The notes beneath the pieces were generated by a model. That model was given only the letters and a program-made list of their open reading frames with translations. It had not been told where the DNA came from and did no database searches. From the IMG/VR virus record IMGVR_UViG_3300037245_001419, positions 124,001-188,000 of that record: a DNA stretch of 64,000 bases; one strand, written 5' to 3'. This document shows, piece after piece, positions 1-64,000 of this stretch. Both the position numbers and the translations under genes were made by a program. The stretch is from a virus. Numbering within the stretch: position 1 is the stretch's first letter; each line of letters opens with the position of its first letter.

Positions 1-2
1 CA

Positions 3-1997
3 GAGACTTCAGTTTACCCCTTAAGTGCAGACGGTGACAATACAAAAACATATAATAGAATAGTATACCCAACTAAAGATAATATTATAAAAGAGTTATT
101 CCCAGCGACAGTTTTTAATAGTGATCCTTTACACTTACTACGTAAAGGCCCTGGTGCAAATGTGAGAATACTAGAATACTACCCTATTAGCGTTCCATTT
201 AGAGATCAAGTTCTTGCACTAGGAACTTCTGCAGAAAGCTTAACAGACGTTAGAGCAGCAGAATTTTGGAAGTATACAGTTAATACTTTTACTGCAACTA
301 CAATGGATCTAAATATGTTATCATCAGATTTCGATTCATCAACAGCGACATGGAATACTGAAGTTGACAACGTTAGCGCCAATATGTCAGACACTAATTT
401 TACAGGTTTATCAGTCCATGACAATCTTGAATTTGCAAGATGGGAAATAACAGACAAAGACATTATTAAATCATGGATGATTCCAACCACATCAGCAAAT
501 AATAAAGGCGTAGTTACAAAGTATGAAGTTGAATCTTCACCAGTTACAGAAGGCCCATATTTTTCGTCGTTGGAAACAACATTGGGAAATGAAACTAGAC
601 CAGCATTTGTTATTAACACTAATTTTATTCTAGGTGGTGAACAAATTTGGACTGGTGCAATAAATTCTAACTGGTCTAATCCTGGAAACTGGCAAAATAA
701 TGAAATACCAAGCATAGGATCAGTAGCAGCTTTTGATGGTGGTGTGTCAACAGTCCCATGTGTATTAGACTCAAACCAATCAGTATATAACCTAACATCA
801 AATGCAGGTAGTGGAAGTATAAACTTATCGTCATTCGATTTGACAATTGAGGGTAGTATTTGTGACTTTAATGGATTCAGTTCATTGACACAAGAAACAG
901 GAGGCAAATTAATATTAATAAACTCATGCGTATTAAATCTAGGTCAAGAATTTGCTACCGCATCTTTGCAAACATTGGAAATAACAGAAAATGCACATGT
1001 AAATTATTTCGCAGATAAATCTCTGAGATTGACTGAAAACTTTAATGTCAGTGGTACATTTATGATGCATTCTAATCTTACATTAGATGGGGCGCAATCA
1101 TCGTTTGGTGAAAATGCAATTATAGATTCTGAAAGATCTGGTTCTACAGCATTGTACACAATAACATTATTCGGTGGTTCACTTTCAAACACAGGCACTT
1201 TAAATACTAAAGTTCATTATACTTTTTCTGATAATGTAATAACTGGAAGATTTTATGGGGGAAAAGTATCAGTATCTAACGATGGCAGTCCTTTCGCTTC
1301 AACTACAACTATGACATTTGGAGATGGACAACATACATACCTTGATGGCCTCTTTATTAATAGCTCTCAACAAGGTAGCTTATTAGTAATAGATGCCTCA
1401 GCCAACGACCCAGATATATTAATGTTACAGGGATCAGGATTACTTACAATAGCAACAGGTTTTCCACCTGAAGATGAACTTATATTTTTAATGGGATCAA
1501 AAGATTGGATAATATCTACAGACCAACTAGATTTAGCATTTGTAGATAGTTTCGATTTAGGTGGAGGTGGTGGTTTTTACGTAAATGGTGATACTACTAG
1601 TATAATGTCCCCACTAACAGATATCATAATGCCACCATTAACAATAAATTCATCAACTGAAGTAATTGATATTAATAATAACATATACACACAAAACTTT
1701 ACAATGAATATAGGGTCAACAGTTAATTTTAATCACTTTAATATTAGTGCAGTTGATGCAATCAATATATCAGGAAATTCAGACTCAGTAAATCTATTAT
1801 CTGGAACTTCTCTCGCAGCATCTAACATAAATATTGTTGGAGATCCTTTAGATTATATAGACTTATCGACTGAAGAGTTTTGGTATATAAGTGCATCAGA
1901 TACATTAGATGTTGTTCATGTTGATTTAAAATCTTCAGATGCATCTGGTGGTGTAACTGGTATAGCAATAAGATCAAATGATTTGGGAGAACCATAA
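3..1997 (+). CDS. tail/baseplate-associated structural protein (5' partial)
   Basis: The reading frame is open from the first bases of the window, so the gene starts upstream; the GTG at 162 is internal. About 664 residues are visible. The first part is mixed alpha/beta; it then enters a segment WTGAINSNWSNPGNW followed by a Ser/Thr/Asn/Gly-rich beta-type region with irregular repeats, a layout seen in beta-solenoid surface proteins. It ends in a TAATG overlap with the tail protein downstream, so the two are translationally coupled. Its place before a P2 gpI-like protein and a fibre suggests a tail-tip or baseplate appendage. Family not recognised; structural role is inference from context. 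Confidence 0.85.
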   Translation, partial: ETSVYPLSADGDNTKTYNRIVYPTKDNIIKELFPATVFNSDPLHLLRKGPGANVRILEYYPISVPFRDQVLALGTSAESLTDVRAAEFWKYTVNTFTATTMDLNMLSSDFDSSTATWNTEVDNVSANMSDTNFTGLSVHDNLEFARWEITDKDIIKSWMIPTTSANNKGVVTKYEVESSPVTEGPYFSSLETTLGNETRPAFVINTNFILGGEQIWTGAINSNWSNPGNWQNNEIPSIGSVAAFDGGVSTVPCVLDSNQSVYNLTSNAGSGSINLSSFDLTIEGSICDFNGFSSLTQETGGKLILINSCVLNLGQEFATASLQTLEITENAHVNYFADKSLRLTENFNVSGTFMMHSNLTLDGAQSSFGENAIIDSERSGSTALYTITLFGGSLSNTGTLNTKVHYTFSDNVITGRFYGGKVSVSNDGSPFASTTTMTFGDGQHTYLDGLFINSSQQGSLLVIDASANDPDILMLQGSGLLTIATGFPPEDELIFLMGSKDWIISTDQLDLAFVDSFDLGGGGGFYVNGDTTSIMSPLTDIIMPPLTINSSTEVIDINNNIYTQNFTMNIGSTVNFNHFNISAVDAINISGNSDSVNLLSGTSLAASNINIVGDPLDYIDLSTEEFWYISASDTLDVVHVDLKSSDASGGVTGIAIRSNDLGEP

Positions 1998-3196
1998 TGC
2001 CACAAAATATTAATTGGGATTTCCAACAGAATACAGACATATATCCACCAGTAATTACATTTTCTAATTCTCAACCAGAATCTAAAATGATTATAGAGGG
2101 TACAGGATCTGTACATGTTAGAATAAAAGATAGTAACCCTATTGGGACAAGTATTAATATTATCACTTCCGCTGGATTTGTCCTTACATCGGAAAGTTTA
2201 GGTGAAATAGATTACAGCAGTTTTGTTGAAGTTGCTGTAAATGATGTCGAGTTCGATGTCATTAACATTTCAGCAAGTGGTGACGTTATAGTTTCAGCAA
2301 GTGATATCTATGACAACAGCACAACAGCAGCTGACGGTAAATGGTACTTTAGTTGTGTAGACCCTTTAGATGATTCTTTAGATAATAACAGACTTATAAA
2401 CTTAACAAACTTCTTACCTCAACACTTGGTTGAATCTGAAGTGTTTGATTTTATGAAGTTCTTTCAAGACTATGAAAATACAATGTATGAAGTTGGTAAT
2501 GATTGTGAAGGTCATTGTCATATATCTATCCTTAAAAAGATAGAAAGGCTAACCACATTACACGACGCAGATACGATAGATGAAGAATATATCCAATTTC
2601 TAGCCTCTTTTATGGGATATGATGGACTGGACGTAAACAGAACTGACATTGGATCGTTTAGAGTTGGTGATGTCGATGCAGATGATATTGATAACCTTAC
2701 ACCGGATCAAATTTGTACCTTAGAAAAACAAGAGGGAGAATACCTACGATTTGTAGTAAGAAACTTACCAAACTGGTATAGAATAAAAACTACAGATAAT
2801 GCGGTCAAGATAGCATTATTTTCATTTGGTATCATCGGAGAGCTTGAAACACTTTTTACAAATGACTATGATGAAAACTGGCTTGCTGAAGATAAAAAAG
2901 ATGGTGTTGATATATCAACTGAATTTGGCGTAAATCGTCAAGACTATTTTCCATCACCACACTTTGTAATCGTAGTAGATACTAAAATAACCCTCCCAAA
3001 CTGGATCAATAATATTGATCGAGTAAAAGACGCTGTTAATTCAATAAGACCCATAAATACTGTATTTGAAGGTATAAACTCTCGATACGATATGGATCTT
3101 ATAACAGTAGGTCTTAATGGTAATGGTGCCCAAGCTGGCGTAATGATCAAAAACAACATTCAAGTAGCGTGGAACAAACCATCAGCTAATTTATAA
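1997..3196 (+). CDS. tail protein related to P2 gpI (baseplate wedge)
   Basis: 399 residues. From about residue 135 the protein reads like phage tail protein I: NFLPQHLVESEVFDFMKFF, then helices with IEYIQFLASFMGYDG-like text, an acidic linker, ENYLRF-type LRFVVRNLPNWYRIK, and a C-terminal HFVIVVDT followed by a segment ending in IRPINTVFEG. In P2 the homologue sits at the outer end of the baseplate wedge and holds the fibre, which agrees with the fibre gene immediately downstream. The first 130 residues are an extra beta-rich domain. The start ATG overlaps the previous stop (TAATG). A late promoter TATAAATA overlaps its own stop codon. Confidence 0.75.
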   Translation: MPQNINWDFQQNTDIYPPVITFSNSQPESKMIIEGTGSVHVRIKDSNPIGTSINIITSAGFVLTSESLGEIDYSSFVEVAVNDVEFDVINISASGDVIVSASDIYDNSTTAADGKWYFSCVDPLDDSLDNNRLINLTNFLPQHLVESEVFDFMKFFQDYENTMYEVGNDCEGHCHISILKKIERLTTLHDADTIDEEYIQFLASFMGYDGLDVNRTDIGSFRVGDVDADDIDNLTPDQICTLEKQEGEYLRFVVRNLPNWYRIKTTDNAVKIALFSFGIIGELETLFTNDYDENWLAEDKKDGVDISTEFGVNRQDYFPSPHFVIVVDTKITLPNWINNIDRVKDAVNSIRPINTVFEGINSRYDMDLITVGLNGNGAQAGVMIKNNIQVAWNKPSANL

Positions 3197-3199
3197 ATA
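3192..3199 (+). promoter_or_regulatory. T4-type late promoter TATAAATA
   Basis: Exact TATAAATA overlapping the TAA of the upstream tail gene, 38 bp before the fibre start. In T4 this -10 box is read by the gp55/gp33/gp45-modified polymerase. Confidence 0.75.
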
Positions 3200-3236
3200 A
3201 TAATAAATACAATAAGATATTGACCAGGAGTTATAC

Positions 3237-6200
3237 ATGGCAGATGTTATAATCACATCAGCAGGATTGGATGCAGTAATTAATCAATCATTACCGAAGT
3301 TTTCCATTAAATATTTTTTGCCTATATATGACCAAAGAATAGATCCTGAAATACATACAGCACTAAGTGCAGGGCTTGCCACAGACGTGATCCCTTTGTT
3401 AAACGCAGCATCTAGTGCAGATACACACGAAACATTAATAGGTGAAAAACTATGGAACTTTGAAAATATAGGTTTCACCTCTGCGTACGATTTGAATGAT
3501 AGCGAATACTTTGTGTATGAAGAATCAGGTACTTCAGTTAACCTTGTAACTGGACTTGTTCAAACAACATCTCAATCAGATACAGCACCTATAAACATTT
3601 TAGTAGATAACGCAGATCCACTTATTATTCACCCACTAAGCAATATGGTGAGTGGAACCAATATACCGGAAGCAAAATATAATAATGTTCCTGGTGATTT
3701 TTTCTACAACTCGCCTGTAGAGATAATCTCATCTGCATCAGAAGTATCACAGATTGCAGATAGAGATCTATTATGGGGTGGGGTAGTATATGCCCCAGCA
3801 AACCCAACACCAGACAATCAGATTGCGACATTTCAAGCAACTGTTGGTATAAAGAACGGTAGCCTTAAATTTAACAAGGGCGCTTTTTATATACAGAAAT
3901 TGCTTAGTGATGGAACAACAGATAACACGTATAATCCAGTGTTATTTGGTGAAGTATTATTCAATAAGACTCAATATGTTAGAACTGATGGTAATGGATC
4001 AGGATCAGTAGATATAACTCTAGCATTAGATTTTATTATAGACCCAGGAAATGAATTATTTATAGCTACAGATGACTGGGTTAAAACACCGCCAGTATCA
4101 GGCGCTCAGAACGGCTTATTTTATCACGGTGATGTAGCTATAGGTACATCAGGATTTAGTGGCTCATGGGAACCTAGAGCTGGTTTAGAGATAACAAAAG
4201 AAAATGAACCACAACTAAAGTTAACCAAAGATTATACTTCTAAATCTGCTACATTTGAAGTATTAGATTCTGGTGCATTGCACATAGAAACATCAGGATC
4301 AGCACCAAATTTATCATTTGGTTTTGGAACCTCTGCGAGTGGCAATGCTTCAATAGCTATGGGTTATGAGACATCAGCAGATGACTTTGCGTCATTTGCA
4401 ACAGGATATAACACTGCAGCACTTAGTGTGCATGATACCGCAATGGGCTATGTTACTCTTGCATACGGATCTAATTCATTTGCAATTTGTGATAGAACCA
4501 TAGCAGAAGGTGGTAATAGTGTTGCAATGGGATCTCTAGCTGTTGCAGCAGGTCTTACTTCTTTTTGTCATGGGAGTAATGTATTTACATCAGCACCTAG
4601 AAGTGCTATTATTGGCGCTTCTTCTAGTATCATATCAGCTACAGGATCTGGTAGTTCTATATTGGGAGGCCAAAACCATAGCATAGATAATAATTTTAGT
4701 GTAATTGCATCTGGTGCACGATGTAATATAATTAGTGGTGGTCAATACGGATCTATATTTGGTAGTTGGAGCAGTTCTATTTCTGCAGAGTCTGAATATT
4801 CTTCTATAATTAGTGGTCAATTAAATACAATTGAAAACAACTCTTTGAGATCTACCATAATAAACGGTCGTAATAATACAATTAATTTTAACTGTACTGA
4901 TGCAACAATCATTGGCGGTCAAGATCATATTATAGATAATGGAGTGGAAGGTTCATCTATTATTGGTGGCTTTAATAATTTAATATCACAAGATGCAGAA
5001 AATTCATCAATTCTAGGTGGTGAAAATAACTTTAACTATGGTTTCAACTCTTCTGTAGTTGGTGGTAAACAAAACCTCATATCAACAGATGCATTATTTA
5101 GCTCAGTAATAGGTGGTCAACATAATGCAATTAAATCTACCAACAATAATTCACAAATTATTGGCGGTCAGTATAATACTATTGAAGATGGAGCCAGTGG
5201 ACAAAATATTATAATATCTGGTAAATTGAACACTATAAAGGATTATCCAACTGGTGGACTTAACAGTAATTATGGATTTATATCTAGCTCTGTTTATGCA
5301 AGCTCTTTTGGTTATAGCAATTCGATGATTAATGCTAGTTATTCTGTAGTATATGGTCACTCTAATAACGTAATAGGGCCTTATAATACTATAGGTACAG
5401 ATGCTGGTGCTGATAGTATATCTCGTTTTAGTAATGTAATTGGAGAGGGTAACTCAGTATCTGCATCTAACAATCTTGCTATCGTTGGGTCGTATACTGA
5501 TTTTAAAGACATAAGTAACTCAACAATAATTGGGGATAATAACTGGGGATGGTGGCAGAAAGATGTTGCTGGTATTCCACCTTCATTTACATATGATAAA
5601 AGTCATATGTTTGGTGATCATAACTCTGTATACGGCAATACCGTAAGCGCACCTGACAACAAATCATATATATTTGGAGAAGATAATTTCCAATACGGGT
5701 CAAATGGAATGCTGTTAGGATTTGGCCTTCACCCTGGAACATTAGGATTTGATGAAGGTTCTGGAAACTGGACTTCTCCTTCGAAATCTCATGCAGCTAG
5801 TCATTATTTTGACGCTATAACAATTGGTTGTGAACAAATAAATGCAACAGTATCACCATCAGTTAATTATCTCAATCTTTATATGCCTCAAGGTTATATT
5901 GATCAGTATGCAGGTAATGACATAACAATACGTGCAGAAAATAATGTGAACATCACTTCAGACTCTGGTGACATTGTTCTAACCCCTAATAACAATGTCA
6001 GTATAGACGGTGATCTTAATGTTACTGGATCAATTACCACTGGTGGCGGCATACAAACTGTTCACCGACAGTTCATAACACAAAATACCGGAACTAGAGA
6101 TCTTAACTTTGCTATAGGCGTACCACTGTGGGACGATATAAATATTATTTCATTCGATTGTATGCTAGGATCTGAAAGTGATGACATATCTGCAGCAGAC

Positions 6201-6389
6201 CTCAGATGGATTCCTGGTGGGTTTACTGGCGGTGGCCCAGCACCACAGGTTGCAGGGTACAAATTTTTTAATTGGACTGCCCATAAAAATGGATCAGGTT
6301 TTCCTGAAATAAAGATTCAAGATAGAGGGCCGGATGTGAACAAAGCCGACACACCGTATTTAATATCTATGACATATGTATTAATATAA
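3237..6389 (+). CDS. long tail fibre / receptor-binding protein with YadA-like repeat shaft
   Basis: 1050 residues, the largest protein in the window. The start is fixed by AGGAG at 3226-3230. Residues about 1-350 are an N-terminal attachment region. Residues about 360-450 contain YadA/LbR-type turns (SVAMGSLAVAAG, SIAMGYETSADD), and about 460-700 carry a long series of S-x-I-x-GG-x-N-x-I turns (SSIIGGFNNLIS, SSVIGGQHNAIK), the pattern of a left-handed parallel beta-roll in trimeric adhesins. A coil-like DNDITIRAENNVNITS stretch precedes a C-terminal domain of about 130 residues that would bind the receptor. Host recognition is inferred from this architecture and from its place after the baseplate genes. 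Confidence 0.85.
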   Translation: MADVIITSAGLDAVINQSLPKFSIKYFLPIYDQRIDPEIHTALSAGLATDVIPLLNAASSADTHETLIGEKLWNFENIGFTSAYDLNDSEYFVYEESGTSVNLVTGLVQTTSQSDTAPINILVDNADPLIIHPLSNMVSGTNIPEAKYNNVPGDFFYNSPVEIISSASEVSQIADRDLLWGGVVYAPANPTPDNQIATFQATVGIKNGSLKFNKGAFYIQKLLSDGTTDNTYNPVLFGEVLFNKTQYVRTDGNGSGSVDITLALDFIIDPGNELFIATDDWVKTPPVSGAQNGLFYHGDVAIGTSGFSGSWEPRAGLEITKENEPQLKLTKDYTSKSATFEVLDSGALHIETSGSAPNLSFGFGTSASGNASIAMGYETSADDFASFATGYNTAALSVHDTAMGYVTLAYGSNSFAICDRTIAEGGNSVAMGSLAVAAGLTSFCHGSNVFTSAPRSAIIGASSSIISATGSGSSILGGQNHSIDNNFSVIASGARCNIISGGQYGSIFGSWSSSISAESEYSSIISGQLNTIENNSLRSTIINGRNNTINFNCTDATIIGGQDHIIDNGVEGSSIIGGFNNLISQDAENSSILGGENNFNYGFNSSVVGGKQNLISTDALFSSVIGGQHNAIKSTNNNSQIIGGQYNTIEDGASGQNIIISGKLNTIKDYPTGGLNSNYGFISSSVYASSFGYSNSMINASYSVVYGHSNNVIGPYNTIGTDAGADSISRFSNVIGEGNSVSASNNLAIVGSYTDFKDISNSTIIGDNNWGWWQKDVAGIPPSFTYDKSHMFGDHNSVYGNTVSAPDNKSYIFGEDNFQYGSNGMLLGFGLHPGTLGFDEGSGNWTSPSKSHAASHYFDAITIGCEQINATVSPSVNYLNLYMPQGYIDQYAGNDITIRAENNVNITSDSGDIVLTPNNNVSIDGDLNVTGSITTGGGIQTVHRQFITQNTGTRDLNFAIGVPLWDDINIISFDCMLGSESDDISAADLRWIPGGFTGGGPAPQVAGYKFFNWTAHKNGSGFPEIKIQDRGPDVNKADTPYLISMTYVLI

Positions 6390-6392
6390 ATA
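6385..6392 (+). promoter_or_regulatory. T4-type late promoter TATAAATA
   Basis: Exact match overlapping the fibre gene stop. It lies just upstream of the hairpin at 6401-6424 and would serve the genes from 6453 if that terminator is leaky. Confidence 0.6.
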
Positions 6393-6400
6393 AAAATAAA

Positions 6401-6424
6401 AGGTTGCTTGAAATATAGCAACCT
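6401..6424 (+). terminator. hairpin terminator after the fibre gene
   Basis: Inverted repeat AGGTTGC / GCAACCT with a 10-base loop followed by TCTTTAAATT. Confidence 0.7.
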
Positions 6425-6452
6425 TCTTTAAATTGAAAACAAAGGAATTGAA

Positions 6453-6884
6453 ATGATTGAATTAACACACGAAGAGTGGTTTAAAATCTATATGATTTTA
6501 GATAATCTCGAACCATCACAAAAATACCACAAAAACTTTTTATTATTTGTAGAATCATGGAAACAGATACTGCAATACACAATGAAAGTTTATGTATCAG
6601 CATCAGAATCCATCCAATACGATCCAGATTCAGATTTTTACCAGTATAAAGAAGCATTCTTATCACTAGACAATGATGAAGAAGCCATCAGCGAATTAAA
6701 TAAAAGTCACTTAGACCTTATCCAAGAAGTCAACTCATTAAATAACGAGATAACTGCAATAGTTAAATCTGTAGTATCCTTTCAAAACATATTAATACCA
6801 AGACACCTTGTACCAGAATTAGACGAAGAAATAATGCAAGTACTATCAGTATTAATAGAGGGGTACGAAGATGAAAAAAATTAA
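6453..6884 (+). CDS. unknown protein, possible fibre accessory
   Basis: 143 residues, acidic and mostly helical, with a central region (SELNKSHLDLIQEVNSLNNEI) of heptad character. AAAGGAATTG precedes the ATG. It follows the fibre gene and overlaps the next gene by 14 bases, so the pair is probably translated together. In T4-like phages fibre chaperones often occupy this spot, but I see no sequence match to one. Confidence 0.8.
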   Translation: MIELTHEEWFKIYMILDNLEPSQKYHKNFLLFVESWKQILQYTMKVYVSASESIQYDPDSDFYQYKEAFLSLDNDEEAISELNKSHLDLIQEVNSLNNEITAIVKSVVSFQNILIPRHLVPELDEEIMQVLSVLIEGYEDEKN

Positions 6885-7350
6885 AATAACCAGAAGAATG
6901 TTTATGAGAATGTATATGTTATTTTTCATGACATCATTTCATAATAAAGATGGAATGTTCCAATACTATTTAACTAAAAATATTACGTTAATGGAAGATG
7001 AACATGAACGACTCGTCAAGCTAAATAACGCAGGTCTAGTATCTCCTAAAATGCAAGAGTATATCGTCAAGAAAGAAGCCATGGTGAAAGAATGGATTGA
7101 CAACGGGAACGTTATAGATGACTTGATTAAGCATAAAGAGTTTAAAGAATTACTTAATACATATAAAGATGAAATCTATAACTATGATGTTAATAATAAT
7201 AAAATAAATTCATTCTTGATTGAGGAAGATGAGTACGAATTAGTACCAATTCCATATCGTTATATCCCATCTGAAGTAGAACGAGAACTATTTGAATTTT
7301 TATATATGATCATTGAAGAAGATATTGGTCATCTTATTGGGAGAGCTTAA
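6871..7350 (+). CDS. unknown protein, possible fibre accessory
   Basis: 159 residues, helical and charged; the start ATG lies 7 bases after GAGGGG inside the end of the previous gene. No recognisable domain. Tight coupling to 6453-6884 and to the glycosyltransferase at 7353. Confidence 0.8.
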   Translation: MKKIKITRRMFMRMYMLFFMTSFHNKDGMFQYYLTKNITLMEDEHERLVKLNNAGLVSPKMQEYIVKKEAMVKEWIDNGNVIDDLIKHKEFKELLNTYKDEIYNYDVNNNKINSFLIEEDEYELVPIPYRYIPSEVERELFEFLYMIIEEDIGHLIGRA

Positions 7351-7352
7351 TT

Positions 7353-8156
7353 ATGATTAACTACAATGAACTACTAGAAACTTCAAAACAAAAGTTTCAA
7401 GAGAATAACGGTAATGTATTTACTGAGTATTATAACTTCAATAAAGAAGGATCAAATGCTATCGCAATCAACAATATACATAATTTTGATTCTATCCCAA
7501 TAACAGATCATCAAAAAGAATTATGTAGTAAGATCACATTGGCAACTTCAATAATGAATCGTGAATCCCATTTGATGGAATCACTTAAGACCTGGATTAA
7601 ATTTCCATTTAAGAAGATTGTCATAGTTGATTGGTCTAGCGACAAACCGATAACTGAAAGCATCAAAGAACATTATGGTATTGATTATAAAACTTTAGAT
7701 GAACGAATAGAAATTCATCGTGTGTCAGATCAAAAATATTACGAACATGCTTTAGCTCGTAATGAGAAAATGAAACACACAGAAGGATGGGTACTCAGTA
7801 TCGACTCAGATATATTGCTATCTCCAAGATTCGGAAGATGTATCTGTCTAGGCGATAATAAAAAACTCATTTACAAAAACGATAGAAATAAAAATGACAA
7901 AGCTCTATATGGAACAACATTATTTCATAAAGACGAGTTTGATGCAGTGGGTGGTTGCAATACAAAATTCCATGGTTGGGGGTCAGAAGACACTACTCTA
8001 TTTGCAGATATGATTGACAACGGATGTAAGACTAGACTGTTAGTCGCTCATACAATGTTTCATATCCCTCACAGTGATTATGAGCGAGCAATTAATACCA
8101 AGCATGACGACATTTATGAAAGTTTAGCTAATAATAACGCCAGATTGGTAGAATAA
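7353..8156 (+). CDS. GT-A glycosyltransferase (galactosyltransferase-like)
   Basis: 267 residues. The core reads ITLATSIMNR, then IVIVDWSSD, an aspartate-rich metal site LSIDSDI near residue 150, and GWGSEDTTLFADM near residue 210, the arrangement of GT-A enzymes with a galactosyltransferase-type C-terminal motif. These bind a nucleotide-sugar through the DxD-like site and transfer the sugar in the cytoplasm. The acceptor is unknown. It opens the sugar cluster and is followed by a perfect 16-bp stem terminator. Confidence 0.85.
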   Translation: MINYNELLETSKQKFQENNGNVFTEYYNFNKEGSNAIAINNIHNFDSIPITDHQKELCSKITLATSIMNRESHLMESLKTWIKFPFKKIVIVDWSSDKPITESIKEHYGIDYKTLDERIEIHRVSDQKYYEHALARNEKMKHTEGWVLSIDSDILLSPRFGRCICLGDNKKLIYKNDRNKNDKALYGTTLFHKDEFDAVGGCNTKFHGWGSEDTTLFADMIDNGCKTRLLVAHTMFHIPHSDYERAINTKHDDIYESLANNNARLVE

Positions 8157-8166
8157 AAGCCCTTTT

Positions 8167-8201
8167 GTACTTTAGTCAATAAAAATTATTGACTAAAGTA
8201 C
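8167..8201 (+). terminator. terminator built from an inverted decamer pair
   Basis: Perfect 16-bp stem, GTACTTTAGTCAATAA paired with TTATTGACTAAAGTAC around a 3-base loop, followed by ATTTTGTTT. Both arms contain the ACTTTAGT core of the interspersed decamer. Confidence 0.85.
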
Positions 8202-8251
8202 ATTTTGTTTATATACTGAGTTAATAACTTGAATTAATGTGTCGGAGCATT

Positions 8252-8986
8252 ATGAATATTGAAAAGATACAGGAAGATTCCCTTGAGATAATCATCCCAT
8301 TATACAATTTAGGTCATCACCTAAAGGAATGTCTCACTTCAGTTTACAATAGTGAATCATCCCTACAATTTACAGTGACAATAGTCGATGACTGCAGCAC
8401 TGACGACTCTCTTGCAGTAGCTAGAAAATTAGCAATGGAACTAATTGATCACCCAGGACACAGACTCACTTCAGTTTACTCGAACCCGAAAAACGTACAC
8501 TTGTCAGCCACTAGAAATATTGCTTTAGCTCGTACATCATCTACGCTAATCATATGTCTTGATGCAGACGACATGATTCCACCAAATTACATTGAAGACA
8601 ATTATAAAAACATTTTAGAGCATGATGTAGATATTTCTTACACCAACTCACAATGCTTTGGTACATCATCACAGTTATTAACCTGGCCTGAGTTCAGTAT
8701 AGACCTAATTCGAGAGTCCCCATTCATCAATTGTTCTGCAATGTATAAACGAAACGTATGGGACAAGGCAGGGCCGTATGATGAGACTATGAAGTTAGGT
8801 TGGGAAGACTACGACTTCTGGCTTTCAGCAGCGAAGAGAGGCTTCAAGTTTAGGAAATGCAACACTACTTATTTAGCCTACAGACAATCAGAATCATCCA
8901 TGATCAACACTACAAATGAACAAGCAAATCAATTTAAGATCCGTGAACATTTAAGAGAAAAGCACCCAGCTTTTTATAGAGGTTAA
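8252..8986 (+). CDS. family 2 glycosyltransferase
   Basis: 244 residues from the ATG at 8252, chosen because CGGAG lies at 8243-8247; an ATG at 8237 has no ribosome site. Classical GT2: LEIIIPLYNLGHHLKECLTS near the N-terminus, IVDDCSTDDS nucleotide site, RNIALA, the DxD-type ICLDADD near residue 110, and the catalytic-loop GWEDYDFW near residue 190. Sugar and acceptor cannot be read from sequence. Confidence 0.92.
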   Translation: MNIEKIQEDSLEIIIPLYNLGHHLKECLTSVYNSESSLQFTVTIVDDCSTDDSLAVARKLAMELIDHPGHRLTSVYSNPKNVHLSATRNIALARTSSTLIICLDADDMIPPNYIEDNYKNILEHDVDISYTNSQCFGTSSQLLTWPEFSIDLIRESPFINCSAMYKRNVWDKAGPYDETMKLGWEDYDFWLSAAKRGFKFRKCNTTYLAYRQSESSMINTTNEQANQFKIREHLREKHPAFYRG

Positions 8987-8987
8987 T

Positions 8988-9188
8988 ATGTCAGAAAATA
9001 TTTATGATATGAAATTGCACGATGAAATAAGCTTAAATAGTTTTGTCACAATTCGTCGAGTACCTGGTGGTTGGCTTTATATAGACTTTAGTTCTTGCTC
9101 ACCAAACTCTTCTGTTACATCTACATTTGTACCATCCAACTCGGAATTTACAGGATATAACCAGGACAAAAATGAAAAACATGAATAA
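8988..9188 (+). CDS. small conserved-type phage protein
   Basis: 66 residues, MSENIYDMKLHDEISLN then RRVPGGWLYIDFS and TFVPSNSEF. This pattern of a short hydrophilic head with a VPGGW-Y turn is common in small phage proteins of unknown function. It starts two bases after the preceding stop and overlaps the next gene by 17 bases. Confidence 0.75.
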   Translation: MSENIYDMKLHDEISLNSFVTIRRVPGGWLYIDFSSCSPNSSVTSTFVPSNSEFTGYNQDKNEKHE

Positions 9189-9918
9189 TATTATACAAAG
9201 CCTATGGATAGGCCCAAAACTGTCAGTGATGGAACAACTATGCATCAAATCATTCTTAGCAAACGGACACGAGTTCCACCTTTACTGCTACAATGAAATA
9301 GAGAATGTCCCAGAAGGTACAACTATATGCGACGGTAACGAGATTCTACCAGAATCAGAAGTATTTTCATATCAAGTGGGGCCTGGAAAAGGTTCGTACT
9401 CAGCATTCTCAAACTACTTTAGATATAAAATGCTAGAAATGAAAGGTGGATGGTGGGTGGATACTGACATCATTTGCCTAAAACCATTTGATCACAAAGG
9501 TGAATTCGTATTCAGCTCTGAGATTACACACGAAAACACGCAACACACCACAAGTTCAGTAATCAAAGCCCCAGCAGGAAATGACTTTAGTTACTACTGC
9601 TATAATATCTGTGCAGATCAAGATAAAAAGACTCTTGAATGGGGTACAGTTGGCCCTAAATTAGTCAAAGGAGCAGTAGAGTTCTTCGAAATGGAAGCAT
9701 ATGTTCAAGAACCCCATGTTTTTTGCCCTCTAGGATACCAACACGCCCCTTTAATTGTACAAGAAGGCATTGACATTGACTTCCCAGAAGAGACCTATGC
9801 GGTGCACCTATGGAACGAAATGTGGAGACGGCACGGCATCGACAAAGAAAAGAAATACGATGAGTCAACAATATACGAACAACTAAAGTCACGTTACGGA
9901 GTAACCAATGATAACTGA
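9172..9918 (+). CDS. GT32-like glycosyltransferase (sugar-binding DXD family)
   Basis: 248 residues from ATG 9172, with AGGA seven bases upstream; a longer frame back to 9127 lacks a ribosome site. NIIQSLWIGPKLS, then SAFSNYFRYKMLEMKGGWWVDTDIICLKPFD around residues 80-110, which is the hallmark of DXD-sugar transferases (initiating hexosyl- and GlcNAc-type enzymes). A C-terminal HLWNEMW is also typical. It overlaps the next gene by 11 bases. Confidence 0.9.
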   Translation: MKNMNNIIQSLWIGPKLSVMEQLCIKSFLANGHEFHLYCYNEIENVPEGTTICDGNEILPESEVFSYQVGPGKGSYSAFSNYFRYKMLEMKGGWWVDTDIICLKPFDHKGEFVFSSEITHENTQHTTSSVIKAPAGNDFSYYCYNICADQDKKTLEWGTVGPKLVKGAVEFFEMEAYVQEPHVFCPLGYQHAPLIVQEGIDIDFPEETYAVHLWNEMWRRHGIDKEKKYDESTIYEQLKSRYGVTNDN

Positions 9919-10372
9919 AGTAAAAGCCCCCAATAAATATACTCATTCTAACCTGTTTTTGGCTGGATCAATTGAAAATGGTAAAGCCGAAGAATGGCAA
10001 CAAAGATTTCTTACAGACATGCGAAAGAAATTTACAGTCAACCCAGAAACAAATTTTTTAGTACTCAATCCACGTAGAGACAACTGGTCATTTTGTAGCA
10101 CTGAAATGGAGAAACAAGTATCATGGGAGCTTGATGGACTAGCATCTTCAGATTACATCGCCATGTACTTTGATCCTGATACAATTTCTCCAATTAGCCT
10201 CCTTGAATTAGGGCTATTCGCAACGGAAAAGATCTTCATATGTTGCTCACCTAGATACTATAGATATACTAACATAAAAGTATTATGTCAAAAAGCCGGA
10301 CTTCCTTTATTTGCTGAAGAAGAAGAATGGAGAGATGCAATTTTCCAAGCTATGACCGAGGAGTATTCATGA
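9908..10372 (+). CDS. nucleoside 2-deoxyribosyltransferase-like protein
   Basis: 154 residues. NLFLAGSIENGKAEEWQ, LNPRRDNW, EKQVSWELDGLASSDYIAMYF and SPISLLELGLFA are the successive motifs of the Nuc_deoxyri_tr2 family, related to enzymes that break or exchange N-glycosidic bonds of (deoxy)nucleosides. In the middle of a sugar cluster it could act on nucleotide-sugar by-products or on a modified nucleotide; the actual substrate is unknown. Overlaps both neighbours (11 and 4 bases). Confidence 0.85.
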   Translation: MITEVKAPNKYTHSNLFLAGSIENGKAEEWQQRFLTDMRKKFTVNPETNFLVLNPRRDNWSFCSTEMEKQVSWELDGLASSDYIAMYFDPDTISPISLLELGLFATEKIFICCSPRYYRYTNIKVLCQKAGLPLFAEEEEWRDAIFQAMTEEYS

Positions 10373-11400
10373 ACATTTTATACCTAGTGGACAAAAAATA
10401 TTACGACACCAAGATGTCAAGAATTCGTTTCCGAACCATGGAAGCAATCGAAGAATTATGTGATGATTCGCCAGATAATAAATTTTACTGGTATGGCCCA
10501 GGTTGGAACGGATGGGACATACTGAAGACAGCATCAGAAAACATTAAAGATGCATTTGATGGTAATTCAAATCACATAAACCTTATAGTAGCATATAAAC
10601 CTTTAGATATCTACAAGGCAGATGAACTCCATAAAGAATATAAATGCTGCTTAAATTATAATGAAATGTATGATGTTGATTGGACTAAAAAAGAGATCAA
10701 ATATTTTGGTGCGACATTAGTTATCTGTCACCACTATAACGACTGGGAAAAATTTAATCATTATCCATCATTAAATGCGATAGAGTTCCATTACATTCCA
10801 CACTCAGCAGATGAGAAAGCATTTAAGCAATGGAGCTTTGACGGTGTACAGCTACCAAAAATATATGATGTCATGTTAGTGGGTGCATATAATGTATCTA
10901 ATAAATTTGGCAACATATACCCCTTACGTGACAGGCTATCAAAGCTACTTCCAAAGATAGCACCCAAATATAGATGGGGTATATTTAACCATCCATCATA
11001 TGAAAGAGAAGACGCTAATTCAAATCAGTACGCAGAGTTTTTCAGTAAAGCTTTAAATTCTACCAGGATTGCCGTATGCGACTCTTCTATATTTAAGTAT
11101 AGATTAGGCAAGTACATTGAAGTTCCTGCAAGCGGAACTGTATTAGCAGCAGATATGCCGATGACACATCCAGTAGACCAAGAAGCCCTTAAAAATGTCA
11201 TAATCGACATAAATATGGATATGTCAGATCAAGAAATTATAGATACTATAGCAGAATACTTAGAAGACGATACTAAGTATAACCTAAAGGTAAAGAATGG
11301 ATTGGAATATGCTAAAGCATTTACATGCGAATCATACGCCACTAAATTCTTAGATATAATTACGGATTTATATGAAGATACAAATACACACCCTCAATAA
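10369..11400 (+). CDS. GT-B glycosyltransferase, CgeB-like
   Basis: 343 residues from ATG 10369 with GAGGAG at 10358-10363. N-terminal Rossmann part (MNILYLVDKKYYDTKMSR) and a C-terminal half with DVMLVGAYN near residue 165, the KYIEVPASGTVLAADMP loop near residue 245 and a terminal helix, as in CgeB/GT1-type enzymes where the E-x-P-A-S-G-T loop binds the nucleotide-sugar. Overlaps 11372-11815 by 29 bases. Confidence 0.85.
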   Translation: MNILYLVDKKYYDTKMSRIRFRTMEAIEELCDDSPDNKFYWYGPGWNGWDILKTASENIKDAFDGNSNHINLIVAYKPLDIYKADELHKEYKCCLNYNEMYDVDWTKKEIKYFGATLVICHHYNDWEKFNHYPSLNAIEFHYIPHSADEKAFKQWSFDGVQLPKIYDVMLVGAYNVSNKFGNIYPLRDRLSKLLPKIAPKYRWGIFNHPSYEREDANSNQYAEFFSKALNSTRIAVCDSSIFKYRLGKYIEVPASGTVLAADMPMTHPVDQEALKNVIIDINMDMSDQEIIDTIAEYLEDDTKYNLKVKNGLEYAKAFTCESYATKFLDIITDLYEDTNTHPQ

Positions 11401-11815
11401 TAATTTAGCTAAACTTAATGAAATATTAATATATGATAGCAAAGCAGATGAGTATCGACACATTAGTCGTAGCATTAAACCAGATGTTGTATGGTGCTTA
11501 TCAATAGAGGACTGGAAGTCTTTAGGTATAGACACGCTGAAGATACATAAGATAGTATTCAGTATGTATATATCAGACAAATACGAATTTAGTAGAAAAG
11601 AGTTTTTATTTAGAGACAACTTTGCAGCAGCATATCATGTTGTAGATGAAGAGACGAAAGAGCTAATTGAAAAATTGTCATTTAAACCTGTATACCTTAT
11701 TCCATATGAAGAAGATAATATAGATACATTTGATAGAACTGTAATTGAAAACTTTAAAACATCCAAAACTTTTCATAAAAAAATAATGGATATATTTAAA
11801 GAACTTAAAGAGTAA
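11372..11815 (+). CDS. unknown protein in the sugar cluster
   Basis: 147 residues. Residues 30-75 read DVVWCLSIEDWKSLGI and IVFSMYISDKYEF, reminiscent of the N-terminal half of a GT-B fold without the donor domain. The long overlap with the preceding gene leaves the start uncertain. Function not recognised. Confidence 0.7.
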   Translation: MKIQIHTLNNNLAKLNEILIYDSKADEYRHISRSIKPDVVWCLSIEDWKSLGIDTLKIHKIVFSMYISDKYEFSRKEFLFRDNFAAAYHVVDEETKELIEKLSFKPVYLIPYEEDNIDTFDRTVIENFKTSKTFHKKIMDIFKELKE

Positions 11816-11816
11816 T

Positions 11817-12686
11817 ATGAGAAGGGTAGTATTTACATCGGAAAGATCTAACATGGCGACTGCAGGTTCTTTTTACCTGCGTGCAGTCCAAGTGTACATG
11901 GCATTGCAGAGACATGGCATAAAAGCTTTTATGGAGTCCCCTGAAAAATTAGCTACACAGTCAGGAAACATTATATTCTTTATAAAACCTATTGAAAATA
12001 GCATGGAAAAGATTGAAACACTATGCGAGAATAACACAGTAATTTTAGATCCTTTAGATTTCATACCAATATTTAAAGACCTACCTCCTGGATTAGTACA
12101 TGGTTGCTTATTCAACAATAATAAAGCTAGAAATAAGTTTATTCATTTGTTTAAAAATAAAGAAATGTGTCCAGTTATCTATCATCACATAGACTTACGA
12201 TTTCGGAGCGCAACGAATCCACCAGACGAACTAAAGTTTTTATACTTAGGCACTAACTCTGAAAGAAAAGTATATGCTTACAATGAGTTCGACGATATTG
12301 ATTACAAATCAATTAATGGCAATCCTTCAGATTTTAACCAGTACACAGATCTTATAGGAAAGTACAACTGTCACTATATTGTTAACGGTTTAAAAGACGC
12401 TAAACGAAGATCATACGAGCCTTTCACAAAGTTAGCAATGGCATCTATTAATCACAGTCCCGTAATAACATATAAGAAAGATCACATTGAAATATTAGGA
12501 GAATACTATCCTTATTATATAACTAGTAAAGATATAGGTTCTGTAAAAAATATGATAAACTACATAAAAAAGACTTATAAAACTAAAGTATGGAATGATG
12601 CAGTCTCTATAATGAAAGATGCTAAAGAGAAGTTTTTACTTGGTAATACAATTCATACATATATAGATATTATAAAAAAACATTAA
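11817..12686 (+). CDS. probable GT-B glycosyltransferase
   Basis: 289 residues. N-terminal FTSERSNMATAGSFYLRAVQVYMALQRHG resembles the acceptor-side loop of GT4-type enzymes; ELKFLYLGTNSER and YEPFTKLAMASINHSPVITYK near residue 205 resemble the donor-domain turn and the A-x-A-x-x-x-P-V strand. The usual E-x7-E is degenerate, so activity is uncertain. Confidence 0.7.
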   Translation: MRRVVFTSERSNMATAGSFYLRAVQVYMALQRHGIKAFMESPEKLATQSGNIIFFIKPIENSMEKIETLCENNTVILDPLDFIPIFKDLPPGLVHGCLFNNNKARNKFIHLFKNKEMCPVIYHHIDLRFRSATNPPDELKFLYLGTNSERKVYAYNEFDDIDYKSINGNPSDFNQYTDLIGKYNCHYIVNGLKDAKRRSYEPFTKLAMASINHSPVITYKKDHIEILGEYYPYYITSKDIGSVKNMINYIKKTYKTKVWNDAVSIMKDAKEKFLLGNTIHTYIDIIKKH

Positions 12687-12698
12687 GGATAAATTGAA

Positions 12699-13631
12699 AT
12701 GAAAGTTTATATAGTGTCCGACATTGTTGACGGGCCGATGGGCGGTCGCAATCAACTAGTAAAATTTTTAATACACCTACTCAAACAAAAAAATGTATAC
12801 ACCGATAATGTGAAAGATGCAGACATAATCTTATTTGATTCTTGGCATAGATACAACGATGTCATAGAGCTTAAAAAAATATATGAAGACAAGATATTTG
12901 TGCATCGATTAGATGGCCCTATAAAACTATATAATAATATGGATGATAACAGGGACGATATAATATACGCTATGAATGGAAGAATTGCTTCAGCTACTAT
13001 ATTCCAATCTGAATACTCAAAACATAATAATGAGGAGATGGGACTATTAATAGACAAGCCATTCATAGTCGCCAACAATGTTGCAGACAGTAGATACTTC
13101 TATAGAAATAAAGATATTACAGAAGAAAAAGATTCATCTGGTAGAATAGAAATAATATCTACTTCATTTTCAAGTAACTACAAGAAAGGTTTTGACGTAT
13201 ATGAATACCTCGATAACAACCTGGACTTCGACACCTACAATTATACATTCATTGGAAACAGCCCTGTCAAATTTAAAAATATAATACACAAACCGCCAAT
13301 GAATAGCTTAGATCTGGGCAATGAGCTTCGAAACAGCGACTTATATATTTCGGCATCATTGAACGACCCCTGTTCCAACTCTTTAATAGAAGCTAAAGCA
13401 TGCGGTCTCCCAGTAATTGCACGAAACTCAGGTGGTCATCCTGAGATCGTCGGCAAAGGTAGTTTATTATTTAACGATACTGATAATATACTAGAAATTA
13501 TCAACGAAACATACGATAACTTAGTCACACTAATGTATGAAATAACCTCAAGAACTCCTAAAGATTTCATCGAACAATATATACAGTTTTTCACAGACCT
13601 ATTAAATCAGTCAAGGAACAACAATGATTAA
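12699..13631 (+). CDS. family 4 glycosyltransferase (GT-B)
   Basis: 310 residues with AAGGAT before the ATG. IVSDIVDGPMGGRNQLVKF is the N-terminal glycine loop; HRLDGP and FQSEYSK follow; near residue 225 the C-terminal signature SASLNDPCSNSLIEAKACGLP followed by VIARNSGGHPEIVG contains the E-x7-E-type donor site. This is a confident GT4 match. Overlaps the methyltransferase gene by 8 bases. Confidence 0.92.
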   Translation: MKVYIVSDIVDGPMGGRNQLVKFLIHLLKQKNVYTDNVKDADIILFDSWHRYNDVIELKKIYEDKIFVHRLDGPIKLYNNMDDNRDDIIYAMNGRIASATIFQSEYSKHNNEEMGLLIDKPFIVANNVADSRYFYRNKDITEEKDSSGRIEIISTSFSSNYKKGFDVYEYLDNNLDFDTYNYTFIGNSPVKFKNIIHKPPMNSLDLGNELRNSDLYISASLNDPCSNSLIEAKACGLPVIARNSGGHPEIVGKGSLLFNDTDNILEIINETYDNLVTLMYEITSRTPKDFIEQYIQFFTDLLNQSRNNND

Positions 13632-14211
13632 TAAACCACTTATGGCTAACGACGATTTTATTAAAAAAGAAGCTAAGAAACATTCTTCTGAGAAGAAAAG
13701 AATAGTAACAATGTCTAAGAATGTTATTAGAAATGAACATGCAGAAATAATCAAAAAAATTAACGTAAAAAGAATGTTATGTATTGGTTGTAGACATGAT
13801 TCAGAAATAGTTTCATTTAACAAGAATGGATTCAGTGCGTCAGGTATCGACGTTGCAATAGAGACAGACCTTATCAAGCGTATGAACGCTCACGATATAA
13901 AAGAAACTTTTTCTGAAAATGAATTTGATGTTGTGTACTCTTCACATTCATTGGAACATATGTATGATCCTAAATTAGTGTTAGAAGGTATCAAGAAAAT
14001 AAGTAAACATGGCGTGTTTATTGTTCTCCCAATACAAATAAATGGTCAGCCATCTCATTCGCACCCCACAATGTTTGATGTGATGTTAAACCCACCACAA
14101 AGACTAAAAAAAGACAATCCTGTTTTAGACGACTTTAGTTGTCTTGGAGAATTTAAGGTGTCGTATTATAAAAAATCTTATGATGAAATAATTATGTATT
14201 TAACTTGGTAA
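13624..14211 (+). CDS. class I SAM-dependent methyltransferase
   Basis: 195 residues. KRMLCIGCRHDSEIVSF carries a slightly altered motif I (G-x-G replaced by G-C-R-H), followed by SASGIDVAI (motif II acid), FDVVYSSHSLEHMYDP (motif IV/post-IV as in Methyltransf_11) and VFIVLPIQ. Small-molecule or sugar methylation is likely from context; the altered glycine loop leaves some doubt. Confidence 0.8.
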   Translation: MINKPLMANDDFIKKEAKKHSSEKKRIVTMSKNVIRNEHAEIIKKINVKRMLCIGCRHDSEIVSFNKNGFSASGIDVAIETDLIKRMNAHDIKETFSENEFDVVYSSHSLEHMYDPKLVLEGIKKISKHGVFIVLPIQINGQPSHSHPTMFDVMLNPPQRLKKDNPVLDDFSCLGEFKVSYYKKSYDEIIMYLTW

Positions 14212-14217
14212 TAATTT

Positions 14218-14943
14218 ATGAAAATAGGTTGTATAATCAGATCCGTTGGTGAACGGACAGAAAATTTATGTATAGACTCTGTTGAACAATACATCAGTGA
14301 TGTTAATATAATAAAAAATGTTAGTCCATTTCACAAGGCTGTAGATCAAATGTTTGAGTATGCAGCTAAACAAGATTGGGACTGGTACATTGGTCTCGAT
14401 GCAGACGTAATACTTGCACCAGGTTGGTACGACACTTTAGTTAACTACCTCACTCATTTAGAAGGGAATGTTTTTAGAATAGACTTTCAGATTAAAGATA
14501 AGTTTGTTGACCCATTATTATGGGGGGTGCATGTTTATAATAATACCCACACTTCCTTATTAAGAGATGTATTGAAAAAAACTACACATCTAAATAAACC
14601 TGAGAGTGCCATTGTACACCAATTAAGAACCCACGCAAAGGCAATCAACGCCACTGGGATACTATTAGGATACCATGGATACCACCAATACAAGAAAGAC
14701 ATATTTAATAGATTTGCATTAAGAGCAACCCGTAACCCTGAGTGGTTAGAAAAATATAAATTGTTTAAACACTACGATGAAGATACAGCCATTGGAAAAC
14801 AAGGATGGAAGTATGGTCGAAAAAATATAAAAAAGATTGACTTCATGGACTACAATAATAAGAAAGACTTTGAGAACGAGTATCCACCTCTTAAAATAAC
14901 ACTTGAAGAATTCTATAAAGAAATAAAGGAGAGCAATGTTTAA
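14218..14943 (+). CDS. GT-A-like glycosyltransferase
   Basis: 241 residues. MKIGCIIRSVGERTENLC at the N-terminus, WDWYIGLDADVILAPGWYD near residue 58 giving a DAD metal site, and a C-terminal helical part rich in K and Y. The fold resembles truncated GT2 enzymes; acceptor unknown. Overlaps the next gene by 8 bases. Confidence 0.7.
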   Translation: MKIGCIIRSVGERTENLCIDSVEQYISDVNIIKNVSPFHKAVDQMFEYAAKQDWDWYIGLDADVILAPGWYDTLVNYLTHLEGNVFRIDFQIKDKFVDPLLWGVHVYNNTHTSLLRDVLKKTTHLNKPESAIVHQLRTHAKAINATGILLGYHGYHQYKKDIFNRFALRATRNPEWLEKYKLFKHYDEDTAIGKQGWKYGRKNIKKIDFMDYNNKKDFENEYPPLKITLEEFYKEIKESNV

Positions 14944-15520
14944 GTCTACTCTTGATAAAATAAAACACAAAGATACTTACGGCCCAACAACTTCTCGAAA
15001 ATTTAAAGAAGATATGATAGAAATTCTTATGGATAAACCCTGGAATGGAGACATACTAGAAGTAGGAATATTTACAGGTGAGACCACTCTCATTTTAGCA
15101 AAAATTGCAGAGAAGTTAAATAAAAAAGTATACGCATTTGAACAAAACAGTTCGTACATTAACCAAACACAGAGACTTCTAAAAGCTCATAATATAACTA
15201 ATGTAGAAATACAATTGAAAGATGTATATACGCAAGAATGGACAGTTGAAAATATAGGCTGTACGTTTATTGATTGTGTTCATACGCAAATGCATATTAG
15301 ACAAGACATACATAATACAAAATCAGTCATGTCAGGCAAAGGCTTTGTTTTTGTCCATGATTATGGGTTGATTGATGAACATGGTCAAAGTATAAAGCCA
15401 TATATAGATATATGTGAAATAACAAAGATCGTTAGGTTTATGGGTGAAGAATCCGATTGGGATAAAGTCCCGTATGGTAAAATTGTTGACTGGGAAGCAG
15501 CCCAATTGGAATTTATATAA
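14936..15520 (+). CDS. class I methyltransferase (class 24/TylF-like layout)
   Basis: 194 residues. DILEVGIFTGETTLILAKI is motif I, KVYAFEQNSSYI motif II, IGCTFIDCVHTQMHIRQDI the central acidic motif, and VFVHDYGLID a late strand. The V-H-T-Y/Q-x-x-x-x-x-D arrangement is seen in methyltransferases that modify sugars. Probably modifies the product of the neighbouring glycosyltransferases. Confidence 0.8.
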   Translation: MFKSTLDKIKHKDTYGPTTSRKFKEDMIEILMDKPWNGDILEVGIFTGETTLILAKIAEKLNKKVYAFEQNSSYINQTQRLLKAHNITNVEIQLKDVYTQEWTVENIGCTFIDCVHTQMHIRQDIHNTKSVMSGKGFVFVHDYGLIDEHGQSIKPYIDICEITKIVRFMGEESDWDKVPYGKIVDWEAAQLEFI

Positions 15521-15532
15521 CAAGGAGTATAT

Positions 15533-16441
15533 ATGAAAATATTAGTAACAGGTGGCTTAGGCTTTATAGGGTCAAACTTAGTAGATAAACTATGTGAAGA
15601 TCTTAACAATGATGTATATGTAATGGATAATTTGTCACGGGGTGACGAGATTAGAGCAAACATCAAAGCAACTACATATTCAGTAGATATTCGGGACGAA
15701 CCAGATGTAAATTTCTTTTTCCCCAATGGTCTAGACGTAATAGTCCATTTAGCAGCCTTAGCACGCATACAGCCGTCTTTCGAAGAACCCGTAGAGACAT
15801 GTTCTGTTAATATAGAAGGCACGCAGAAGGTACTCGAAATGGCCCGTAAACTGAAGTGTAAGGTTGTATACGCAGGTTCTAGTTCTGCACTTGGCGATCC
15901 TCATATTAATCCTTATTCATCATCCAAATATATGGGTGAACAAATGGTTGAAGCATACTATAAATGTTTCGATGTTCCAGGAGTTATAACCCGTTTCTAT
16001 AATGTATACGGAAATCGTAACGTCCAGGATGAAAAAATGGGTAATCTATTAGGAATATTACAAAAACAATACCTAGAAGACAAGCCCCTTACTTTAGTTG
16101 AAGATTGTAAGTCAAAAAAGAGAGATTTTACTTCAGTTAATGATATATGTGCCGGATTGATGCTCGCTGCAAGTCTAGATGGAGAGAAAATGAAAGCTCA
16201 GATATATAATTTGGGTAGAGGGTCGAACTTATCGGTCTATGAGGTTGGTATGTTCTTCAAAAAGTACTCTAAAAAGGATATAGTGATCGAATATTTACCT
16301 AAGAGAAAGGGAGAACAGGCAACGTCTTTAGCTGACCTGAAGAAATCACACTCTGAGTTGGGGTTCTACCCCGAAGAAAATATGGAAGATTATATACAAA
16401 ATTGGATTGAAATGAAGGAGATTGATGATGTCAATTTATAA
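15533..16441 (+). CDS. NAD-dependent epimerase/dehydratase (nucleotide-sugar SDR)
   Basis: 302 residues with AAGGAG upstream. KILVTGGLGFIGSNLVDKL contains the G-x-x-G-x-x-G NAD site; VIVHLAALARI, the catalytic AGSSSALG and Y-x-x-x-K (PYSSSKYMGE) near residue 130, RFYNVYG and RDFTSVNDIC follow. This is an extended SDR acting on UDP- or GDP-sugars: 4-epimerase or decarboxylase. Next to a UDP-glucose dehydrogenase, a UDP-glucuronate decarboxylase or epimerase role is attractive, but the family motifs do not decide it. Confidence 0.9.
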   Translation: MKILVTGGLGFIGSNLVDKLCEDLNNDVYVMDNLSRGDEIRANIKATTYSVDIRDEPDVNFFFPNGLDVIVHLAALARIQPSFEEPVETCSVNIEGTQKVLEMARKLKCKVVYAGSSSALGDPHINPYSSSKYMGEQMVEAYYKCFDVPGVITRFYNVYGNRNVQDEKMGNLLGILQKQYLEDKPLTLVEDCKSKKRDFTSVNDICAGLMLAASLDGEKMKAQIYNLGRGSNLSVYEVGMFFKKYSKKDIVIEYLPKRKGEQATSLADLKKSHSELGFYPEENMEDYIQNWIEMKEIDDVNL

Positions 16442-17210
16442 AAGATTAGATTTTAGCGGTTTGAATGGTTATGGAATAGCAGGTATGGGTTTTGTAGGCT
16501 CAGCTGTATTCAATACCTTTAATAATAAAGATTTTATTGTAGTATACGACAAATATAAAAAACATTTAGACAATAAACTGCCCATATTGAAAAAATGTAC
16601 ATACATATTTGCATGTCTACCCACCCCTATGGGTAAAAATGGCAAACAAGATTTCTCTGCATATCATACATTCTTTAAAGAGATTGAAGGGTATGAAGGT
16701 ATAGTTATTGTAAAAAGTACAGTATTATACTCAAATATAAAACCATACCTTGATAATTTCAACATAGTTATGAATCCAGAGTTTCTTAATCAGAATTCCG
16801 CATACTCTGACATGGAAAATGAGAAGGTAGTTATACTTGGTGGTGAAATTGACCTGGTAACTAAAGTAAAAAAACTTTATCAGAATAGCATGGGCAAAAA
16901 AGATGTATCATTTGAGATGTGCTCTATTGAAGAATCTATTAATATTAAGTATTTACATAACAACTACCACGCATATAAGGTATTGTTCTGGAATATGGTA
17001 TATGAAGTCACTGGAAATCACCGCAAAATCTTTGATGTGTACTCTAAACTCACTGGTAATACTCATGAGATGGCTAACGTAGCCTCAGATGGTAAGCTAG
17101 GATACGGTGGTGCATGCTTCCCGAAAGACGTAAACGCATTTTTTCATGAACATAACCACGAACTTAGCGAATTCATGAACAAATATAACGACCGTTTAAG
17201 AGGCGAATAA
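16428..17210 (+). CDS. short UDP-glucose/GDP-mannose dehydrogenase
   Basis: 260 residues from ATG 16428, seven bases after AAGGAG. GYGIAGMGFVGSAVF is the NAD glycine loop, FACLPTPMG follows, then VIVKSTV, MNPEFLNQNSAYSD, K/N helix residues in IKYLHNNYHAYKVLFWN, and LGYGGACFPKDVNAF with the catalytic cysteine. The usual C-terminal UDP-binding domain (a further 120-180 residues) is missing, so it is a minimal enzyme. It would oxidise a UDP-hexose to the uronic acid. Confidence 0.88.
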   Translation: MSIYKRLDFSGLNGYGIAGMGFVGSAVFNTFNNKDFIVVYDKYKKHLDNKLPILKKCTYIFACLPTPMGKNGKQDFSAYHTFFKEIEGYEGIVIVKSTVLYSNIKPYLDNFNIVMNPEFLNQNSAYSDMENEKVVILGGEIDLVTKVKKLYQNSMGKKDVSFEMCSIEESINIKYLHNNYHAYKVLFWNMVYEVTGNHRKIFDVYSKLTGNTHEMANVASDGKLGYGGACFPKDVNAFFHEHNHELSEFMNKYNDRLRGE

Positions 17211-17227
17211 CTAAAGTAAACCCATAA

Positions 17228-17235
17228 TATAAATA
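17228..17235 (+). promoter_or_regulatory. T4-type late promoter TATAAATA
   Basis: Exact match, 28 bp before the tail-tube-like gene start at 17263. Confidence 0.8.
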
Positions 17236-17262
17236 CTTCAAACCATTTTGGAGTGTTTGTAT

Positions 17263-17787
17263 ATGGGTTTCCCTAACGCTTTTAGTTCCGACAAGTTTCA
17301 ATTAAGATTTAGCAACATACCTACTGTCGGTGACAAGAAGGTAGACACTAGACTATTTGATTTATATGTCAAATCAATCATTGTATCAGATATTAACGAA
17401 GAGTTAGTTAACTCTGACATCTTTAATTTTCAGATAAGACATCCTATATCTAGAGCGAATGAAAATCTCAATCAGCTCATCATAGAATTTGTGTTAGATG
17501 AAGATTTCGAGAACTACTTCACGTTCTTTAATTTCATGCAACAAGAGAGATACCTGTACACTGAGAACACACCATCACAACCAAACGATGTTTTTAGACT
17601 TAATAATATAAAAACAATCGCCCTGGAACTACTGGATAATCAAGGCAGAGTTAAAAAAAGCCTGGACTTTACAGAAGCATATATTACATCCCTTAATTCA
17701 CTCAATTTAATTATGGGACTGTCAGAACAAGTAACATTTAATGCGTCATTTCAATACGAGCAGATATTGTTTAGAGAGAACGATTAA
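17263..17787 (+). CDS. tail-tube-like structural protein
   Basis: 174 residues. ATG 17263 is preceded by GGAG at 17250-17253; the TTG at 17248 lies before that site and is rejected. The protein begins FPNAFSSDKFQLRFSNIP and has alternating beta strands, an LIIEFVLDEDFENYFTFFNFM segment near residue 85 and TFNASFQYEQIL at the end, the layout of T4 gp19/gp54-type tail-tube proteins, where the conserved v-x-F-x-v-D-E-x-x-x-n-y segment is typical. The family assignment is by pattern only. Confidence 0.65.
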   Translation: MGFPNAFSSDKFQLRFSNIPTVGDKKVDTRLFDLYVKSIIVSDINEELVNSDIFNFQIRHPISRANENLNQLIIEFVLDEDFENYFTFFNFMQQERYLYTENTPSQPNDVFRLNNIKTIALELLDNQGRVKKSLDFTEAYITSLNSLNLIMGLSEQVTFNASFQYEQILFREND

Positions 17788-17800
17788 AATGTGAAAATTT

Positions 17801-17808
17801 TATAAATA
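17801..17808 (+). promoter_or_regulatory. T4-type late promoter TATAAATA
   Basis: Exact match 27 bp upstream of regA. Confidence 0.8.
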
Positions 17809-17834
17809 TTAAAAAATTGATTGAAGAGGACTAT

Positions 17835-18227
17835 ATGGAAACTATAGATAATTTGATAGAGTTTGAACCTTTGACTGATCTTAAGATCATCAAAGAAACT
17901 CTAGGCAGAATGGGTATCGCCAACAAGAAAGATAAAATATTATACCCGACAGCGTACATTTATGGAAACTTCGATAAGATGTACCTGGCACATTTCAAAC
18001 AACTGTTCCTTCTATCCCGTAAAGATGCGTATCCAAATGTATCAAGCGAAGACATAGAGAGACTAAACAGTATAGCTTTCTGCTTAGAAAGTTGGGGCCT
18101 TATTAAAATAATAAACGAAAGCATCGAACCCCACAACAAATTTATATTCGTTCTCCCATTTGAAGAAAAAGTAAACTGGGAAATATCACATAAATTCAAC
18201 ATTAAATCACTAAAATTTGCGAGGTAG
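17835..18227 (+). CDS. regA: RegA-like translational repressor
   Basis: 130 residues from ATG 17835 with AAGAGGA at 17824-17830. The text LKIIKETLGRMGIANKKDKILYPTAYIY, then AHFKQLFLL and LNSIAFCLESWGLIKI follows T4 RegA closely along its length (122 residues in T4). RegA binds ribosome-binding regions of early mRNAs and stops their translation. In T4 regA lies among replication genes; here it stands between a tail-tube-like gene and head-type genes, under a late-type promoter. Confidence 0.9.
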   Translation: METIDNLIEFEPLTDLKIIKETLGRMGIANKKDKILYPTAYIYGNFDKMYLAHFKQLFLLSRKDAYPNVSSEDIERLNSIAFCLESWGLIKIINESIEPHNKFIFVLPFEEKVNWEISHKFNIKSLKFAR

Positions 18228-18228
18228 C

Positions 18229-18372
18229 ATGAAAAGTTATGGCTTATTTGACGACGACGAGAATGGTTTAGAAGACGGTATGGGAATACCAAAATACGAT
18301 AATATATTTGGTGAAGAACCGGAAGAAGAGACAGAAGAATTAGATTTTTCACACGATGATGAGAATTTATAA
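18229..18372 (+). CDS. small acidic protein
   Basis: 47 residues starting one base after the regA stop with GAGG upstream. More than a third Asp/Glu (LFDDDENGLEDG, EEPEEETEE). A late promoter overlaps its stop. Too short for family recognition. Confidence 0.7.
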   Translation: MKSYGLFDDDENGLEDGMGIPKYDNIFGEEPEEETEELDFSHDDENL

Positions 18373-18375
18373 ATA
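18368..18375 (+). promoter_or_regulatory. T4-type late promoter TATAAATA
   Basis: Exact match, overlaps the preceding stop, 23 bp before the gene at 18398. Confidence 0.8.
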
Positions 18376-18397
18376 ATAGAATAAAGCGGAGGGACGA

Positions 18398-18904
18398 ATG
18401 CCTTATTTTAACGAATACATAAAAACATTACTTGAGAACGATGAAAATTGTGTTTTTATCAATGAAGACGACATTCAGAATTATGATCTGTCACAAATGG
18501 ATGAGAGAATCATTAAACAGAGAGTTGTTAGAGGTGGTAAAAGAAAGTTTAAATTTCAAACGAGTAAGGCTGGATTCAAAGTTTTAGTAAACAAAGAAGG
18601 CGTACCGAAAGAAGTTTTAATTCCACCCAAAGAAAGAAAAGCAAGAGAAATTTCACAGAAACGAGCTGCAAGACTAAGAAAAGTTAAGCAAGATCCGGCA
18701 CAAGAAAAAAGAGCTGCATCAATCAAACGATCTGAGATCATCCATAAGACTTCTTCAGAAAAGAAGCAAGATGAGCTACTTAAGAAGAAAAGAGATAAAG
18801 AAAAAGAAGATAAAGAAAGACAAAAACGCTTAACAGGTGGTGGTGGTACTAAGCCAAGCGACACCAAGAGAGAATCTTTCTCAGGAGTATACTATGGGAT
18901 TTAG
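18398..18904 (+). CDS. candidate internal head protein, basic
   Basis: 168 residues with GGAGGG before the ATG. The first residues MPYFNEYIKTLLEND resemble a T4 capsid-targeting sequence (amphipathic M-x-x-x-x-E-F/Y-I ending in a Glu cleavage site). The rest is Lys/Arg-rich and helical (residues 75-150), as in DNA-associated internal proteins of T4-like heads. Overlaps the next gene by 11 bases. Confidence 0.75.
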   Translation: MPYFNEYIKTLLENDENCVFINEDDIQNYDLSQMDERIIKQRVVRGGKRKFKFQTSKAGFKVLVNKEGVPKEVLIPPKERKAREISQKRAARLRKVKQDPAQEKRAASIKRSEIIHKTSSEKKQDELLKKKRDKEKEDKERQKRLTGGGGTKPSDTKRESFSGVYYGI

Positions 18905-19073
18905 ACAATTTTTTTACGTTGAAACTAAATCACCAAAAACCAGTGGTACACGCTTTGGATTTGCTCACGTCATTAGACACCCTGCCACATCTAGTAAAGA
19001 GAATGGTAACGGCAATGGTGAAGGTGATAGTGGTAGCGATGGTGGTGGTGATGGTGGCGGTGGGGGCGAGTAA
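18894..19073 (+). CDS. small glycine-rich protein with FRQFFY N-terminus
   Basis: 59 residues from ATG 18894 (GGAG at 18884). Begins MGFRQFFYVET, nearly identical to the start of the gene at 19901, then has a GNGNGEGDSGSDGGGDGGGG tail. The shared N-terminus suggests a common targeting signal; the rest is low complexity. Confidence 0.75.
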   Translation: MGFRQFFYVETKSPKTSGTRFGFAHVIRHPATSSKENGNGNGEGDSGSDGGGDGGGGGE

Positions 19074-19075
19074 CT

Positions 19076-19594
19076 GTGAACTTTAAAGATTTTTATAGCA
19101 TAGACCCAGTAATAGTTAATCTCTCTGAAGCACTTCAGATGGACGAAGAAACTGTTGCAGATCTGCGTTCATCTACAGATTCTGGAAGAAAGAAAAGATC
19201 TGGCCCAGTGGGTTCATTTTTTGAGAATGTATCAGCTAATTGGACGGTTATGTATACCTCTACTGCAGTAACTACACCAGGCGTAAGCCGTTGGACTCAA
19301 TATATTCAACCAGTAAATTTACCTGGACTGCGAGCATCACTAGATGAAGTGAGAGCATCATTTAATGGTGACGTTTTGGCGCATTGTACGTGTCCAGATT
19401 ATCGTTACAGGCTCGAATATTATGCAACACAAGATAGTTGGAATTATGGATCTGGGCAATCGACACCACCAAATGTAACAAATCCACCACCACCTCAGTA
19501 TGGAAAACTATGCAAGCATCTGGTAAATAGCATGGGTGTTATCAAAGGATCAACACCTACGATATTAAGCAATTACAGAAAGAAATTTTTATAG
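19076..19594 (+). CDS. SWIM-like zinc-binding virion candidate
   Basis: 172 residues from a GTG start two bases after the preceding stop. N-terminus MNFKDFYSIDPVI fits the targeting pattern of its neighbours. The C-terminal half holds HCTCPDYRYRLEYY and, 30 residues later, LCKHLVNSMG, giving a C-x-C-x(n)-C-x-H zinc site like a SWIM finger with a long Pro/Asn insert. Role unknown; a packaged DNA- or protein-binding protein is a fair guess. Confidence 0.75.
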   Translation: MNFKDFYSIDPVIVNLSEALQMDEETVADLRSSTDSGRKKRSGPVGSFFENVSANWTVMYTSTAVTTPGVSRWTQYIQPVNLPGLRASLDEVRASFNGDVLAHCTCPDYRYRLEYYATQDSWNYGSGQSTPPNVTNPPPPQYGKLCKHLVNSMGVIKGSTPTILSNYRKKFL

Positions 19595-19603
19595 GAGTAT
19601 TGA

Positions 19604-19858
19604 ATGAGTTTTTTTGAATTTTTAAATGAGAAAAGATTACTAGAAGAATTGGGAAACTTCCCAGACATAGCACTCAAAGCAGGTCGTAAGAAAAAATTCT
19701 TAGTAGTTGAATATAGTGAATGTGATGGTGGAATTAAGTTAAAATCCAACCAAGGCAAAGTTTTAGCTGAACATGACGTAGGGCAATTCCTACATGCAGA
19801 TCTACTTTGTCACTTCCTTGAGGCTCACGACCATCAAGTAAAACTAAAAGAGATATAA
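19604..19858 (+). CDS. small head-type protein with FFEFLNE N-terminus
   Basis: 84 residues, AGGAG before the ATG. MSFFEFLNEKRLLEE again matches a capsid-targeting-like start with an L-x-E site. The remainder is a small alpha/beta domain (KKFLVVEYSECDGGIKL, LLCHFLEAHDHQVKL) that I do not recognise. A late promoter overlaps its stop. Confidence 0.75.
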   Translation: MSFFEFLNEKRLLEELGNFPDIALKAGRKKKFLVVEYSECDGGIKLKSNQGKVLAEHDVGQFLHADLLCHFLEAHDHQVKLKEI

Positions 19859-19861
19859 ATA
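19854..19861 (+). promoter_or_regulatory. T4-type late promoter TATAAATA
   Basis: Exact match overlapping the preceding stop, 40 bp before the 19901 gene. Confidence 0.8.
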
Positions 19862-19900
19862 GTAACAGATTGATTGAATAATTCGGGAGGATAATTTAAT

Positions 19901-20221
19901 ATGAGTTTTAGACAATTTTTTTATGAAGGCATGGCCGTTCTTAATGATAGACAAAGCAAACTAGAAGCATCACCATACCCACGAGTGGGGAGAACTTCTT
20001 ATAATGCAGTCGATGAGAATACATGGTCTGGTCACGATGCACACGCACATGGATTTAATCTAGATGAGAACGGTAACGGTAAAACAGATAGCTTCGGTAA
20101 CGTAAGCGGAAAAGATACCCACTACCATGAAGTTAGAGGATGGGCAGTATTGCCAGCCAATAACCACGCTCACGGACTTACAGACAAATCTATCAGCGAT
20201 AAGAACTTCAAGAACAGCTAA
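19901..20221 (+). CDS. histidine-rich virion candidate with FRQFFYE N-terminus
   Basis: 106 residues; CGGGAGG upstream. MSFRQFFYEG opens the protein. The body has regularly spaced histidines (GHDAHAHGF, THYHEV, NNHAHGL) around a D-x-N-G-N-G-x-T-D turn that looks like a calcium- or metal-binding loop. It ends the late block; its stop overlaps the stop of a convergent small gene. Confidence 0.8.
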   Translation: MSFRQFFYEGMAVLNDRQSKLEASPYPRVGRTSYNAVDENTWSGHDAHAHGFNLDENGNGKTDSFGNVSGKDTHYHEVRGWAVLPANNHAHGLTDKSISDKNFKNS

Positions 20222-20358
20222 GGATTAAAGTAATCACCTTCAGATGGTATTTCTTTATCCCACGGCCAATAGACATGAAAATTATCTGGTATGTAATGAA
20301 TGCCAGGTATTAAACTTATGGAAATCACTATGTGATTTTCGTTTGTGATTATACACAT
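20218..20358 (-). CDS. small unknown protein
   Basis: 46 residues, too short for usual ORF lists. AGGAG stands 10 bases before the ATG, and the ATG overlaps the preceding stop (TAATG). Contains IPGIHYIPDNFHVYWPW. Last gene of the 25.5-20.2 kb early operon. Confidence 0.55.
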   Translation of the reverse strand: MCIITNENHIVISISLIPGIHYIPDNFHVYWPWDKEIPSEGDYFNP

Positions 20359-20783
20359 TATTTTTTATCTCCTGTCCAAGTATCCCATTCTTTCCAACGT
20401 GTAAAATTAATATGTATTTCTTTTTCAGAGAAATACTTTAGTTTTAGTTGGCATATTTCTTCAAGGCCGTCAATACGAGAGTAATTCAACGCACATCCCT
20501 TGCTACTACAAATATCCTTCAGCTTACTCAATTGATTTTGAGGTATACCAAGTGTATAGTAATAGTCTCCACTATAACGCAACGCCCACGCATGCCTATC
20601 ACCATCTTCACCTGATCTAACTAAAGTAATTTTATCAGTCAACCCATACTTATAATTACCAATCAACAAACTAAAGTTCATACTACTATTACTATAACCA
20701 GACGGTTTACCTTCAAAATGAGTGTTAAATATATTTCCGTATAAGTATTTGAGCACTACTTTTCTTTTATCTAACTTTGCCAT
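20358..20783 (-). CDS. KLKY-family paralogue 1
   Basis: 141 residues. Starts MAKLDKRKVVLKYL; the C-terminal part reads ICSSKGCALNYSR, then GLEEICQLKLKYFSEKEIHI, the signature shared by nine proteins in this window. The KLKYF codons contain the interspersed decamer. Function unknown. Confidence 0.85.
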   Translation of the reverse strand: MAKLDKRKVVLKYLYGNIFNTHFEGKPSGYSNSSMNFSLLIGNYKYGLTDKITLVRSGEDGDRHAWALRYSGDYYYTLGIPQNQLSKLKDICSSKGCALNYSRIDGLEEICQLKLKYFSEKEIHINFTRWKEWDTWTGDKK

Positions 20784-20786
20784 ACA

Positions 20787-21170
20787 TTACCAGGTTTTAA
20801 ATTCTACTTCTTTATCTGCAAAATACTTTAGTTTGATTGCACAAATCGCTTCGAGACCTTCTTCTCTTGATAGCAGCATAGCCTTGTTCCTATCCTTCAA
20901 TATCTCTTCTGCCATTTTAACCTTATCTAAATGTATCTCAAAAGCAAACCAATAAGGCGTACACCCATACGTAGCACGCACAGGATTATATAACAACCCT
21001 TTACTTACTCTAATTCCACTAAGCTTTACCAGCTCATATTTATCAGTTAAAACATAACTATAATTGCCGATACGTAAACTGTAGTATGTCATCCTAGAGT
21101 ATATGTTACCTCTATACGCATACCCATGTAAACGATGTACCCGTACTTTTCTTTTATCAAGCTTTGCCAT
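20787..21170 (-). CDS. KLKY-family paralogue 2
   Basis: 127 residues from the ATG at 21170 (TTG at 21173 is closer to no better site). N-terminus MAKLDKRKVRVHRLHGYAY, C-terminus AMLLSREEGLEAICAIKLKYF. Most similar to paralogue 1, three bases away, so a tandem duplication is likely. Both contain a YVLTDK or YGLTDK turn in the middle. Confidence 0.85.
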   Translation of the reverse strand: MAKLDKRKVRVHRLHGYAYRGNIYSRMTYYSLRIGNYSYVLTDKYELVKLSGIRVSKGLLYNPVRATYGCTPYWFAFEIHLDKVKMAEEILKDRNKAMLLSREEGLEAICAIKLKYFADKEVEFKTW

Positions 21171-21507
21171 CAAATATTATCTCCGTATTGGGAAAACACT
21201 TTAGTTTGCACTCACAGAAATCCACTATCTTATTATCATTATCTCGTGAATGAAGAACAGCATATCGTGAGTGCTCACAAATCTTTTTAACTATATCTAA
21301 CTTAGCCTCTGAGAATGAAAATGTATGAGACCTTCTTACAGACCATTGATTGTCATGAACAGTCATAGATGGACGACGAGTTACATTTCCTTTATGGTAA
21401 TCATATAATACGTTATCTATTAATAATCTGAAGTAGTGATTGTCATGAAATACATTGATGCCGTTATCGTGTAAAAACTTAAGTTTAACTATCTTTTTCT
21501 TTGTCAT
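21157..21507 (-). CDS. KLKY-family paralogue 3
   Basis: 116 residues. Starts MTKKKIVKLKFLHDNG; C-terminus ICEHSRYAVLHSRDNDNKI then VDFCECKLKCFPNTEIIF. Third consecutive family copy, overlapping its neighbours by 14-23 bases. Confidence 0.85.
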   Translation of the reverse strand: MTKKKIVKLKFLHDNGINVFHDNHYFRLLIDNVLYDYHKGNVTRRPSMTVHDNQWSVRRSHTFSFSEAKLDIVKKICEHSRYAVLHSRDNDNKIVDFCECKLKCFPNTEIIFDGKA

Positions 21508-21784
21508 ACATTTTTATTCGGTGTGGATAAAGCTTTTTCAAATCATCTAACGTTTCATGCATTTGCTGCAAAAGCTCTCGACCTTTGGTAGGCTTAAAAC
21601 AACCCATTTTAGTTTTTTCTTCGTCTGATTTACGAATGCCATTTTCATCCCACCATATCTCTAACATTCTATCATTACCATCTTTACACACTCTATCATA
21701 TACAAGTTTATGATTTACAAATCTGTCATTGCAACATTCATAAGAATCACATTCGTTACAACCACCAGTAATTTCTTCACTCAT
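21485..21784 (-). CDS. small cysteine-rich protein
   Basis: 99 residues. GCNECDSYECCNDRF near the N-terminus and two further cysteines (RVCKDG, MGCFKP) could bind zinc; the C-terminus is helical and charged. Not recognised. Confidence 0.8.
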   Translation of the reverse strand: MSEEITGGCNECDSYECCNDRFVNHKLVYDRVCKDGNDRMLEIWWDENGIRKSDEEKTKMGCFKPTKGRELLQQMHETLDDLKKLYPHRIKMYDKEKDS

Positions 21785-22476
21785 TTGTTTTTCCTCCGTT
21801 TTTTGCCGCCAGGTAACGTTTTAAAAGAGTAATCATAGAACCCCTTAGAATCTCGTATGACTTCATCAGATCCAACAGGAACTGTCCCTTGTGACTCCAA
21901 CGCCAACTCATTATTAAGATACATATGCAGCTCTTGCATTGCAGTATATGGATCTAGAACTCTAACGAAATCTAAAGGTTTCAACTCAGGATTAACTTCT
22001 AATCCATATTTGGAATCACGCCAATAATGATCATGAATTACCCTAAAGATAGGCACTTTATATTTTAAAAATAATGATTGAAGAAACTTATTATTGCGCA
22101 TCTTCTCATATGCATTTTTATATGAATAATTATCTCTAATATGATGTCGCCTACCCTCCTTTGAGTATTCAGCAAAGAATATATCCATTTCATCAGAATC
22201 AAATATATACCGATCTTTAGTATGATAATTTGAAGACACTACTTTCACATAAGGATATATCACTCCGGCAAAACCGATAGCTTCAATCTCATGAATAGTA
22301 TTGGATTTATTCCAATCATCCCAATATATACAGTGATCATCCCATGTGAATATTTCCAACTTATGTAGAGCATTTTCAATTATTTCAGTTTTACGTTCAT
22401 ACACTGGCACAACCTCGTCTTGAAACATGTTCAAGACGGAGTCGTAGTAATCAGTAAACTTGGAATAGATCCTCAT
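21781..22476 (-). CDS. conserved phage protein of unknown function
   Basis: 231 residues. MRIYSKFTDYYDSVLN, the central IGFAGVIYPYVKV and a charged C-terminus match a type of protein often annotated hypothetical in large phages. No catalytic motif visible. ATG overlaps the end of the NADAR gene. Confidence 0.85.
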   Translation of the reverse strand: MRIYSKFTDYYDSVLNMFQDEVVPVYERKTEIIENALHKLEIFTWDDHCIYWDDWNKSNTIHEIEAIGFAGVIYPYVKVVSSNYHTKDRYIFDSDEMDIFFAEYSKEGRRHHIRDNYSYKNAYEKMRNNKFLQSLFLKYKVPIFRVIHDHYWRDSKYGLEVNPELKPLDFVRVLDPYTAMQELHMYLNNELALESQGTVPVGSDEVIRDSKGFYDYSFKTLPGGKKRRKNK

Positions 22477-22958
22477 TACTTTTCATCCATAAACTTTTTA
22501 CGAACATCCATCAGACATATACCCAATAGATTTTTTCCCTTCCAGTTTTTCCGGTCAAATCTTTTCGGGTCATGCTCATCCAAACCGATACCCCAAATCT
22601 TATCAACAGGGGAAGCTTCAACAAGTTCTTTATCACCAGTATCAAACATATACTTTTTTAGTTGCTCGTTCTGACCGAACTTAGCTATGTTCGCATCGAT
22701 AACAATTTTAATGCGGTGCTTATTCCACTCAGCATCATTAAAGCCTTCAACCATACGACCATGCATTTTTTGATCCCATGGATTTTTAGCTTCGAGTATC
22801 ATAGCGAGTCGTTCGTCATCATTAAAGACCCGTGCCTTACCTGCCATCATGTATTGCTCTGCAGTTAAGTATGTAACTCCATCAACGACAAATTCTGATT
22901 TGAACCACTGGCTAAAAGGGCCACCGTAAAAGAAATGAAAATTGTTAGGCTTAGTCAT
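22476..22958 (-). CDS. NADAR-family protein (YbiA-like)
   Basis: 160 residues from ATG 22958; a longer frame to 23030 lies inside the macro gene and is rejected. FYGGPFSQWF, LTAEQYMMAGKARVF, NPWDQKMHGR, WNKHRIKIVIDANI, VDKIWGIGLDEHD and WKGKNLLGICLMDVRKKF are the family motifs in order. NADAR proteins cleave ADP-ribose-type N-glycosidic bonds; some remove ADP-ribose from guanosine in DNA and act as antitoxins to DarT1. It overlaps the macro-domain gene by 8 bases, so the two are co-translated. Confidence 0.92.
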   Translation of the reverse strand: MTKPNNFHFFYGGPFSQWFKSEFVVDGVTYLTAEQYMMAGKARVFNDDERLAMILEAKNPWDQKMHGRMVEGFNDAEWNKHRIKIVIDANIAKFGQNEQLKKYMFDTGDKELVEASPVDKIWGIGLDEHDPKRFDRKNWKGKNLLGICLMDVRKKFMDEK

Positions 22959-23439
22959 TAGTTTTTCCTCCAAGTAATGTTTCTGCTTCAACCAGTGTGG
23001 CATTCTTGTCCCATATGACAACGGTAACATCTTCTCCTCCTAGTTCTTCATTAATAATTAGTTCTATAATTTCCCAGTCACCTCTTGCAAGACCAGCACC
23101 TATTTTAGGCATGCCAATCTTCTTGCCAGAGAACAACTTTTTAATACATCTCATTGCACCACGAACAGCATCGTAGTCAATGTTTATGTTTTGCCTGTTA
23201 CAACCAAACTGTGTGTAAGAGTTTATAACTGTTGGCTTAGTTTTCATAGTGTATGTAATCGTACCCAACTTACTTCTATCACCCTTAATAGTTGCTTTAT
23301 CCTTTTCCCAGGCTTCAGGGAAACTTTCTTTAATCTGTGGCGCAATACCAGACCCCATGTTACAGAAGCAGTTACAGCCATGTGTAATAGCATCAAACTG
23401 AAGTGCATCTTTTACGAGGTCTCCTTTAATATACTTCAT
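22951..23439 (-). CDS. macro-domain protein (ADP-ribose hydrolase/phosphatase-like)
   Basis: 162 residues. MKYIKGDLV, then ITHGCNCFCNMGSGIAPQI, KLGTITY, VINSYTQFG and IGMPKIGAGLARGDWEIIELI follow the Poa1/TARG1-type macro fold; the NxxxxMGSGIA and GAGLARGDW loops form the ADP-ribose pocket. Such enzymes hydrolyse ADP-ribose esters or ADP-ribose-1''-phosphate, and DarG-type macro domains remove ADP-ribose from thymidine in DNA. Paired with NADAR downstream. Confidence 0.92.
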   Translation of the reverse strand: MKYIKGDLVKDALQFDAITHGCNCFCNMGSGIAPQIKESFPEAWEKDKATIKGDRSKLGTITYTMKTKPTVINSYTQFGCNRQNINIDYDAVRGAMRCIKKLFSGKKIGMPKIGAGLARGDWEIIELIINEELGGEDVTVVIWDKNATLVEAETLLGGKTND

Positions 23440-23918
23440 TTACCCTTCTTGTAGTTAAAAAATTTGTCAATGTCTTTTTCTTCACCCTGATCTCTGAACA
23501 TGTTAATAGATGATATAAGGTCTTCGTAACTATCAACTAGGTAGTTATGCTTAATTTTAACATCAAATGGTATAACGTGTTTTGGGAAAAACTTTAGTTT
23601 AATCTTCGAGAATAGGTTCACTTCATCAGATTTATGTCTGTGGATAAGAGCCATGTTAGTGGACGTACATATCTCAGAAACCGCAGTTAAGTCATCAGCA
23701 CTAAACATAAATGTATAATGGAAAGAAGACGACGACCCATACCAACGTTGCTTAGACCTATCCTCATAAGTTTTAGCATCGTACCGCACAAGATTGTCAT
23801 TCAACATCATGTATTTGTAGTTGCCAACCAACAAGTTAAAATGAACCCCATCTTTTGAATCACGAGGATGGCTTAGCAGCCATCTTAAATTAATTTTTCT
23901 ATCATCAAGATTAGCCAT
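23436..23918 (-). CDS. KLKY-family paralogue 4
   Basis: 160 residues, the longest member. MANLDDRKINLRWL resembles the start of paralogues 1 and 2; C-terminal core ICTSTNMALIHRHKSDEVN then LFSKIKLKFFPKHVIPF, followed by an extra 35-residue charged tail. Confidence 0.85.
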   Translation of the reverse strand: MANLDDRKINLRWLLSHPRDSKDGVHFNLLVGNYKYMMLNDNLVRYDAKTYEDRSKQRWYGSSSSFHYTFMFSADDLTAVSEICTSTNMALIHRHKSDEVNLFSKIKLKFFPKHVIPFDVKIKHNYLVDSYEDLISSINMFRDQGEEKDIDKFFNYKKGK

Positions 23919-24369
23919 TTTCAGCCTCCTTAGATTTTTTAGTTGCTAGATACTCAAGAGAGTATTTAATGTTATCGGTTACTTCAGTTACATTAGAAAA
24001 CAACATGTCTACCTTGTGGTAGTTATTATCATAAATCTTGTATAGCCGAAGACCGTCATCAAATATAATTAATGAATGCTGAGGGTATTGCTTCAATATT
24101 GTTTCAGTGTACTTCAAATCCATTAACGTCTGGTCTAGGTATGCTGCCTCGTGATTCTCCTCAAGTGTGTAATGCATGGGGGAACTATCACGTACTTTTT
24201 CACGCTTAATGTTTTCACATTTATTTTTAGTAATACGTTGTTGTATGCCAAAGCTGTTACCACGCTTATCAATAAGCACAAAGTTCATCTTAACACGAGT
24301 GTGTATTAAGTTATAACACGCTGAAAGCATCTTAGATGATTCGCTTAGTGTAAAATACCGTTCTGTCAT
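23911..24369 (-). CDS. unknown early protein
   Basis: 152 residues, alpha/beta, with a lysine-rich central stretch. No motif recognised. Overlaps both neighbours (8 and 4 bases), so it belongs to the operon. Confidence 0.85.
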   Translation of the reverse strand: MTERYFTLSESSKMLSACYNLIHTRVKMNFVLIDKRGNSFGIQQRITKNKCENIKREKVRDSSPMHYTLEENHEAAYLDQTLMDLKYTETILKQYPQHSLIIFDDGLRLYKIYDNNYHKVDMLFSNVTEVTDNIKYSLEYLATKKSKEAENG

Positions 24370-24590
24370 GTTTCACCCTCATAAGAGTTTATTATGTTTA
24401 CCGCCTCTTCCATGCTATACGTTGGACTAGACTCACTGTCTCTATTTTTATCCATCCTAGCTACTTTCCAATAGTCCGCAGTTCTAGAATTCTCAATATC
24501 ATCTTCGGTTATTGTGCGTAATGCATCATTTAACCCAATCTGGCCGATCTTATAACACAAGTCATAGTCGGTTAACTTTTTTACATCCAA
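24366..24590 (-). CDS. unknown early protein
   Basis: 74 residues, acidic and helical (DLCYKIGQIGLNDALRTI). Possibly starts slightly downstream. Not recognised. Confidence 0.75.
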   Translation of the reverse strand: MDVKKLTDYDLCYKIGQIGLNDALRTITEDDIENSRTADYWKVARMDKNRDSESSPTYSMEEAVNIINSYEGET

Positions 24591-24618
24591 TCCATTGACC
24601 TCTCCAACCCAGTGATTA

Positions 24619-24855
24619 TTATTCTTCCACGCTCTCTTTTACTACTTTAGTTTGATCTTCCTGACTGTCAATATACAGCTGAAGCATACCACCGACAACG
24701 GCATCAAATGATACACTATAACCATCACATACAGTCATGATATGATCTATAGTTTCGTCGCTTATAGTAACATCTATCTCTGATACTTTAGTCATGGATA
24801 GATGTTTTTCATACAATTTAAAGTATGATTTTTCTGGTACTTTTGGTGTATCCAT
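24619..24855 (-). CDS. unknown early protein
   Basis: 78 residues, helical in the second half (IDHIMTVCDGYSVSFDAVVGGMLQ). ATG overlaps the preceding TAA (TAATG type). Not recognised. Confidence 0.8.
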   Translation of the reverse strand: MDTPKVPEKSYFKLYEKHLSMTKVSEIDVTISDETIDHIMTVCDGYSVSFDAVVGGMLQLYIDSQEDQTKVVKESVEE

Positions 24856-25262
24856 TAATGCTCCTTCTCAGTGACTTCATCAACGAATTCCCATTTTTTG
24901 TCGGATGTATTGAATCTGTATATCATAACATCTTGATACTCAACTGCAATCTCAAGTATACCACTACGTATCATTTTACCGCTAGTGATTGATTCGAAAT
25001 ACGCAAGTATCTCATCAACATCACTATAGTCTCTGAGATCACCATAGAAGATAACCGCACGACATGCAAGAGCGTTCTCAGTACCTGTCTTGATAAGCTT
25101 GTATTCCAGGCTACCTTCACTACCACACGGCAGTATAGTGTCTTCTACATCATTCTCCCATGTAGATATTTCACCTAGTTCTTTTTCTGTTATGATGGGT
25201 ATACCTAGGGCAGGTATTCCGTCATATCTAATTGATGCATTTACATGAGTCCATTGGGACAT
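24855..25262 (-). CDS. unknown early protein
   Basis: 135 residues, predicted alpha/beta with IPALGIPIITEKELGEI near the N-terminus. Two bases separate it from the upstream gene. Not recognised. Confidence 0.85.
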   Translation of the reverse strand: MSQWTHVNASIRYDGIPALGIPIITEKELGEISTWENDVEDTILPCGSEGSLEYKLIKTGTENALACRAVIFYGDLRDYSDVDEILAYFESITSGKMIRSGILEIAVEYQDVMIYRFNTSDKKWEFVDEVTEKEH

Positions 25263-25263
25263 A

Positions 25264-25545
25264 TTATTCCTCGTCTTTGTTGAATATTTCTATAACCTGT
25301 TTTACCTTGTCGATCATATGAAGATCATCGCAATAAAATACCCCATCACCAACAAACTCACGCTGTTGAGTAAGATAAAAGTCAGGAACTTTATCCACTT
25401 TAGTTACTTCCTTCAAGACATTAGCTAAAGCAATCATTTTATACTTATCATCCATTTTTGTATCTTCACATACATCAGTACAAGAAGTAAAAGCTAAAGC
25501 ACCGATTATTAACTGTGCTTCTTTTTTAGTAATTTCTATTTTCAT
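25264..25545 (-). CDS. unknown early protein, first gene of the operon
   Basis: 93 residues: KIEITKKEAQLIIGALAFTSC, a helix-rich protein resembling small phage regulators in length only. First gene behind the promoter at 25578-25605. Confidence 0.85.
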   Translation of the reverse strand: MKIEITKKEAQLIIGALAFTSCTDVCEDTKMDDKYKMIALANVLKEVTKVDKVPDFYLTQQREFVGDGVFYCDDLHMIDKVKQVIEIFNKDEE

Positions 25546-25577
25546 AAGTTATTTCACAAAAGTGGCGTATATGTAAT

Positions 25578-25605
25578 AAAATAACAAAATAAAAGTTATT
25601 GTCAA
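25578..25605 (-). promoter_or_regulatory. early promoter for the 25.5-20.2 kb operon
   Basis: TTGACA, 16 bp, TATTTT reading leftward (17 bp gives ATTTTA). Its spacer lacks the AGTTAATTAACT palindrome of the 36-62 kb promoters. Confidence 0.6.
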
Positions 25606-25617
25606 TGTATTTTTTTA

Positions 25618-25646
25618 TTGAAATTAATAATTATATTTACTATACT
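25618..25646 (+). promoter_or_regulatory. sigma-70-type promoter, divergent
   Basis: TTGAAA, 17 bp, TATACT reading rightward toward 25682; back to back with the leftward operon promoter. Confidence 0.65.
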
Positions 25647-25681
25647 TATTATATAATATATGTACTAAGATTGGAGTTAAT

Positions 25682-25882
25682 ATGATTATTTGTGTTGAGT
25701 GTCACACAGAGATGAAAGTTGAGAAAAATGGTGTTGTTGTCCGCTATGGTGGAAACCACTGTTACTCAGGAGACAGTTGGAAATGCCCTACATGCGGTAA
25801 AATGGTAATCAATTGCAATAACAGCCCGTACCCTTCAGATGAACCTTTAGATCCGAAACACGATATCGAAATGAATCAATGA
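25682..25882 (+). CDS. small zinc-ribbon protein
   Basis: 66 residues. CVECHTEM near the start and WKCPTCGKM near residue 40 form a C-x2-C...C-x2-C ribbon. TTGGAGTT precedes the ATG. Overlaps the ligase gene by 4 bases. Confidence 0.85.
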   Translation: MIICVECHTEMKVEKNGVVVRYGGNHCYSGDSWKCPTCGKMVINCNNSPYPSDEPLDPKHDIEMNQ

Positions 25883-26901
25883 TAAAAATAGTAGATGACT
25901 TACTGTACATGATTCGCCAGTTGAAAGCAGTTGAATTGTCAATAGACAAGCTAGACATTATAGAGAAATATCCTCAATGTAGAAATTTATTGGAGATAAC
26001 CTATAATCCTTTTAAGCACTTCGCAGTTGGTACAAAACAGATAGATAAAGAGTTAGAATCTACTTTAGTTGATATTCCGAAAATAGATAAGCCGTACATC
26101 ATGATCCATCACTTCTACAATTTTTTAAACGATTCGTTGCTTAACAAAAGATACAGTCGTTCTGTAGGAATCAAAGCGATAAAGAGATGGTGTACAATAT
26201 TTCCCGAATATGAGACCCTTATTATCAACATTTTCAATAAGAACTTGAAGTGTGGAATAGATGCTCAGCTTATCAATTGTATCTATCCGAAACTTATACC
26301 AATGTTTAACCCTACACGACCCAAAATTTGGGATACGATGTGTCCTAAGAGGGTCTTTTCTGAGTACGTTACAATGGAGAAGGTTGAGGGCGAACTGGTC
26401 TACATGAGCATTAGAAACCGAAAGGTGAACATATATAGCAAGCACACCATACCTATTGTCACATTGAATTACCTTAAGGATGAAGTACAGTCATTTATCG
26501 ACATTACTGATATTGATAATATCATGATTGAAGGTCATGTATTCATAGGCAACCAGAGCTTTGATGAGTCTCACCAGAGCATCGTTAGAGGCAGTAAGAA
26601 GTTAACTAATATAATATTTAAAGTGTATGACATACTAACCCTCGATGAGTTCGAGGTGTATTACGACGAGTCAAAAAAATACACAGATCGACATAAGAGA
26701 TTCGCAGAGATGGGTTTCTCTAATTTAAGTATGATACAAGTCGTACCATACCAGCAGTATGATCCAAACGGTGAACACATACTATCACACATGAAAACAA
26801 CAATTTCCGATAACAATTGGAAAGGAGCAATTCTTCGTAAGAACATACCTTACGACATTAAAATTTCGTATAACATAATTAAAGTATACCCCAATTCGTA
26901 A
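25879..26901 (+). CDS. ATP-dependent DNA ligase, T4 gp30 type
   Basis: 340 residues. The helical N-terminal domain carries KAIKRWCTIFPEYE and LKCGIDAQLINCIYPKLIPMF as in T4 ligase. Motif I is EKVEGELVY with the putative AMP-accepting Lys168; the usual K-x-D-G is K-x-E-G. Motif III/IIIa is MIEGHVFI and FKVYDIL, motif IV GAILRK, motif V IKVYPN. The chain stops at motif V, so the C-terminal OB domain present in T4 ligase (487 residues) is absent or minimal. Seals nicks during replication or repair if active. Confidence 0.85.
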   Translation: MIKIVDDLLYMIRQLKAVELSIDKLDIIEKYPQCRNLLEITYNPFKHFAVGTKQIDKELESTLVDIPKIDKPYIMIHHFYNFLNDSLLNKRYSRSVGIKAIKRWCTIFPEYETLIINIFNKNLKCGIDAQLINCIYPKLIPMFNPTRPKIWDTMCPKRVFSEYVTMEKVEGELVYMSIRNRKVNIYSKHTIPIVTLNYLKDEVQSFIDITDIDNIMIEGHVFIGNQSFDESHQSIVRGSKKLTNIIFKVYDILTLDEFEVYYDESKKYTDRHKRFAEMGFSNLSMIQVVPYQQYDPNGEHILSHMKTTISDNNWKGAILRKNIPYDIKISYNIIKVYPNS

Positions 26902-26917
26902 TTTTACGGAGGTAAAT

Positions 26918-27406
26918 ATGAAAACAATAATTAGTACAGGACTTCGAGGCGCAAGCCAAGGAGCTGTAGGAGCAGCATTTATTAATGAGATAGCTGTAGA
27001 TGGATATTGTCCAAAAGGATTTATCTTGCCAACAGGCAAGCAACCAGAACTCGCATCAATGGGACTCAAAGAGCATGAGTCAGACTCGGTTGTAGAGTGT
27101 TTTGAAGATAACATGAACGCATCAGACGGCACAATATTTTTCTTTATGGAGAGCCTGGTAGACCAACTCGATAAAGAGTTAATGGACATCGTTGAAGCGT
27201 CAAACACACCATCACTACTGATAGACCTTGATAGCCCTTTGGACGTAAGAATCGTTGAGAAATTTATCCAGAAAAATGACATAGAGACCTTGCACGTAGA
27301 CGGCTGTCAAGACTCGCCCCACGATAAAACCATATATAAGTTTGTGTGTGGATATGTAACTAAAGTAGTTAAGAACCTAAAACATGAGGCTTTATTCGAG
27401 CACTAG
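26918..27406 (+). CDS. YpsA-like SLOG / molybdenum-carrier-type protein
   Basis: 162 residues, GGAGG upstream. IISTGLRGASQGAVGAAF replaces the usual SGGQTGVD loop, then GYCPKGFILPTG, ENMNASDGTIFFF and LHVDGCQDSPH match the circularly permuted YpsA/pMoCo-carrier branch of SLOG proteins, which bind nucleotides such as NAD or ADP-ribose derivatives. Ligand and reaction unknown; the altered first loop is noteworthy. Confidence 0.8.
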   Translation: MKTIISTGLRGASQGAVGAAFINEIAVDGYCPKGFILPTGKQPELASMGLKEHESDSVVECFEDNMNASDGTIFFFMESLVDQLDKELMDIVEASNTPSLLIDLDSPLDVRIVEKFIQKNDIETLHVDGCQDSPHDKTIYKFVCGYVTKVVKNLKHEALFEH

Positions 27407-27413
27407 GAGCAAC

Positions 27414-27902
27414 ATGAGCAAACCCTCACTACTAAGAAAAGAGATGGAAGACAGACGTATAGAGATGAAAGGAAAATTAAATGCAGTTGAAGTAGAATTA
27501 GTACAGATACCAAATACCCACTTTAAGTCTGAAGAATGTCAACGTCTAAACTCCACAAAGAGATTATTAATTAAAGAACTAAACAAATTAACTATAGGGA
27601 TTAAGAATATCATGGAACTCGAATCAGACCCTAATGTAGTAAAACAAATGGATGACATCTATAAAAAACTTGAATCTGGCGAGATGTCACCATCTGACTT
27701 GCAGAACATGGTAGTCAAGATGGAGGGCGGTGTTGAAAATGACGATGATACCCCAGACTGGCTAACTGAAGTAGACGATGATGAGAATGAAGATTCAGAC
27801 ACTATTGAACCAAAAAAAGAGGAAGAGGACGAAAAAGGAGTAAATACCGCTTCAGACGATGATATATCTCAATCTGTAGACGATCTACTCGACAATTTAT
27901 AA
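27414..27902 (+). CDS. acidic coiled-coil protein
   Basis: 162 residues from ATG 27414 with AGGAG at 27405-27409; an earlier ATG at 27384 lies inside the previous gene. Residues 1-100 form a coiled coil, 105-162 are very acidic (DDDTPDWLTEVDDDENED) and end VDDLLDNL. Not recognised; a polymerase- or clamp-binding tail is one possibility. Confidence 0.85.
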   Translation: MSKPSLLRKEMEDRRIEMKGKLNAVEVELVQIPNTHFKSEECQRLNSTKRLLIKELNKLTIGIKNIMELESDPNVVKQMDDIYKKLESGEMSPSDLQNMVVKMEGGVENDDDTPDWLTEVDDDENEDSDTIEPKKEEEDEKGVNTASDDDISQSVDDLLDNL

Positions 27903-27905
27903 ATA
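27898..27905 (+). promoter_or_regulatory. T4-type late promoter TATAAATA
   Basis: Exact match overlapping the preceding stop, 33 bp before the NUMOD gene; the only one outside the 3-20 kb late block. Confidence 0.6.
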
Positions 27906-27937
27906 ATTTCATAAACACCATATATCTAGGAGACAAG

Positions 27938-28339
27938 ATGAAAATAATCTGGAAAGATATAAAAGGGTTTGAAGGAATTTATAAAATATCAAATACTGGC
28001 AGAGTAGTTCACAGTAAAACTCAAGCAGAACTCACAGGGCCGGACGTTACCTTAACTAAGAACAATACACGTTCAAAAGTTAAGATAACAAATATTATGA
28101 AGACTCACTACCCAGAGTTATTCGTAGTAAAAGAAATAGTTACAGATACTTTAGTTGAGACTTTAGTTGATGTGTTAGTGAAGGACATAACAGGCGAACA
28201 AAAACTTCTTGTCTTGTCCATCGAAGGAATTGAGTACACTTCTTATAGAGAAGCATCCGACAAATTGAACTTGAAAACGTCTACCATAAAGAGACGGGTC
28301 AACTCAAAAAAGTTCGAGGCTTACTTAAGCTTAGAGTAA
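27938..28339 (+). CDS. orphan NUMOD4-NUMOD1 DNA-binding protein
   Basis: 133 residues, AGGAG upstream. IIWKDIKGFEGIYKISNTGRV is a NUMOD4 motif; residues 95-130 (YTSYREASDKLNLKTSTIKR) match NUMOD1. These modules normally flank an HNH or GIY-YIG nuclease in homing endonucleases; the central 60 residues here contain no HNH histidines, so it is a nuclease-less derivative that may bind DNA only. Confidence 0.8.
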   Translation: MKIIWKDIKGFEGIYKISNTGRVVHSKTQAELTGPDVTLTKNNTRSKVKITNIMKTHYPELFVVKEIVTDTLVETLVDVLVKDITGEQKLLVLSIEGIEYTSYREASDKLNLKTSTIKRRVNSKKFEAYLSLE

Positions 28340-28362
28340 CAATTTTTTCGGGAGACATGGTC

Positions 28363-28653
28363 ATGATTATGAAAATTAATCATTATGACTTTCTAACAAC
28401 ATATCAACTAGATGATAGGTCTAGCTGGTATTTGTCTCTAAAACCAGAAAAGATGCAAAGAATAAATACGATTGTATACAGCGTATGTACATCTAATAGT
28501 TTAGCTCTTCTGTATTCGAAGTTCGAATCTAAAGAGTTTAAATATTTGAGTAACGATATAAACGAGTTGTGTAAAATAAAGCTAAAACACAGTGAACCTA
28601 TATTCATTGAAAGGAAATATAATTATGAGCAAAAAAAAAACATTCGGGATTGA
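28363..28653 (+). CDS. KLKY-family paralogue 5
   Basis: 96 residues from the ATG at 28363, eight bases after GGAG; the ATG at 28357 is too close to that site. C-terminal core VCTSNSLALLYSKFESKEF then INELCKIKLKHSEPIFI. Overlaps the next gene by 29 bases. Confidence 0.8.
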   Translation: MIMKINHYDFLTTYQLDDRSSWYLSLKPEKMQRINTIVYSVCTSNSLALLYSKFESKEFKYLSNDINELCKIKLKHSEPIFIERKYNYEQKKNIRD

Positions 28654-29122
28654 CGATTACATTAATAAAGACCTGAAGCAGCTAGGTAAAGAAGAGGATA
28701 CAACTTCTAAAAAAGCACCCAAGCTTACTATGTTACGCTATATGGTAACGCCTAGACAATTCAATCAAAACTTTGGTGAAAACAAACCAAATCTAGTTCA
28801 GCCTGTAGAAGAATTCAACATGAATAACGATGTGTACAACATGGTTTATGTTCTATTCAATCATGACAAAGAGATTTGGAGAATGTTTACCACCATGGAA
28901 TCACAAGAGACTGTAGAGCTTATCAGAGATAATAAAGCTGGCCGTGTCGAGTTGATATGCCGTGAGAACTATCACGCTATCGTTAGACTTAAAGATGACA
29001 ACAAAAAAATTCAAGAGCTTGCTGACTTCAAAAGAAAGTATAAGCAAAATATCGATGTGTATCATCTTGAATTAGACTTCGCACAAGGTGTAAAGAAGTT
29101 CGTCGGTCAAGAAATAGCATAA
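28625..29122 (+). CDS. unknown protein
   Basis: 165 residues from ATG 28625 with AAGGAAAT upstream. Basic N-terminus, then an alpha/beta domain with VYNMVYVLFNHDKEIWRMF and AGRVELICRENYHAIVRL. Not recognised. Sits among KLKY-family genes and ends in a TAATG overlap with the next. Confidence 0.85.
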   Translation: MSKKKTFGIDDYINKDLKQLGKEEDTTSKKAPKLTMLRYMVTPRQFNQNFGENKPNLVQPVEEFNMNNDVYNMVYVLFNHDKEIWRMFTTMESQETVELIRDNKAGRVELICRENYHAIVRLKDDNKKIQELADFKRKYKQNIDVYHLELDFAQGVKKFVGQEIA

Positions 29123-29442
29123 TGAAAACGGTCGTAAAATACGGATTCGACGACCATGGGAATAAGATAGAACCAGAAAATGTCGATGGAACCTTAAATG
29201 GTTCCGTTGGTATTTTATACTATGATATTAATGAAGGTCTTGATAGATTCACATTTTACCACCACGATGAAATAGAATTAGCACAAGATATAATGGAATC
29301 TGGCAACTTGATTTCGTCTATATTAAACATCCGCAATAATAATAAATACATTTGTAGGTTGTGTGAATGGAGACTAAAGAATCGTAAGATTAAATTAGTA
29401 TATGGTGATGAGAAATCCTATAACCCAAGTCTGTCTTGTTAA
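29122..29442 (+). CDS. KLKY-family paralogue 6 (divergent)
   Basis: 106 residues. C-terminal NNNKYICRLCEWRLKNRKIKLVYG aligns with the family core, with R-L-K in place of K-L-K. The N-terminal half differs from other members. Confidence 0.75.
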   Translation: MKTVVKYGFDDHGNKIEPENVDGTLNGSVGILYYDINEGLDRFTFYHHDEIELAQDIMESGNLISSILNIRNNNKYICRLCEWRLKNRKIKLVYGDEKSYNPSLSC

Positions 29443-29782
29443 GATACAAAAAATTTATACTGAAACACGATCAGTAGAGTATTTTCTTAAGGGTAAAATT
29501 ACAGACGTATACAACTCAAAAAATTTCGATAACAGATTAAAAGCCTCATTTATAACTAACGATACTGGTTATAAATGGGGCTTCTTTCGTCACACCTACA
29601 GCGAAGAATTCTTTGAGCTTGTCACAGATATATGCTCCAACAATGCAATCGCAATAATCAACATGCAACATGAAGAAAAGTTTATAAGGAAGCTGGCTTG
29701 GTACAAACTGAAGTACAGGTCGTGTATTCCTATTAAGGAAAAGATAGTATTACAAACTCAAAAAAACAGACTCATGAATTAA
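29402..29782 (+). CDS. KLKY-family paralogue 7
   Basis: 126 residues, start at 29402 or 29408 without a clear ribosome site, 41 bases inside the previous gene. Core ICSNNAIAIINMQHEEKFI then RKLAWYKLKYRSCIPI; its KLKY codons are an exact decamer copy (29706-29715). Confidence 0.8.
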   Translation: MVMRNPITQVCLVKIQKIYTETRSVEYFLKGKITDVYNSKNFDNRLKASFITNDTGYKWGFFRHTYSEEFFELVTDICSNNAIAIINMQHEEKFIRKLAWYKLKYRSCIPIKEKIVLQTQKNRLMN

Positions 29783-29784
29783 GA

Positions 29785-30018
29785 ATGTTCGTTACTATTC
29801 TTGTCAATTCAGTTTTGTTTAAACTGGTTAAATACGATGGGGATAAATTTGCAAATAAACTTCAGTTTCAAGTAATCAAATCAGACATACCTAAGATAAT
29901 TTCGATATGTAAAAACAATGCTGCAGCCTTGATACATTCAAGAGATGATAGTGAACAGATAAGAAAATTTTGTGTGATTAAGCTTAAGCATAAAGAGATG
30001 ATTAAGATATTTTATTAA
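29785..30018 (+). CDS. KLKY-family paralogue 8, minimal
   Basis: 77 residues, the shortest member, essentially the C-terminal core alone: ICKNNAAALIHSRDDSEQI then RKFCVIKLKHKEMIKIF. It helps define the domain boundary. Confidence 0.75.
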   Translation: MFVTILVNSVLFKLVKYDGDKFANKLQFQVIKSDIPKIISICKNNAAALIHSRDDSEQIRKFCVIKLKHKEMIKIFY

Positions 30019-30049
30019 GGGAGAGGATGCGAGTGACACCCTCTCCCTT
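30017..30049 (+). terminator. terminator of the 25.7-30.0 kb rightward operon
   Basis: Stem AAGGGAGAGG / CCTCTCCCTT with a 13-base loop directly at the stop of paralogue 8. Confidence 0.75.
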
Positions 30050-30077
30050 ACACTGACCGAGGGTAAGAGGTCAGTGT
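30050..30077 (-). terminator. terminator of the leftward 32.1-30.1 kb operon
   Basis: Stem ACACTGACC / GGTCAGTGT; overlaps the stop codon of the leftward membrane protein gene. Back to back with the rightward terminator. Confidence 0.65.
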
Positions 30078-30418
30078 TGAGGCTCTTCTTTACAATGTTT
30101 AACACGCCCACGCAAGTCTGTCATGACGATAAAATTTTCTCTTCCATAAGACTTGTATAGGTAATAATTAACTTTATTTTTACAAACTATAATGGTATTT
30201 TGTTGTTTCTCAACATGAACATGCATTAACCCATGATGAGTATGTTCACCATTTACATTATCGACTGTCCTATTTTTGACACTTAAAGGAGATTCTACTG
30301 AATATAAAATAAGACCCCACAAAATTAAACCTATAAATGCAAAAATAATAGAATATTTTTTAAGTTTGTCACTCTCTTCTTTATTAACATCAAACATATA
30401 TTTTAAATACCCTATCAT
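30071..30418 (-). CDS. single-pass membrane protein
   Basis: 115 residues. One hydrophobic helix, residues about 22-41 (YSIIFAFIGLILWGLILYSV), then a histidine-rich segment GEHTHHGLMHVHVEK and a basic C-terminus. Not recognised. Confidence 0.8.
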   Translation of the reverse strand: MIGYLKYMFDVNKEESDKLKKYSIIFAFIGLILWGLILYSVESPLSVKNRTVDNVNGEHTHHGLMHVHVEKQQNTIIVCKNKVNYYLYKSYGRENFIVMTDLRGRVKHCKEEPQH

Positions 30419-30430
30419 CAGTCACACCAA

Positions 30431-30652
30431 TTACTTGCCACGTCTTTTACGTCTTTCTCTTTTCTCTCGATTCTTTCTTTTGCCAGTAAATATCTTACCT
30501 AGCTCTGATCGGTTGTCATGCTTGCTGACTTGCATTAACTCTTCCTGTTTTGCTGTCATCTGCTCTCTATGCACTCGTTCATAACGCTCAGGGTCTAACC
30601 CTTTCATTTCTTCTTTGCTGAATTGCTCAATCATTCCTGTTCTTGTATCCAT
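30431..30652 (-). CDS. small highly basic protein
   Basis: 73 residues; helical with a terminal cluster KRKNREKRERRKRRGK suggesting nucleic acid binding. Not recognised. Confidence 0.75.
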   Translation of the reverse strand: MDTRTGMIEQFSKEEMKGLDPERYERVHREQMTAKQEELMQVSKHDNRSELGKIFTGKRKNREKRERRKRRGK

Positions 30653-30663
30653 ACTTTACTCCT

Positions 30664-31011
30664 TTAACACCAACACGATTCTAAACTTATTTTACTTAAT
30701 GTTTCTTTATCTGTAACTACTTCTACTTCGATATTAAGTAACTTTCGTATATCGAACCCTTCTTTTCTTCTAAATGCCCTTGCCCAATAACCAACTTCGG
30801 AAGCTCGTATGAGAAGCTTGTTGTTATCAGCTATTTCTATTTCATTAACAGAAAAATAATGCACTTCTTTTTCATAGCACATTTTTAATTTGTCATTTTG
30901 CTTTAAAGTATCTTCTGAATGAAATTCTATTACACATCCATCTAAACCAATCATTCGTCCAGACCGTCTGTCACGCTCAGCAACTTTTATAGAAGCATTA
31001 ATTATTTTCAT
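30664..31011 (-). CDS. unknown protein
   Basis: 115 residues from ATG 31011 with GAGGAG upstream; overlaps the preceding stop (ATGA). Mostly beta; no motif recognised. Confidence 0.8.
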   Translation of the reverse strand: MKIINASIKVAERDRRSGRMIGLDGCVIEFHSEDTLKQNDKLKMCYEKEVHYFSVNEIEIADNNKLLIRASEVGYWARAFRRKEGFDIRKLLNIEVEVVTDKETLSKISLESCWC

Positions 31012-31553
31012 GACTCCTCTTCCCCTATCCACTTCCTGTCTTGCAACAATTTAATAATCTCTTCTGCACTAGGTGACTTAGGCATCGGCTTCCACAAAAT
31101 GATCGGGTCGCATCGCTCTATACGATTTTCAGTGAGTTTTCCATCTTTTTCGAAACCATACGCACTAGTCATTTTAAACCCGTCTTTTTTACGAAAAAAC
31201 TCTTGATGTACGCTGGGCCTGTTTAACATAGTACCAGTCCAACAAGGATCATAATCAATAGCCAAAACATATGTACCAAATCTACCTTCTTGAATTTCTG
31301 GTAGTTGATCATCAACGAATATCCACTCGTCTTTTACCTTGTCCGCTATTGCTTCAGCTATGATTTCATCAGACCGTTTCTTTCTAGCTTCCCATGCTGA
31401 ACCACCACAATCCTTACAAACCATTTTGTCGTGAAATTTAATTGGAATTATGAAAGCACTGGAAGAAATACAATGTGGATTGCCGCACTTGTAATAAACT
31501 TCTTCGGCTGCCAGTTCTTCTTTTACGATGGCTAGTATTTCTTCTTTATTCAT
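31008..31553 (-). CDS. DUF551-like protein with zinc ribbon
   Basis: 181 residues from ATG 31553; the longer frame to 31664 lies in the previous gene. A ribbon C-G-N-P-H-C ... CKDCGG occupies residues 20-55. The C-terminal part starts WIFVDDQLPE and ends PIILWKPMPKSP, which fits the DUF551 pattern (W-x-x-x-x-x-x-L-P to W-x-P-x-P). Confidence 0.8.
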   Translation of the reverse strand: MNKEEILAIVKEELAAEEVYYKCGNPHCISSSAFIIPIKFHDKMVCKDCGGSAWEARKKRSDEIIAEAIADKVKDEWIFVDDQLPEIQEGRFGTYVLAIDYDPCWTGTMLNRPSVHQEFFRKKDGFKMTSAYGFEKDGKLTENRIERCDPIILWKPMPKSPSAEEIIKLLQDRKWIGEEES

Positions 31554-31839
31554 AAGCAATAGGATATTGAGATTTAGGCTTGCACTGTATGATCTTGCTG
31601 TCTGTACCAAACTTTGCAGATAAAGAAAATATGTGGACACCAGCACTATAAACATATGTAACACCGTCTATACAAGCTGTTTTGCTATAGTGCTCTATTT
31701 GATTAATAAGTCTTTCCTCAGCTCTTTCACGTTCTTTTTTTGAATCGAAACCTTCGCACGCAACAGCGCAGAATAATGCAACTATCAATATCACGATTAA
31801 TGATAGTTGCAGATTAGGATGATCATTAATACACATCAA
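31546..31839 (-). CDS. small exported or membrane-anchored protein
   Basis: 97 residues. Hydrophobic segment SLIVILIVALFCAVACEGF looks like a signal peptide ending in a possible lipobox (AVAC), then KERERAEERLINQI and a compact CIDGVTYVYSAGVHIF domain. Such CIDGVxY proteins are common in phages of enterobacteria; function unknown. Confidence 0.8.
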   Translation of the reverse strand: MMCINDHPNLQLSLIVILIVALFCAVACEGFDSKKERERAEERLINQIEHYSKTACIDGVTYVYSAGVHIFSLSAKFGTDSKIIQCKPKSQYPIAYE

Positions 31840-32105
31840 TTAAACTCATCAGGAACAGTAACTAACAGAGCATTCCCTATTATACAATCCATGTTAAAAT
31901 ATTTCCTAACATATTCAGTAGCCCTCAGATTGATTTGTTGGTCTTGTTTTAATCTACTCTCTTCATCAACCAGAAGAACTGTGTCTTCGTCAATAGTGAT
32001 CGCTTCCACCATCTCACAACCTATCAAATCGTAGTATGATTTCAGATGATCTTCACCAATTTCAACTGAAGTAACTTCACCATTTGTATTGTACAAAGTC
32101 GCCAT
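31836..32105 (-). CDS. DUF3846-like protein
   Basis: 89 residues. LYNTNGEVTSVEIG, LIGCEMVEAI, VLLVDEESRLKQDQQIN and IIGNALLVTVP follow the DUF3846 pattern. First gene of the short leftward operon; overlaps the next by 4 bases. Confidence 0.8.
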   Translation of the reverse strand: MATLYNTNGEVTSVEIGEDHLKSYYDLIGCEMVEAITIDEDTVLLVDEESRLKQDQQINLRATEYVRKYFNMDCIIGNALLVTVPDEFN

Positions 32106-32202
32106 GTTATTTCCTTTTTATTTGCGTTCCCACATTAAATATAACTAAAAAATATTAATTGTGTTATACTTTTTTAATAACAGATAAAAACGGAGTAAGA
32201 TT

Positions 32203-32547
32203 TTGATAACTAAAGTACATAAAACCGTATTAAGAGTGGCAGATATAACTGACACGGACGTTGATGAGCGCTTATATAATTATGTCAGATATAAATCTGA
32301 CGATATGGAGTTCACTACACATGCAGTATTTGACGGTATTGTAGAGGAAATATTAACTAACAAGAGCTTTGCAATCTTGTATTCAAGGGATAGAGACAAA
32401 AACATTCGTGACTTGGTGAATTACTCAATGAGAAACAAATGCGAGTTTGAATTGGTAAAGGAAGAAGCCGTGTCTTGCCATGTAGACATGTATGACTGGG
32501 AATCTTTATATGTGTCAACATTTTCAGAGACTGCTTTAGCTGTCTAA
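32203..32547 (+). CDS. KLKY-family paralogue 9 (divergent)
   Basis: 114 residues from a TTG start seven bases after CGGAG. Core ILTNKSFAILYSRDRDKNI then RDLVNYSMRNKCEFELV aligns with the family, although the K-L-K triplet is replaced by S-M-R. A single-gene unit, separated from the other members. Confidence 0.75.
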   Translation: MITKVHKTVLRVADITDTDVDERLYNYVRYKSDDMEFTTHAVFDGIVEEILTNKSFAILYSRDRDKNIRDLVNYSMRNKCEFELVKEEAVSCHVDMYDWESLYVSTFSETALAV

Positions 32548-32626
32548 GATGCTGTGTATTGCTGTTTTAAGGTGTCTCTAAGGCACTTTCTCTCAGCCTT
32601 GGTGTTTAGCTATAGATACAAAAAAA

Positions 32627-32666
32627 CCCCTGCCATTTATCAATAGTTAAGTCAACAGGGCAGGGG
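32627..32666. terminator. bidirectional terminator
   Basis: CCCCTGCC / GGCAGGGG flanked by A-run on the left and T-run on the right, between convergent genes. Confidence 0.85.
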
Positions 32667-32688
32667 TTTTTCAATAGGGTTGTTGCTA

Positions 32689-33261
32689 TTAAGCAACAGC
32701 CTTTTGAGCCCGACTTTTCTTTAAAGACCTGTTTTCTTTTTCAAGCTTTGCAATATTAGCCTTCATTGTGTCATGTTCATCAGCACGACTAATATCTTCC
32801 ATAACAGCGACAATGCTACTAGGGGTTTCTTCAATCTCTTTAGCAAGCTTATCAGATTCAATCTTTTTACGCATTACTGAATTAATTAACTCTTTATGCT
32901 CTTTGGTGAAGCTATCAGAACCTTTTGTAAGCTCGTATAACGCCATGAATTTGCTAAGATCGAAACGTCCTTCACCTTTAGGCATGCTGTATACAGGCTT
33001 GCTGTAATCCGAACCTATAGCAAACTGAGCCTTGATCTCTTGTGCGCTATAGCCTTGATCAGCCATGAGAACAACTGCATCTCTTCTCGTTTTAGCTTCT
33101 TCGATTGTTTCCATTGTACCAAAATAATCTTGAGTTTTGCCAACTTTTTTAATTATACGAAACTTACCATTCCAGTCTACAATATATTTCATCGTAGGGT
33201 CTTTTTTTGCTTTTTTTTCTTGGGAGGCGATTGCGTTTTCTGATTTGTTAGATGCGCTCAT
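32689..33261 (-). CDS. AP2-like DNA-binding family, member A
   Basis: 190 residues. After a charged head, residues 27-75 read GKFRIIKKVGKTQDYFGTME then a helix TRRDAVVLMADQG, a beta-beta-beta-helix AP2-like pattern shared with the genes at 33526 and 52039. The C-terminal 60 residues are coiled coil. Probably binds DNA; target unknown. Confidence 0.8.
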   Translation of the reverse strand: MSASNKSENAIASQEKKAKKDPTMKYIVDWNGKFRIIKKVGKTQDYFGTMETIEEAKTRRDAVVLMADQGYSAQEIKAQFAIGSDYSKPVYSMPKGEGRFDLSKFMALYELTKGSDSFTKEHKELINSVMRKKIESDKLAKEIEETPSSIVAVMEDISRADEHDTMKANIAKLEKENRSLKKSRAQKAVA

Positions 33262-33300
33262 GTTTACCTTTCCTTTTGAGTAAATTATCTTTCTTTACTA

Positions 33301-33329
33301 AAGATAGAATATAATTACTAAGAAGTCAA
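33301..33329 (-). promoter_or_regulatory. early promoter
   Basis: TTGACT, 17 bp, TATCTT, toward 32689-33261; the spacer is TCTTAGTAATTATATTC, a degenerate form of the conserved palindrome. Confidence 0.75.
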
Positions 33330-33390
33330 ATATTATTTACAGAAATAATATTTTTTATGCATTTTTATTATTAAGATGAAATAGTACATA

Positions 33391-33480
33391 TTATTTTTCG
33401 CTGTCTTTCAGCTTTTTAAGCTCTAAATACCAATGTAATACAGTTTCTTTGATTTTCTTTGGAGTTTTTTTAATAGACAT
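33391..33480 (-). CDS. possible very small protein
   Basis: 29 residues (MSIKKTPKKIKETVLHWYLE and a lysine-rich end), AAGG ten bases before the ATG. Lies in the 264-bp gap between two AP2-like genes. Tentative. Confidence 0.4.
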   Translation of the reverse strand: MSIKKTPKKIKETVLHWYLELKKLKDSEK

Positions 33481-33500
33481 ATTATACCTTAAACGAAAAA

Positions 33501-33520
33501 AGGAGTGCCGAAGCACTCCC
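33501..33520 (-). terminator. terminator
   Basis: GGAGTGC / GCACTCC with a TTCG tetraloop on the transcribed strand and a T-run, after the gene at 33526. Confidence 0.85.
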
Positions 33521-33525
33521 TTTTA

Positions 33526-34242
33526 TTACACAGCTAATTTTTTTTCAGCTCGTGTTAGTCGATTTTGAAGTGACTTCTTATCCTTCGCCAGAACCTTTGC
33601 TTCATTCTTATAGAATAGTAGTTCAGCATGAGGTAAATGTTCTTCCAGACGACTGTTAAGACGGTCTATAGTACCATTGATGGTGTCGAGGTCATCAAAG
33701 ATTTCATCAAAACGCTTAGTATCCTGTTCTGACATATCCAGAGACTTAAGGGTCGCATACATGTTTGAGAATTGTTTGAGACTTTCAGCATTGAGACTTG
33801 TAAAAGATACCAGTTGAGTTTCTGTATTTGCAGTAACATCAATATTCTCAGACTCTAACACACCAGAGTCGGCACTGGTAGATTGTGTTTCAGTCGCTAG
33901 GATTTCTTCGGGTGGTATAAAATCTGAATAATCAGAAGTTTCATCTGCAGAGCTTGCAGACCCTTCAGCTTCAGCAACTTTCTCACTTAACGATTCTAAG
34001 AAAAGCTTTGCCACTTTTAACTTAGAGAAGTCCATTGATCTAATCTGTGTTTTGATCACATCAACATCATTCCCTGCATCAAGCATAGCAACAGTAACAT
34101 CACGCATACGTTGAACCTGTTTCAATGCGTTGTCTTTCTTATGATTCACACTTCCGAAGTAAATCTGCTTACCTTCAATAGTCCTTATAATTTGATAGCA
34201 TGTAAGCATCTTTGTAATGTATTTCATATTCTTTTTACTCAT
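33526..34242 (-). CDS. AP2-like DNA-binding family, member B
   Basis: 238 residues. Residues 12-60 contain CYQIIRTIEGKQIYFGSVN then VQRMRDVTVAMLDAG, the same fold pattern as members A and C. A Ser/Thr/Glu-rich linker (90-150) leads to a C-terminal coiled coil (190-238). Likely DNA-binding and multimeric. Confidence 0.8.
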   Translation of the reverse strand: MSKKNMKYITKMLTCYQIIRTIEGKQIYFGSVNHKKDNALKQVQRMRDVTVAMLDAGNDVDVIKTQIRSMDFSKLKVAKLFLESLSEKVAEAEGSASSADETSDYSDFIPPEEILATETQSTSADSGVLESENIDVTANTETQLVSFTSLNAESLKQFSNMYATLKSLDMSEQDTKRFDEIFDDLDTINGTIDRLNSRLEEHLPHAELLFYKNEAKVLAKDKKSLQNRLTRAEKKLAV

Positions 34243-34261
34243 ATGGCATTCCTTTTATTTG

Positions 34262-34660
34262 TTATTGTGTTTTTGTATTGTAGTTAAGTAATTCTCCGTT
34301 ACCTTCTTGTCTAAACAGAAGGTATTCCGCTTGATCAACAACAGTTTTTCTGTTTTTAGTTGATAGCTGTGCGTATAGATTGTTAATTTTTGATTTCTCT
34401 GAAGTCTTAGTGATGTACCCAATAAGTTCATTCACATCGACATTATAAACATTTGCCAAGTCTACTAAAATCATAATAGAAGGTTTCTGCTTATCGTTCT
34501 CATATGCTGACAATGTTGGAGGTTGGACGTGTATAGCATCAGCAACCTCTTCTTGTGTTAAACCTCGATTGATACGAATCTTTTTAAGGATAGTACCAAA
34601 ATCATATTCAACACCGTACTCAACCTTGTTTCTTTTTATCTTAGTTTTAGCTTTAGCCAT
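34262..34660 (-). CDS. XRE/Cro-type transcriptional regulator
   Basis: 132 residues from ATG 34660 (AAGGAATTTGAAA upstream). LKKIRINRGLTQEEVADAIH then VQPPTLSAYENDKQKPSIM is a textbook helix-turn-helix (residues 23-75), followed by VYNVDVNELIGY and a short helical C-terminus. It is the only clear HTH repressor seen here and a candidate ligand of the palindrome found in the early promoters; that link is inference. Confidence 0.9.
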   Translation of the reverse strand: MAKAKTKIKRNKVEYGVEYDFGTILKKIRINRGLTQEEVADAIHVQPPTLSAYENDKQKPSIMILVDLANVYNVDVNELIGYITKTSEKSKINNLYAQLSTKNRKTVVDQAEYLLFRQEGNGELLNYNTKTQ

Positions 34661-34943
34661 TTTCAAATTCCTTGTTGAATTGTTCTCTCGTATAAATGTG
34701 CTCCAACTCCATCTTATTACATTTAATAATAACTTTCTTACTATCAAATATAACTATAAAACTAATATCTGTCAAGTTATTTTCTAAGTTATATAGTTTC
34801 TTAGCTAATATTTCTGCGCTAATGACCGATCTATATTGCTTTATATACCTCACACCTAACAGGTTAATAACGTGTGTTACCTCCTGTATAGATACTTTAG
34901 TTAGCCAAATTAAGAGTGTCTTCCATTTCGTTAATCTTATCAT
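34653..34943 (-). CDS. unknown protein, start uncertain
   Basis: Up to 96 residues. The only ATG is 46 bases inside the previous gene without a ribosome site, whereas a strong AGGAGG at about 34879-34884 is followed only by non-canonical codons (ATT, later GTG). The body (LNENNLTDISFIVIFDSKK-like strands) is not recognised. Its end overlaps the XRE gene start by 8 bases. Confidence 0.55.
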   Translation of the reverse strand: MIRLTKWKTLLIWLTKVSIQEVTHVINLLGVRYIKQYRSVISAEILAKKLYNLENNLTDISFIVIFDSKKVIIKCNKMELEHIYTREQFNKEFENG

Positions 34944-35265
34944 TTGTATAGTCTCCGAGTGCCTTAATAGTTTGGCTGACTACATCCTGTACATCTTTAA
35001 CATCCATAACATTTTCATGGTGAAACTCTATTGCAATCAAAGCATACATAATACTCTGCAATGAGTTATTAGTAGTTTCAATATTGAGATTAATATATTC
35101 TGTATTCCAACCGTCTTTACCAAAGATGCATGATAGTTCAAAGTCATGTTTCTTCGATAGTTCTTCTGCTTTAGCTAAAAGCTTGTGACACTTTTCCAAT
35201 GCAGACTTTTTAGCAAAGCTTTTTTCTGCATTAATTTTCGCATATATCCGTTTACTTTTTCTCAT
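34897..35265 (-). CDS. unknown protein, DUF2786-like fragment possible
   Basis: 122 residues from ATG 35265, with GCAGGAAAA upstream. EKCHKLLAKAEELSKKHDFE resembles the start of DUF2786 proteins, which have a kinase- or AAA-associated helix pair; the rest (SLQSIMYALIAIEFHHENVM) is unassigned. Confidence 0.75.
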   Translation of the reverse strand: MRKSKRIYAKINAEKSFAKKSALEKCHKLLAKAEELSKKHDFELSCIFGKDGWNTEYINLNIETTNNSLQSIMYALIAIEFHHENVMDVKDVQDVVSQTIKALGDYTNDKINEMEDTLNLAN

Positions 35266-35392
35266 CGTGTTTTCCTGCTCTAGCCGTTTTGTAACAAATA
35301 GTGGAGCAAGTATCGTGTATAAACGGCTTGCTCCCATACTTGTTAATTGATTCACTTACATTGAAGTCTGCCTTACATACTTTGCAAATCAA
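35252..35392 (-). CDS. small zinc-finger protein, TTG start
   Basis: 46 residues. MICKVCKADFNVSESINKYG then FIHDTCSTICYKTAR gives C-x2-C ... C-x3-C. The TTG overlaps the stop of the upstream gene, with GAGG eight bases before it; the end overlaps the next start. Confidence 0.55.
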   Translation of the reverse strand: MICKVCKADFNVSESINKYGSKPFIHDTCSTICYKTARAGKHDEKK

Positions 35393-36246
35393 TCATCATC
35401 CTCTTCATCTTCTTTGTATTTGTACTCACCATCTACCAATTCATAGTAATCTTTATTACTGGGAATAACTTCAAACGCAAGCTCGTAAGCCTCAATAGAA
35501 CAATTTTCTGGAATAACTTCAGTTGATAATTTACCTTCATCATACGTTAAGCGACCACAATTGCAACCAGTGTCCTCATCTGCATATACATATTCAATTA
35601 ATACAGTTGGAAATTTTTCAGCCATTTTACCAATCATGTCTGGCACACTGCTCCATGCAGTTTGAATTTCAAAAATAATTTCGGTTGCAGAATCATGTTT
35701 TTTACATGAGTATGAATTCCACTTAGTACCCCAATTTTTAATAGCCCAATCATACCATGTTGTATGACCATATTTTGCCTTATTGTCAATGTATTGTTGA
35801 CCAACCTTTAAAGCTTTTTGTTGGTCTTCTTCAGACAATCCCGCAAACCGCTTACGCAATTCTTCATCACCTAAAAATGTACTCCCACCAGTACCATTTA
35901 TGATATACTGCCCAAGTTCACCCTGTGATCCAGAAGAGATATTAAGCTCTTCTGGCATAGGAATAATTTTATTGAAATCTGGAAAACGTGTCCATGCTTC
36001 AGTCATAAGAGGCTCATAATCTTCGGGAACACCTATAGCTGTATCACCACCCTTAATTTGAAACTCCTTAGTCTTTTCGTCAAGCCACCCATAACCATGA
36101 TCCGTACCAATCTTTTTGTATATAAGACGTTCGTCATAACCTCTATCGTGTTCAGACTTATAGTGAGTACTGTATTGAGCGACCAGTTTATCAATTTCGA
36201 TCTGTTCACCAGATAGTTTAAGTATGTTTGTTATGTGATTTGGCAT
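35389..36246 (-). CDS. Api92/YubB-like protein
   Basis: 285 residues. Begins MPNHITNILKLSG; contains PDFNKIIPMPEELN, WAIKNWGTKWNSY, FEIQTAWSSVPDMI, FPTVLIEYVYADEDTG. These are the landmarks of the plasmid/phage Api92-like (ferredoxin-fold, DUF1281) family, often carried by mobile elements; molecular role unknown. The acidic tail EDEEDDD ends the protein. Confidence 0.88.
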   Translation of the reverse strand: MPNHITNILKLSGEQIEIDKLVAQYSTHYKSEHDRGYDERLIYKKIGTDHGYGWLDEKTKEFQIKGGDTAIGVPEDYEPLMTEAWTRFPDFNKIIPMPEELNISSGSQGELGQYIINGTGGSTFLGDEELRKRFAGLSEEDQQKALKVGQQYIDNKAKYGHTTWYDWAIKNWGTKWNSYSCKKHDSATEIIFEIQTAWSSVPDMIGKMAEKFPTVLIEYVYADEDTGCNCGRLTYDEGKLSTEVIPENCSIEAYELAFEVIPSNKDYYELVDGEYKYKEDEEDDD

Positions 36247-36273
36247 TTTTACTCCTTTAATTATCTATTATTA

Positions 36274-36302
36274 AAGTTAACTAATTAACTAAAGTATGTC
36301 AA
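36274..36302 (-). promoter_or_regulatory. early promoter with decamer in the spacer
   Basis: TTGACA, 17 bp, TAACTT; the spacer begins TACTTTAGTT. Drives 35389-36246. Confidence 0.85.
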
Positions 36303-36679
36303 TAGAATTTACGTATCCCTAAAACTTTTTGTATTTCTTCTAATTTGTCATCACACCCATCAGTATAGGCTTCATTTTTTACGTTGCTCATTATAACTTT
36401 GATGCGAGGTAATAATTTCGATGGAGTTATTTTTCTCAATATAAGACGATCCAACCACTCTTGTATGGCATTAACCTTAACATTCTTATTTAACAGGCCA
36501 GTAAGGTGTTCACCTTCTTTAGTATCCTTATAGATGGTGATACCTAAATCAAGAATACAATCATCGCACCAGTAACTTTGTGAGTTTTGTGAAATAGTTG
36601 TTATCTCATGACTAACACCACCTGCCGAATTCATCTTTCTACCGTTAGGTTCACCAATTATAATATCATCCCATGACAT
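36299..36679 (-). CDS. unknown protein
   Basis: 126 residues; WCDDCILDLG is a possible half zinc site. The final codons lie on the promoter of the next gene. Not recognised. Confidence 0.8.
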   Translation of the reverse strand: MSWDDIIIGEPNGRKMNSAGGVSHEITTISQNSQSYWCDDCILDLGITIYKDTKEGEHLTGLLNKNVKVNAIQEWLDRLILRKITPSKLLPRIKVIMSNVKNEAYTDGCDDKLEEIQKVLGIRKFY

Positions 36680-36684
36680 AATCC

Positions 36685-37761
36685 CTACTTTACTAAATAT
36701 TGTTTCTGGTTAATCTCTTCTAGCATGCCCTTACCCTTTGTGTATGGCTCGATCCACTTCATACGTCGATCAGTCATTTTAATACCACAAGCTTGACTAC
36801 GCCAATGACCTCTTACAAGCCATTTGGGACACGACACAACGTTCTTTAAGTTTGTCAGGCAACTATACTCATCATCAGTCAAACGTCTGTTAGAACCTAT
36901 TACAATGCGACCTATCTTAGACAAATCTTTGTTCTTTTCAGCTACTTTAGTTGCTTCTTTTAACCGATTAGCTTTAGTCTTTTTCTTCTTAGTAACATAT
37001 CGCTTAGCAGGGGTATGATTAAACGATTCCATTGAGCAGATATATAACAGAGAATTGATAATGAAACTATAATGCCTTCTGTATATTGTTTCGTCATCAT
37101 TAAAGTCAATGTCGGTCATTTTTTTATCTTTAGATGTTTTACGGGCTAATAATACATCGTCAAGACTTAGTTGGATCATATCTTCAACTGAAGTACAGTT
37201 AAGTCTTAATGACATTCCAGACTGTTCCAACATACGTTGATCGCCCTTTCGCCCTTCTCCGAACGATTGGGCAAGGATAGAGTTTTCAGCTTCATTGTAT
37301 GTCAATACAATGTCTTTAAAAACCATAACTAAATCACCACTAGCTTGAACCTCTAGTGAAGGGATAGACAACACCATGTTATCAAAAGGCATTTTAATTA
37401 ATTCTGGATTGATATTTTTTATCTCTGTATTAACAAGCTTAAAGAATAAGTCTTCAGTTATATTAAACACTTTTGCTTTACGCATACCCAGATATATTGA
37501 TGCAAAAGTAGATTCAAACAATGGATTGTTATGAAAAAACATATCCCCATATACTTTGATCATTGCAAAACTACAAAACAGCAAACGACTAATGTCAGTA
37601 GGGTATGATTCATTGACAAATTTGTTGCCAAACGCATCGGCCCTTTCATCTGATATTGCAGGAAGAGCTTCATCCATTTGAGCTATAATATCTATACCTT
37701 TATCCTTAAAGTATTCGCATATCTCTTCAATGTGTAAAGGTTCAAATTTCTTAGCTTCCAT
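36685..37761 (-). CDS. unknown protein with C-terminal RGHWRSQ motif
   Basis: 358 residues. N-terminal 220 residues helical, then a basic segment KRYVTKKKKTKANRLKEATK and a C-terminal CPKWLVRGHWRSQACG ... WIEPYTKG. A similar terminal motif (RGHWR then W-I-x-P-y) occurs in a family of phage and plasmid proteins that includes AcrVA2-like anti-CRISPRs; I rate that link as weak because only the tail resembles it. Confidence 0.8.
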   Translation of the reverse strand: MEAKKFEPLHIEEICEYFKDKGIDIIAQMDEALPAISDERADAFGNKFVNESYPTDISRLLFCSFAMIKVYGDMFFHNNPLFESTFASIYLGMRKAKVFNITEDLFFKLVNTEIKNINPELIKMPFDNMVLSIPSLEVQASGDLVMVFKDIVLTYNEAENSILAQSFGEGRKGDQRMLEQSGMSLRLNCTSVEDMIQLSLDDVLLARKTSKDKKMTDIDFNDDETIYRRHYSFIINSLLYICSMESFNHTPAKRYVTKKKKTKANRLKEATKVAEKNKDLSKIGRIVIGSNRRLTDDEYSCLTNLKNVVSCPKWLVRGHWRSQACGIKMTDRRMKWIEPYTKGKGMLEEINQKQYLVK

Positions 37762-37765
37762 CAAT

Positions 37766-38326
37766 TTATCCTACAATAAACTTTGTTTCGGTTTCAATTT
37801 TGACTTGTGCTTCGATAGCCTTAAGAAGAACTTTTGCATCAAAGTTTTTCTTTGGCTCGATAAATGAAGTACCCTCATTCCACGTCTCAACACAAATCTT
37901 ATTGCTGGTAACAATGATCTTACCAGCGTCGCCAGTTTCTTCACCAGAGTAGAGAATCGTACCATCTAACTGCCTATCTAAAGGCATGAAAACTTTTGTT
38001 ATGAGGTATTCTATCCACTCAGTATAAGCATAGAACTTTTCACTACCACCCCACTCTAAAGTTGTACCATCTTCAGAAATTTCCCACCTTAACCAAAGAC
38101 TAGGTTGTGTTCTAGGGGGTTGATTATAATCAGCTATATTGAGTTCATTGTCTTGACCTGCAAAACCCTTACCAATATAGAACTCGCCCTGTACTCCATA
38201 AATTGATTCGTCAACATTTCTAGCCATTCTACGAGTATCCGCAAGCTTGTTAAGAAACACTACTTGTTGTGGTTCCAGTGCAGGTGTTATAGTCATTTTG
38301 CCTTCAAAATCAGTAGTATATCCCAT
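37766..38326 (-). CDS. conserved phage protein of unknown function
   Basis: 186 residues. MGYTTDFEGKMTITPAL, LNKLADTRRMARNV, GVQGEFYIG, QPSLWLRWEISEDGTTLEWG and EWIEYLI form a pattern frequent in large phages and annotated hypothetical. Probably a small alpha/beta binding protein. Confidence 0.88.
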   Translation of the reverse strand: MGYTTDFEGKMTITPALEPQQVVFLNKLADTRRMARNVDESIYGVQGEFYIGKGFAGQDNELNIADYNQPPRTQPSLWLRWEISEDGTTLEWGGSEKFYAYTEWIEYLITKVFMPLDRQLDGTILYSGEETGDAGKIIVTSNKICVETWNEGTSFIEPKKNFDAKVLLKAIEAQVKIETETKFIVG

Positions 38327-38349
38327 GCGTTCTCCTTAAGTTTTAATAA

Positions 38350-38378
38350 AAGATAGTTATTTAGTTAATTTTTGTCTA
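38350..38378 (-). promoter_or_regulatory. early promoter
   Basis: TAGACA, 17 bp, TATCTT; a decamer copy lies directly upstream at 38379-38388. Drives 37766 and 36685 and probably 36299. Confidence 0.75.
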
Positions 38379-38415
38379 TACTTTAGTTAATATTATTCAT
38401 AAAATATAACTAAAG

Positions 38416-38679
38416 CTACTTGTGTTCAGCTCGTATCTTTTCAGCTAATAAAGACTGTTTTTCGGGAGAAAAGAACACATCATCATGTGGTATCTGTTCA
38501 GCAGCTTGATCTTGAACTTCATCTAAAAAATGAATTATCCCATTAAGAGTATCATCCTCCGCTTTAGTCAAGTCATTAGATCTACTCAACAACTCAAGTA
38601 TAATAAGCTTTTGACCGCTTAGCATCTCCCAGTCCATGTGCTTTAGTTCTACATTTACTACTTTATTAATGTTTGCCAT
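38416..38679 (-). CDS. unknown small protein
   Basis: 87 residues, helical and acidic (LKHMDWEMLSGQKLIILELL). Single-gene unit. Not recognised. Confidence 0.8.
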   Translation of the reverse strand: MANINKVVNVELKHMDWEMLSGQKLIILELLSRSNDLTKAEDDTLNGIIHFLDEVQDQAAEQIPHDDVFFSPEKQSLLAEKIRAEHK

Positions 38680-38707
38680 GTTATTCTCCGTTGCTTATCT
38701 ATTATAT

Positions 38708-38736
38708 AAGATAGCTAATTAACTAAGTCTTGTCAA
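38708..38736 (-). promoter_or_regulatory. early promoter
   Basis: TTGACA, 17 bp, TATCTT; drives 38416-38679. Confidence 0.85.
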
Positions 38737-38741
38737 CAAAA

Positions 38742-38779
38742 AAAGATGGAATTAACCACCTTTTTAAAAAACCATCTTT
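38742..38779 (-). terminator. terminator
   Basis: AAAGATGG / CCATCTTT; overlaps the end of the 38764 gene and precedes the next promoter. Confidence 0.65.
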
Positions 38780-38982
38780 GGTTCTGTCATTGGGAACTGT
38801 TTACTAGTTTTTGTAATTTTGTACAGCTCAAAATGAACTATAAACTCTTTATGACAGTCAGGGTTTAAACACGCCACACACCACTCAACGCCACCATGAG
38901 ACATACTGAACATAGGGGCGCTGACCCCTTGAGTACGCTTGTCATTACCACAGTGCGGACACTTGACTACTTTAGTTTTCAT
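38764..38982 (-). CDS. Ogr/Delta-like zinc protein
   Basis: 72 residues. VKCPHCGNDKRTQG, then VEWCVACLNPDCHKEFIVHF: a C-x2-C ... C-x4-C arrangement like late-gene activators of P2-type phages, but regulatory function here is unproven. Confidence 0.75.
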   Translation of the reverse strand: MKTKVVKCPHCGNDKRTQGVSAPMFSMSHGGVEWCVACLNPDCHKEFIVHFELYKITKTSKQFPMTEPKMVF

Positions 38983-39232
38983 CGTTAACCTTTACCGTAT
39001 GCCTATCTATTGATACACGCTTGATATTGCGGAAACCTAAAGTATATTCTGCTTCAGCTTGAACGTCTATCTCTTCTTCATAGTTACTTTCGAGATAGTG
39101 CTGTTTTTTCACTGTTGCGTACTCGTAAGCAGTTTTAATCGCTTCCGTCACTTCAGCTACTGTTTCAGTACCTTCAGCCATGTAAAGCCCTAAGGCTTCA
39201 CCGTTTGCATTTACTACTTCAATTAAGTGCAT
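38972..39232 (-). CDS. unknown small protein
   Basis: 86 residues: IEVVNANGEALGLYMAEGTE then helix and strands. Overlaps both neighbours (11 and 10 bases). Not recognised. Confidence 0.8.
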   Translation of the reverse strand: MHLIEVVNANGEALGLYMAEGTETVAEVTEAIKTAYEYATVKKQHYLESNYEEEIDVQAEAEYTLGFRNIKRVSIDRHTVKVNDEN

Positions 39233-39414
39233 GATTTTACTTCCTTCTCGACAACGCCATAGTCGTTACTCTCTTGCTCATAATCATAAGAGATTGGACA
39301 TTCTTCATCAACACAAGGGTCACATACAAAATATTCACCATCAGAAAATATACATGCATTGTCATAATTGACTACTAATCCACATTGTGCACATTTAACA
39401 GTTTGTATTTTCAT
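39223..39414 (-). CDS. small zinc-ribbon protein
   Basis: 63 residues. VKCAQCGLVVNY and FVCDPCVDEECP form a treble-clef-like C-x2-C pair. First gene of a three-gene unit. Confidence 0.8.
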   Translation of the reverse strand: MKIQTVKCAQCGLVVNYDNACIFSDGEYFVCDPCVDEECPISYDYEQESNDYGVVEKEVKSCT

Positions 39415-39439
39415 ATGATCTCCTTGTTATCTATTATTA

Positions 39440-39468
39440 AAGATAGTTAATTAACTAAGCGTTGTCAA
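39440..39468 (-). promoter_or_regulatory. early promoter, consensus copy
   Basis: TTGACA, 17 bp (ACGCTTAGTTAATTAAC), TATCTT; drives 39223-38764. Confidence 0.88.
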
Positions 39469-39477
39469 TGTAAAAGA

Positions 39478-40242
39478 TTAGATTTTCCCAGATTTATCAT
39501 ACTGAAGTTGTTTCATATCAGCAAATGCATCAGCATCTTCTTTATTGAACACAATGCCGACAACTTCATCATTAGTAGTAGTAAATTCACCAGTAAATCT
39601 TATCTCAAAATTTACATCAGTTTCTACAACATAAAAAATTGACAGATACTTTTTTTGCAATTCTTTCATGTCACAAATTTTTGAACCCTTTAGGTAAAGC
39701 CCTTCATCGTCTGGACAAACATCATGTAGTCGCTGTACCAAGCCTTCAATGATAGTTGTTTGAGATAGCTTCTTAAGGTCTGCCTTATCAAATGCAACTT
39801 CAATGTTACAACTATCACATCCGGCATCTTCTTTTCCAGAGTGGCCACCATCGGGACTATTTGGATCGTGAAGATAAATGTCAATATGAATATCTTTAGC
39901 TTTTTTAAGAATGTCTTCATCTGAAGTTCCTGTAACGTCCCATGAATGAGTAACTTGAGCTTCAGTAACTTGATAGTATACTGTTTTTGTAAACTTCCTT
40001 GGCGTAGGGGTATGGGTCTCTTGCTCACCTACCAAGCCCCACTCTTCTGATTCTCTGATAGCAGACCATGTAGAATAGCTGTTCTTAAAGTGGTTCGTGA
40101 TAACAGCATCATCTAAACACTTGTCGCACAGATCAACAGTTTCATTTGTTTCTTGAATTAGAGTGCCGTGTATACTGCCTTCGTGTGATTCTAAATCTAC
40201 ACCAGTGTTTTGTAGGTCGTTTAAGTGTTTACAAATTCTCAT
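39478..40242 (-). CDS. unknown protein
   Basis: 254 residues. N-terminal CKHL...LCDKC could bind zinc; central GCDSC; VYYQVTEAQVTHSWDVTG is a beta-rich segment typical of phage proteins of unknown function. Single-gene unit. Confidence 0.85.
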   Translation of the reverse strand: MRICKHLNDLQNTGVDLESHEGSIHGTLIQETNETVDLCDKCLDDAVITNHFKNSYSTWSAIRESEEWGLVGEQETHTPTPRKFTKTVYYQVTEAQVTHSWDVTGTSDEDILKKAKDIHIDIYLHDPNSPDGGHSGKEDAGCDSCNIEVAFDKADLKKLSQTTIIEGLVQRLHDVCPDDEGLYLKGSKICDMKELQKKYLSIFYVVETDVNFEIRFTGEFTTTNDEVVGIVFNKEDADAFADMKQLQYDKSGKI

Positions 40243-40270
40243 AATAGTTTCTCCGTTGAGGTCTTTAATA

Positions 40271-40299
40271 AAGATAGTTAATTAACTAAGAGCTGTCAA
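40271..40299 (-). promoter_or_regulatory. early promoter
   Basis: TTGACA, 17 bp, TATCTT; drives 39478-40242. Confidence 0.85.
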
Positions 40300-40307
40300 G
40301 TTAAATA

Positions 40308-40805
40308 TTACCATTCCCAAAGAATAGCAACATCTTTGTGTTGTTCTTTTACAGAAACGTATGTACGGTTATCATCAGACCTATTCAACATGTCGTCAAC
40401 ATTCGCCCAATTGTTAATAATCAATTTGTCAGAATCATCCACAAATGGAATGTCTTTGTGGTGCTCAAACAATTTTCCTAAAGTAGGAAAAGAAAATTGG
40501 TGTTGTTTCTGAAATTTTTCAAAGTCTGCATCAACTTGTTCTTCAAACTTTGGTATGTGCTTGAAAACATAGTCAGCTAAAAAATGTATCACTGAAATTT
40601 TAACAACAGCACCATGTGTGATAGCAGTAATACTATCAACAGCATTGTATATGTCATCACCAGTTTGATAAGCTTCACCGCTCCAATTCTCGATACTTTT
40701 TATGTCAGCATCAATCGCATCAACTTTACCTTTGAGTATTTCTACAAGGGCTTCAATAGTTGGGTCGTTTGATACTTCTAAAATTTTGTTAAGTACAGTT
40801 ATCAT
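40308..40805 (-). CDS. unknown protein
   Basis: 165 residues from ATG 40805, preceded by GGAGAAAAT; the ATG at 40835 is inside the upstream small gene. Helical (IEALVEILKGKVDAIDADIK). Not recognised. Confidence 0.8.
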   Translation of the reverse strand: MITVLNKILEVSNDPTIEALVEILKGKVDAIDADIKSIENWSGEAYQTGDDIYNAVDSITAITHGAVVKISVIHFLADYVFKHIPKFEEQVDADFEKFQKQHQFSFPTLGKLFEHHKDIPFVDDSDKLIINNWANVDDMLNRSDDNRTYVSVKEQHKDVAILWEW

Positions 40806-40819
40806 ATTTTCTCCATCGA

Positions 40820-40966
40820 TTAATAACATTGGCATTCAACATCATCATTACAGCAATGATTGAGCCACATTTCACAACATGAACACCAATCCATTAACCC
40901 ACCACAAGCACAGCAATATTCATCGCCTTCTTCATATTCATAGTGTAATTTATAGTCTTCATTCAT
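40820..40966 (-). CDS. tiny cysteine-rich protein
   Basis: 48 residues with nine cysteines, including YCCACGGLMDWCSCCEMW and HCC. Directly behind its own promoter; the ATG has no strong ribosome site. Probably a zinc-binding miniature protein. Confidence 0.6.
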   Translation of the reverse strand: MNEDYKLHYEYEEGDEYCCACGGLMDWCSCCEMWLNHCCNDDVECQCY

Positions 40967-40973
40967 ATTATAT

Positions 40974-41002
40974 AAGATAGTTAATTAGTTAAGTATTGTC
41001 AA
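40974..41002 (-). promoter_or_regulatory. early promoter
   Basis: TTGACA, 17 bp, TATCTT; overlaps the end of 40999-41193; drives 40820 and 40308. Confidence 0.82.
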
Positions 41003-41193
41003 GTATTCTTTATACAATTAATACAATATTTTTTTCCTTTAACGACACCACCCAAATGAGATTTCACGGGGTAGTATCGTTTAAACGGAATTTTACTTTG
41101 ACAATTGTAACATGAAAATAACTCTGTAAGTTTTCTAGCCTTTCTAATAACATATCTTATAGGCTCCCTTAGTGCAGAGTTATTAACAGTCAT
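40999..41193 (-). CDS. small zinc protein
   Basis: 64 residues; FSCYNCQSKIPF and YCINCIKN form two C-x2-C pairs separated by 27 residues, with a basic N-terminus. Confidence 0.75.
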   Translation of the reverse strand: MTVNNSALREPIRYVIRKARKLTELFSCYNCQSKIPFKRYYPVKSHLGGVVKGKKYCINCIKNT

Positions 41194-41195
41194 TA

Positions 41196-41702
41196 CTATT
41201 CGTCCATTTCTTCAATTACTTCATCTTGTGGGAACTCAGGTTTTCGAATTTCAATAAACAGTTCATCAATAGACTTCTGAGTTTTTCGAGACTTAAGACA
41301 ATGTAGAACATACAGCTCATACCCTTCTCTAAGCTCACCTCTATCACCATCACTGGTAAAGCTCAGTGCATCACCCAAATGGTGTTTGTACACACACAAT
41401 GAGGCAACAACAATAGCATCGTAATTCTTCCGAGCAGTTTTACAGAACGCAAATTGACCATCCCATTCCTCTTCAAATACCATGCCCTCATGACTTTCAT
41501 CACCAATACCATTGAACGCTACATATTTTTTATCAGCATCAATTACAGGGTTAGTATCTTTTGTACCATGACCATCAGCCAATATATTAGGCATATCTTT
41601 ATTGGCCCATTTCAAAAACGATCTTACAGCTTTAATAGAAGACATTTTCTTTGCATCTGTTAAAGGCTTGCTTCCCTCTTCCCAGTAGTGTGTATAACCC
41701 AT
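41196..41702 (-). CDS. conserved phage protein (MGYTHYW family)
   Basis: 168 residues from ATG 41702 with GGAGAATAAC upstream. MGYTHYWEEG, VAFNGIGDESHEGMVF, FAFCKTARKNYDAIVVA are motifs of a widespread hypothetical family in phages and some bacteria. Confidence 0.88.
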   Translation of the reverse strand: MGYTHYWEEGSKPLTDAKKMSSIKAVRSFLKWANKDMPNILADGHGTKDTNPVIDADKKYVAFNGIGDESHEGMVFEEEWDGQFAFCKTARKNYDAIVVASLCVYKHHLGDALSFTSDGDRGELREGYELYVLHCLKSRKTQKSIDELFIEIRKPEFPQDEVIEEMDE

Positions 41703-41740
41703 GTTATTCTCCAATGTTATAGTTAATGTTTCTTATACTT

Positions 41741-41769
41741 AAGTTAGTTAAATAGCTAACCAATGTCAA
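41741..41769 (-). promoter_or_regulatory. early promoter
   Basis: TTGACA, 17 bp, TAACTT; drives 41196 and 40999. Confidence 0.8.
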
Positions 41770-41774
41770 CAAAA

Positions 41775-41802
41775 AAACCCATTAAAATTAATTAATGGGT
41801 TT
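41775..41802 (-). terminator. terminator
   Basis: AAACCCATTAA / TTAATGGGTTT with a T-run; ends the CCA-enzyme operon. A decamer copy (41808-41817) adjoins it. Confidence 0.8.
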
Positions 41803-41823
41803 AAATTTACTTTAGTTTACAAT

Positions 41824-42000
41824 CTAAAGACGAATATACTTATCTGAAAACTCTGATTCATATGTAGATTTCCATCCACAACTAGGGCATATAAATTGCC
41901 CAGACTCTTTTTTAGTTCGTGGCATCTTACGACAATTAACACTCCCACAATAAGGACGGTAATTAGGGTCGGCTATAATATTTTCCCGAACTATGCTCAC
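41824..42000 (-). CDS. small zinc-finger protein, GTG start
   Basis: 58 residues. YCGSVNCRKM and FICPSCGWKSTY give C-x4-C ... C-x2-C. The GTG overlaps the TAG of the upstream gene (TAGTG), with AAGG nearby. Confidence 0.7.
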   Translation of the reverse strand: MSIVRENIIADPNYRPYCGSVNCRKMPRTKKESGQFICPSCGWKSTYESEFSDKYIRL

Positions 42001-42386
42001 TATTTAGCCTTCCTTAATTCGTCACACTTTTCCCAACAAACACTTTCAGTCACATCTTTAATAACTTCAAATGCTTCATTCAATTTATCTAATGCGTCAT
42101 AGTATTTTTCATTAAACTTATCCATAGGGGCGTTTACTTTAGTTGATAGAATCGCTTCTGCTCTTCTGTCAGCAGTGGTATCCATTTGATTCCATAATTC
42201 GTCGAAAAAGAATTTAGGATTAACATCAATACCATCAATCTGCATGGTAATATCATATGACTTGTTGGATTTATTTTTGTCTAACCATTCACCGTTAAGT
42301 TCTTTAAGCATACCAACAGCTTGTAAAAAGAAGTGACCCATAAGCTCTTTATTGTTGTGCAATAGTTCTTCTCTATCAAATTTCAT
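42000..42386 (-). CDS. unknown protein
   Basis: 128 residues, helical and charged (HNNKELMGHFFLQAVGMLKEL). Overlaps the CCA enzyme stop by one base. Not recognised. Confidence 0.82.
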   Translation of the reverse strand: MKFDREELLHNNKELMGHFFLQAVGMLKELNGEWLDKNKSNKSYDITMQIDGIDVNPKFFFDELWNQMDTTADRRAEAILSTKVNAPMDKFNEKYYDALDKLNEAFEVIKDVTESVCWEKCDELRKAK

Positions 42387-43753
42387 TACGCCTCCAAACT
42401 AAAGTTTTTTATGTAGTCTCTGATTGCATCCATGTTGTCAAGGTCAACCATGTTGTCGTATATCCATTGCTTAGTACCTTTAATGATAACCCCAAGCTCT
42501 TTACAGGGTTTATCAATACCAGTAATTTCCATTACAAGCTTACCAGATACAAGTTTATCAACAGGCATATTGTTACGGTTAACAGGGTCGTTATACTTCT
42601 TAATAACAAAGTTAACATACTCCATCTTATTATCCCATGCCGATTGAGGAGATAGCTGTTCACCCCTGCACATTTCATCACAAAACGCAACCTTTACTAG
42701 TGCATCCCAGTTCACATTGTCAGTGAGAGTAATCAGCTTTGATACTCTCATTCCCTTCAGTCTATGGAATTTCATATGATTAACACAAGGGTAAACTAAA
42801 GTAGCCCTAGTCTTATTATCGATTTTAAGGCGGTCACAGATGGCGTTAACAATAGCCTCCCCTGCACCCTCATGGCAGTGATAAGTGTTCTTACCGTCCT
42901 TTACAACGTGCGTAAGAGCCTTTCCTACATCGTGTAATAGTATAGCCATGTTGATAACAGGATTTTCTTCTTTATTAACAGCTAAAGCACTCATAGTATG
43001 CAACCATGCGTTTGCACCTTCTGGATGTGAACTTAAATCATGGGGAAATTGATCTAATATGTCAACTTCTGGTAAGATATACTTCAGTAGGTTAGAAGTT
43101 TTCAATAACTCTAATGCATATGCAAAGCGTTCGCCAGTCTGTTCAGCCATTTTAAACAGCTCTTTTGCGATACGTTCTTGAGCTACTTTAGTTATGTTGT
43201 GGGCGAGTTCTTGAATGGCTTCCATTGTATCATTTTCGATTACAAAATCCATTCTACTTGCAAATCGAATAGCTCTTAACATTCTTAAATAGTCTTCAGC
43301 AAACCGCTCTTTAGGGTCTCCAACAGTTCTAATAATTTGATTTTTAATATCACATTTACCATTATGATAATCAATTACACCATAGTCTTTTCTTAAACCC
43401 ATAGAATTAATAGTAAAATCTCTTCTTTTAGTATCCTCTTCAAAGGTTACACCCAGTACTACATTGTCCGGTCTTCTACCATCAGAATATTCACCATCAG
43501 TTCTGAATTGAGCAACCTCAAAGTGATCGTCTTTATATTCTACAACAACAATACCAAAGACTTTGTTCTTACCAATATCATGAGTGGGGAATAACGATTC
43601 TATCTTATCCATGGGAACATTGGTTGCAATATCAATATCAGATGCAATTCTATTCATCAATGAATCTCTAACAGCACCACCAACAATATAAGCTTCCCCA
43701 TACTCTGATAGAAGTTTTATTATTTCCATTCCTTTAGATAATGCATTACTCAT
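42386..43753 (-). CDS. cca: CCA-adding enzyme / tRNA nucleotidyltransferase with HD domain
   Basis: 455 residues, full length for the bacterial class II family. AYIVGGAVRDSLMNRIASDI has the G-G-x-V-R-D loop, then DIA catalytic acids (residues 21-45); RRDFTINSMG, RFAEDYLRMLRAIRFASRM and QERIAKELFKM follow in order; ILLHDVGKALTHV near residue 272 is the HD phosphohydrolase site, usual in gammaproteobacterial Cca. It adds or repairs the 3'-CCA of tRNA. Rare in phages; the aberrant tRNA at 46373-46494 lacks an encoded CCA. Confidence 0.93.
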   Translation of the reverse strand: MSNALSKGMEIIKLLSEYGEAYIVGGAVRDSLMNRIASDIDIATNVPMDKIESLFPTHDIGKNKVFGIVVVEYKDDHFEVAQFRTDGEYSDGRRPDNVVLGVTFEEDTKRRDFTINSMGLRKDYGVIDYHNGKCDIKNQIIRTVGDPKERFAEDYLRMLRAIRFASRMDFVIENDTMEAIQELAHNITKVAQERIAKELFKMAEQTGERFAYALELLKTSNLLKYILPEVDILDQFPHDLSSHPEGANAWLHTMSALAVNKEENPVINMAILLHDVGKALTHVVKDGKNTYHCHEGAGEAIVNAICDRLKIDNKTRATLVYPCVNHMKFHRLKGMRVSKLITLTDNVNWDALVKVAFCDEMCRGEQLSPQSAWDNKMEYVNFVIKKYNDPVNRNNMPVDKLVSGKLVMEITGIDKPCKELGVIIKGTKQWIYDNMVDLDNMDAIRDYIKNFSLEA

Positions 43754-43784
43754 ACTACCTCACAATTAACAGTTAATATCTTCA

Positions 43785-44030
43785 TTAATGCTCTATTCCA
43801 TAACGGAAGGTTTTTCGTTGTATTAAAATATAACCCAAAAACAGATTTTTACATTCATAACCAGCATATCTATAACTTCCACCTTCCCATTTGGATTTAG
43901 CTTCTTTTATACATGATTCGTAAGATAAGGAATTACTTTTTTTTCCTTTATTAACGAAATTAGAATTACTTTTTACGGCACAGCCAACTAAAGTAACCGA
44001 TATGAGTAAACATAATATTATATATTTCAT
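43785..44030 (-). CDS. small lipoprotein
   Basis: 81 residues. KYIILCLLISVTLVGC is a lipoprotein signal with lipobox L-V-G-C. The mature part is about 65 residues with three cysteines. The TLVGC codons include a decamer copy. Confidence 0.8.
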   Translation of the reverse strand: MKYIILCLLISVTLVGCAVKSNSNFVNKGKKSNSLSYESCIKEAKSKWEGGSYRYAGYECKNLFLGYILIQRKTFRYGIEH

Positions 44031-44059
44031 TTTATTCCTTCTATATGATTACATTATTA

Positions 44060-44088
44060 AAGTTAGTTAATTAAATAAGTTATGTCAA
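44060..44088 (-). promoter_or_regulatory. early promoter
   Basis: TTGACA, 17 bp, TAACTT; a decamer is directly upstream at 44094-44103; drives 43785-44030. Confidence 0.82.
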
Positions 44089-44117
44089 TATAAAACTGAA
44101 GTATTTGGCGAATTGAT

Positions 44118-44753
44118 CTAATAAGATTTTTTTATTTTTTTCAACTTATAGCGTCCTTCGATATTTTTTGGAAAATTTGCGAAGTAATTTAATAAAACTT
44201 TTTGACTGGAATTATTCCATATTTTCTTATCTATGCCTATTTTACCTTCCCAAGCCTTATATGAATTAGAAACTCTATTTACTGGATACATATCTAACCA
44301 AACATGTTTTGTATTGATAATACGTTCGTATGGAACATAAGAAGTTGTTTTTGTAGTTGTCTTATAATTTTTATTTTTATAGATTGATACATCAACTTCA
44401 CCTAATTTTGTCTGGTTGGGAGTATTCAATTTACCCTTAGTTGTACTGTAGTTAGTTACGGGTCTAACTCCTGTTTGTTTTGTAGTTGATTCGCTTGTAC
44501 TAACAAACATAAGATAATCAGCCTTTAAGGTTTTAGTATATACTTGAAACCCTAAACCATTCATTGCTTCGTATACATCATAAACCAAATTTCTGTCTTC
44601 AATACTACTATTATCCAAAGTAACAATTAGGATTTTAGAATCTTGGTTAATAGATATAGATTTGTCCGATCGGCCTAAAAAATATGCAGATTTTGTTTTA
44701 TGGTGAGTACAGTTCATTAATAACAATGTGAGTAGTAATAATAGAATTTTCAT
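44118..44753 (-). CDS. lipoprotein
   Basis: 211 residues. MKILLLLLTLLLMNC is a short lipoprotein signal (lipobox L-M-N-C). The mature domain has ILIVTLDNSS, YDVYEAMNGLGFQVYTK and Lys/Thr-rich beta strands, reminiscent of small outer-membrane lipoproteins that act in complex assembly. Third gene of a secreted-protein operon. Confidence 0.82.
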   Translation of the reverse strand: MKILLLLLTLLLMNCTHHKTKSAYFLGRSDKSISINQDSKILIVTLDNSSIEDRNLVYDVYEAMNGLGFQVYTKTLKADYLMFVSTSESTTKQTGVRPVTNYSTTKGKLNTPNQTKLGEVDVSIYKNKNYKTTTKTTSYVPYERIINTKHVWLDMYPVNRVSNSYKAWEGKIGIDKKIWNNSSQKVLLNYFANFPKNIEGRYKLKKIKKSY

Positions 44754-44756
44754 AAT

Positions 44757-45542
44757 TTAGTTCTCCTTGTTAAAAGAAATATGTTGGCACGGATATACTT
44801 TAGTTTCATCGGATGAGCTATAGTAGTATAAACTCCCTATGACAACAATGCTATCGAATTGTGATATTGCAGATATACTAGCATACAGATGATGATCACT
44901 AAGGTCGTAAGTACTATAATCTCTTGTTCTATCGAACTCCATTAGTTCACCGTCTAGATAGCGGATATAGTCGTCGTATATTGTTAACGGGTGCTTAAGG
45001 AGTAAATAAGATTCATCACCAATAAAAGCTTCAACTAAAGTATCTGGTAAAAACATCAGTTCCTTATTTTCTAGTTCACCTTTTACAGAGTGAAAATAAT
45101 ATTTCAAAACAGAATCACCAATAAGCATAGCAACATCATATTCTGTTGTAGAATCGTATTCGTCGCTGTACACTGTAAGGCTAAAGAATGTTGTATCACC
45201 AAACGTTGTATCAAATACCATATTCCCTAGACTAAGTGTTGTATCAATAGTGAATCCTTCAGATTTGTGATGTATGCTAGTGTAATTTGCATAGTCTGTT
45301 GAGTCATCTGCATTCCAATATCTAGGGTTATTATCTAGACCAAATTCGACAGGATAAAAGCCGATAGAATCGGATATTACCAGTTCCCAATTATGTTTTA
45401 CTGTACCGTCTACAATTTCTGATTCTGAACAGTAGCCATGTATAATAGGGTCTTGTTTAGGCTTAGATGAATATGTTATTTTGTCGGAGCACCCAACTAA
45501 AGTAATCGACAACACTAGTAGTGTCATAATACATAATTTCAT
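44757..45542 (-). CDS. lipoprotein
   Basis: 261 residues. CIMTLLVLSITLVGCSDK has lipobox L-V-G-C. The mature part is beta-rich and acidic. Again the TLVGC codons hold a decamer. Probably periplasmic or outer membrane; family unknown. Confidence 0.85.
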   Translation of the reverse strand: MKLCIMTLLVLSITLVGCSDKITYSSKPKQDPIIHGYCSESEIVDGTVKHNWELVISDSIGFYPVEFGLDNNPRYWNADDSTDYANYTSIHHKSEGFTIDTTLSLGNMVFDTTFGDTTFFSLTVYSDEYDSTTEYDVAMLIGDSVLKYYFHSVKGELENKELMFLPDTLVEAFIGDESYLLLKHPLTIYDDYIRYLDGELMEFDRTRDYSTYDLSDHHLYASISAISQFDSIVVIGSLYYYSSSDETKVYPCQHISFNKEN

Positions 45543-45543
45543 A

Positions 45544-45849
45544 TTACCAAGAACTTTTTGCTAATATACGAGAAGAACTTTGATTGACAATTGATACTAC
45601 AATTGAAGAACCTACTCGTTTCACATAAACATCCTTAATCAAATTTGCCATATCTTCAAGTTCTTCTTTAGATGAATCGTATTGAGAACTTGATAGCTGA
45701 ACCCACAGAGAATTATTTCCAGCATAATAACACTCTATAACTGGCGAGTTTGATATTATATAATCTCCAAATTCTTTCTGTGTTGATGAAGGTGTGTATG
45801 CATACGTCATAGAGACTAAACATATGGTAATAAATATTATTTTTAACAT
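45544..45849 (-). CDS. secreted periplasmic protein
   Basis: 101 residues. MLKIIFITICLVSMTYAYTP is a signal peptide with an A-Y-A-type cleavage site. The mature domain is a small beta/alpha fold (EELEDMANLIKDVYVKRVG). First gene of the secreted-protein operon. Confidence 0.82.
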   Translation of the reverse strand: MLKIIFITICLVSMTYAYTPSSTQKEFGDYIISNSPVIECYYAGNNSLWVQLSSSQYDSSKEELEDMANLIKDVYVKRVGSSIVVSIVNQSSSRILAKSSW

Positions 45850-45903
45850 GGTATATCCTTTTTGTTACTAAATTTAATTAATTATACATAAATTGTCTAT
45901 AAA

Positions 45904-45933
45904 AACTGAAGTACCCTCTCAAATACTTCAGTT
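45904..45933 (-). terminator. terminator built from an inverted decamer pair
   Basis: AACTGAAGTA / TACTTCAGTT with a 10-base loop and a T-run on the minus strand; follows 45948-46253. Confidence 0.85.
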
Positions 45934-45947
45934 TTGCTGTCTGCAAT

Positions 45948-46253
45948 TTACTTTTCAACACCAAAAACTAAATCACCACCATCGAATAATCTAGGTAGGT
46001 TGTGGGTTTCATCGATCAGAAAATTTGAATCGTCTCTAATGTCAATAGCATAAACTTCTTGTTTATCCCATCGATCTCTTACAAACACATTAGATACAAT
46101 ATGAAAAGATTCGTCAGATTCAACAGTTATACAAACTGCATTAGAATCTGAAGAACATTGTTCACAACTTTGTTGACTGTGAGGCTTAGCACCTCCACAA
46201 TTTCTAGCTTCACTGCAATTTCTTCTCATAGCACAAATAACTTCATCACTCAT
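45948..46253 (-). CDS. cysteine-rich small protein
   Basis: 101 residues. MSDEVICAMRRNCSEARNCG then QSCEQCSSDSNAVC: six cysteines in the first 43 residues, then a beta-type domain with VFVRDRWDKQEVYAIDI. Not recognised. Confidence 0.82.
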   Translation of the reverse strand: MSDEVICAMRRNCSEARNCGGAKPHSQQSCEQCSSDSNAVCITVESDESFHIVSNVFVRDRWDKQEVYAIDIRDDSNFLIDETHNLPRLFDGGDLVFGVEK

Positions 46254-46278
46254 AGATTCTCCGTTTGATTATATAACT

Positions 46279-46307
46279 AATATAGCTAAATAGATAAGTT
46301 ACGTCAA
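46279..46307 (-). promoter_or_regulatory. early promoter
   Basis: TTGACG, 17 bp, TATATT; drives 45948-46253. Confidence 0.78.
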
Positions 46308-46340
46308 CAGTTTTTGTGTAAGTTCTGTTATTTGTTACTT

Positions 46341-46367
46341 AAAAAAATACCCCCTCCGTCGAGGGGG
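46341..46367 (-). terminator. terminator after the tRNA-like gene
   Basis: CCCCCTC / GAGGGGG, four-base loop, then a run of T on the minus strand. Confidence 0.9.
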
Positions 46368-46372
46368 ATTAT

Positions 46373-46494
46373 TCAATTAGATGGGATTCAAACCCATACA
46401 TTCCCACACTATAGACCTTTGCCAAAGATAACCCTTTGTAGTCAATAATGTGTTGGCTCTAAACCAGATACGCTATCAGTTGCGCCACTAATTA
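46373..46494 (-). tRNA. aberrant tRNA-like gene (possible tRNA-Leu TAG with insert)
   Basis: 122 bases fold as a tRNA at both ends. Acceptor TAATTAG / CTAATTG (first pair T-G), D stem GCGC / GCGT, T stem ATGGG / CCCAT with loop TTTGAAT, discriminator A, no encoded CCA. Conserved tertiary contacts co-vary: position 15-48 is A-T and 19-56 is A-T instead of G-C. A loop TTTAGAG after TGG would give anticodon TAG, but only three base pairs (TGG/CCA) support the anticodon stem, and about 50 extra bases, themselves able to form CAAAG/CTTTG and ACAC/GTGT stems, stand where the variable arm should be. It may be an intron-bearing, giant-variable-arm, or decaying tRNA. Confidence 0.5.
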
Positions 46495-47124
46495 AATATC
46501 AAAACCATAATCCCATTTAGCTTTCTGCTCTGCTATCCATTCAGATAAAGAAAAGTCAAGTTCTTTATCCTCATCTTTATTTACTGGTCTCTCAAACGCC
46601 TTCAGCTTTACCATAAGCTTTCTAAGGTCTTCAGATACACCACCAAACCAATCTTTTGCTTGATTTATATCACCATCTTTAAATGACTTCTCAACACCTT
46701 CCATACACTTACGCAAATAAGAAAAAGAATGTATGAACTCTTGCATCACTTCACCCTTATGGGTTTTCGGGTGTGCAGACTCAACCACTTGACCATATTG
46801 TGCACCATAAGTAAGAATGCTACCAACTAAAGTTTCAATAGGCTTTCTACCTTGATCTACATCACTGAAAGCAACGTGATCTTTTTGTAAATTAACAGGT
46901 AGTGGGTAAGAATAAGATAGACCACCGTTGTGACCTTTAAACTCATCCATAAGACCTTTTTCATCAACCTTGTCACATTCAAATTCGTCATGATTTTTAA
47001 CCGCTTCAGCATACCCTTTAGGCTCTACAGAGATATCCCAGTACTTCTTTAGATACTCTAGTATTGCTTCAGCATGGAATTCAAAATTCTTTACTTTAGT
47101 TTCTTTTGATATGTCATAAGCCAT
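46492..47124 (-). CDS. unknown protein
   Basis: 210 residues, soluble, helical. The sequence includes VGSILTYGAQYGQVVESAH and LSEWIAEQKAKWDYGFDI. Its stop overlaps the first bases of the tRNA-like gene. Not recognised. Confidence 0.85.
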   Translation of the reverse strand: MAYDISKETKVKNFEFHAEAILEYLKKYWDISVEPKGYAEAVKNHDEFECDKVDEKGLMDEFKGHNGGLSYSYPLPVNLQKDHVAFSDVDQGRKPIETLVGSILTYGAQYGQVVESAHPKTHKGEVMQEFIHSFSYLRKCMEGVEKSFKDGDINQAKDWFGGVSEDLRKLMVKLKAFERPVNKDEDKELDFSLSEWIAEQKAKWDYGFDI

Positions 47125-47327
47125 TATAAATCCTCATTTAATTCAAGGTACTCAACTTCTCTGTAGTTCCAATACCATGTACGTTCAGCAGATAGTTGTC
47201 TGCTTAACCATAAAGTCAAGTCTCTTTCAGATTCTTCCAATAATTCGGGATCGTCACTCATTCCGGCACGACCTATAGCACTAAGCACGTTAAAGCGTAC
47301 TTTTTTAGTGATACGTCTTTTAGCCAT
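47124..47327 (-). CDS. unknown small basic protein
   Basis: 67 residues; MAKRRITKKVRFNVLSAIG, helical. Overlaps both neighbours by one base (ATG within TAATG-type junctions). Confidence 0.8.
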   Translation of the reverse strand: MAKRRITKKVRFNVLSAIGRAGMSDDPELLEESERDLTLWLSRQLSAERTWYWNYREVEYLELNEDL

Positions 47328-47632
47328 TAGAAAAAGTCCTTTATGTCACCTTCAGTGAAAATACTATCAATAGGGTAAGGCAAATCGTCTTTACTATTAA
47401 CCCCCCAACTATCACAAAACAACAAACAGTCAGTACCATACTCTTTTTTAATCTGTTCTTTAACTGAAGTAATGTTTTCTTTAGCCCATTTCTTACAGAT
47501 TTCAATATCGGTATCCATAAAAACACTCATTGTACCATACTGTTCACCAGTGTCAACAGCCACTTCAAACCATACACACAAATAACCTTGTTTTTCTATT
47601 TGAGTGTGAATAAAATTGTTTTGAGCTATCAT
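47327..47632 (-). CDS. paralogue of the repeat protein at 47698
   Basis: 101 residues. WFEVAVDTG, then FMDTDIEICKKWAKENI and CLLFCDSWGV align with the N-terminal domain of the neighbouring protein (DDLDVCKKWADDNK, YLFCDEWTM). It lacks the repeats. Confidence 0.85.
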   Translation of the reverse strand: MIAQNNFIHTQIEKQGYLCVWFEVAVDTGEQYGTMSVFMDTDIEICKKWAKENITSVKEQIKKEYGTDCLLFCDSWGVNSKDDLPYPIDSIFTEGDIKDFF

Positions 47633-47661
47633 ATTATTCTCCGAGTGCTTATCTATTATTA

Positions 47662-47690
47662 AAGATAGTTAATTAACTAACCTTTGTCAA
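47662..47690 (-). promoter_or_regulatory. early promoter, consensus copy
   Basis: TTGACA, 17 bp, TATCTT; drives 47327, 47124, 46492 and probably the tRNA-like gene. Confidence 0.88.
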
Positions 47691-47697
47691 GTGTTTT

Positions 47698-48375
47698 TTA
47701 TTTTACAAATATGTTTTCATTGTGGGCTTTATAATAAGCTTTATAATAAGCTTTAATCTTATCCTTATTGGCCTCTCGATAAGCTTTAATCTTATCCTTA
47801 TTGGCCTCTCGATAAGCTTTATTATAAGCTTTAATCTTATCCTTATTGGCCTCTCGATAAGCTTTAATCTTATCCTTATTGTTCTCTCGACAATCTTTAT
47901 GATAAGCTTTAATCTTATCCTTATTGGCCTTTTGATAATCTTTCTGGAAAGCTTTAATCTTATCCTTATTGGCTTCTCGATAATCTTTCTGGGAAGCTTT
48001 AATCTTATCCTTATTGGCTTCTCGATAATCTTTCTGGGAAGCTTTAATCTTATCCTTATTTTTGGCATAATAATCTTTATTATATGCTTTATTATAATCT
48101 TTAATCTTATCTATTAATTTTGGATTGTAATTAAAAATTGCTTCTCCATGCGTCTGTACACTTGACTCTGTCTTCATAGTCCACTCATCACAAAATAAAT
48201 ATCCCTCTTCTTTGTAAGACTCTTTATTGTCATCAGCCCATTTTTTACAAACATCAAGGTCATCGTCACTAAAAATAGTTTCTGTACCACCACCATTTTC
48301 ATCATCATCGTCATACCATGAAATAGCTACTTCATACCATGAATAAGGATATACTACTTTTTCTTCATCTGCCAT
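47698..48375 (-). CDS. protein with lysine-rich tandem repeats
   Basis: 225 residues. Residues 1-85 form the domain shared with 47327-47632. Residues 90-220 are repeats of YREANKDKIKA with an optional KDYREANKDKIKASQ form, eight copies at the DNA level. The tail is strongly helical and basic and could bind nucleic acid; similar repeats occur in phage HNH-type proteins. Confidence 0.85.
   Translation of the reverse strand: MADEEKVVYPYSWYEVAISWYDDDDENGGGTETIFSDDDLDVCKKWADDNKESYKEEGYLFCDEWTMKTESSVQTHGEAIFNYNPKLIDKIKDYNKAYNKDYYAKNKDKIKASQKDYREANKDKIKASQKDYREANKDKIKAFQKDYQKANKDKIKAYHKDCRENNKDKIKAYREANKDKIKAYNKAYREANKDKIKAYREANKDKIKAYYKAYYKAHNENIFVK
47751..48061. repeat. tandem repeat array inside 47698-48375
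   Basis: AATCTTATCCTTATT recurs at 47755, 47788, 47833, 47866, 47911, 47956, 48001 and 48046, i.e. spacings 33, 45, 33, 45, 45, 45, 45, all multiples of three. Confidence 0.9.
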
Positions 48376-48542
48376 TACATTCCATCCGAATCAAAATTAA
48401 TGTCAACCTGTCCATCAATGTCGTCGTCAACCATAGAGAATTCCACACGACCACCTGTAGTTTGATCGTATGCATAGATAGGGACTGTTTTGTCTTCCAC
48501 TTGTTGTAGTTCGTCAATCATATCTTGTACAGTTTTAATCAT
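48375..48542 (-). CDS. small acidic protein
   Basis: 55 residues: KTVQDMIDELQQVEDKTVPI then DDDIDGQVDINFDSDG. Stop overlaps the next start (TAATG). GGAGAACATT precedes the ATG. Common type of small phage protein; role unknown. Confidence 0.72.
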   Translation of the reverse strand: MIKTVQDMIDELQQVEDKTVPIYAYDQTTGGRVEFSMVDDDIDGQVDINFDSDGM

Positions 48543-48571
48543 AATGTTCTCCGTGTTCTTACCTATTATTA

Positions 48572-48600
48572 AAGATAGTTAATTAACTAAAGTCTGTCTA
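48572..48600 (-). promoter_or_regulatory. early promoter with decamer-like spacer
   Basis: TAGACA, 17 bp, TATCTT; drives 48375-48542 and the repeat protein. Confidence 0.8.
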
Positions 48601-48774
48601 TAAAAAAATCATCATTAAGAATAAAATTAAGATAGACACATAATAAACTAGGCTCAATTTAGTATTGTATCGTATTCGCTTATAAGTACCGACTATAACT
48701 ATTATACAACACATTATTTGCAACAGTAAGTCGATACTTTTAATAATTTTTAATACATAATCTAAATATTCCAT
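48598..48774 (-). CDS. small two-helix membrane protein
   Basis: 58 residues with hydrophobic stretches at about 17-30 (LLLQIMCCIIVIVG) and 42-57 (YYVSILILFLMMIFL). AAGGAT precedes the ATG. The stop lies in the -35 box of the next promoter. Confidence 0.6.
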   Translation of the reverse strand: MEYLDYVLKIIKSIDLLLQIMCCIIVIVGTYKRIRYNTKLSLVYYVSILILFLMMIFL

Positions 48775-48786
48775 AAATAATCCTTA

Positions 48787-49026
48787 TTAATATATTTCGA
48801 TTACAGAGCCTAATGTAACACATTCAGCAATTTCTAGTTTGTCTCTAGCCAATAGTTCTTTTGCATTGATTGAACTGCATACTTCTGTTCTTAATCCTTT
48901 AACATTAGCAGTCCAAGAATATGCACCTGATCCAAGCATATGTATTCCTGCATAAGTTCTGCTAAAATTAACAAGCTCCCAACCAGTGTCTTTTTTGATT
49001 TTTTCTGCCAGCTTTTTAAAACTCAT
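48787..49026 (-). CDS. unknown small protein
   Basis: 79 residues: FKKLAEKIKKDTGWELVNFS, LGSGAYSWTANVKG; a small alpha/beta domain. Not recognised. Confidence 0.8.
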   Translation of the reverse strand: MSFKKLAEKIKKDTGWELVNFSRTYAGIHMLGSGAYSWTANVKGLRTEVCSSINAKELLARDKLEIAECVTLGSVIEIY

Positions 49027-49048
49027 ACAGGCTCCTTATCTATTATAT

Positions 49049-49077
49049 AATATAGTTAATTAACTAAACATTGTCAA
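49049..49077 (-). promoter_or_regulatory. early promoter, consensus copy
   Basis: TTGACA, 17 bp, TATATT; drives 48787 and 48598. Confidence 0.88.
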
Positions 49078-49081
49078 CAAA

Positions 49082-49528
49082 TTATTTATATACATTATGC
49101 CAGTTATCTCTATCACCTCTATTATCATCTAACATCCTGTCTATAATAATTTTGTGACCTATACTAGTAATATTTGCAATGATATATCCCATATTATAAT
49201 CATTAAACATGCCTTCATTAATAAGCAGGTCATAGTTTACACACATCCAATACATACTTTCAACCGTGATTGTGAATGAATCACTATAGTTCTTACAATT
49301 GTGTGTAATATTGACATATTCACGCCAGAAATTTTGGATAAATACGTTATTATCAAGGTACACTATGTTAAATATAGTAATTAAATCATAACCTTCAGCA
49401 GTCCCATTAATTATATCCTTAAAATCAATATAATCAAGTTTTTCACCCCAGTTAAAGGTGTCACAGCTTCTTATATAAGCTATAGTAACAGCTAAACTAC
49501 AGCTTAATTTTTCATCCATAAGGTTCAT
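49082..49528 (-). CDS. unknown protein
   Basis: 148 residues; soluble helical protein with IDFKDIINGTAEGYDLITI. ATG at 49528 or 49519. Not recognised. Confidence 0.82.
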   Translation of the reverse strand: MNLMDEKLSCSLAVTIAYIRSCDTFNWGEKLDYIDFKDIINGTAEGYDLITIFNIVYLDNNVFIQNFWREYVNITHNCKNYSDSFTITVESMYWMCVNYDLLINEGMFNDYNMGYIIANITSIGHKIIIDRMLDDNRGDRDNWHNVYK

Positions 49529-49556
49529 GGTTAACTCCTTATTGTATCTATTATTA

Positions 49557-49585
49557 AAGATAGCTTATTAACTAAAGTATGTCAA
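49557..49585 (-). promoter_or_regulatory. early promoter with decamer in the spacer
   Basis: TTGACA, 17 bp beginning TACTTTAGTT, TATCTT; drives 49082-49528. Confidence 0.88.
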
Positions 49586-49592
49586 CGAAAAA

Positions 49593-49641
49593 AACTGAAG
49601 TATAAAAGAAAAATGGGTAAGATTCCTAATATACTTCAGTC
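49593..49641 (-). terminator. terminator built from an inverted decamer pair
   Basis: AACTGAAGTATA / TATACTTCAGT around a 27-base loop; follows 49655-50098. Confidence 0.75.
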
Positions 49642-49654
49642 TGCATTGGAGTGT

Positions 49655-50098
49655 CTATTTAAACATATCTATGTAATCGACACTAGATATACCTACATAC
49701 CGTGCATAGTTGTAGCCCTCTGTATTGATATACAGAGTCAACTTATCTTTAGATTCAAGCTTAACCACTTCAGCATAACAAAACTTTCTAAACTCATTAG
49801 AAAGTTTTTCATTTGAAAACCAAAATTTACCTTCAGCATCTTGTTTACAAATCTCTTTGTAAATGTCAGGGTCAATGTCAGTACCTTCTACATCTTGCCC
49901 TCCAATATTATCCCATATTGGATTGTCAGATAACAAACTATTTGTAATCAAATTGTAATCAGTGCTGTCAACAGTTAAAGTTTTCATAACTCTAGCTTTG
50001 GCGCTTGAATAACCTTCTTTCAAAGCTTTATTATTATCTCTAAGACTGTCATTCTTATTTAGACTAGGAAATCTTACATTTACAAGTTCAATAGACAT
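49655..50098 (-). CDS. unknown protein
   Basis: 147 residues; acidic alpha/beta. Contains KLSNEFRKFCYAEVVKL. Not recognised. Confidence 0.82.
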   Translation of the reverse strand: MSIELVNVRFPSLNKNDSLRDNNKALKEGYSSAKARVMKTLTVDSTDYNLITNSLLSDNPIWDNIGGQDVEGTDIDPDIYKEICKQDAEGKFWFSNEKLSNEFRKFCYAEVVKLESKDKLTLYINTEGYNYARYVGISSVDYIDMFK

Positions 50099-50128
50099 TT
50101 TAATTACTCCACTTGTTATCTATTATTA

Positions 50129-50157
50129 AAGATAGTTAATTAGCTAATCACTGTCAA
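50129..50157 (-). promoter_or_regulatory. early promoter
   Basis: TTGACA, 17 bp, TATCTT; drives 49655-50098. Confidence 0.86.
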
Positions 50158-50412
50158 CTAAAAAGATATACATTTTGAAAATTTTGTTTCATCGACAATA
50201 TTCATCACTATGAAAACATTTACATCGTCAAATGAAGGGCTTAAGCGAACACAACCATTGCTAACGTCAAGTGTTCTGTTTTCAAAGTCAATAGATAACA
50301 CTATACAACGTTGTGGGTCGGGCGTTCGGTTTTTAAACTCACATTCGTAAGGTATTTGTAAGTGGCCGTACAGCCTTGTGAGATTGGCCTTGTTTATGTA
50401 TGGTTTATCCAT
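50158..50412 (-). CDS. unknown small protein
   Basis: 84 residues from ATG 50412, with GGTGG upstream; the longer frame to 50451 lies in the previous gene. NKANLTRLYGHLQIPYECEF, then beta strands (CIVLSIDFENRTLDVSNG). Confidence 0.75.
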   Translation of the reverse strand: MDKPYINKANLTRLYGHLQIPYECEFKNRTPDPQRCIVLSIDFENRTLDVSNGCVRLSPSFDDVNVFIVMNIVDETKFSKCISF

Positions 50413-50614
50413 GTTTCCACCATCCGCTATAATCCTGCTCTTCACCATCAACTAAAACTGAAGTATGCAATTCACCTTCAGTATAACCGTGTTGAATCAT
50501 TTGGTTTGCACGTTCAACAGCTTGTGTTCTAAAATGGTCTGCATGTTCTTTTAACACACAACACTCAACATCAAACCAATTATATGAAACCTTACCTTGC
50601 ATTGTACAATTCAT
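50405..50614 (-). CDS. unknown small protein
   Basis: 69 residues: YNWFDVECCVLKEHADHFRT and DGEEQDYSGWWKHG. Middle gene of a three-gene unit. Confidence 0.78.
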   Translation of the reverse strand: MNCTMQGKVSYNWFDVECCVLKEHADHFRTQAVERANQMIQHGYTEGELHTSVLVDGEEQDYSGWWKHG

Positions 50615-50617
50615 GTG

Positions 50618-50809
50618 TTAATCCTTAATTAGCTTATCTTGCATTTTTCCACAACGTGAACACGTTCTACGTTGTCTTAGTTCTTCACCTTTATAAGTCT
50701 TACCTCTCATTTCTTTTGGGGCTAAAATTCCCCCTATGAATGAATAAGACTCAATGTATTGTTTCCATTTACTCCACTGGTGAAATAATATACACACAAA
50801 ATACTCCAT
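50618..50809 (-). CDS. small phage zinc-motif protein
   Basis: 63 residues. LFHQWSKWKQY, GKTYKGEELRQRRTCSRCGKM: a pattern with one C-x2-C common in T4-type phages. Starts close behind its promoter. Confidence 0.8.
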   Translation of the reverse strand: MEYFVCILFHQWSKWKQYIESYSFIGGILAPKEMRGKTYKGEELRQRRTCSRCGKMQDKLIKD

Positions 50810-50825
50810 TGCTTAACTATTATTA

Positions 50826-50854
50826 AAGATAGTTAATTAACTATTAATAGTCAA
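50826..50854 (-). promoter_or_regulatory. early promoter
   Basis: TTGACT, 17 bp, TATCTT; overlaps the end of 50844-51155; drives 50618, 50405 and 50158. Confidence 0.8.
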
Positions 50855-51155
50855 CCTTTATATCACCAATTTCTGCAATATCACCTAATTTATAGAGTAC
50901 TCTATTTTTGTATGCATCATCTAAAGTGATTCCATCAGAGGTTTTAGAAACCTTGTTTAGAGTTATTGAAATACTAGTGATAATATCGCCATTAACAGGA
51001 CTTTTAAAGAATATAACATTCAAACTACACTTAAAACCTTTGTGTGGTGCAACCGCAACATATAGTTGACCACCTAAGATTTCCCTTTTAACGTCCTCTA
51101 AGGTCTTTTGATGAATCTCACACCCTATAGGCTCTTGAATACTAAATACTGCCAT
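50844..51155 (-). CDS. unknown protein
   Basis: 103 residues, beta-rich (LNVIFFKSPVNGDIITSISI). Last gene of the 52.0-50.8 kb unit; ATG overlaps the preceding stop. Confidence 0.8.
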   Translation of the reverse strand: MAVFSIQEPIGCEIHQKTLEDVKREILGGQLYVAVAPHKGFKCSLNVIFFKSPVNGDIITSISITLNKVSKTSDGITLDDAYKNRVLYKLGDIAEIGDIKVDY

Positions 51156-51322
51156 TATTTACCCTCTTTAATTTCAATATCATTATCACCTGTATCAAGT
51201 GCTCTTCCCAAGTTCTTACAAATGTCAATAGCTGCTTCTTTTTCAGATACACGCTGTATAAATTCGCCATTAATTTTAATTTCCCATTCGTAATTATGAG
51301 TATACTCAATAAAAAAATTCAT
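51155..51322 (-). CDS. small unknown protein
   Basis: 55 residues: NFFIEYTHNYEWEIKING, helix EKEAAIDICKNLGRAL. TAATG junctions with both neighbours argue it is translated. Confidence 0.7.
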   Translation of the reverse strand: MNFFIEYTHNYEWEIKINGEFIQRVSEKEAAIDICKNLGRALDTGDNDIEIKEGK

Positions 51323-51985
51323 TTATTCATCATCCTTAGCTTTGATAGCTTCTAAAACATCAGAAGGGGTAGCCTTTTCATCAAAGGTATAGTAATCACA
51401 TAAACTGTTATTACCGCCCCAATCAGCAACATGATCATAGTCTTCTTTTGTATCACACTCATTGTCATAAATGAATTCCAGTATACATGAAATTTGCGTT
51501 TCATCACTCTTTAAATTATCAGCAACTAAAGTCTTATACCAATCTTTAGCTTCATTAGAATACAACGGGCAAAACCCGTCACTAGACGTAAATTTTGCGG
51601 TGAGATAATCTTGAAAGTCTTCATTGTGGTCTTCAATATATTCTACAATCTTTGCATAGTTATTGTTGGTTATAATAATTTCAACATATATTTGGTCTGT
51701 AGAATAATTGTAGTATTTTGGGGATTTAACCTTTTGAAATTTCATTGAGGTTATGAAACCACCATCTACCAATTCAGTTTCAACTTCACCTGCATAGTAT
51801 TTGGCTATTGATTCTTGATATTTCTTTTGGTCAAAATTTAAGTAGTCAAAATTAATGTCAATACCAAAATGTTCACTTTCACTGGTCAAATGACATTCCC
51901 AATCACCACCCCAGGCAGTCTCATAGAATCCTGAAAATGATGGACATACACCATCTACTACTTTAGTTTCTGTTATATAAACCAT
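51323..51985 (-). CDS. unknown protein
   Basis: 220 residues; acidic alpha/beta with CPSFSGFYETAWGGDWECHL near the N-terminus, a pattern I associate only with uncharacterised phage proteins. Confidence 0.84.
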   Translation of the reverse strand: MVYITETKVVDGVCPSFSGFYETAWGGDWECHLTSESEHFGIDINFDYLNFDQKKYQESIAKYYAGEVETELVDGGFITSMKFQKVKSPKYYNYSTDQIYVEIIITNNNYAKIVEYIEDHNEDFQDYLTAKFTSSDGFCPLYSNEAKDWYKTLVADNLKSDETQISCILEFIYDNECDTKEDYDHVADWGGNNSLCDYYTFDEKATPSDVLEAIKAKDDE

Positions 51986-52013
51986 GTTAATACTCCGTTA
52001 CTTCCTTATTATA

Positions 52014-52042
52014 AAGATAGTTAATTAACTAAGCCATGTCAA
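52014..52042 (-). promoter_or_regulatory. early promoter, consensus copy
   Basis: TTGACA, 17 bp, TATCTT; drives the 51323-50844 unit. Confidence 0.87.
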
Positions 52043-52239
52043 GTGTTTTTATGGTAAGGATACAAATTTAATTCTTTTTTTATTTCATCTGTATTTAAAC
52101 CCTGCTCAATAAGAACCTCTACCTTATCTAATACATCGCAAGCCTCTTGTCTGGTATCATACGTACCAAAATATTGCACCGCTTTATCAACAGTTTTTAA
52201 TACTCTAAACTTGTATTCCCATGTTATAATATTTCTCAT
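52039..52239 (-). CDS. AP2-like DNA-binding family, member C (minimal)
   Basis: 66 residues, the domain alone: YKFRVLKTVDKAVQYFGTYD, then TRQEACDVLDKVEVLIEQGL. Aligns with the N-terminal regions of 32689 and 33526. Confidence 0.8.
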   Translation of the reverse strand: MRNIITWEYKFRVLKTVDKAVQYFGTYDTRQEACDVLDKVEVLIEQGLNTDEIKKELNLYPYHKNT

Positions 52240-52269
52240 TCTGGTTGCTCAGTTTATTCGTTATTATAT

Positions 52270-52298
52270 AATATAGTTAATTAACTAAGTCTTGTCAA
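52270..52298 (-). promoter_or_regulatory. early promoter, consensus copy
   Basis: TTGACA, 17 bp, TATATT; drives 52039-52239. Confidence 0.87.
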
Positions 52299-52613
52299 GG
52301 GTTTTTCTAGCTTAAATGTTTTTGGGTCATAATAAGTATCTAACAACTCAATGCTAAAGCGTTCACTTTCATTGCCATGAGCCTTATCCCAACTATTATT
52401 ACTAACTTGATCGTCTGTTAAAAAAACTCTATAAACTCTACCCTGCAAACTCTTTTCAGATACCCATTTTGAACCGCTATAACCTGTACCATCCCTACCA
52501 TAAGAAAACACACATAGAAAAGCCCTTCCTGTTCTATCATCTAAATTGTCTCTATCAAATTCTGCCTTTAATCTGATAGCTAAATCAATAGACTTTAGTT
52601 TGTCCTTATTCAT
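52281..52613 (-). CDS. unknown protein
   Basis: 110 residues from ATG 52613 with GGGGGTGAT upstream. AIRLKAEFDRDNLDDRTG and RVYRVFLTDDQV; soluble. The 3' end overlaps the next promoter. Confidence 0.8.
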   Translation of the reverse strand: MNKDKLKSIDLAIRLKAEFDRDNLDDRTGRAFLCVFSYGRDGTGYSGSKWVSEKSLQGRVYRVFLTDDQVSNNSWDKAHGNESERFSIELLDTYYDPKTFKLEKPLTRLS

Positions 52614-52614
52614 A

Positions 52615-53184
52615 TCACCCCCAAAAAAATTCAAATCCACACGTCTGGAAAAAGTAAACACCATTACAACTAAAGTATTTTATTTCATCACCAGTCGAAT
52701 CTCTGTACTGCTCCCATGTTTCACCGTCATCTAAAATATCAGCTTTGTACATATCGACGTTCTTTAAAAAATGATCCTCACTGCATGGGCGCTTATGTTT
52801 CATTAAGCGCTTCCACCACCGCTCCCAGTGTGAAGAGTCACGTCTTAATTTGTCGCACTGTCCAAGATACTTTAGTTTGGGTGTTGAAACAATAACATAT
52901 TCAATTGTAACATGTTCGGGTATTGTATATTGCTCGTTTGTATATCCATAATTCCGTGTTGTTTTAAACTCATGGGTAATCGTACGGTCACAATTTTTAT
53001 ACTCAATGATAGGGTACTCTATACCACAAATACAATGTGTTTGGACTTGCTTGTTTATAGTAACTTTACAAGATTTTGGGTCAATATGTATATATTCGTC
53101 ACACTTACACTTAAGTGAGTGATATACTATCAACTGTTTTTTAGCATCATGTGTGACATTTCTATGAATGTAAAATCCTGCCAT
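52615..53184 (-). CDS. cysteine-rich unknown protein
   Basis: 189 residues with CKCDEYIHI, THCICGIEY and later Cys residues, suggesting a zinc-binding domain in the first 60 residues; a Trp/Arg-rich middle (SHWERWWKRLMKHKRP) follows. Confidence 0.82.
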   Translation of the reverse strand: MAGFYIHRNVTHDAKKQLIVYHSLKCKCDEYIHIDPKSCKVTINKQVQTHCICGIEYPIIEYKNCDRTITHEFKTTRNYGYTNEQYTIPEHVTIEYVIVSTPKLKYLGQCDKLRRDSSHWERWWKRLMKHKRPCSEDHFLKNVDMYKADILDDGETWEQYRDSTGDEIKYFSCNGVYFFQTCGFEFFWG

Positions 53185-53185
53185 A

Positions 53186-53446
53186 TTATATTGCCTCCAT
53201 CATATCACACAATCCAGTTACTTCAAAAAATAAAAATTGGCTCACTTTATCAGTAGTCATATTCGTTCGCTCGACAAGGGATTTAAAATCATTTACACCA
53301 TTAATAGTTTCTTTGATTAAAGCAATTTTAACAGGGTGTATTTCATCTTTCAAACGTTTCTTTAACTTTTTTAAGGTTTTACCTATAGCATCGTTCGCTA
53401 TTGGTTCATCCTTTTGATTGATAGACATATTAATAATATATGACAT
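53186..53446 (-). CDS. small helical protein, paralogue of 55026-55229
   Basis: 86 residues. LKKLKKRLKDEIHPVKIALI, then FKSLVERTNMTTDKVSQFL and TGLCDMMEAI align with the shorter protein at 55026. Function unknown. Confidence 0.82.
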   Translation of the reverse strand: MSYIINMSINQKDEPIANDAIGKTLKKLKKRLKDEIHPVKIALIKETINGVNDFKSLVERTNMTTDKVSQFLFFEVTGLCDMMEAI

Positions 53447-53479
53447 AAGTTTATTTACTCCTTATCTTACCTATTATTA

Positions 53480-53508
53480 AAGATAGCTTATTAACTAAAG
53501 TATGTCAA
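53480..53508 (-). promoter_or_regulatory. early promoter with decamer in the spacer
   Basis: TTGACA, 17 bp beginning TACTTTAGTT, TATCTT; drives 53186, 52615 and 52281. The end of 53491-53667 overlaps it. Confidence 0.87.
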
Positions 53509-53667
53509 CCATTTTTCTTTAAACCAGAATAAAAACTTTCCTATTTGTTTTCCTATTTCCCACCATATAACACAATACACACAAAAAACCACAATACATA
53601 TTATACCAAATGGTATATAGATAACGCACATACCTAAGAATTCTAGTAAACTTAAATCGCTCAACAT
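53491..53667 (-). CDS. small membrane protein
   Basis: 58 residues with one hydrophobic stretch (MCVIYIPFGIICIVVFCVYC) and a basic aromatic tail. No strong ribosome site; it follows another membrane protein by four bases. Confidence 0.5.
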   Translation of the reverse strand: MLSDLSLLEFLGMCVIYIPFGIICIVVFCVYCVIWWEIGKQIGKFLFWFKEKWLTYFS

Positions 53668-53671
53668 ACAA

Positions 53672-53890
53672 TTACCAAAAGAAAGGTATTACAATAGGTG
53701 CTTTAGCTTGTGACCAATCAATAGTACGTCTATTACCTACAAAGATACCCATTGATATACCCCATATACCCATTACAGGCAAATGAAAATATAAGAAGTT
53801 TTCGTGCAACGGTATACCTGCTTTCCAACAAATAAACATACCTATATGCATGCCAATTACAAAAAACGTTAAACAAATCATTTTTAACAT
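53672..53890 (-). CDS. small two-helix membrane protein
   Basis: 72 residues; hydrophobic segments at about 2-20 and 33-53. Could be an inner-membrane superinfection or lysis accessory; no motif decides. Confidence 0.72.
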   Translation of the reverse strand: MLKMICLTFFVIGMHIGMFICWKAGIPLHENFLYFHLPVMGIWGISMGIFVGNRRTIDWSQAKAPIVIPFFW

Positions 53891-54174
53891 ATAACACTTC
53901 CTTTTAATACAATTAAATTTGCACTCAATGTATTTCGCTTCTCTTCAACTTGTTGTCTTGTTAGGTTATTACTATTCAAGTCATTAATTATCCATAGAGT
54001 ATTAAAATACATATCCCATACATCTGGTGATAAATTACAAGCCTTCATATTTCGCACTTCAATAGAATCGTTATAAGCTTTTACATTACTAATAGTTTTG
54101 GTTACACTATTGTACATAAATATCATGAACACCATGAACGCAACTAACAACACACCTACAATATATTCACCCAT
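53884..54174 (-). CDS. membrane-anchored helical protein
   Basis: 96 residues. N-terminal anchor GVLLVAFMVFMIFMYNSV, then a helical periplasmic or cytoplasmic domain. A spanin-like layout is imaginable, but there is no partner lipoprotein gene embedded here. Confidence 0.75.
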   Translation of the reverse strand: MGEYIVGVLLVAFMVFMIFMYNSVTKTISNVKAYNDSIEVRNMKACNLSPDVWDMYFNTLWIINDLNSNNLTRQQVEEKRNTLSANLIVLKGSVIC

Positions 54175-54374
54175 TAGTTAACCTCTTCATATACTTTAGT
54201 TAAAATCTTATCAACATACCGCTCTATGTTAGTTTCATCAACCCCTATTATGTTTAGTGATTTGACAGTGTTGTATTTGAGTATGTAGTGTCGAGTGTCT
54301 TTTTTACGTATCTTTGCAAATTTTAAATGCTCAATACGTTCTCTTACTACACATAACCCATTATATCCAACCAT
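54174..54374 (-). CDS. unknown small basic protein
   Basis: 66 residues, MVGYNGLCVVRERIEHLKFA; first gene of the small membrane-protein operon. Confidence 0.78.
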   Translation of the reverse strand: MVGYNGLCVVRERIEHLKFAKIRKKDTRHYILKYNTVKSLNIIGVDETNIERYVDKILTKVYEEVN

Positions 54375-54402
54375 GTTTAACTCCTTACCTTACCTATTAT
54401 TA

Positions 54403-54431
54403 AACATAGCTAATTAACTAAGCATTGTCAA
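54403..54431 (-). promoter_or_regulatory. early promoter
   Basis: TTGACA, 17 bp, TATGTT; drives 54174, 53884, 53672 and 53491. Confidence 0.84.
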
Positions 54432-54615
54432 CAGAAAAAGTGATAGTTTTACAAATAGTACATATTGCTCTACCATTACCGCCCATTTCTTGAGAATGAC
54501 TTTTTGGGCACGTACACATATTAAGTGCATCCTGTTCTAGTTTTCTAGATTTTGCATTAAGCTTGTGAGCTTCATTTATCATTGCAGTAACTTTTTTAAT
54601 ATCTGATTGTCTCAT
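54418..54615 (-). CDS. small zinc protein, paralogue of the 58028 C-terminus
   Basis: 65 residues. A helix (MINEAHKLNAKSRKLEQDAL) then NMCTCPKSHS and RAICTICKTI: C-x-C ... C-x2-C. The same module ends 58028-58417. Confidence 0.8.
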   Translation of the reverse strand: MRQSDIKKVTAMINEAHKLNAKSRKLEQDALNMCTCPKSHSQEMGGNGRAICTICKTITFSVDNA

Positions 54616-54625
54616 GTTTTCCTTT

Positions 54626-55024
54626 TTAAGCTAGTACATAGCCCAAGAATAAATTGTTAAGGGAGTGGTTTAATTGAACGTCTTTAGAGACTGTAGGGGA
54701 CATTAGAGGACATTCTTTGTCGTGCTCTATGTCATAGCAAGCGTGTAATAATTCATGGTACACAACATGCTTTAATATTTCTGGTTTGGCTACTGTATTT
54801 TCTGGAATCCATATTATATTGCCATTACGAACACCCATACCCAAACACTCATTAGAAGCATGAGCGATACGTACTTTAACAGTGGGTAGTATGATCTTAT
54901 AGTCTGCTAAAAATGATTTAAGATAGGTTATGTGAACCTTAACGATATTAGCCAGTTTTGTCCGTTCTTTAGATTTAGGCATTAACTTTAATGTTACACC
55001 GTCACAACTTGTTGCACTTGCCAT
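54626..55024 (-). CDS. putative HExxH zinc metalloprotease
   Basis: 132 residues from the ATG two bases after the preceding stop. VKVRIAHASNECLGMG, IIWIPENTV, then KHVVYHELLHACYDIEHDKE with H-E-L-L-H and a third histidine, and CPLMSP resembling a Met-turn. Small phage matrixin-like or SprT-like proteases show this layout. Substrate unknown. Confidence 0.78.
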   Translation of the reverse strand: MASATSCDGVTLKLMPKSKERTKLANIVKVHITYLKSFLADYKIILPTVKVRIAHASNECLGMGVRNGNIIWIPENTVAKPEILKHVVYHELLHACYDIEHDKECPLMSPTVSKDVQLNHSLNNLFLGYVLA

Positions 55025-55025
55025 A

Positions 55026-55229
55026 TTAAACAGCGTCCAGTGTATCACATAGTGTTGTTGTTTCATCCATTAAGAATGCACTGATTTTATCTGAAGAAAA
55101 TTTACATCTATCTGATAGCTGTTTAAATTCTTCTACACTTATGATAGCTTTTTTGATTAGAGCAATGCGAACATAGTCGCACTCATAGCTCAATTTTTCT
55201 CTTAATTTCTTTAACGTCCGTTCAATCAT
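55026..55229 (-). CDS. small helical protein, paralogue of 53186-53446
   Basis: 67 residues: LKKLREKLSYECDYVRIALI, FKQLSDRCKFSSDKISAFL, TTLCDTLDAV. Confidence 0.82.
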   Translation of the reverse strand: MIERTLKKLREKLSYECDYVRIALIKKAIISVEEFKQLSDRCKFSSDKISAFLMDETTTLCDTLDAV

Positions 55230-55257
55230 TTGGCACTCCTACCGTTATCTATTAATA

Positions 55258-55286
55258 AATATAGCTTATTAGCTAATCATTGTCAA
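55258..55286 (-). promoter_or_regulatory. early promoter
   Basis: TTGACA, 17 bp, TATATT, followed by the CGGTAGGAGTGCC leader; drives 55026, 54626 and 54418. Confidence 0.87.
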
Positions 55287-55289
55287 CAA

Positions 55290-55327
55290 AAAAGAGGTAC
55301 ACTAATTAATTTTAGTGTACCTCTTTT
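55290..55327 (-). terminator. terminator (AAAGAGGTACACTAA type)
   Basis: AAAAGAGGTACACTAA / TTAGTGTACCTCTTTT, 16 bp; ends 55337-55549. Confidence 0.9.
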
Positions 55328-55336
55328 CGGTCGGAG

Positions 55337-55549
55337 TTAAAAATCCTCTATTTCGCTGTCTGTGCCTTCTAAAGCTTCTTGTATAATATGATATTCGTTT
55401 TCACTCATACCTTTATCGACACCCAAGGTTTTAAACACTTCAGCCATTGATAACATTTCATCAATACAAGAATTGCGTAAAAATTCTTTTGCGTGTCCAC
55501 ACTCTTCCAAAGACTCTTTAACAGATTCTACTAGTTCAGCTCTATTCAT
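55337..55549 (-). CDS. unknown small acidic protein
   Basis: 70 residues from ATG 55549 (TTG at 55561 is an alternative). Helical, MSENEYHIIQEALEGTDSE. Confidence 0.78.
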   Translation of the reverse strand: MNRAELVESVKESLEECGHAKEFLRNSCIDEMLSMAEVFKTLGVDKGMSENEYHIIQEALEGTDSEIEDF

Positions 55550-55659
55550 TAGTTTTTCCAATTTTTAAAAAGTTTATGTGCAATGAGTTGAATTGCAAAA
55601 CCTGATACAATACCTAGTATAGTAAAGGTTACATCTACATGATACCCAAACAATTCCAT
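55549..55659 (-). CDS. tiny membrane protein
   Basis: 36 residues with one hydrophobic helix (VTFTILGIVSGFAIQLIAHK). ATG overlaps the preceding TAA and its own TAA overlaps the next ATG, which argues for translation. Confidence 0.62.
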   Translation of the reverse strand: MELFGYHVDVTFTILGIVSGFAIQLIAHKLFKNWKN

Positions 55660-56006
55660 TATTTTTTAAATTGGTAACAAATATTATTAGCTACTGTTAA
55701 ACCGCCACATTTAATAGGGTCTCTAACAAGTTTACAACAACCTTGATAAATAAGCTTGTCTAGTATCCGTTTGATACTTTTCTTCTTATTCTGTATGAGA
55801 GCACTCTCCATATAAGTAGGGACTTTAGGCTCTTTAAAGATAATACCAAATATTTGGCTGATTGAAAAGATAGTATCATTCGTAAAGATGATAGTTCTTA
55901 CTTTTCCGTACAATTCATCATTTGGTATACGATAACTCAAATTAACTTGACTATCCTTAAAGTATTGATCCTTGACATAATTAGGTTTTGTTTGTTCTTT
56001 ATGCAT
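55659..56006 (-). CDS. unknown protein, winged-helix-like
   Basis: 115 residues. VRTIIFTNDTIFSISQIFGI, KSIKRILDKLIYQGCCKLVR, then GLTVANNICYQF could form a small winged helix; weak evidence. Confidence 0.78.
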   Translation of the reverse strand: MHKEQTKPNYVKDQYFKDSQVNLSYRIPNDELYGKVRTIIFTNDTIFSISQIFGIIFKEPKVPTYMESALIQNKKKSIKRILDKLIYQGCCKLVRDPIKCGGLTVANNICYQFKK

Positions 56007-56033
56007 TGTTACTCCTTACCGTTTCTATTATTA

Positions 56034-56062
56034 AAGATAGTTAATTAGCTATCCTTTGTCAA
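56034..56062 (-). promoter_or_regulatory. early promoter
   Basis: TTGACA, 17 bp, TATCTT; drives 55659, 55549 and 55337. Confidence 0.85.
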
Positions 56063-56072
56063 CAACTAAATG

Positions 56073-56486
56073 TTAAAATCTTAAAGAGTATTTGAAAATG
56101 TCAGCTATGCTGTTAAGCTTATTTGATTTTTTGGTTAGGTCTTCAATAGTTATCAATTGATTACATAGTTCAGATAAATCGGTTGGTGAAATATCGTCGG
56201 TTTCATATAAAGTAATATTCTCTTTATACAGATCTCTCAGTTTTGCAAATGATAAAAATATTGTGGCATGTTTCGCTGTTATATGCTTTATGATTTGCTT
56301 ATCACCCTGCATAATTTGAAAGAATGGGTATATTAAATCTACACCAAAATGAGACTCTTCTATTAAAACATGGACACCGTCAAAGTATTCTCCAATGATA
56401 GCATATTTGAAAGAAGGTGTTATATCGACTACTTCATTGCAGTAAACTATTGCGTAACACTTCTTAATTTCAAATGTTTTTTTCAT
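56073..56486 (-). CDS. unknown protein
   Basis: 137 residues; beta-rich first half, helical second half (LSELCNQLITIEDLTKKSNK). Not recognised. Confidence 0.82.
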   Translation of the reverse strand: MKKTFEIKKCYAIVYCNEVVDITPSFKYAIIGEYFDGVHVLIEESHFGVDLIYPFFQIMQGDKQIIKHITAKHATIFLSFAKLRDLYKENITLYETDDISPTDLSELCNQLITIEDLTKKSNKLNSIADIFKYSLRF

Positions 56487-56518
56487 AAATTATTCCTACA
56501 GTTTAACTATTATAAAGA

Positions 56519-56547
56519 TAGATAGTTAATTAGTTATGTACTGTCAA
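56519..56547 (-). promoter_or_regulatory. early promoter, variant
   Basis: TTGACA, 17 bp, TATCTA; a second TATC box adjoins on the downstream side. Drives 56073-56486. Confidence 0.78.
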
Positions 56548-56550
56548 CAA

Positions 56551-56835
56551 CTAAAGTAATATTTTAACAATGTAAAATACAATTTTACGTTTAAAGTCAA
56601 TTGGGTATAAATGGTTGATTGTAATTAACACCATGCTTTTATAGCTCTCTTTTATGGTAATGGTCGGTGCACAAACATGATGATCTTTTACAATATCGTT
56701 TCTAATGAGTGTTATACCTGCTTGAACGTCCGATAAATAAGAGCCTTCTTTAGTTTGTGCCTTAACCAGTTTAGGTGCTTTACGGTCTCTGTGAGCTGTT
56801 TTAATTGCCTGTATAATGTTCTTAATAATATCCAT
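56551..56835 (-). CDS. unknown protein
   Basis: 94 residues, basic (KTAHRDRKAPKLVKAQTKEG). It lies just past a terminator and has no promoter of its own, so expression would need read-through. Confidence 0.75.
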   Translation of the reverse strand: MDIIKNIIQAIKTAHRDRKAPKLVKAQTKEGSYLSDVQAGITLIRNDIVKDHHVCAPTITIKESYKSMVLITINHLYPIDFKRKIVFYIVKILL

Positions 56836-56850
56836 GTTTACCTATAAAGA

Positions 56851-56896
56851 AACTGAAGTATACTATAAACGGAATAACATATAGTATACTTCAGTC
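56851..56896 (-). terminator. terminator built from an inverted decamer pair
   Basis: ACTGAAGTATACTATA / TATAGTATACTTCAGT, 16 bp stem; ends 56910-57545. Confidence 0.85.
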
Positions 56897-56909
56897 GGTC
56901 GGGTCGGAG

Positions 56910-57545
56910 TTAATATTGTGATTTGCCTGTAACAATGTTTCTTATCGTTTCATTTTGGGTTAGATCAGGTTCTGCTGTATCAATTAAACCCCACCATGAT
57001 CCAAACTTAGTCTCTAAAATTATTTCGTTGTGTTCCTTGAGTGCCTTGAGTATGTGGTCACTAACTAAATACCATCGCTTAACCGTGTAACTTTCTGAAT
57101 CTAGACCCTTTAGAGTGGTTAGTTTGTCTTCTATCGTGGATTCAATATCCTCTTTTTCATCTAAACAAGTTCTTACATTTGAAACGTCTTCAAGTAATTG
57201 TGTTAACTTGTCATCATTGGTCATAGTAGGTTCAATACAGTCCTCAATAGCTTCTAAATCGCTCTTCAGTTGATATACTTCAGTTGATACATTGTCTAAA
57301 TCCTGTACGTACTGTTCAATCAAATCTGTAACGTCATCATTGCTGAGTTGTTCACCTTCCCACATATAATACTCAGTATTGATAGCGTCATTTTCTAAAT
57401 GTGGATTACAATTAATTAAATATTCAACTAAAGTACTTTGATCTTTGTAAACCTCTTCTCTGATAAGTTCATAAATCCTGTAAACAATGTTACTCTCTTT
57501 AAATGATGCTTTAACTACTGCATTGCTTTCGTTTGTATGTGACAT
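56910..57545 (-). CDS. acidic phage protein with KFGSWWG motif
   Basis: 211 residues from ATG 57545 after GGAG; the upstream TTG is rejected. Coiled middle region (QLKSDLEAIEDCIEP) and RWYLVSDHILKALKEHNEII then TKFGSWWG, a C-terminal motif seen in uncharacterised phage proteins. Confidence 0.84.
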   Translation of the reverse strand: MSHTNESNAVVKASFKESNIVYRIYELIREEVYKDQSTLVEYLINCNPHLENDAINTEYYMWEGEQLSNDDVTDLIEQYVQDLDNVSTEVYQLKSDLEAIEDCIEPTMTNDDKLTQLLEDVSNVRTCLDEKEDIESTIEDKLTTLKGLDSESYTVKRWYLVSDHILKALKEHNEIILETKFGSWWGLIDTAEPDLTQNETIRNIVTGKSQY

Positions 57546-57573
57546 AATTTTCTCCAACTCTTAACCTGTATTA

Positions 57574-57602
57574 AATATAGCTAATTAGTTAACCCCTGTC
57601 AA
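57574..57602 (-). promoter_or_regulatory. early promoter
   Basis: TTGACA, 17 bp, TATATT; drives 56910-57545. Confidence 0.85.
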
Positions 57603-57606
57603 CAAA

Positions 57607-57644
57607 AAAAGAGATACACCAAAATTAATTAGTGTACCTCTTTT
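57607..57644 (-). terminator. terminator (same type as 55290)
   Basis: AAAAGAGATACAC / GTGTACCTCTTTT with one mismatch; ends 57654-57965. Confidence 0.85.
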
Positions 57645-57653
57645 CGGTCGGAG

Positions 57654-57965
57654 TTATAGTCTTTCGTAATTTTCAATCTCACCATTTGAGACATAAAATT
57701 TAATTCTGTCAATCTCTTTTTTAGTTTCTTCAATACCAATACCCATAACTAAATTATCAGAGTAGTTTTTGAGGATTGCTACAATATACTTTAGTTTTTT
57801 GTTTAGCTTGTCGGTATCTCTTAACAATATTTCATCTTGTTCCAGTACATTAAATTGTTTACCTTCTGAAATAGTTGTATTAATTGTTTCTTGATTTATA
57901 GCTATACTACATTGCAATTCACAAATTAAATCTATTGCTGTTCTATTCGCTTTAATGCTACTCAT
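57654..57965 (-). CDS. unknown helical protein
   Basis: 103 residues from ATG 57965 (AGGAG eight bases upstream); the GTG at 57974 abuts that site and is rejected. KLNKKLKYIVAILKNYSD carries a decamer. Not recognised. Confidence 0.8.
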   Translation of the reverse strand: MSSIKANRTAIDLICELQCSIAINQETINTTISEGKQFNVLEQDEILLRDTDKLNKKLKYIVAILKNYSDNLVMGIGIEETKKEIDRIKFYVSNGEIENYERL

Positions 57966-57995
57966 GTTTGGCACTCCTACCGTTATCTATTATTA

Positions 57996-58024
57996 AATAT
58001 AGCTTATTAACTAAAGTATGTCAA
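57996..58024 (-). promoter_or_regulatory. early promoter with decamer in the spacer
   Basis: TTGACA, 17 bp beginning TACTTTAGTT, TATATT; drives 57654-57965. Confidence 0.88.
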
Positions 58025-58027
58025 CCC

Positions 58028-64000: not shown

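Follow-up and report, generated by a model that had tools for sequence, protein, structure and literature searches.

The internal proteins of T-even phages share an N-terminal leader, which has been suggested as a general route into the head (PMC9026906, PMC12373910, PMC3012670). Internal proteins of these phages have been identified by means of this leader, and the three proteins IPI, IPII and IPIII inhibit different GmrSD restriction enzymes (PMC12373910). In T4 IPIII the first 10 residues suffice for packaging, and within the capsid-targeting sequence (CTS) of T4 targeting depends chiefly on residues 4 and 7 and processing on residues 8 and 10 (PMC9026906). An Asp residue at position 10 keeps targeting and blocks processing; the protease gp21 cuts after L/I-x-E, and this cleavage takes place inside proheads (PMC9026906). 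For phages like the one considered here, no description of a shared leader was found in open-licence papers.

The window, a stretch of 64,000 nucleotides, covers positions 124001-188000 in the 211,777-bp record of an uncultured virus; positions given below without further comment are those of the window, all others are marked as record positions. By its gene sequences the phage is of the T4 type but divergent, a distant relative of T4. The best identity of its gp23 is only 37%, to cyanophage homologs, and megablast of window positions 14000-24000 against GenBank phages returned 0 matches. The head genes lie outside the window in a T4-like order, with the portal gene (record 93758), two small core-like ORFs (record 95408 and 96491), gp21 (record 95824; PF03420, E 6e-30), a gp22-type scaffold gene (record 96830) and gp23 (record 97727; PF07068, E 4e-85), where portal, core-like ORFs and scaffold were assigned from position and sequence, without a family search. 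A gp55 homolog is located at record 73.9-74.1 kb (E 2e-12). Thus gp20 (portal), gp21, gp22, gp23 and gp55 are all represented in the phage genome. The original prediction of head packaging depended on a gp21-type protease, and the gp21 encoded here keeps the His and Ser positions that are conserved across gp21 sequences.

Several other features of the genome were noticed. A shorter ORF of 259 aa that resembles a terminase large subunit (record 103556) precedes the full-length one of 532 aa (record 104311), a duplicated or split terminase. Related sequences of the type YGEDRDRHI... and NTSAANEEPI.PDP.PPVNDDPFGGW are found close to the tail fibres in a single ORF (record 83944) and recur, apparently split, after gp23 (record 99632/100160). 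A second shared leader, unrelated to the one described below, is present at record 197-206 kb outside the window: 10 small minus-strand proteins with different bodies, for example MNIEHLDTLVGP, MNIQHLDTLVGP and MVDLIKHLDTLVKP, have the motif HLDTLV[GKE]P close to their N-termini.

Five consecutive plus-strand ORFs with a common aromatic start had been proposed as internal head proteins, and both their coordinates and their N-termini were confirmed. The first candidate (18398..18904, +) has 168 aa, is basic (pI 9.9, charge +16) and starts with MPYFNEYIKTLLE. The second (18894..19073, +; 59 aa) combines the start MGFRQFFYVE, hereafter called the tag, with a Gly/Asp-rich tail. The third candidate (19076..19594, +; 172 aa) bears the tag MNFKDFYSID with Asp at position 10 and begins with GTG, which makes its start the least certain of the five. 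The fourth (19604..19858, +; 84 aa) has the tag MSFFEFLNE, which contains a strict L-x-E site, and the fifth (19901..20221, +; 106 aa) is a His-rich protein with HxH motifs behind the tag MSFRQFFYE. Genes 1-4 look like one operon, as the start of gene 2 falls within the end of gene 1 and about 10 bp or less separate gene 3 from gene 2 and gene 4 from gene 3. The cluster is adjoined by a gene for a RegA-type translational repressor (17835..18227, +; PF01818, E 4e-21; phrog_242, E 1e-28), which is mentioned as context only. From the other side repeated small minus-strand paralogs with the similar starts MAKLDKRKVVLKYL, MAKLDKRKVRVHRL and MANLDDRKINLRWL converge on it (20358-23918).

Outside the N-termini no convincing pairwise BLAST similarity was detected among the five proteins, in agreement with the proposal of unrelated bodies. 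Nevertheless the fifth body is not unique: a short distance ahead of the portal gene, at record 92095, a paralog of protein 19901 bearing the same tag is encoded (28% identity, E about 1e-7). Seven of the first eight residues of 18894 and 19901 match, a stretch of 17 nt just after the start is identical in the two genes, and their bodies are unrelated. Clearly basic character is confined to 18398; the other four proteins have pI values of 6.0-8.4. The label SWIM-like given to 19076 holds for a CxC...CxH motif near residues 103-146 but is weak at the family level, where the Pfam SWIM match reached 13.5 bits, under the cut-off of 19.6. This protein also matched phrog_18980 (E 2e-4) and phrog_4315 (E 8e-4). 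A tblastn search with two of the bodies gave no match, a search of viral contigs for related bodies yielded one near-identical contig and no further homologs, and genome searches with phrog_1722 and phrog_4315 found no matches outside the phage's own genome. PADLOC defence models gave no informative match to the five proteins, the single match (E 0.04) falling on a charged coil-like stretch. Single-sequence structure models (mean pLDDT 56 for 19604 and 42 for 19076) were left out of the argument.

The best reading of the tag is a short helical segment that carries one aromatic residue three positions after another, then a hydrophobic residue and, behind it, an acidic one (Glu or Asp). All five tags have the aromatic pair at i and i+3 (F3/F6 or F4/Y7). 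The likeness to the starts of T4 internal proteins that had been pointed out is borne out, as aromatics three apart with Glu three residues after the second one correspond to the mutationally defined CTS. The regular expression M-x(0-3)-[FYW]-x-x-[FYW]-[FYLIMV]-x(1-2)-[ED], which was taken from the original prediction, fits four of the five. The exception is 18398, where Glu is found at position 13 instead of 10; its pair F4/Y7 is positioned as Y4/F7 in T4, E10 is missing, and LLE follows at positions 11-13 in an IPI-like arrangement. Genome-wide, six genes fit this expression compared to 1.75 expected with internal windows as background. Besides the four cluster genes these are the genes at record 92095 and 99138, of which the former stands shortly before the portal gene and the latter directly after gp23, so that both flank the head genes.

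Two position weight matrices (PWMs) were applied to rank the N-termini of this genome. The first was trained on other phages only, which guards against circularity, and placed the five genes within the top seven of 394, with 18398 at rank 6. The second, likewise from other phages only and with sequences matching the scan pattern removed, placed them at ranks 2-6 of 394 (19604, 19901, 18398, 19076 and 18894, in this order), with every score at least 7.8 and with 92095 at rank 1; the choice of the training sequences had followed a loose aromatic/acidic pattern modelled on the original prediction, so that they are independent in sequence, not in design. When every N-terminus was shuffled 3000 times, no five-gene block ever contained more than three genes scoring above 5, and block sums reached at most 24.2, compared to 48.5 observed. 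Applied to T4, the first PWM, which contains no T4 sequence, gave ranks 1, 2 and 3 of 289 genes to gp61.1, ipII and ipIII and rank 6 to ipI. With this recovery of ipI, ipII and ipIII the motif is tied to established constituents of the head. The gene with the top T4 score, gp61.1 (AF158101 18966-19130), is annotated as hypothetical and starts with MKTFKEFIKE; it may encode an unrecognised internal head protein. A weak further tag candidate without E10 is a 54-aa minus-strand ORF at record 25381 with the start MSNFKEFMFAQAHE, which is preceded by a perfect late promoter 32 bp upstream.

The T4 late promoter has the sequence TATAAAT (PMC3037559) and is described as an 8-bp TATA box (PMC2988020). 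Perfect matches to a T4-type late promoter, TATAAATA, are present at 18368..18375 (+), 30 bp before gene 18398 and across the end of the preceding ORF, and at 19854..19861 (+), 47 bp before gene 19901. Genes 2-4 lie on the same strand as gene 1, overlapping or closely trailing. Of the 44 copies of TATAAATA in the whole genome, 29 precede a gene start by 10-80 bp, compared to 7.5 +/- 4.2 with permuted octamers; these 29 include copies before portal, gp21, gp22, gp23, many tail genes and the tagged gene after gp23. As judged by these promoters, the cluster genes would be part of late transcripts and would be expressed during head assembly. The octamer supports lateness in this genome only, because few tagged genes elsewhere have TATAAATA directly upstream and it is absent from that position in T4, KVP40 and several other phages.

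Cleavage of some of the five tags by gp21 is likely. A strict L/I-x-E site is present in two of them only (LNE in 19604, LLE in 18398), while 18894 (YVE) and 19901 (FYE) have an aromatic residue at P3 and the tag of 19076 ends with SID. By the Asp rule of T4, 19076 would be packaged but uncut. The putative processing site in gp23 of this phage reads AFGSLNE/AS where T4 has AFGSFLTE/AE, and thus has the same L-N-E as the fourth tag (19604); this match was read from the flanking AFGS, as the automatic alignment splits the region. The gp22-type scaffold contains 17 L/I-x-E sites versus 6.9 expected, a richness that is to be expected of a core which gp21 digests. Among 61 unseeded cases in other phages, 28 have Glu at the last tag position (9.9% expected, p 6e-13) and one has Asp, and the residue after this Glu is often Ala or Ser. 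The preference for Glu over Asp favours proteolysis, because a generic acidic helix cap would not tell Glu from Asp.

The match to the CTS, the presence of gp21, the detection of T4 internal proteins by the PWM and the late promoters all support packaging in the head. We consider it quite probable, on the strength of these features, that the five are internal head proteins which enter the head via a T4-style capsid-targeting sequence. Late transcription would provide the tagged proteins during prohead assembly, where the tag would bind the gp22-type scaffold core and thereby take any attached body into the prohead. Where a site is present gp21 would cut after the tag Glu and free the body, which would stay among the packaged DNA and be ejected with it at the next infection. 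Injection is the usual fate of such internal head proteins. Accordingly the five proteins probably travel in the head together with the DNA and so reach the next bacterium, injection itself being somewhat favoured. The variety of the bodies (basic coil, Gly/Asp-rich, CxC...CxH, His-rich) suggests separate jobs, most plausibly in modulation of the host or of its defence. Blocking of restriction, as had been envisaged for these proteins, is one unproven option among several and for the five a rather doubtful one.

A DNA pattern scan of IMG/VR for the tag revealed 42 loci versus 12 for a permuted control, and gp21 was present in 8 of 35 tag contigs versus 1 of 12 control contigs, many contigs being short. 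As this enrichment is modest and many contigs are without gp21, the tests within the genome carry the argument. In four T4-type records the number of tagged unrelated proteins exceeds the expected one (G022, 16 vs. 2.3; G014, 11 vs. 1.3; G024, 4 vs. 0.14; G029, 3 vs. 0.2), where one match per record is due to selection, since each record was reached via one tagged gene. The tagged cargo includes, by Pfam, ART-PolyVal (one over, one under the cut-off), DnaJ, HD_4, polyA polymerase plus HD, cupin and AAA proteins. The tagged ART-PolyVal type proteins belong to the T4-type phages G022 (L096:18069-18620:-) and G014 (L079:7047-7601:+) and recall the packaged Alt of T4. A tagged HD_4 protein, a SpoT-like hydrolase (L120:7969-8493:+; also L045) with the start MKFKEFFAE, is encoded on a fragment without gp21 in view; a packaged alarmone-type hydrolase, if the protein is one, would be notable.

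A few tagged genes each were found in KVP40 and Melnitz-2. In KVP40 the adjacent hypothetical genes KVP40.0065 (MLGNFDSFLSE) and KVP40.0066 (MKQFCNFLAE) are close to gene 24 (AY283928 37733-39834), and KVP40.0097 (AY283928 58233-59687) has the tag MKLFTEFYQE. In Melnitz-2 a RimK-like ATP-grasp protein with the start MTQKFSQFITE (MZ577096 82-1131) is encoded directly after a translational regulator gene; likewise regA precedes the cluster of the window. No clear tag excess was seen in S-RIM32 and phiM12, which encode gp21, nor in the gp21-encoding Rak2-like phages CBB (3 vs. 3.1 expected) and RaK2 (1 vs. 3.1 expected). The published virion proteome of CBB (PMC5259590) was dropped as a test of the tag, as Rak2-like phages are without tag excess. 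The non-T4 controls T5, phiKZ and SPO1 gave 0-1 PWM matches each, about the chance level.

Whether the tag is a modular head-packaging signal across many uncultured T4-type phages, loading enzymes and unrelated cargo for delivery to the host, appears to us evenly balanced. The candidate cargo would comprise ADP-ribosyltransferases, J-domain, SpoT-like HD, polyA polymerase-HD, cupin and AAA proteins, and the cluster of the window would be one cargo locus with metal-binding-like bodies. If this is true, the tag is a sequence handle for finding injected effectors. The predicted address rule is simple, with aromatics at i and i+3 and Glu at i+6; if the leader can be read in far more distant T4-type phages, candidate injected proteins could be listed from sequence, which would be useful in genomes with hardly any annotation of small genes.

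Alternatively, the five could act in the prohead core or as assembly helpers, similar to gp67 or gp68; they would then be bound to the scaffold through the tag and be digested or left behind, with no role in the host. T4 core proteins share processing by gp21 and IPIII affects head assembly (PMC9026906); furthermore, the remaining tagged genes (record 92095 and 99138) stand beside portal and gp23, and the coil protein 18398 looks core-like. However, the zinc-type, His-rich and Gly-rich bodies are too diverse for a single assembly role, and in other phages the tag is attached to enzymes (ART-PolyVal, DnaJ, HD_4, polyA polymerase-HD, AAA), so that we regard helpers of this kind as improbable. 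It is very unlikely that the tag addresses proteins to another part of the virion, such as tail tube, neck or baseplate: a tail-tube paralog (phrog_45) precedes the cluster, and the SWIM-like region gave a weak match to the 'tail' family phrog_1722 (E 0.03), but this match was not confirmed in genome searches, the T4 carriers of the motif are head internal proteins, and the conserved Glu fits cleavage by gp21, which occurs inside proheads (PMC9026906). A shared start due to chance, or arising secondarily from AT-rich starts together with a single recent gene duplication, to which the 17-nt identity between 18894 and 19901 and the paralog of 19901 could point, has a negligible probability, since none of the 3000 shuffles reproduced the block with a matrix from other phages and the T5, phiKZ and SPO1 controls stayed about chance; a chance origin of the five-gene tag block was thus rejected.

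As candidate internal head proteins, the five resemble IPI, IPII and IPIII of T4 (MKTYQEFIAE / MKTFKEFTSTTTPVSTITE) in the aromatics three apart and in the hydrophobic residue and Glu after the second of them, in the unrelated bodies behind one leader and in the occurrence of gp21 in the same phage. T4 IPI is like 18398 also in the absence of E10, with I-T-E further on. In contrast to T4, the aromatics of four of the five are located at positions 3/6 instead of 4/7, and FF or FY is frequent. The bodies are not homologous to those of the T4 proteins, and four of the five are not strongly basic, a property that is typical, not strictly defining, for T4-type internal proteins. A further difference is the layout of the cluster, in which two late promoters serve five adjacent genes. 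The Dar proteins of phage P1 and the ejection proteins of phiKZ-like phages are also packaged, and some are antirestriction proteins, but these systems differ in their proteases and signals; in the phiKZ stretch that was searched the motif was not enriched. T4 Alt is a packaged and injected ADP-ribosyltransferase. Although no ART is found among the five cluster proteins, Alt is a precedent for packaging and injecting an enzyme, and tagged ART-PolyVal proteins are encoded by two other phages.

Follow-up and report, generated by a model that had tools for sequence, protein, structure and literature searches.

Judged by their sequences, the KLKY proteins almost certainly constitute one paralogous family of small proteins in a T4-supergroup phage. 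Sixteen are encoded in the 211,777-bp IMG/VR virus record IMGVR_UViG_3300037245_001419, ten in the window analyzed here (64,000 nucleotides, bases 124001-188000 of the record) and six outside it. Their standout feature, absent from the original prediction, is a constant C-terminal module carried on different N-terminal parts. We tentatively suggest, with a probability of roughly 0.4, that the module serves for docking and is specific to this lineage, that the partner-binding parts attached to it vary, and that the proteins act in replication and host takeover and have expanded within a counter-defence region.

The record has a T4-like gene order (44, 62, 45, 61, 41, uvsX, 43, 47, 46), in which the replication neighbors gp43, gp41, gp61, gp45, gp44, gp46 and gp47 were identified from sequence and gene order; tblastn confirmed gp43 and the terminase gp17. 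As gp17 and the DNA polymerase gp43 are only 30-40% identical to their counterparts in T4-supergroup phages (tblastn), and window bases 16000-36000 have no DNA-level match in 50,697 phage records, the phage represents a deep, undescribed branch. A contig near-identical to this phage exists, differing at few sites.

The nine open reading frames (ORFs) originally predicted to form the family are all present at the positions and on the strands given for them, and all nine are genuine members; the count was too low, a tenth window gene (28625-29122) having been missed and six more genes lying elsewhere in the record. The window members are:

20358..20783, minus strand: member a, 141 aa, beta-type, module at about residues 85-124
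20787..21173, minus strand: member b, 127-128 aa depending on the start codon (ATG at 21170, TTG at 21173), with a 14-17-bp overlap with gene c and the same N-terminus as member a, MAKLDKRK
21157..21507, minus strand: member c, 116 aa, AF2 core of a strand and three helices (pLDDT ~82-95)
23436..23918, minus strand: member d, 160 aa, with a 44-residue C-terminal tail
28363..28653, plus strand: member e, 96 aa, module with a short insertion
28625..29122, plus strand: tenth member, 165 aa, GGAAA upstream of the ATG, tail resembling that of the 40.1-kb member
29122..29442, plus strand: member f, 106 aa, weakest beta-type seed
29402..29782, plus strand: member g, 126 aa, 41-bp overlap with gene f
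29785..30018, plus strand: member h, 77 aa, the minimal member
32203..32547, plus strand: member i, 114 aa, TTG start, linked by profile only

A promoter scan gave no excess over shuffled sequences.

Relatedness was assessed with a profile of seven cores chosen by hand, which was run against every stop-to-stop ORF of the record (2,163 in all). Beyond its seeds, the profile recovers the 59.6-kb protein (E = 4e-10), 28363 (5e-8) and 32203 (1.5e-5), as well as the proteins at 72.7, 52.6, 73.3 and 72.4 kb and window gene 28625, the unseeded members being reached at E-values from 4e-10 to 0.013. Because seeds match their own profile, the test was repeated leaving out each named member in turn. Tested against a profile from which it had been excluded, every one of the nine is recovered among the 2,163 ORFs (8e-13 to 1.1e-3), eight of them at 8e-13 to 2.5e-7 and 29122, the poorest, at 0.0011. 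At E<0.01 the real ORFs yield 14 matches, reversed ORFs none, and 20 shuffled sets (43,260 sequences) a single one (0.0078). An unseeded all-against-all phmmer comparison (E<1e-3) groups 14 of the 16 into a single component, which no other paralogue family of the genome equals in size (the second largest has seven members); it comprises eight of the nine named genes, 28625, and five genes elsewhere in the genome, 32203 being linked by profile alone. The leave-one-out profiles, the near-empty controls and the phmmer component thus bear out the relatedness of the nine genes, and alignment statistics do not show the members to be unrelated. Gene 28625 scores 2.7e-4 in the first pass and ~1e-14 or better once the profile is iterated. 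The sixteenth and least certain member, the 40.1-kb protein, has a weak profile score of its own (0.03-0.5) and joins the family through its resemblance to window gene 28625, with which, by eye, it shares a C-terminal tail.

The module has the approximate consensus N-x-x-A-[IVL]-[LI]-x-[ST]-[RK]-x(4-6)-[IV]-[RK]-x-[FYL]-C-x-x-[KF]-[LM]-K. What all members have in common is a helical part of ~28-35 residues near the C-terminus; the shared core of ~40-45 residues originally described is therefore too long for the family as a whole, a core of 45-55 residues with flanking strands being confined to the beta-type subgroup. Nor do all the genes end in the core, as had been proposed: it does lie near the C-terminus, but several members extend 14-44 residues beyond it. 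The beta-type subgroup consists of the ten window copies and the 59.6- and 40.1-kb proteins, in which the module sits between two strands. In the second subgroup (52.6, 72.4, 72.7 and 73.3 kb) it forms the protein end, preceded by N-terminal parts that are helical in appearance (52.6 kb) or carry two CxxC-type pairs (72.4, 72.7 and 73.3 kb). An hhalign comparison of this zinc/helical subgroup with the beta-type subgroup aligns 28 columns (probability 95.5%, E = 1.4e-8), and the two separate in a tree with moderate support (93/91). The module is carried on N-terminal parts of at least three kinds: CxxC pairs resembling a zinc ribbon, a stretch of helix, and a small domain rich in beta structure that packs against the module.

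Structure prediction of the core, which had been proposed as a check, gave a strand and three helices. In the better AF2 model, that of the 59.6-kb protein (from a near-identical copy in L024), strands occupy residues 13-20, 32-34, 38-46 and 91-95 and helices residues 48-59, 61-69 and 74-83, with pLDDT ~91-95 over the helices; the model of member c agrees with it in the core. The underlying alignments are shallow (11-12 rows). In these beta-type models helices and strands pack into one small domain, so that a 'module plus separate head' description suits the zinc/helical types more than it does the beta-type proteins. The helical hairpin (S-x-D...VR..C...L) was also considered as a HEAT repeat, but this was dropped, there being neither a Pfam HEAT match nor a tandem array.

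The earlier statement that no described family has this signature holds in every library searched. No match exceeds the curated or usual cut-offs in Pfam, PHROGs, NCBIfam or PADLOC (best E ~0.001-0.1), and no match below the cut-offs recurs between orthologues; the weak PHROG matches (17369, 26282, 30966 and others) were rejected for this reason. PADLOC gives only a weak, chance-level match to BrxA (0.026). The PDB contains no sequence relative (best profile E 0.26), and a Foldseek search of PDB and BFVD turns up no fold of significant similarity (best E 0.29 and 1.4, a weak negative in view of models that rest on 11-12 sequences). Profile comparison thus places the core in no well-known domain of these libraries. 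In scans of IMG/VR and GTDB genomes, made with short words that can miss distant forms, the module is confined to fragments of this phage and a single 104-kb relative; word-based scans of 49 T4-like contigs (found via gp17) and five named T4-like phages, which distant forms may likewise escape, contained none, a match in Caulobacter phage Cr30 being at chance level (E 0.03). Four members searched by tblastn against the 50,697 phage records found nothing below E 3.

The six copies outside the window, at 40.1, 52.6, 59.6, 72.4, 72.7 and 73.3 kb of the record, lie in or near T4-type replication genes: three between genes 47 and 46, one beside 45, one beside 61, and one at 40.1 kb. The relative, a contig of 104,109 bp recovered by a scan with the zinc-type module, is collinear with the record from 85 kb down to about its start, and contains same-place orthologues of all six, the 40.1-kb gene being duplicated there in tandem. 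Its ~24-kb non-collinear part holds no family copy, and the ten window copies therefore look lineage-specific, with the qualification that this contig is a fragment. Since six replication-linked copies recur at matching positions in a second phage, the family predates the counter-defence cluster and extends beyond it.

Comparison of the six orthologue pairs shows that the module is generally the better conserved part. Identities of module versus rest are 69 versus 32, 60 versus 25, 52 versus 41, 61 versus 43, 37 versus 41 and 97 versus 65%, for a pooled Mantel-Haenszel odds ratio of 2.68 (p 3.3e-7); the excess is strong in three pairs, not significant alone in the 72.4- and 52.6-kb pairs, and absent from the 59.6-kb pair (37 versus 41%). 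Wherever the estimate is unsaturated, dN is well below dS (0.217 versus 1.607 in the 40.1-kb pair), and the orthologues are therefore constrained proteins. Most are 30-45% identical, versus 61-75% for neighbor genes, indicating faster divergence. These data bear on the view that the copies are duplicates with no common function, the module being no more than a stable helical leftover of some ancestral protein, which drift has preserved in a large genome. The low identity of the window copies (15-40% to member a) and a poorly resolved beta-type phylogeny, in which only orthologue groups are recovered, would suit such a view, but purifying selection in the orthologue pairs, a consensus recognizable in 16 copies, conserved gene positions and intact overlapping reading frames make it quite improbable.

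The module's conservation could equally reflect a fold-stabilizing core or a nucleic-acid-binding surface. Were it a nucleic-acid-binding element, the family would comprise small DNA- or RNA-binding accessory factors of replication, recombination or transcription, as might be expected from the copies adjoining genes 45, 46, 47 and 61, from the zinc-ribbon-like CxxC N-termini of three members and their orthologues, and from a module net charge of 0 to +7 in all members but one (-1). Many window modules, however, have a charge of just +1 to +2, no helix-turn-helix or other DNA-binding model matches above cut-off, and Foldseek offers no significant match, leaving this reading rather doubtful.

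The window copies are interleaved with genes of a different kind:

22476..23030, minus strand: NADAR protein (3.7e-51)
22951..23439, minus strand: DarG-like macro-domain protein (Pfam 4.6e-6, DarG model 1.3e-12), directly downstream of member d
25879..26901, plus strand: ATP-dependent DNA ligase (1.9e-20)
26918..27406, plus strand: cpYpsA-type SLOG protein (1.2e-15)

These profile matches confirm the earlier observation that copies flank macro/NADAR and ligase/SLOG genes. On the minus strand, member d is followed by macro, NADAR and a pair of unknown genes, then by members c, b and a. The ligase and SLOG genes of the plus strand are followed by two others, one of which has a NUMOD4 motif, and then by members e, 28625, f, g and h, several of which overlap. 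Elsewhere in the record, a NAMPT gene adjoins a cytidylyltransferase-like/NUDIX gene. Macro, NADAR, SLOG and Nudix genes of phages have been argued to counter NAD/ADPr-based immunity (Iyer et al. 2022, PMC9503650), and from this neighborhood a counter-defence role of the window copies is plausible. The original suggestion that the expansion reflects counter-defence or host-target diversity thus retains circumstantial support in the interleaving and in the 4-bp overlap of the member d stop with the macro gene start, but does not extend readily to the six members in or near replication and recombination genes.

A stronger form of this suggestion would make the module an active inhibitory domain, the paralogues blocking variants of one host defence or host protein as an arms-race repertoire. 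Ten divergent copies among presumed counter-defence genes, one of them overlapping the macro gene, and the fast divergence of most orthologues are in keeping with such a role. An arms-race surface should not, though, be the slower-evolving part, as the module is in most orthologue pairs; six copies sit in or near replication clusters and have orthologues in the relative, and PADLOC yields nothing beyond the chance-level BrxA match. We consider an inhibitory module unlikely.

Another possibility is that the module is a C-terminal sorting tag that directs proteins into the prohead, to be injected together with the DNA. The T4 internal proteins (IPI-IPIII, Alt) bear short N-terminal capsid-targeting sequences that are cleaved by the prohead protease, and among them, too, many small, diverse proteins share one terminal sequence; window genes at 18.4-20.2 kb, just upstream of the family, have capsid-targeting-like N-termini. 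A pattern search for such starts found no KLKY member among them, however, and the module lies at the opposite end from a T4 targeting sequence, is followed by long tails in several members, and in six copies lies within or close to gene clusters for replication, not for the head. Sorting into the prohead is accordingly highly improbable.

We favor the docking reading because a constant, better-conserved module recurs on changing N-terminal parts beside replication and recombination genes. The module would be a constant docking domain through which all the proteins bind the same partner, most likely a phage replication or recombination component, or host machinery taken over there, and the variable N-terminal part would supply the specific target or activity. 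Ancestral copies would serve in the replication gene clusters, and amplification in a variable region, where NAD/ADP-ribose counter-defence genes are also found, would have given rise to a lineage-specific set of ten. In a bolder and decidedly less likely version, the family would be a phage-specific plug-in system, in which one docking module attaches interchangeable zinc-ribbon-like, helical and beta-domain proteins to a single phage-controlled assembly, such that replication accessories and counter-defence arsenal share a socket. Large phages carry many small proteins without known relatives, and a 16-member family with a constant module beside replication genes provides a handle on them: the module could reveal the partner common to all, and each variable part would then point to its own target. 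If that partner is a replication or host component, the family would show how a phage gathers accessory and counter-defence proteins at one site.

Several known systems invite comparison. Like the KLKY proteins, T4 internal proteins combine a constant terminal sequence with diverse small proteins, and they meet host defences; the KLKY module differs in being C-terminal, predicted to fold, and present among replication genes. Phage Macro, NADAR and SLOG counter-defence genes form a second such system (PMC9503650; for the DarTG antitoxin mimic AdfB, PMC11481870). Macro, NADAR and SLOG genes adjoin the window copies, but the KLKY proteins themselves have no detectable similarity to these domains. 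A third is the domain mosaicism of phage proteins, for which an arms race between phages and hosts has been given as the explanation (Smug et al. 2023, PMC10684548): there, too, a fragment is common to otherwise different proteins, replication machinery included. What sets the KLKY mosaic apart is that one genome alone holds 16 copies of an undescribed module, all borne by small proteins of unknown function.

Besides the KLKY family of small proteins, the features that the window carries include:

17817-18227, RegA-like translational regulator (PF01818, 4.9e-21)
47698-48375, ORF of 225 aa containing repeated (Y)REANKDKIKAY units

The repeat of the latter ORF also produces internal matches at the DNA level. 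Two more paralogue families, comprising seven and four small genes, are interleaved on the minus strand at 197047-205807 of the virus record, outside the window.

Just upstream of the KLKY family, at 18398-20221, lie several small genes whose N-termini (MSFFEFLNEK, MSFRQFFYEG, MPYFNEYIKT, MNFKDFYSID, MGFRQFFYVE) resemble T4 capsid-targeting sequences, and whose products are possibly injected or prohead proteins; phmmer ties the gene at 19901 to another at 92.1 kb of the record (N-terminus MSFKQFYTES).

Within the window, the DarG-like macro and NADAR genes overlap each other (22476-23439), and may encode a pair of activities that undo the ADP-ribosylation of nucleic acid. Elsewhere in the record (35385-37766, outside the window), a NAMPT gene adjoins a cytidylyltransferase-like/NUDIX gene; both are also found in the related 104,109-bp contig, and they likely constitute an NAD salvage pair.

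The plus-strand KLKY copies are adjoined by a short ORF (27938-28339) containing a NUMOD4 motif and a weak match to the I-TevI DNA-binding region, perhaps the remnant of a homing endonuclease. In phage T6, anti-defence loci have reportedly been amplified by a homing endonuclease (PMC13096335).
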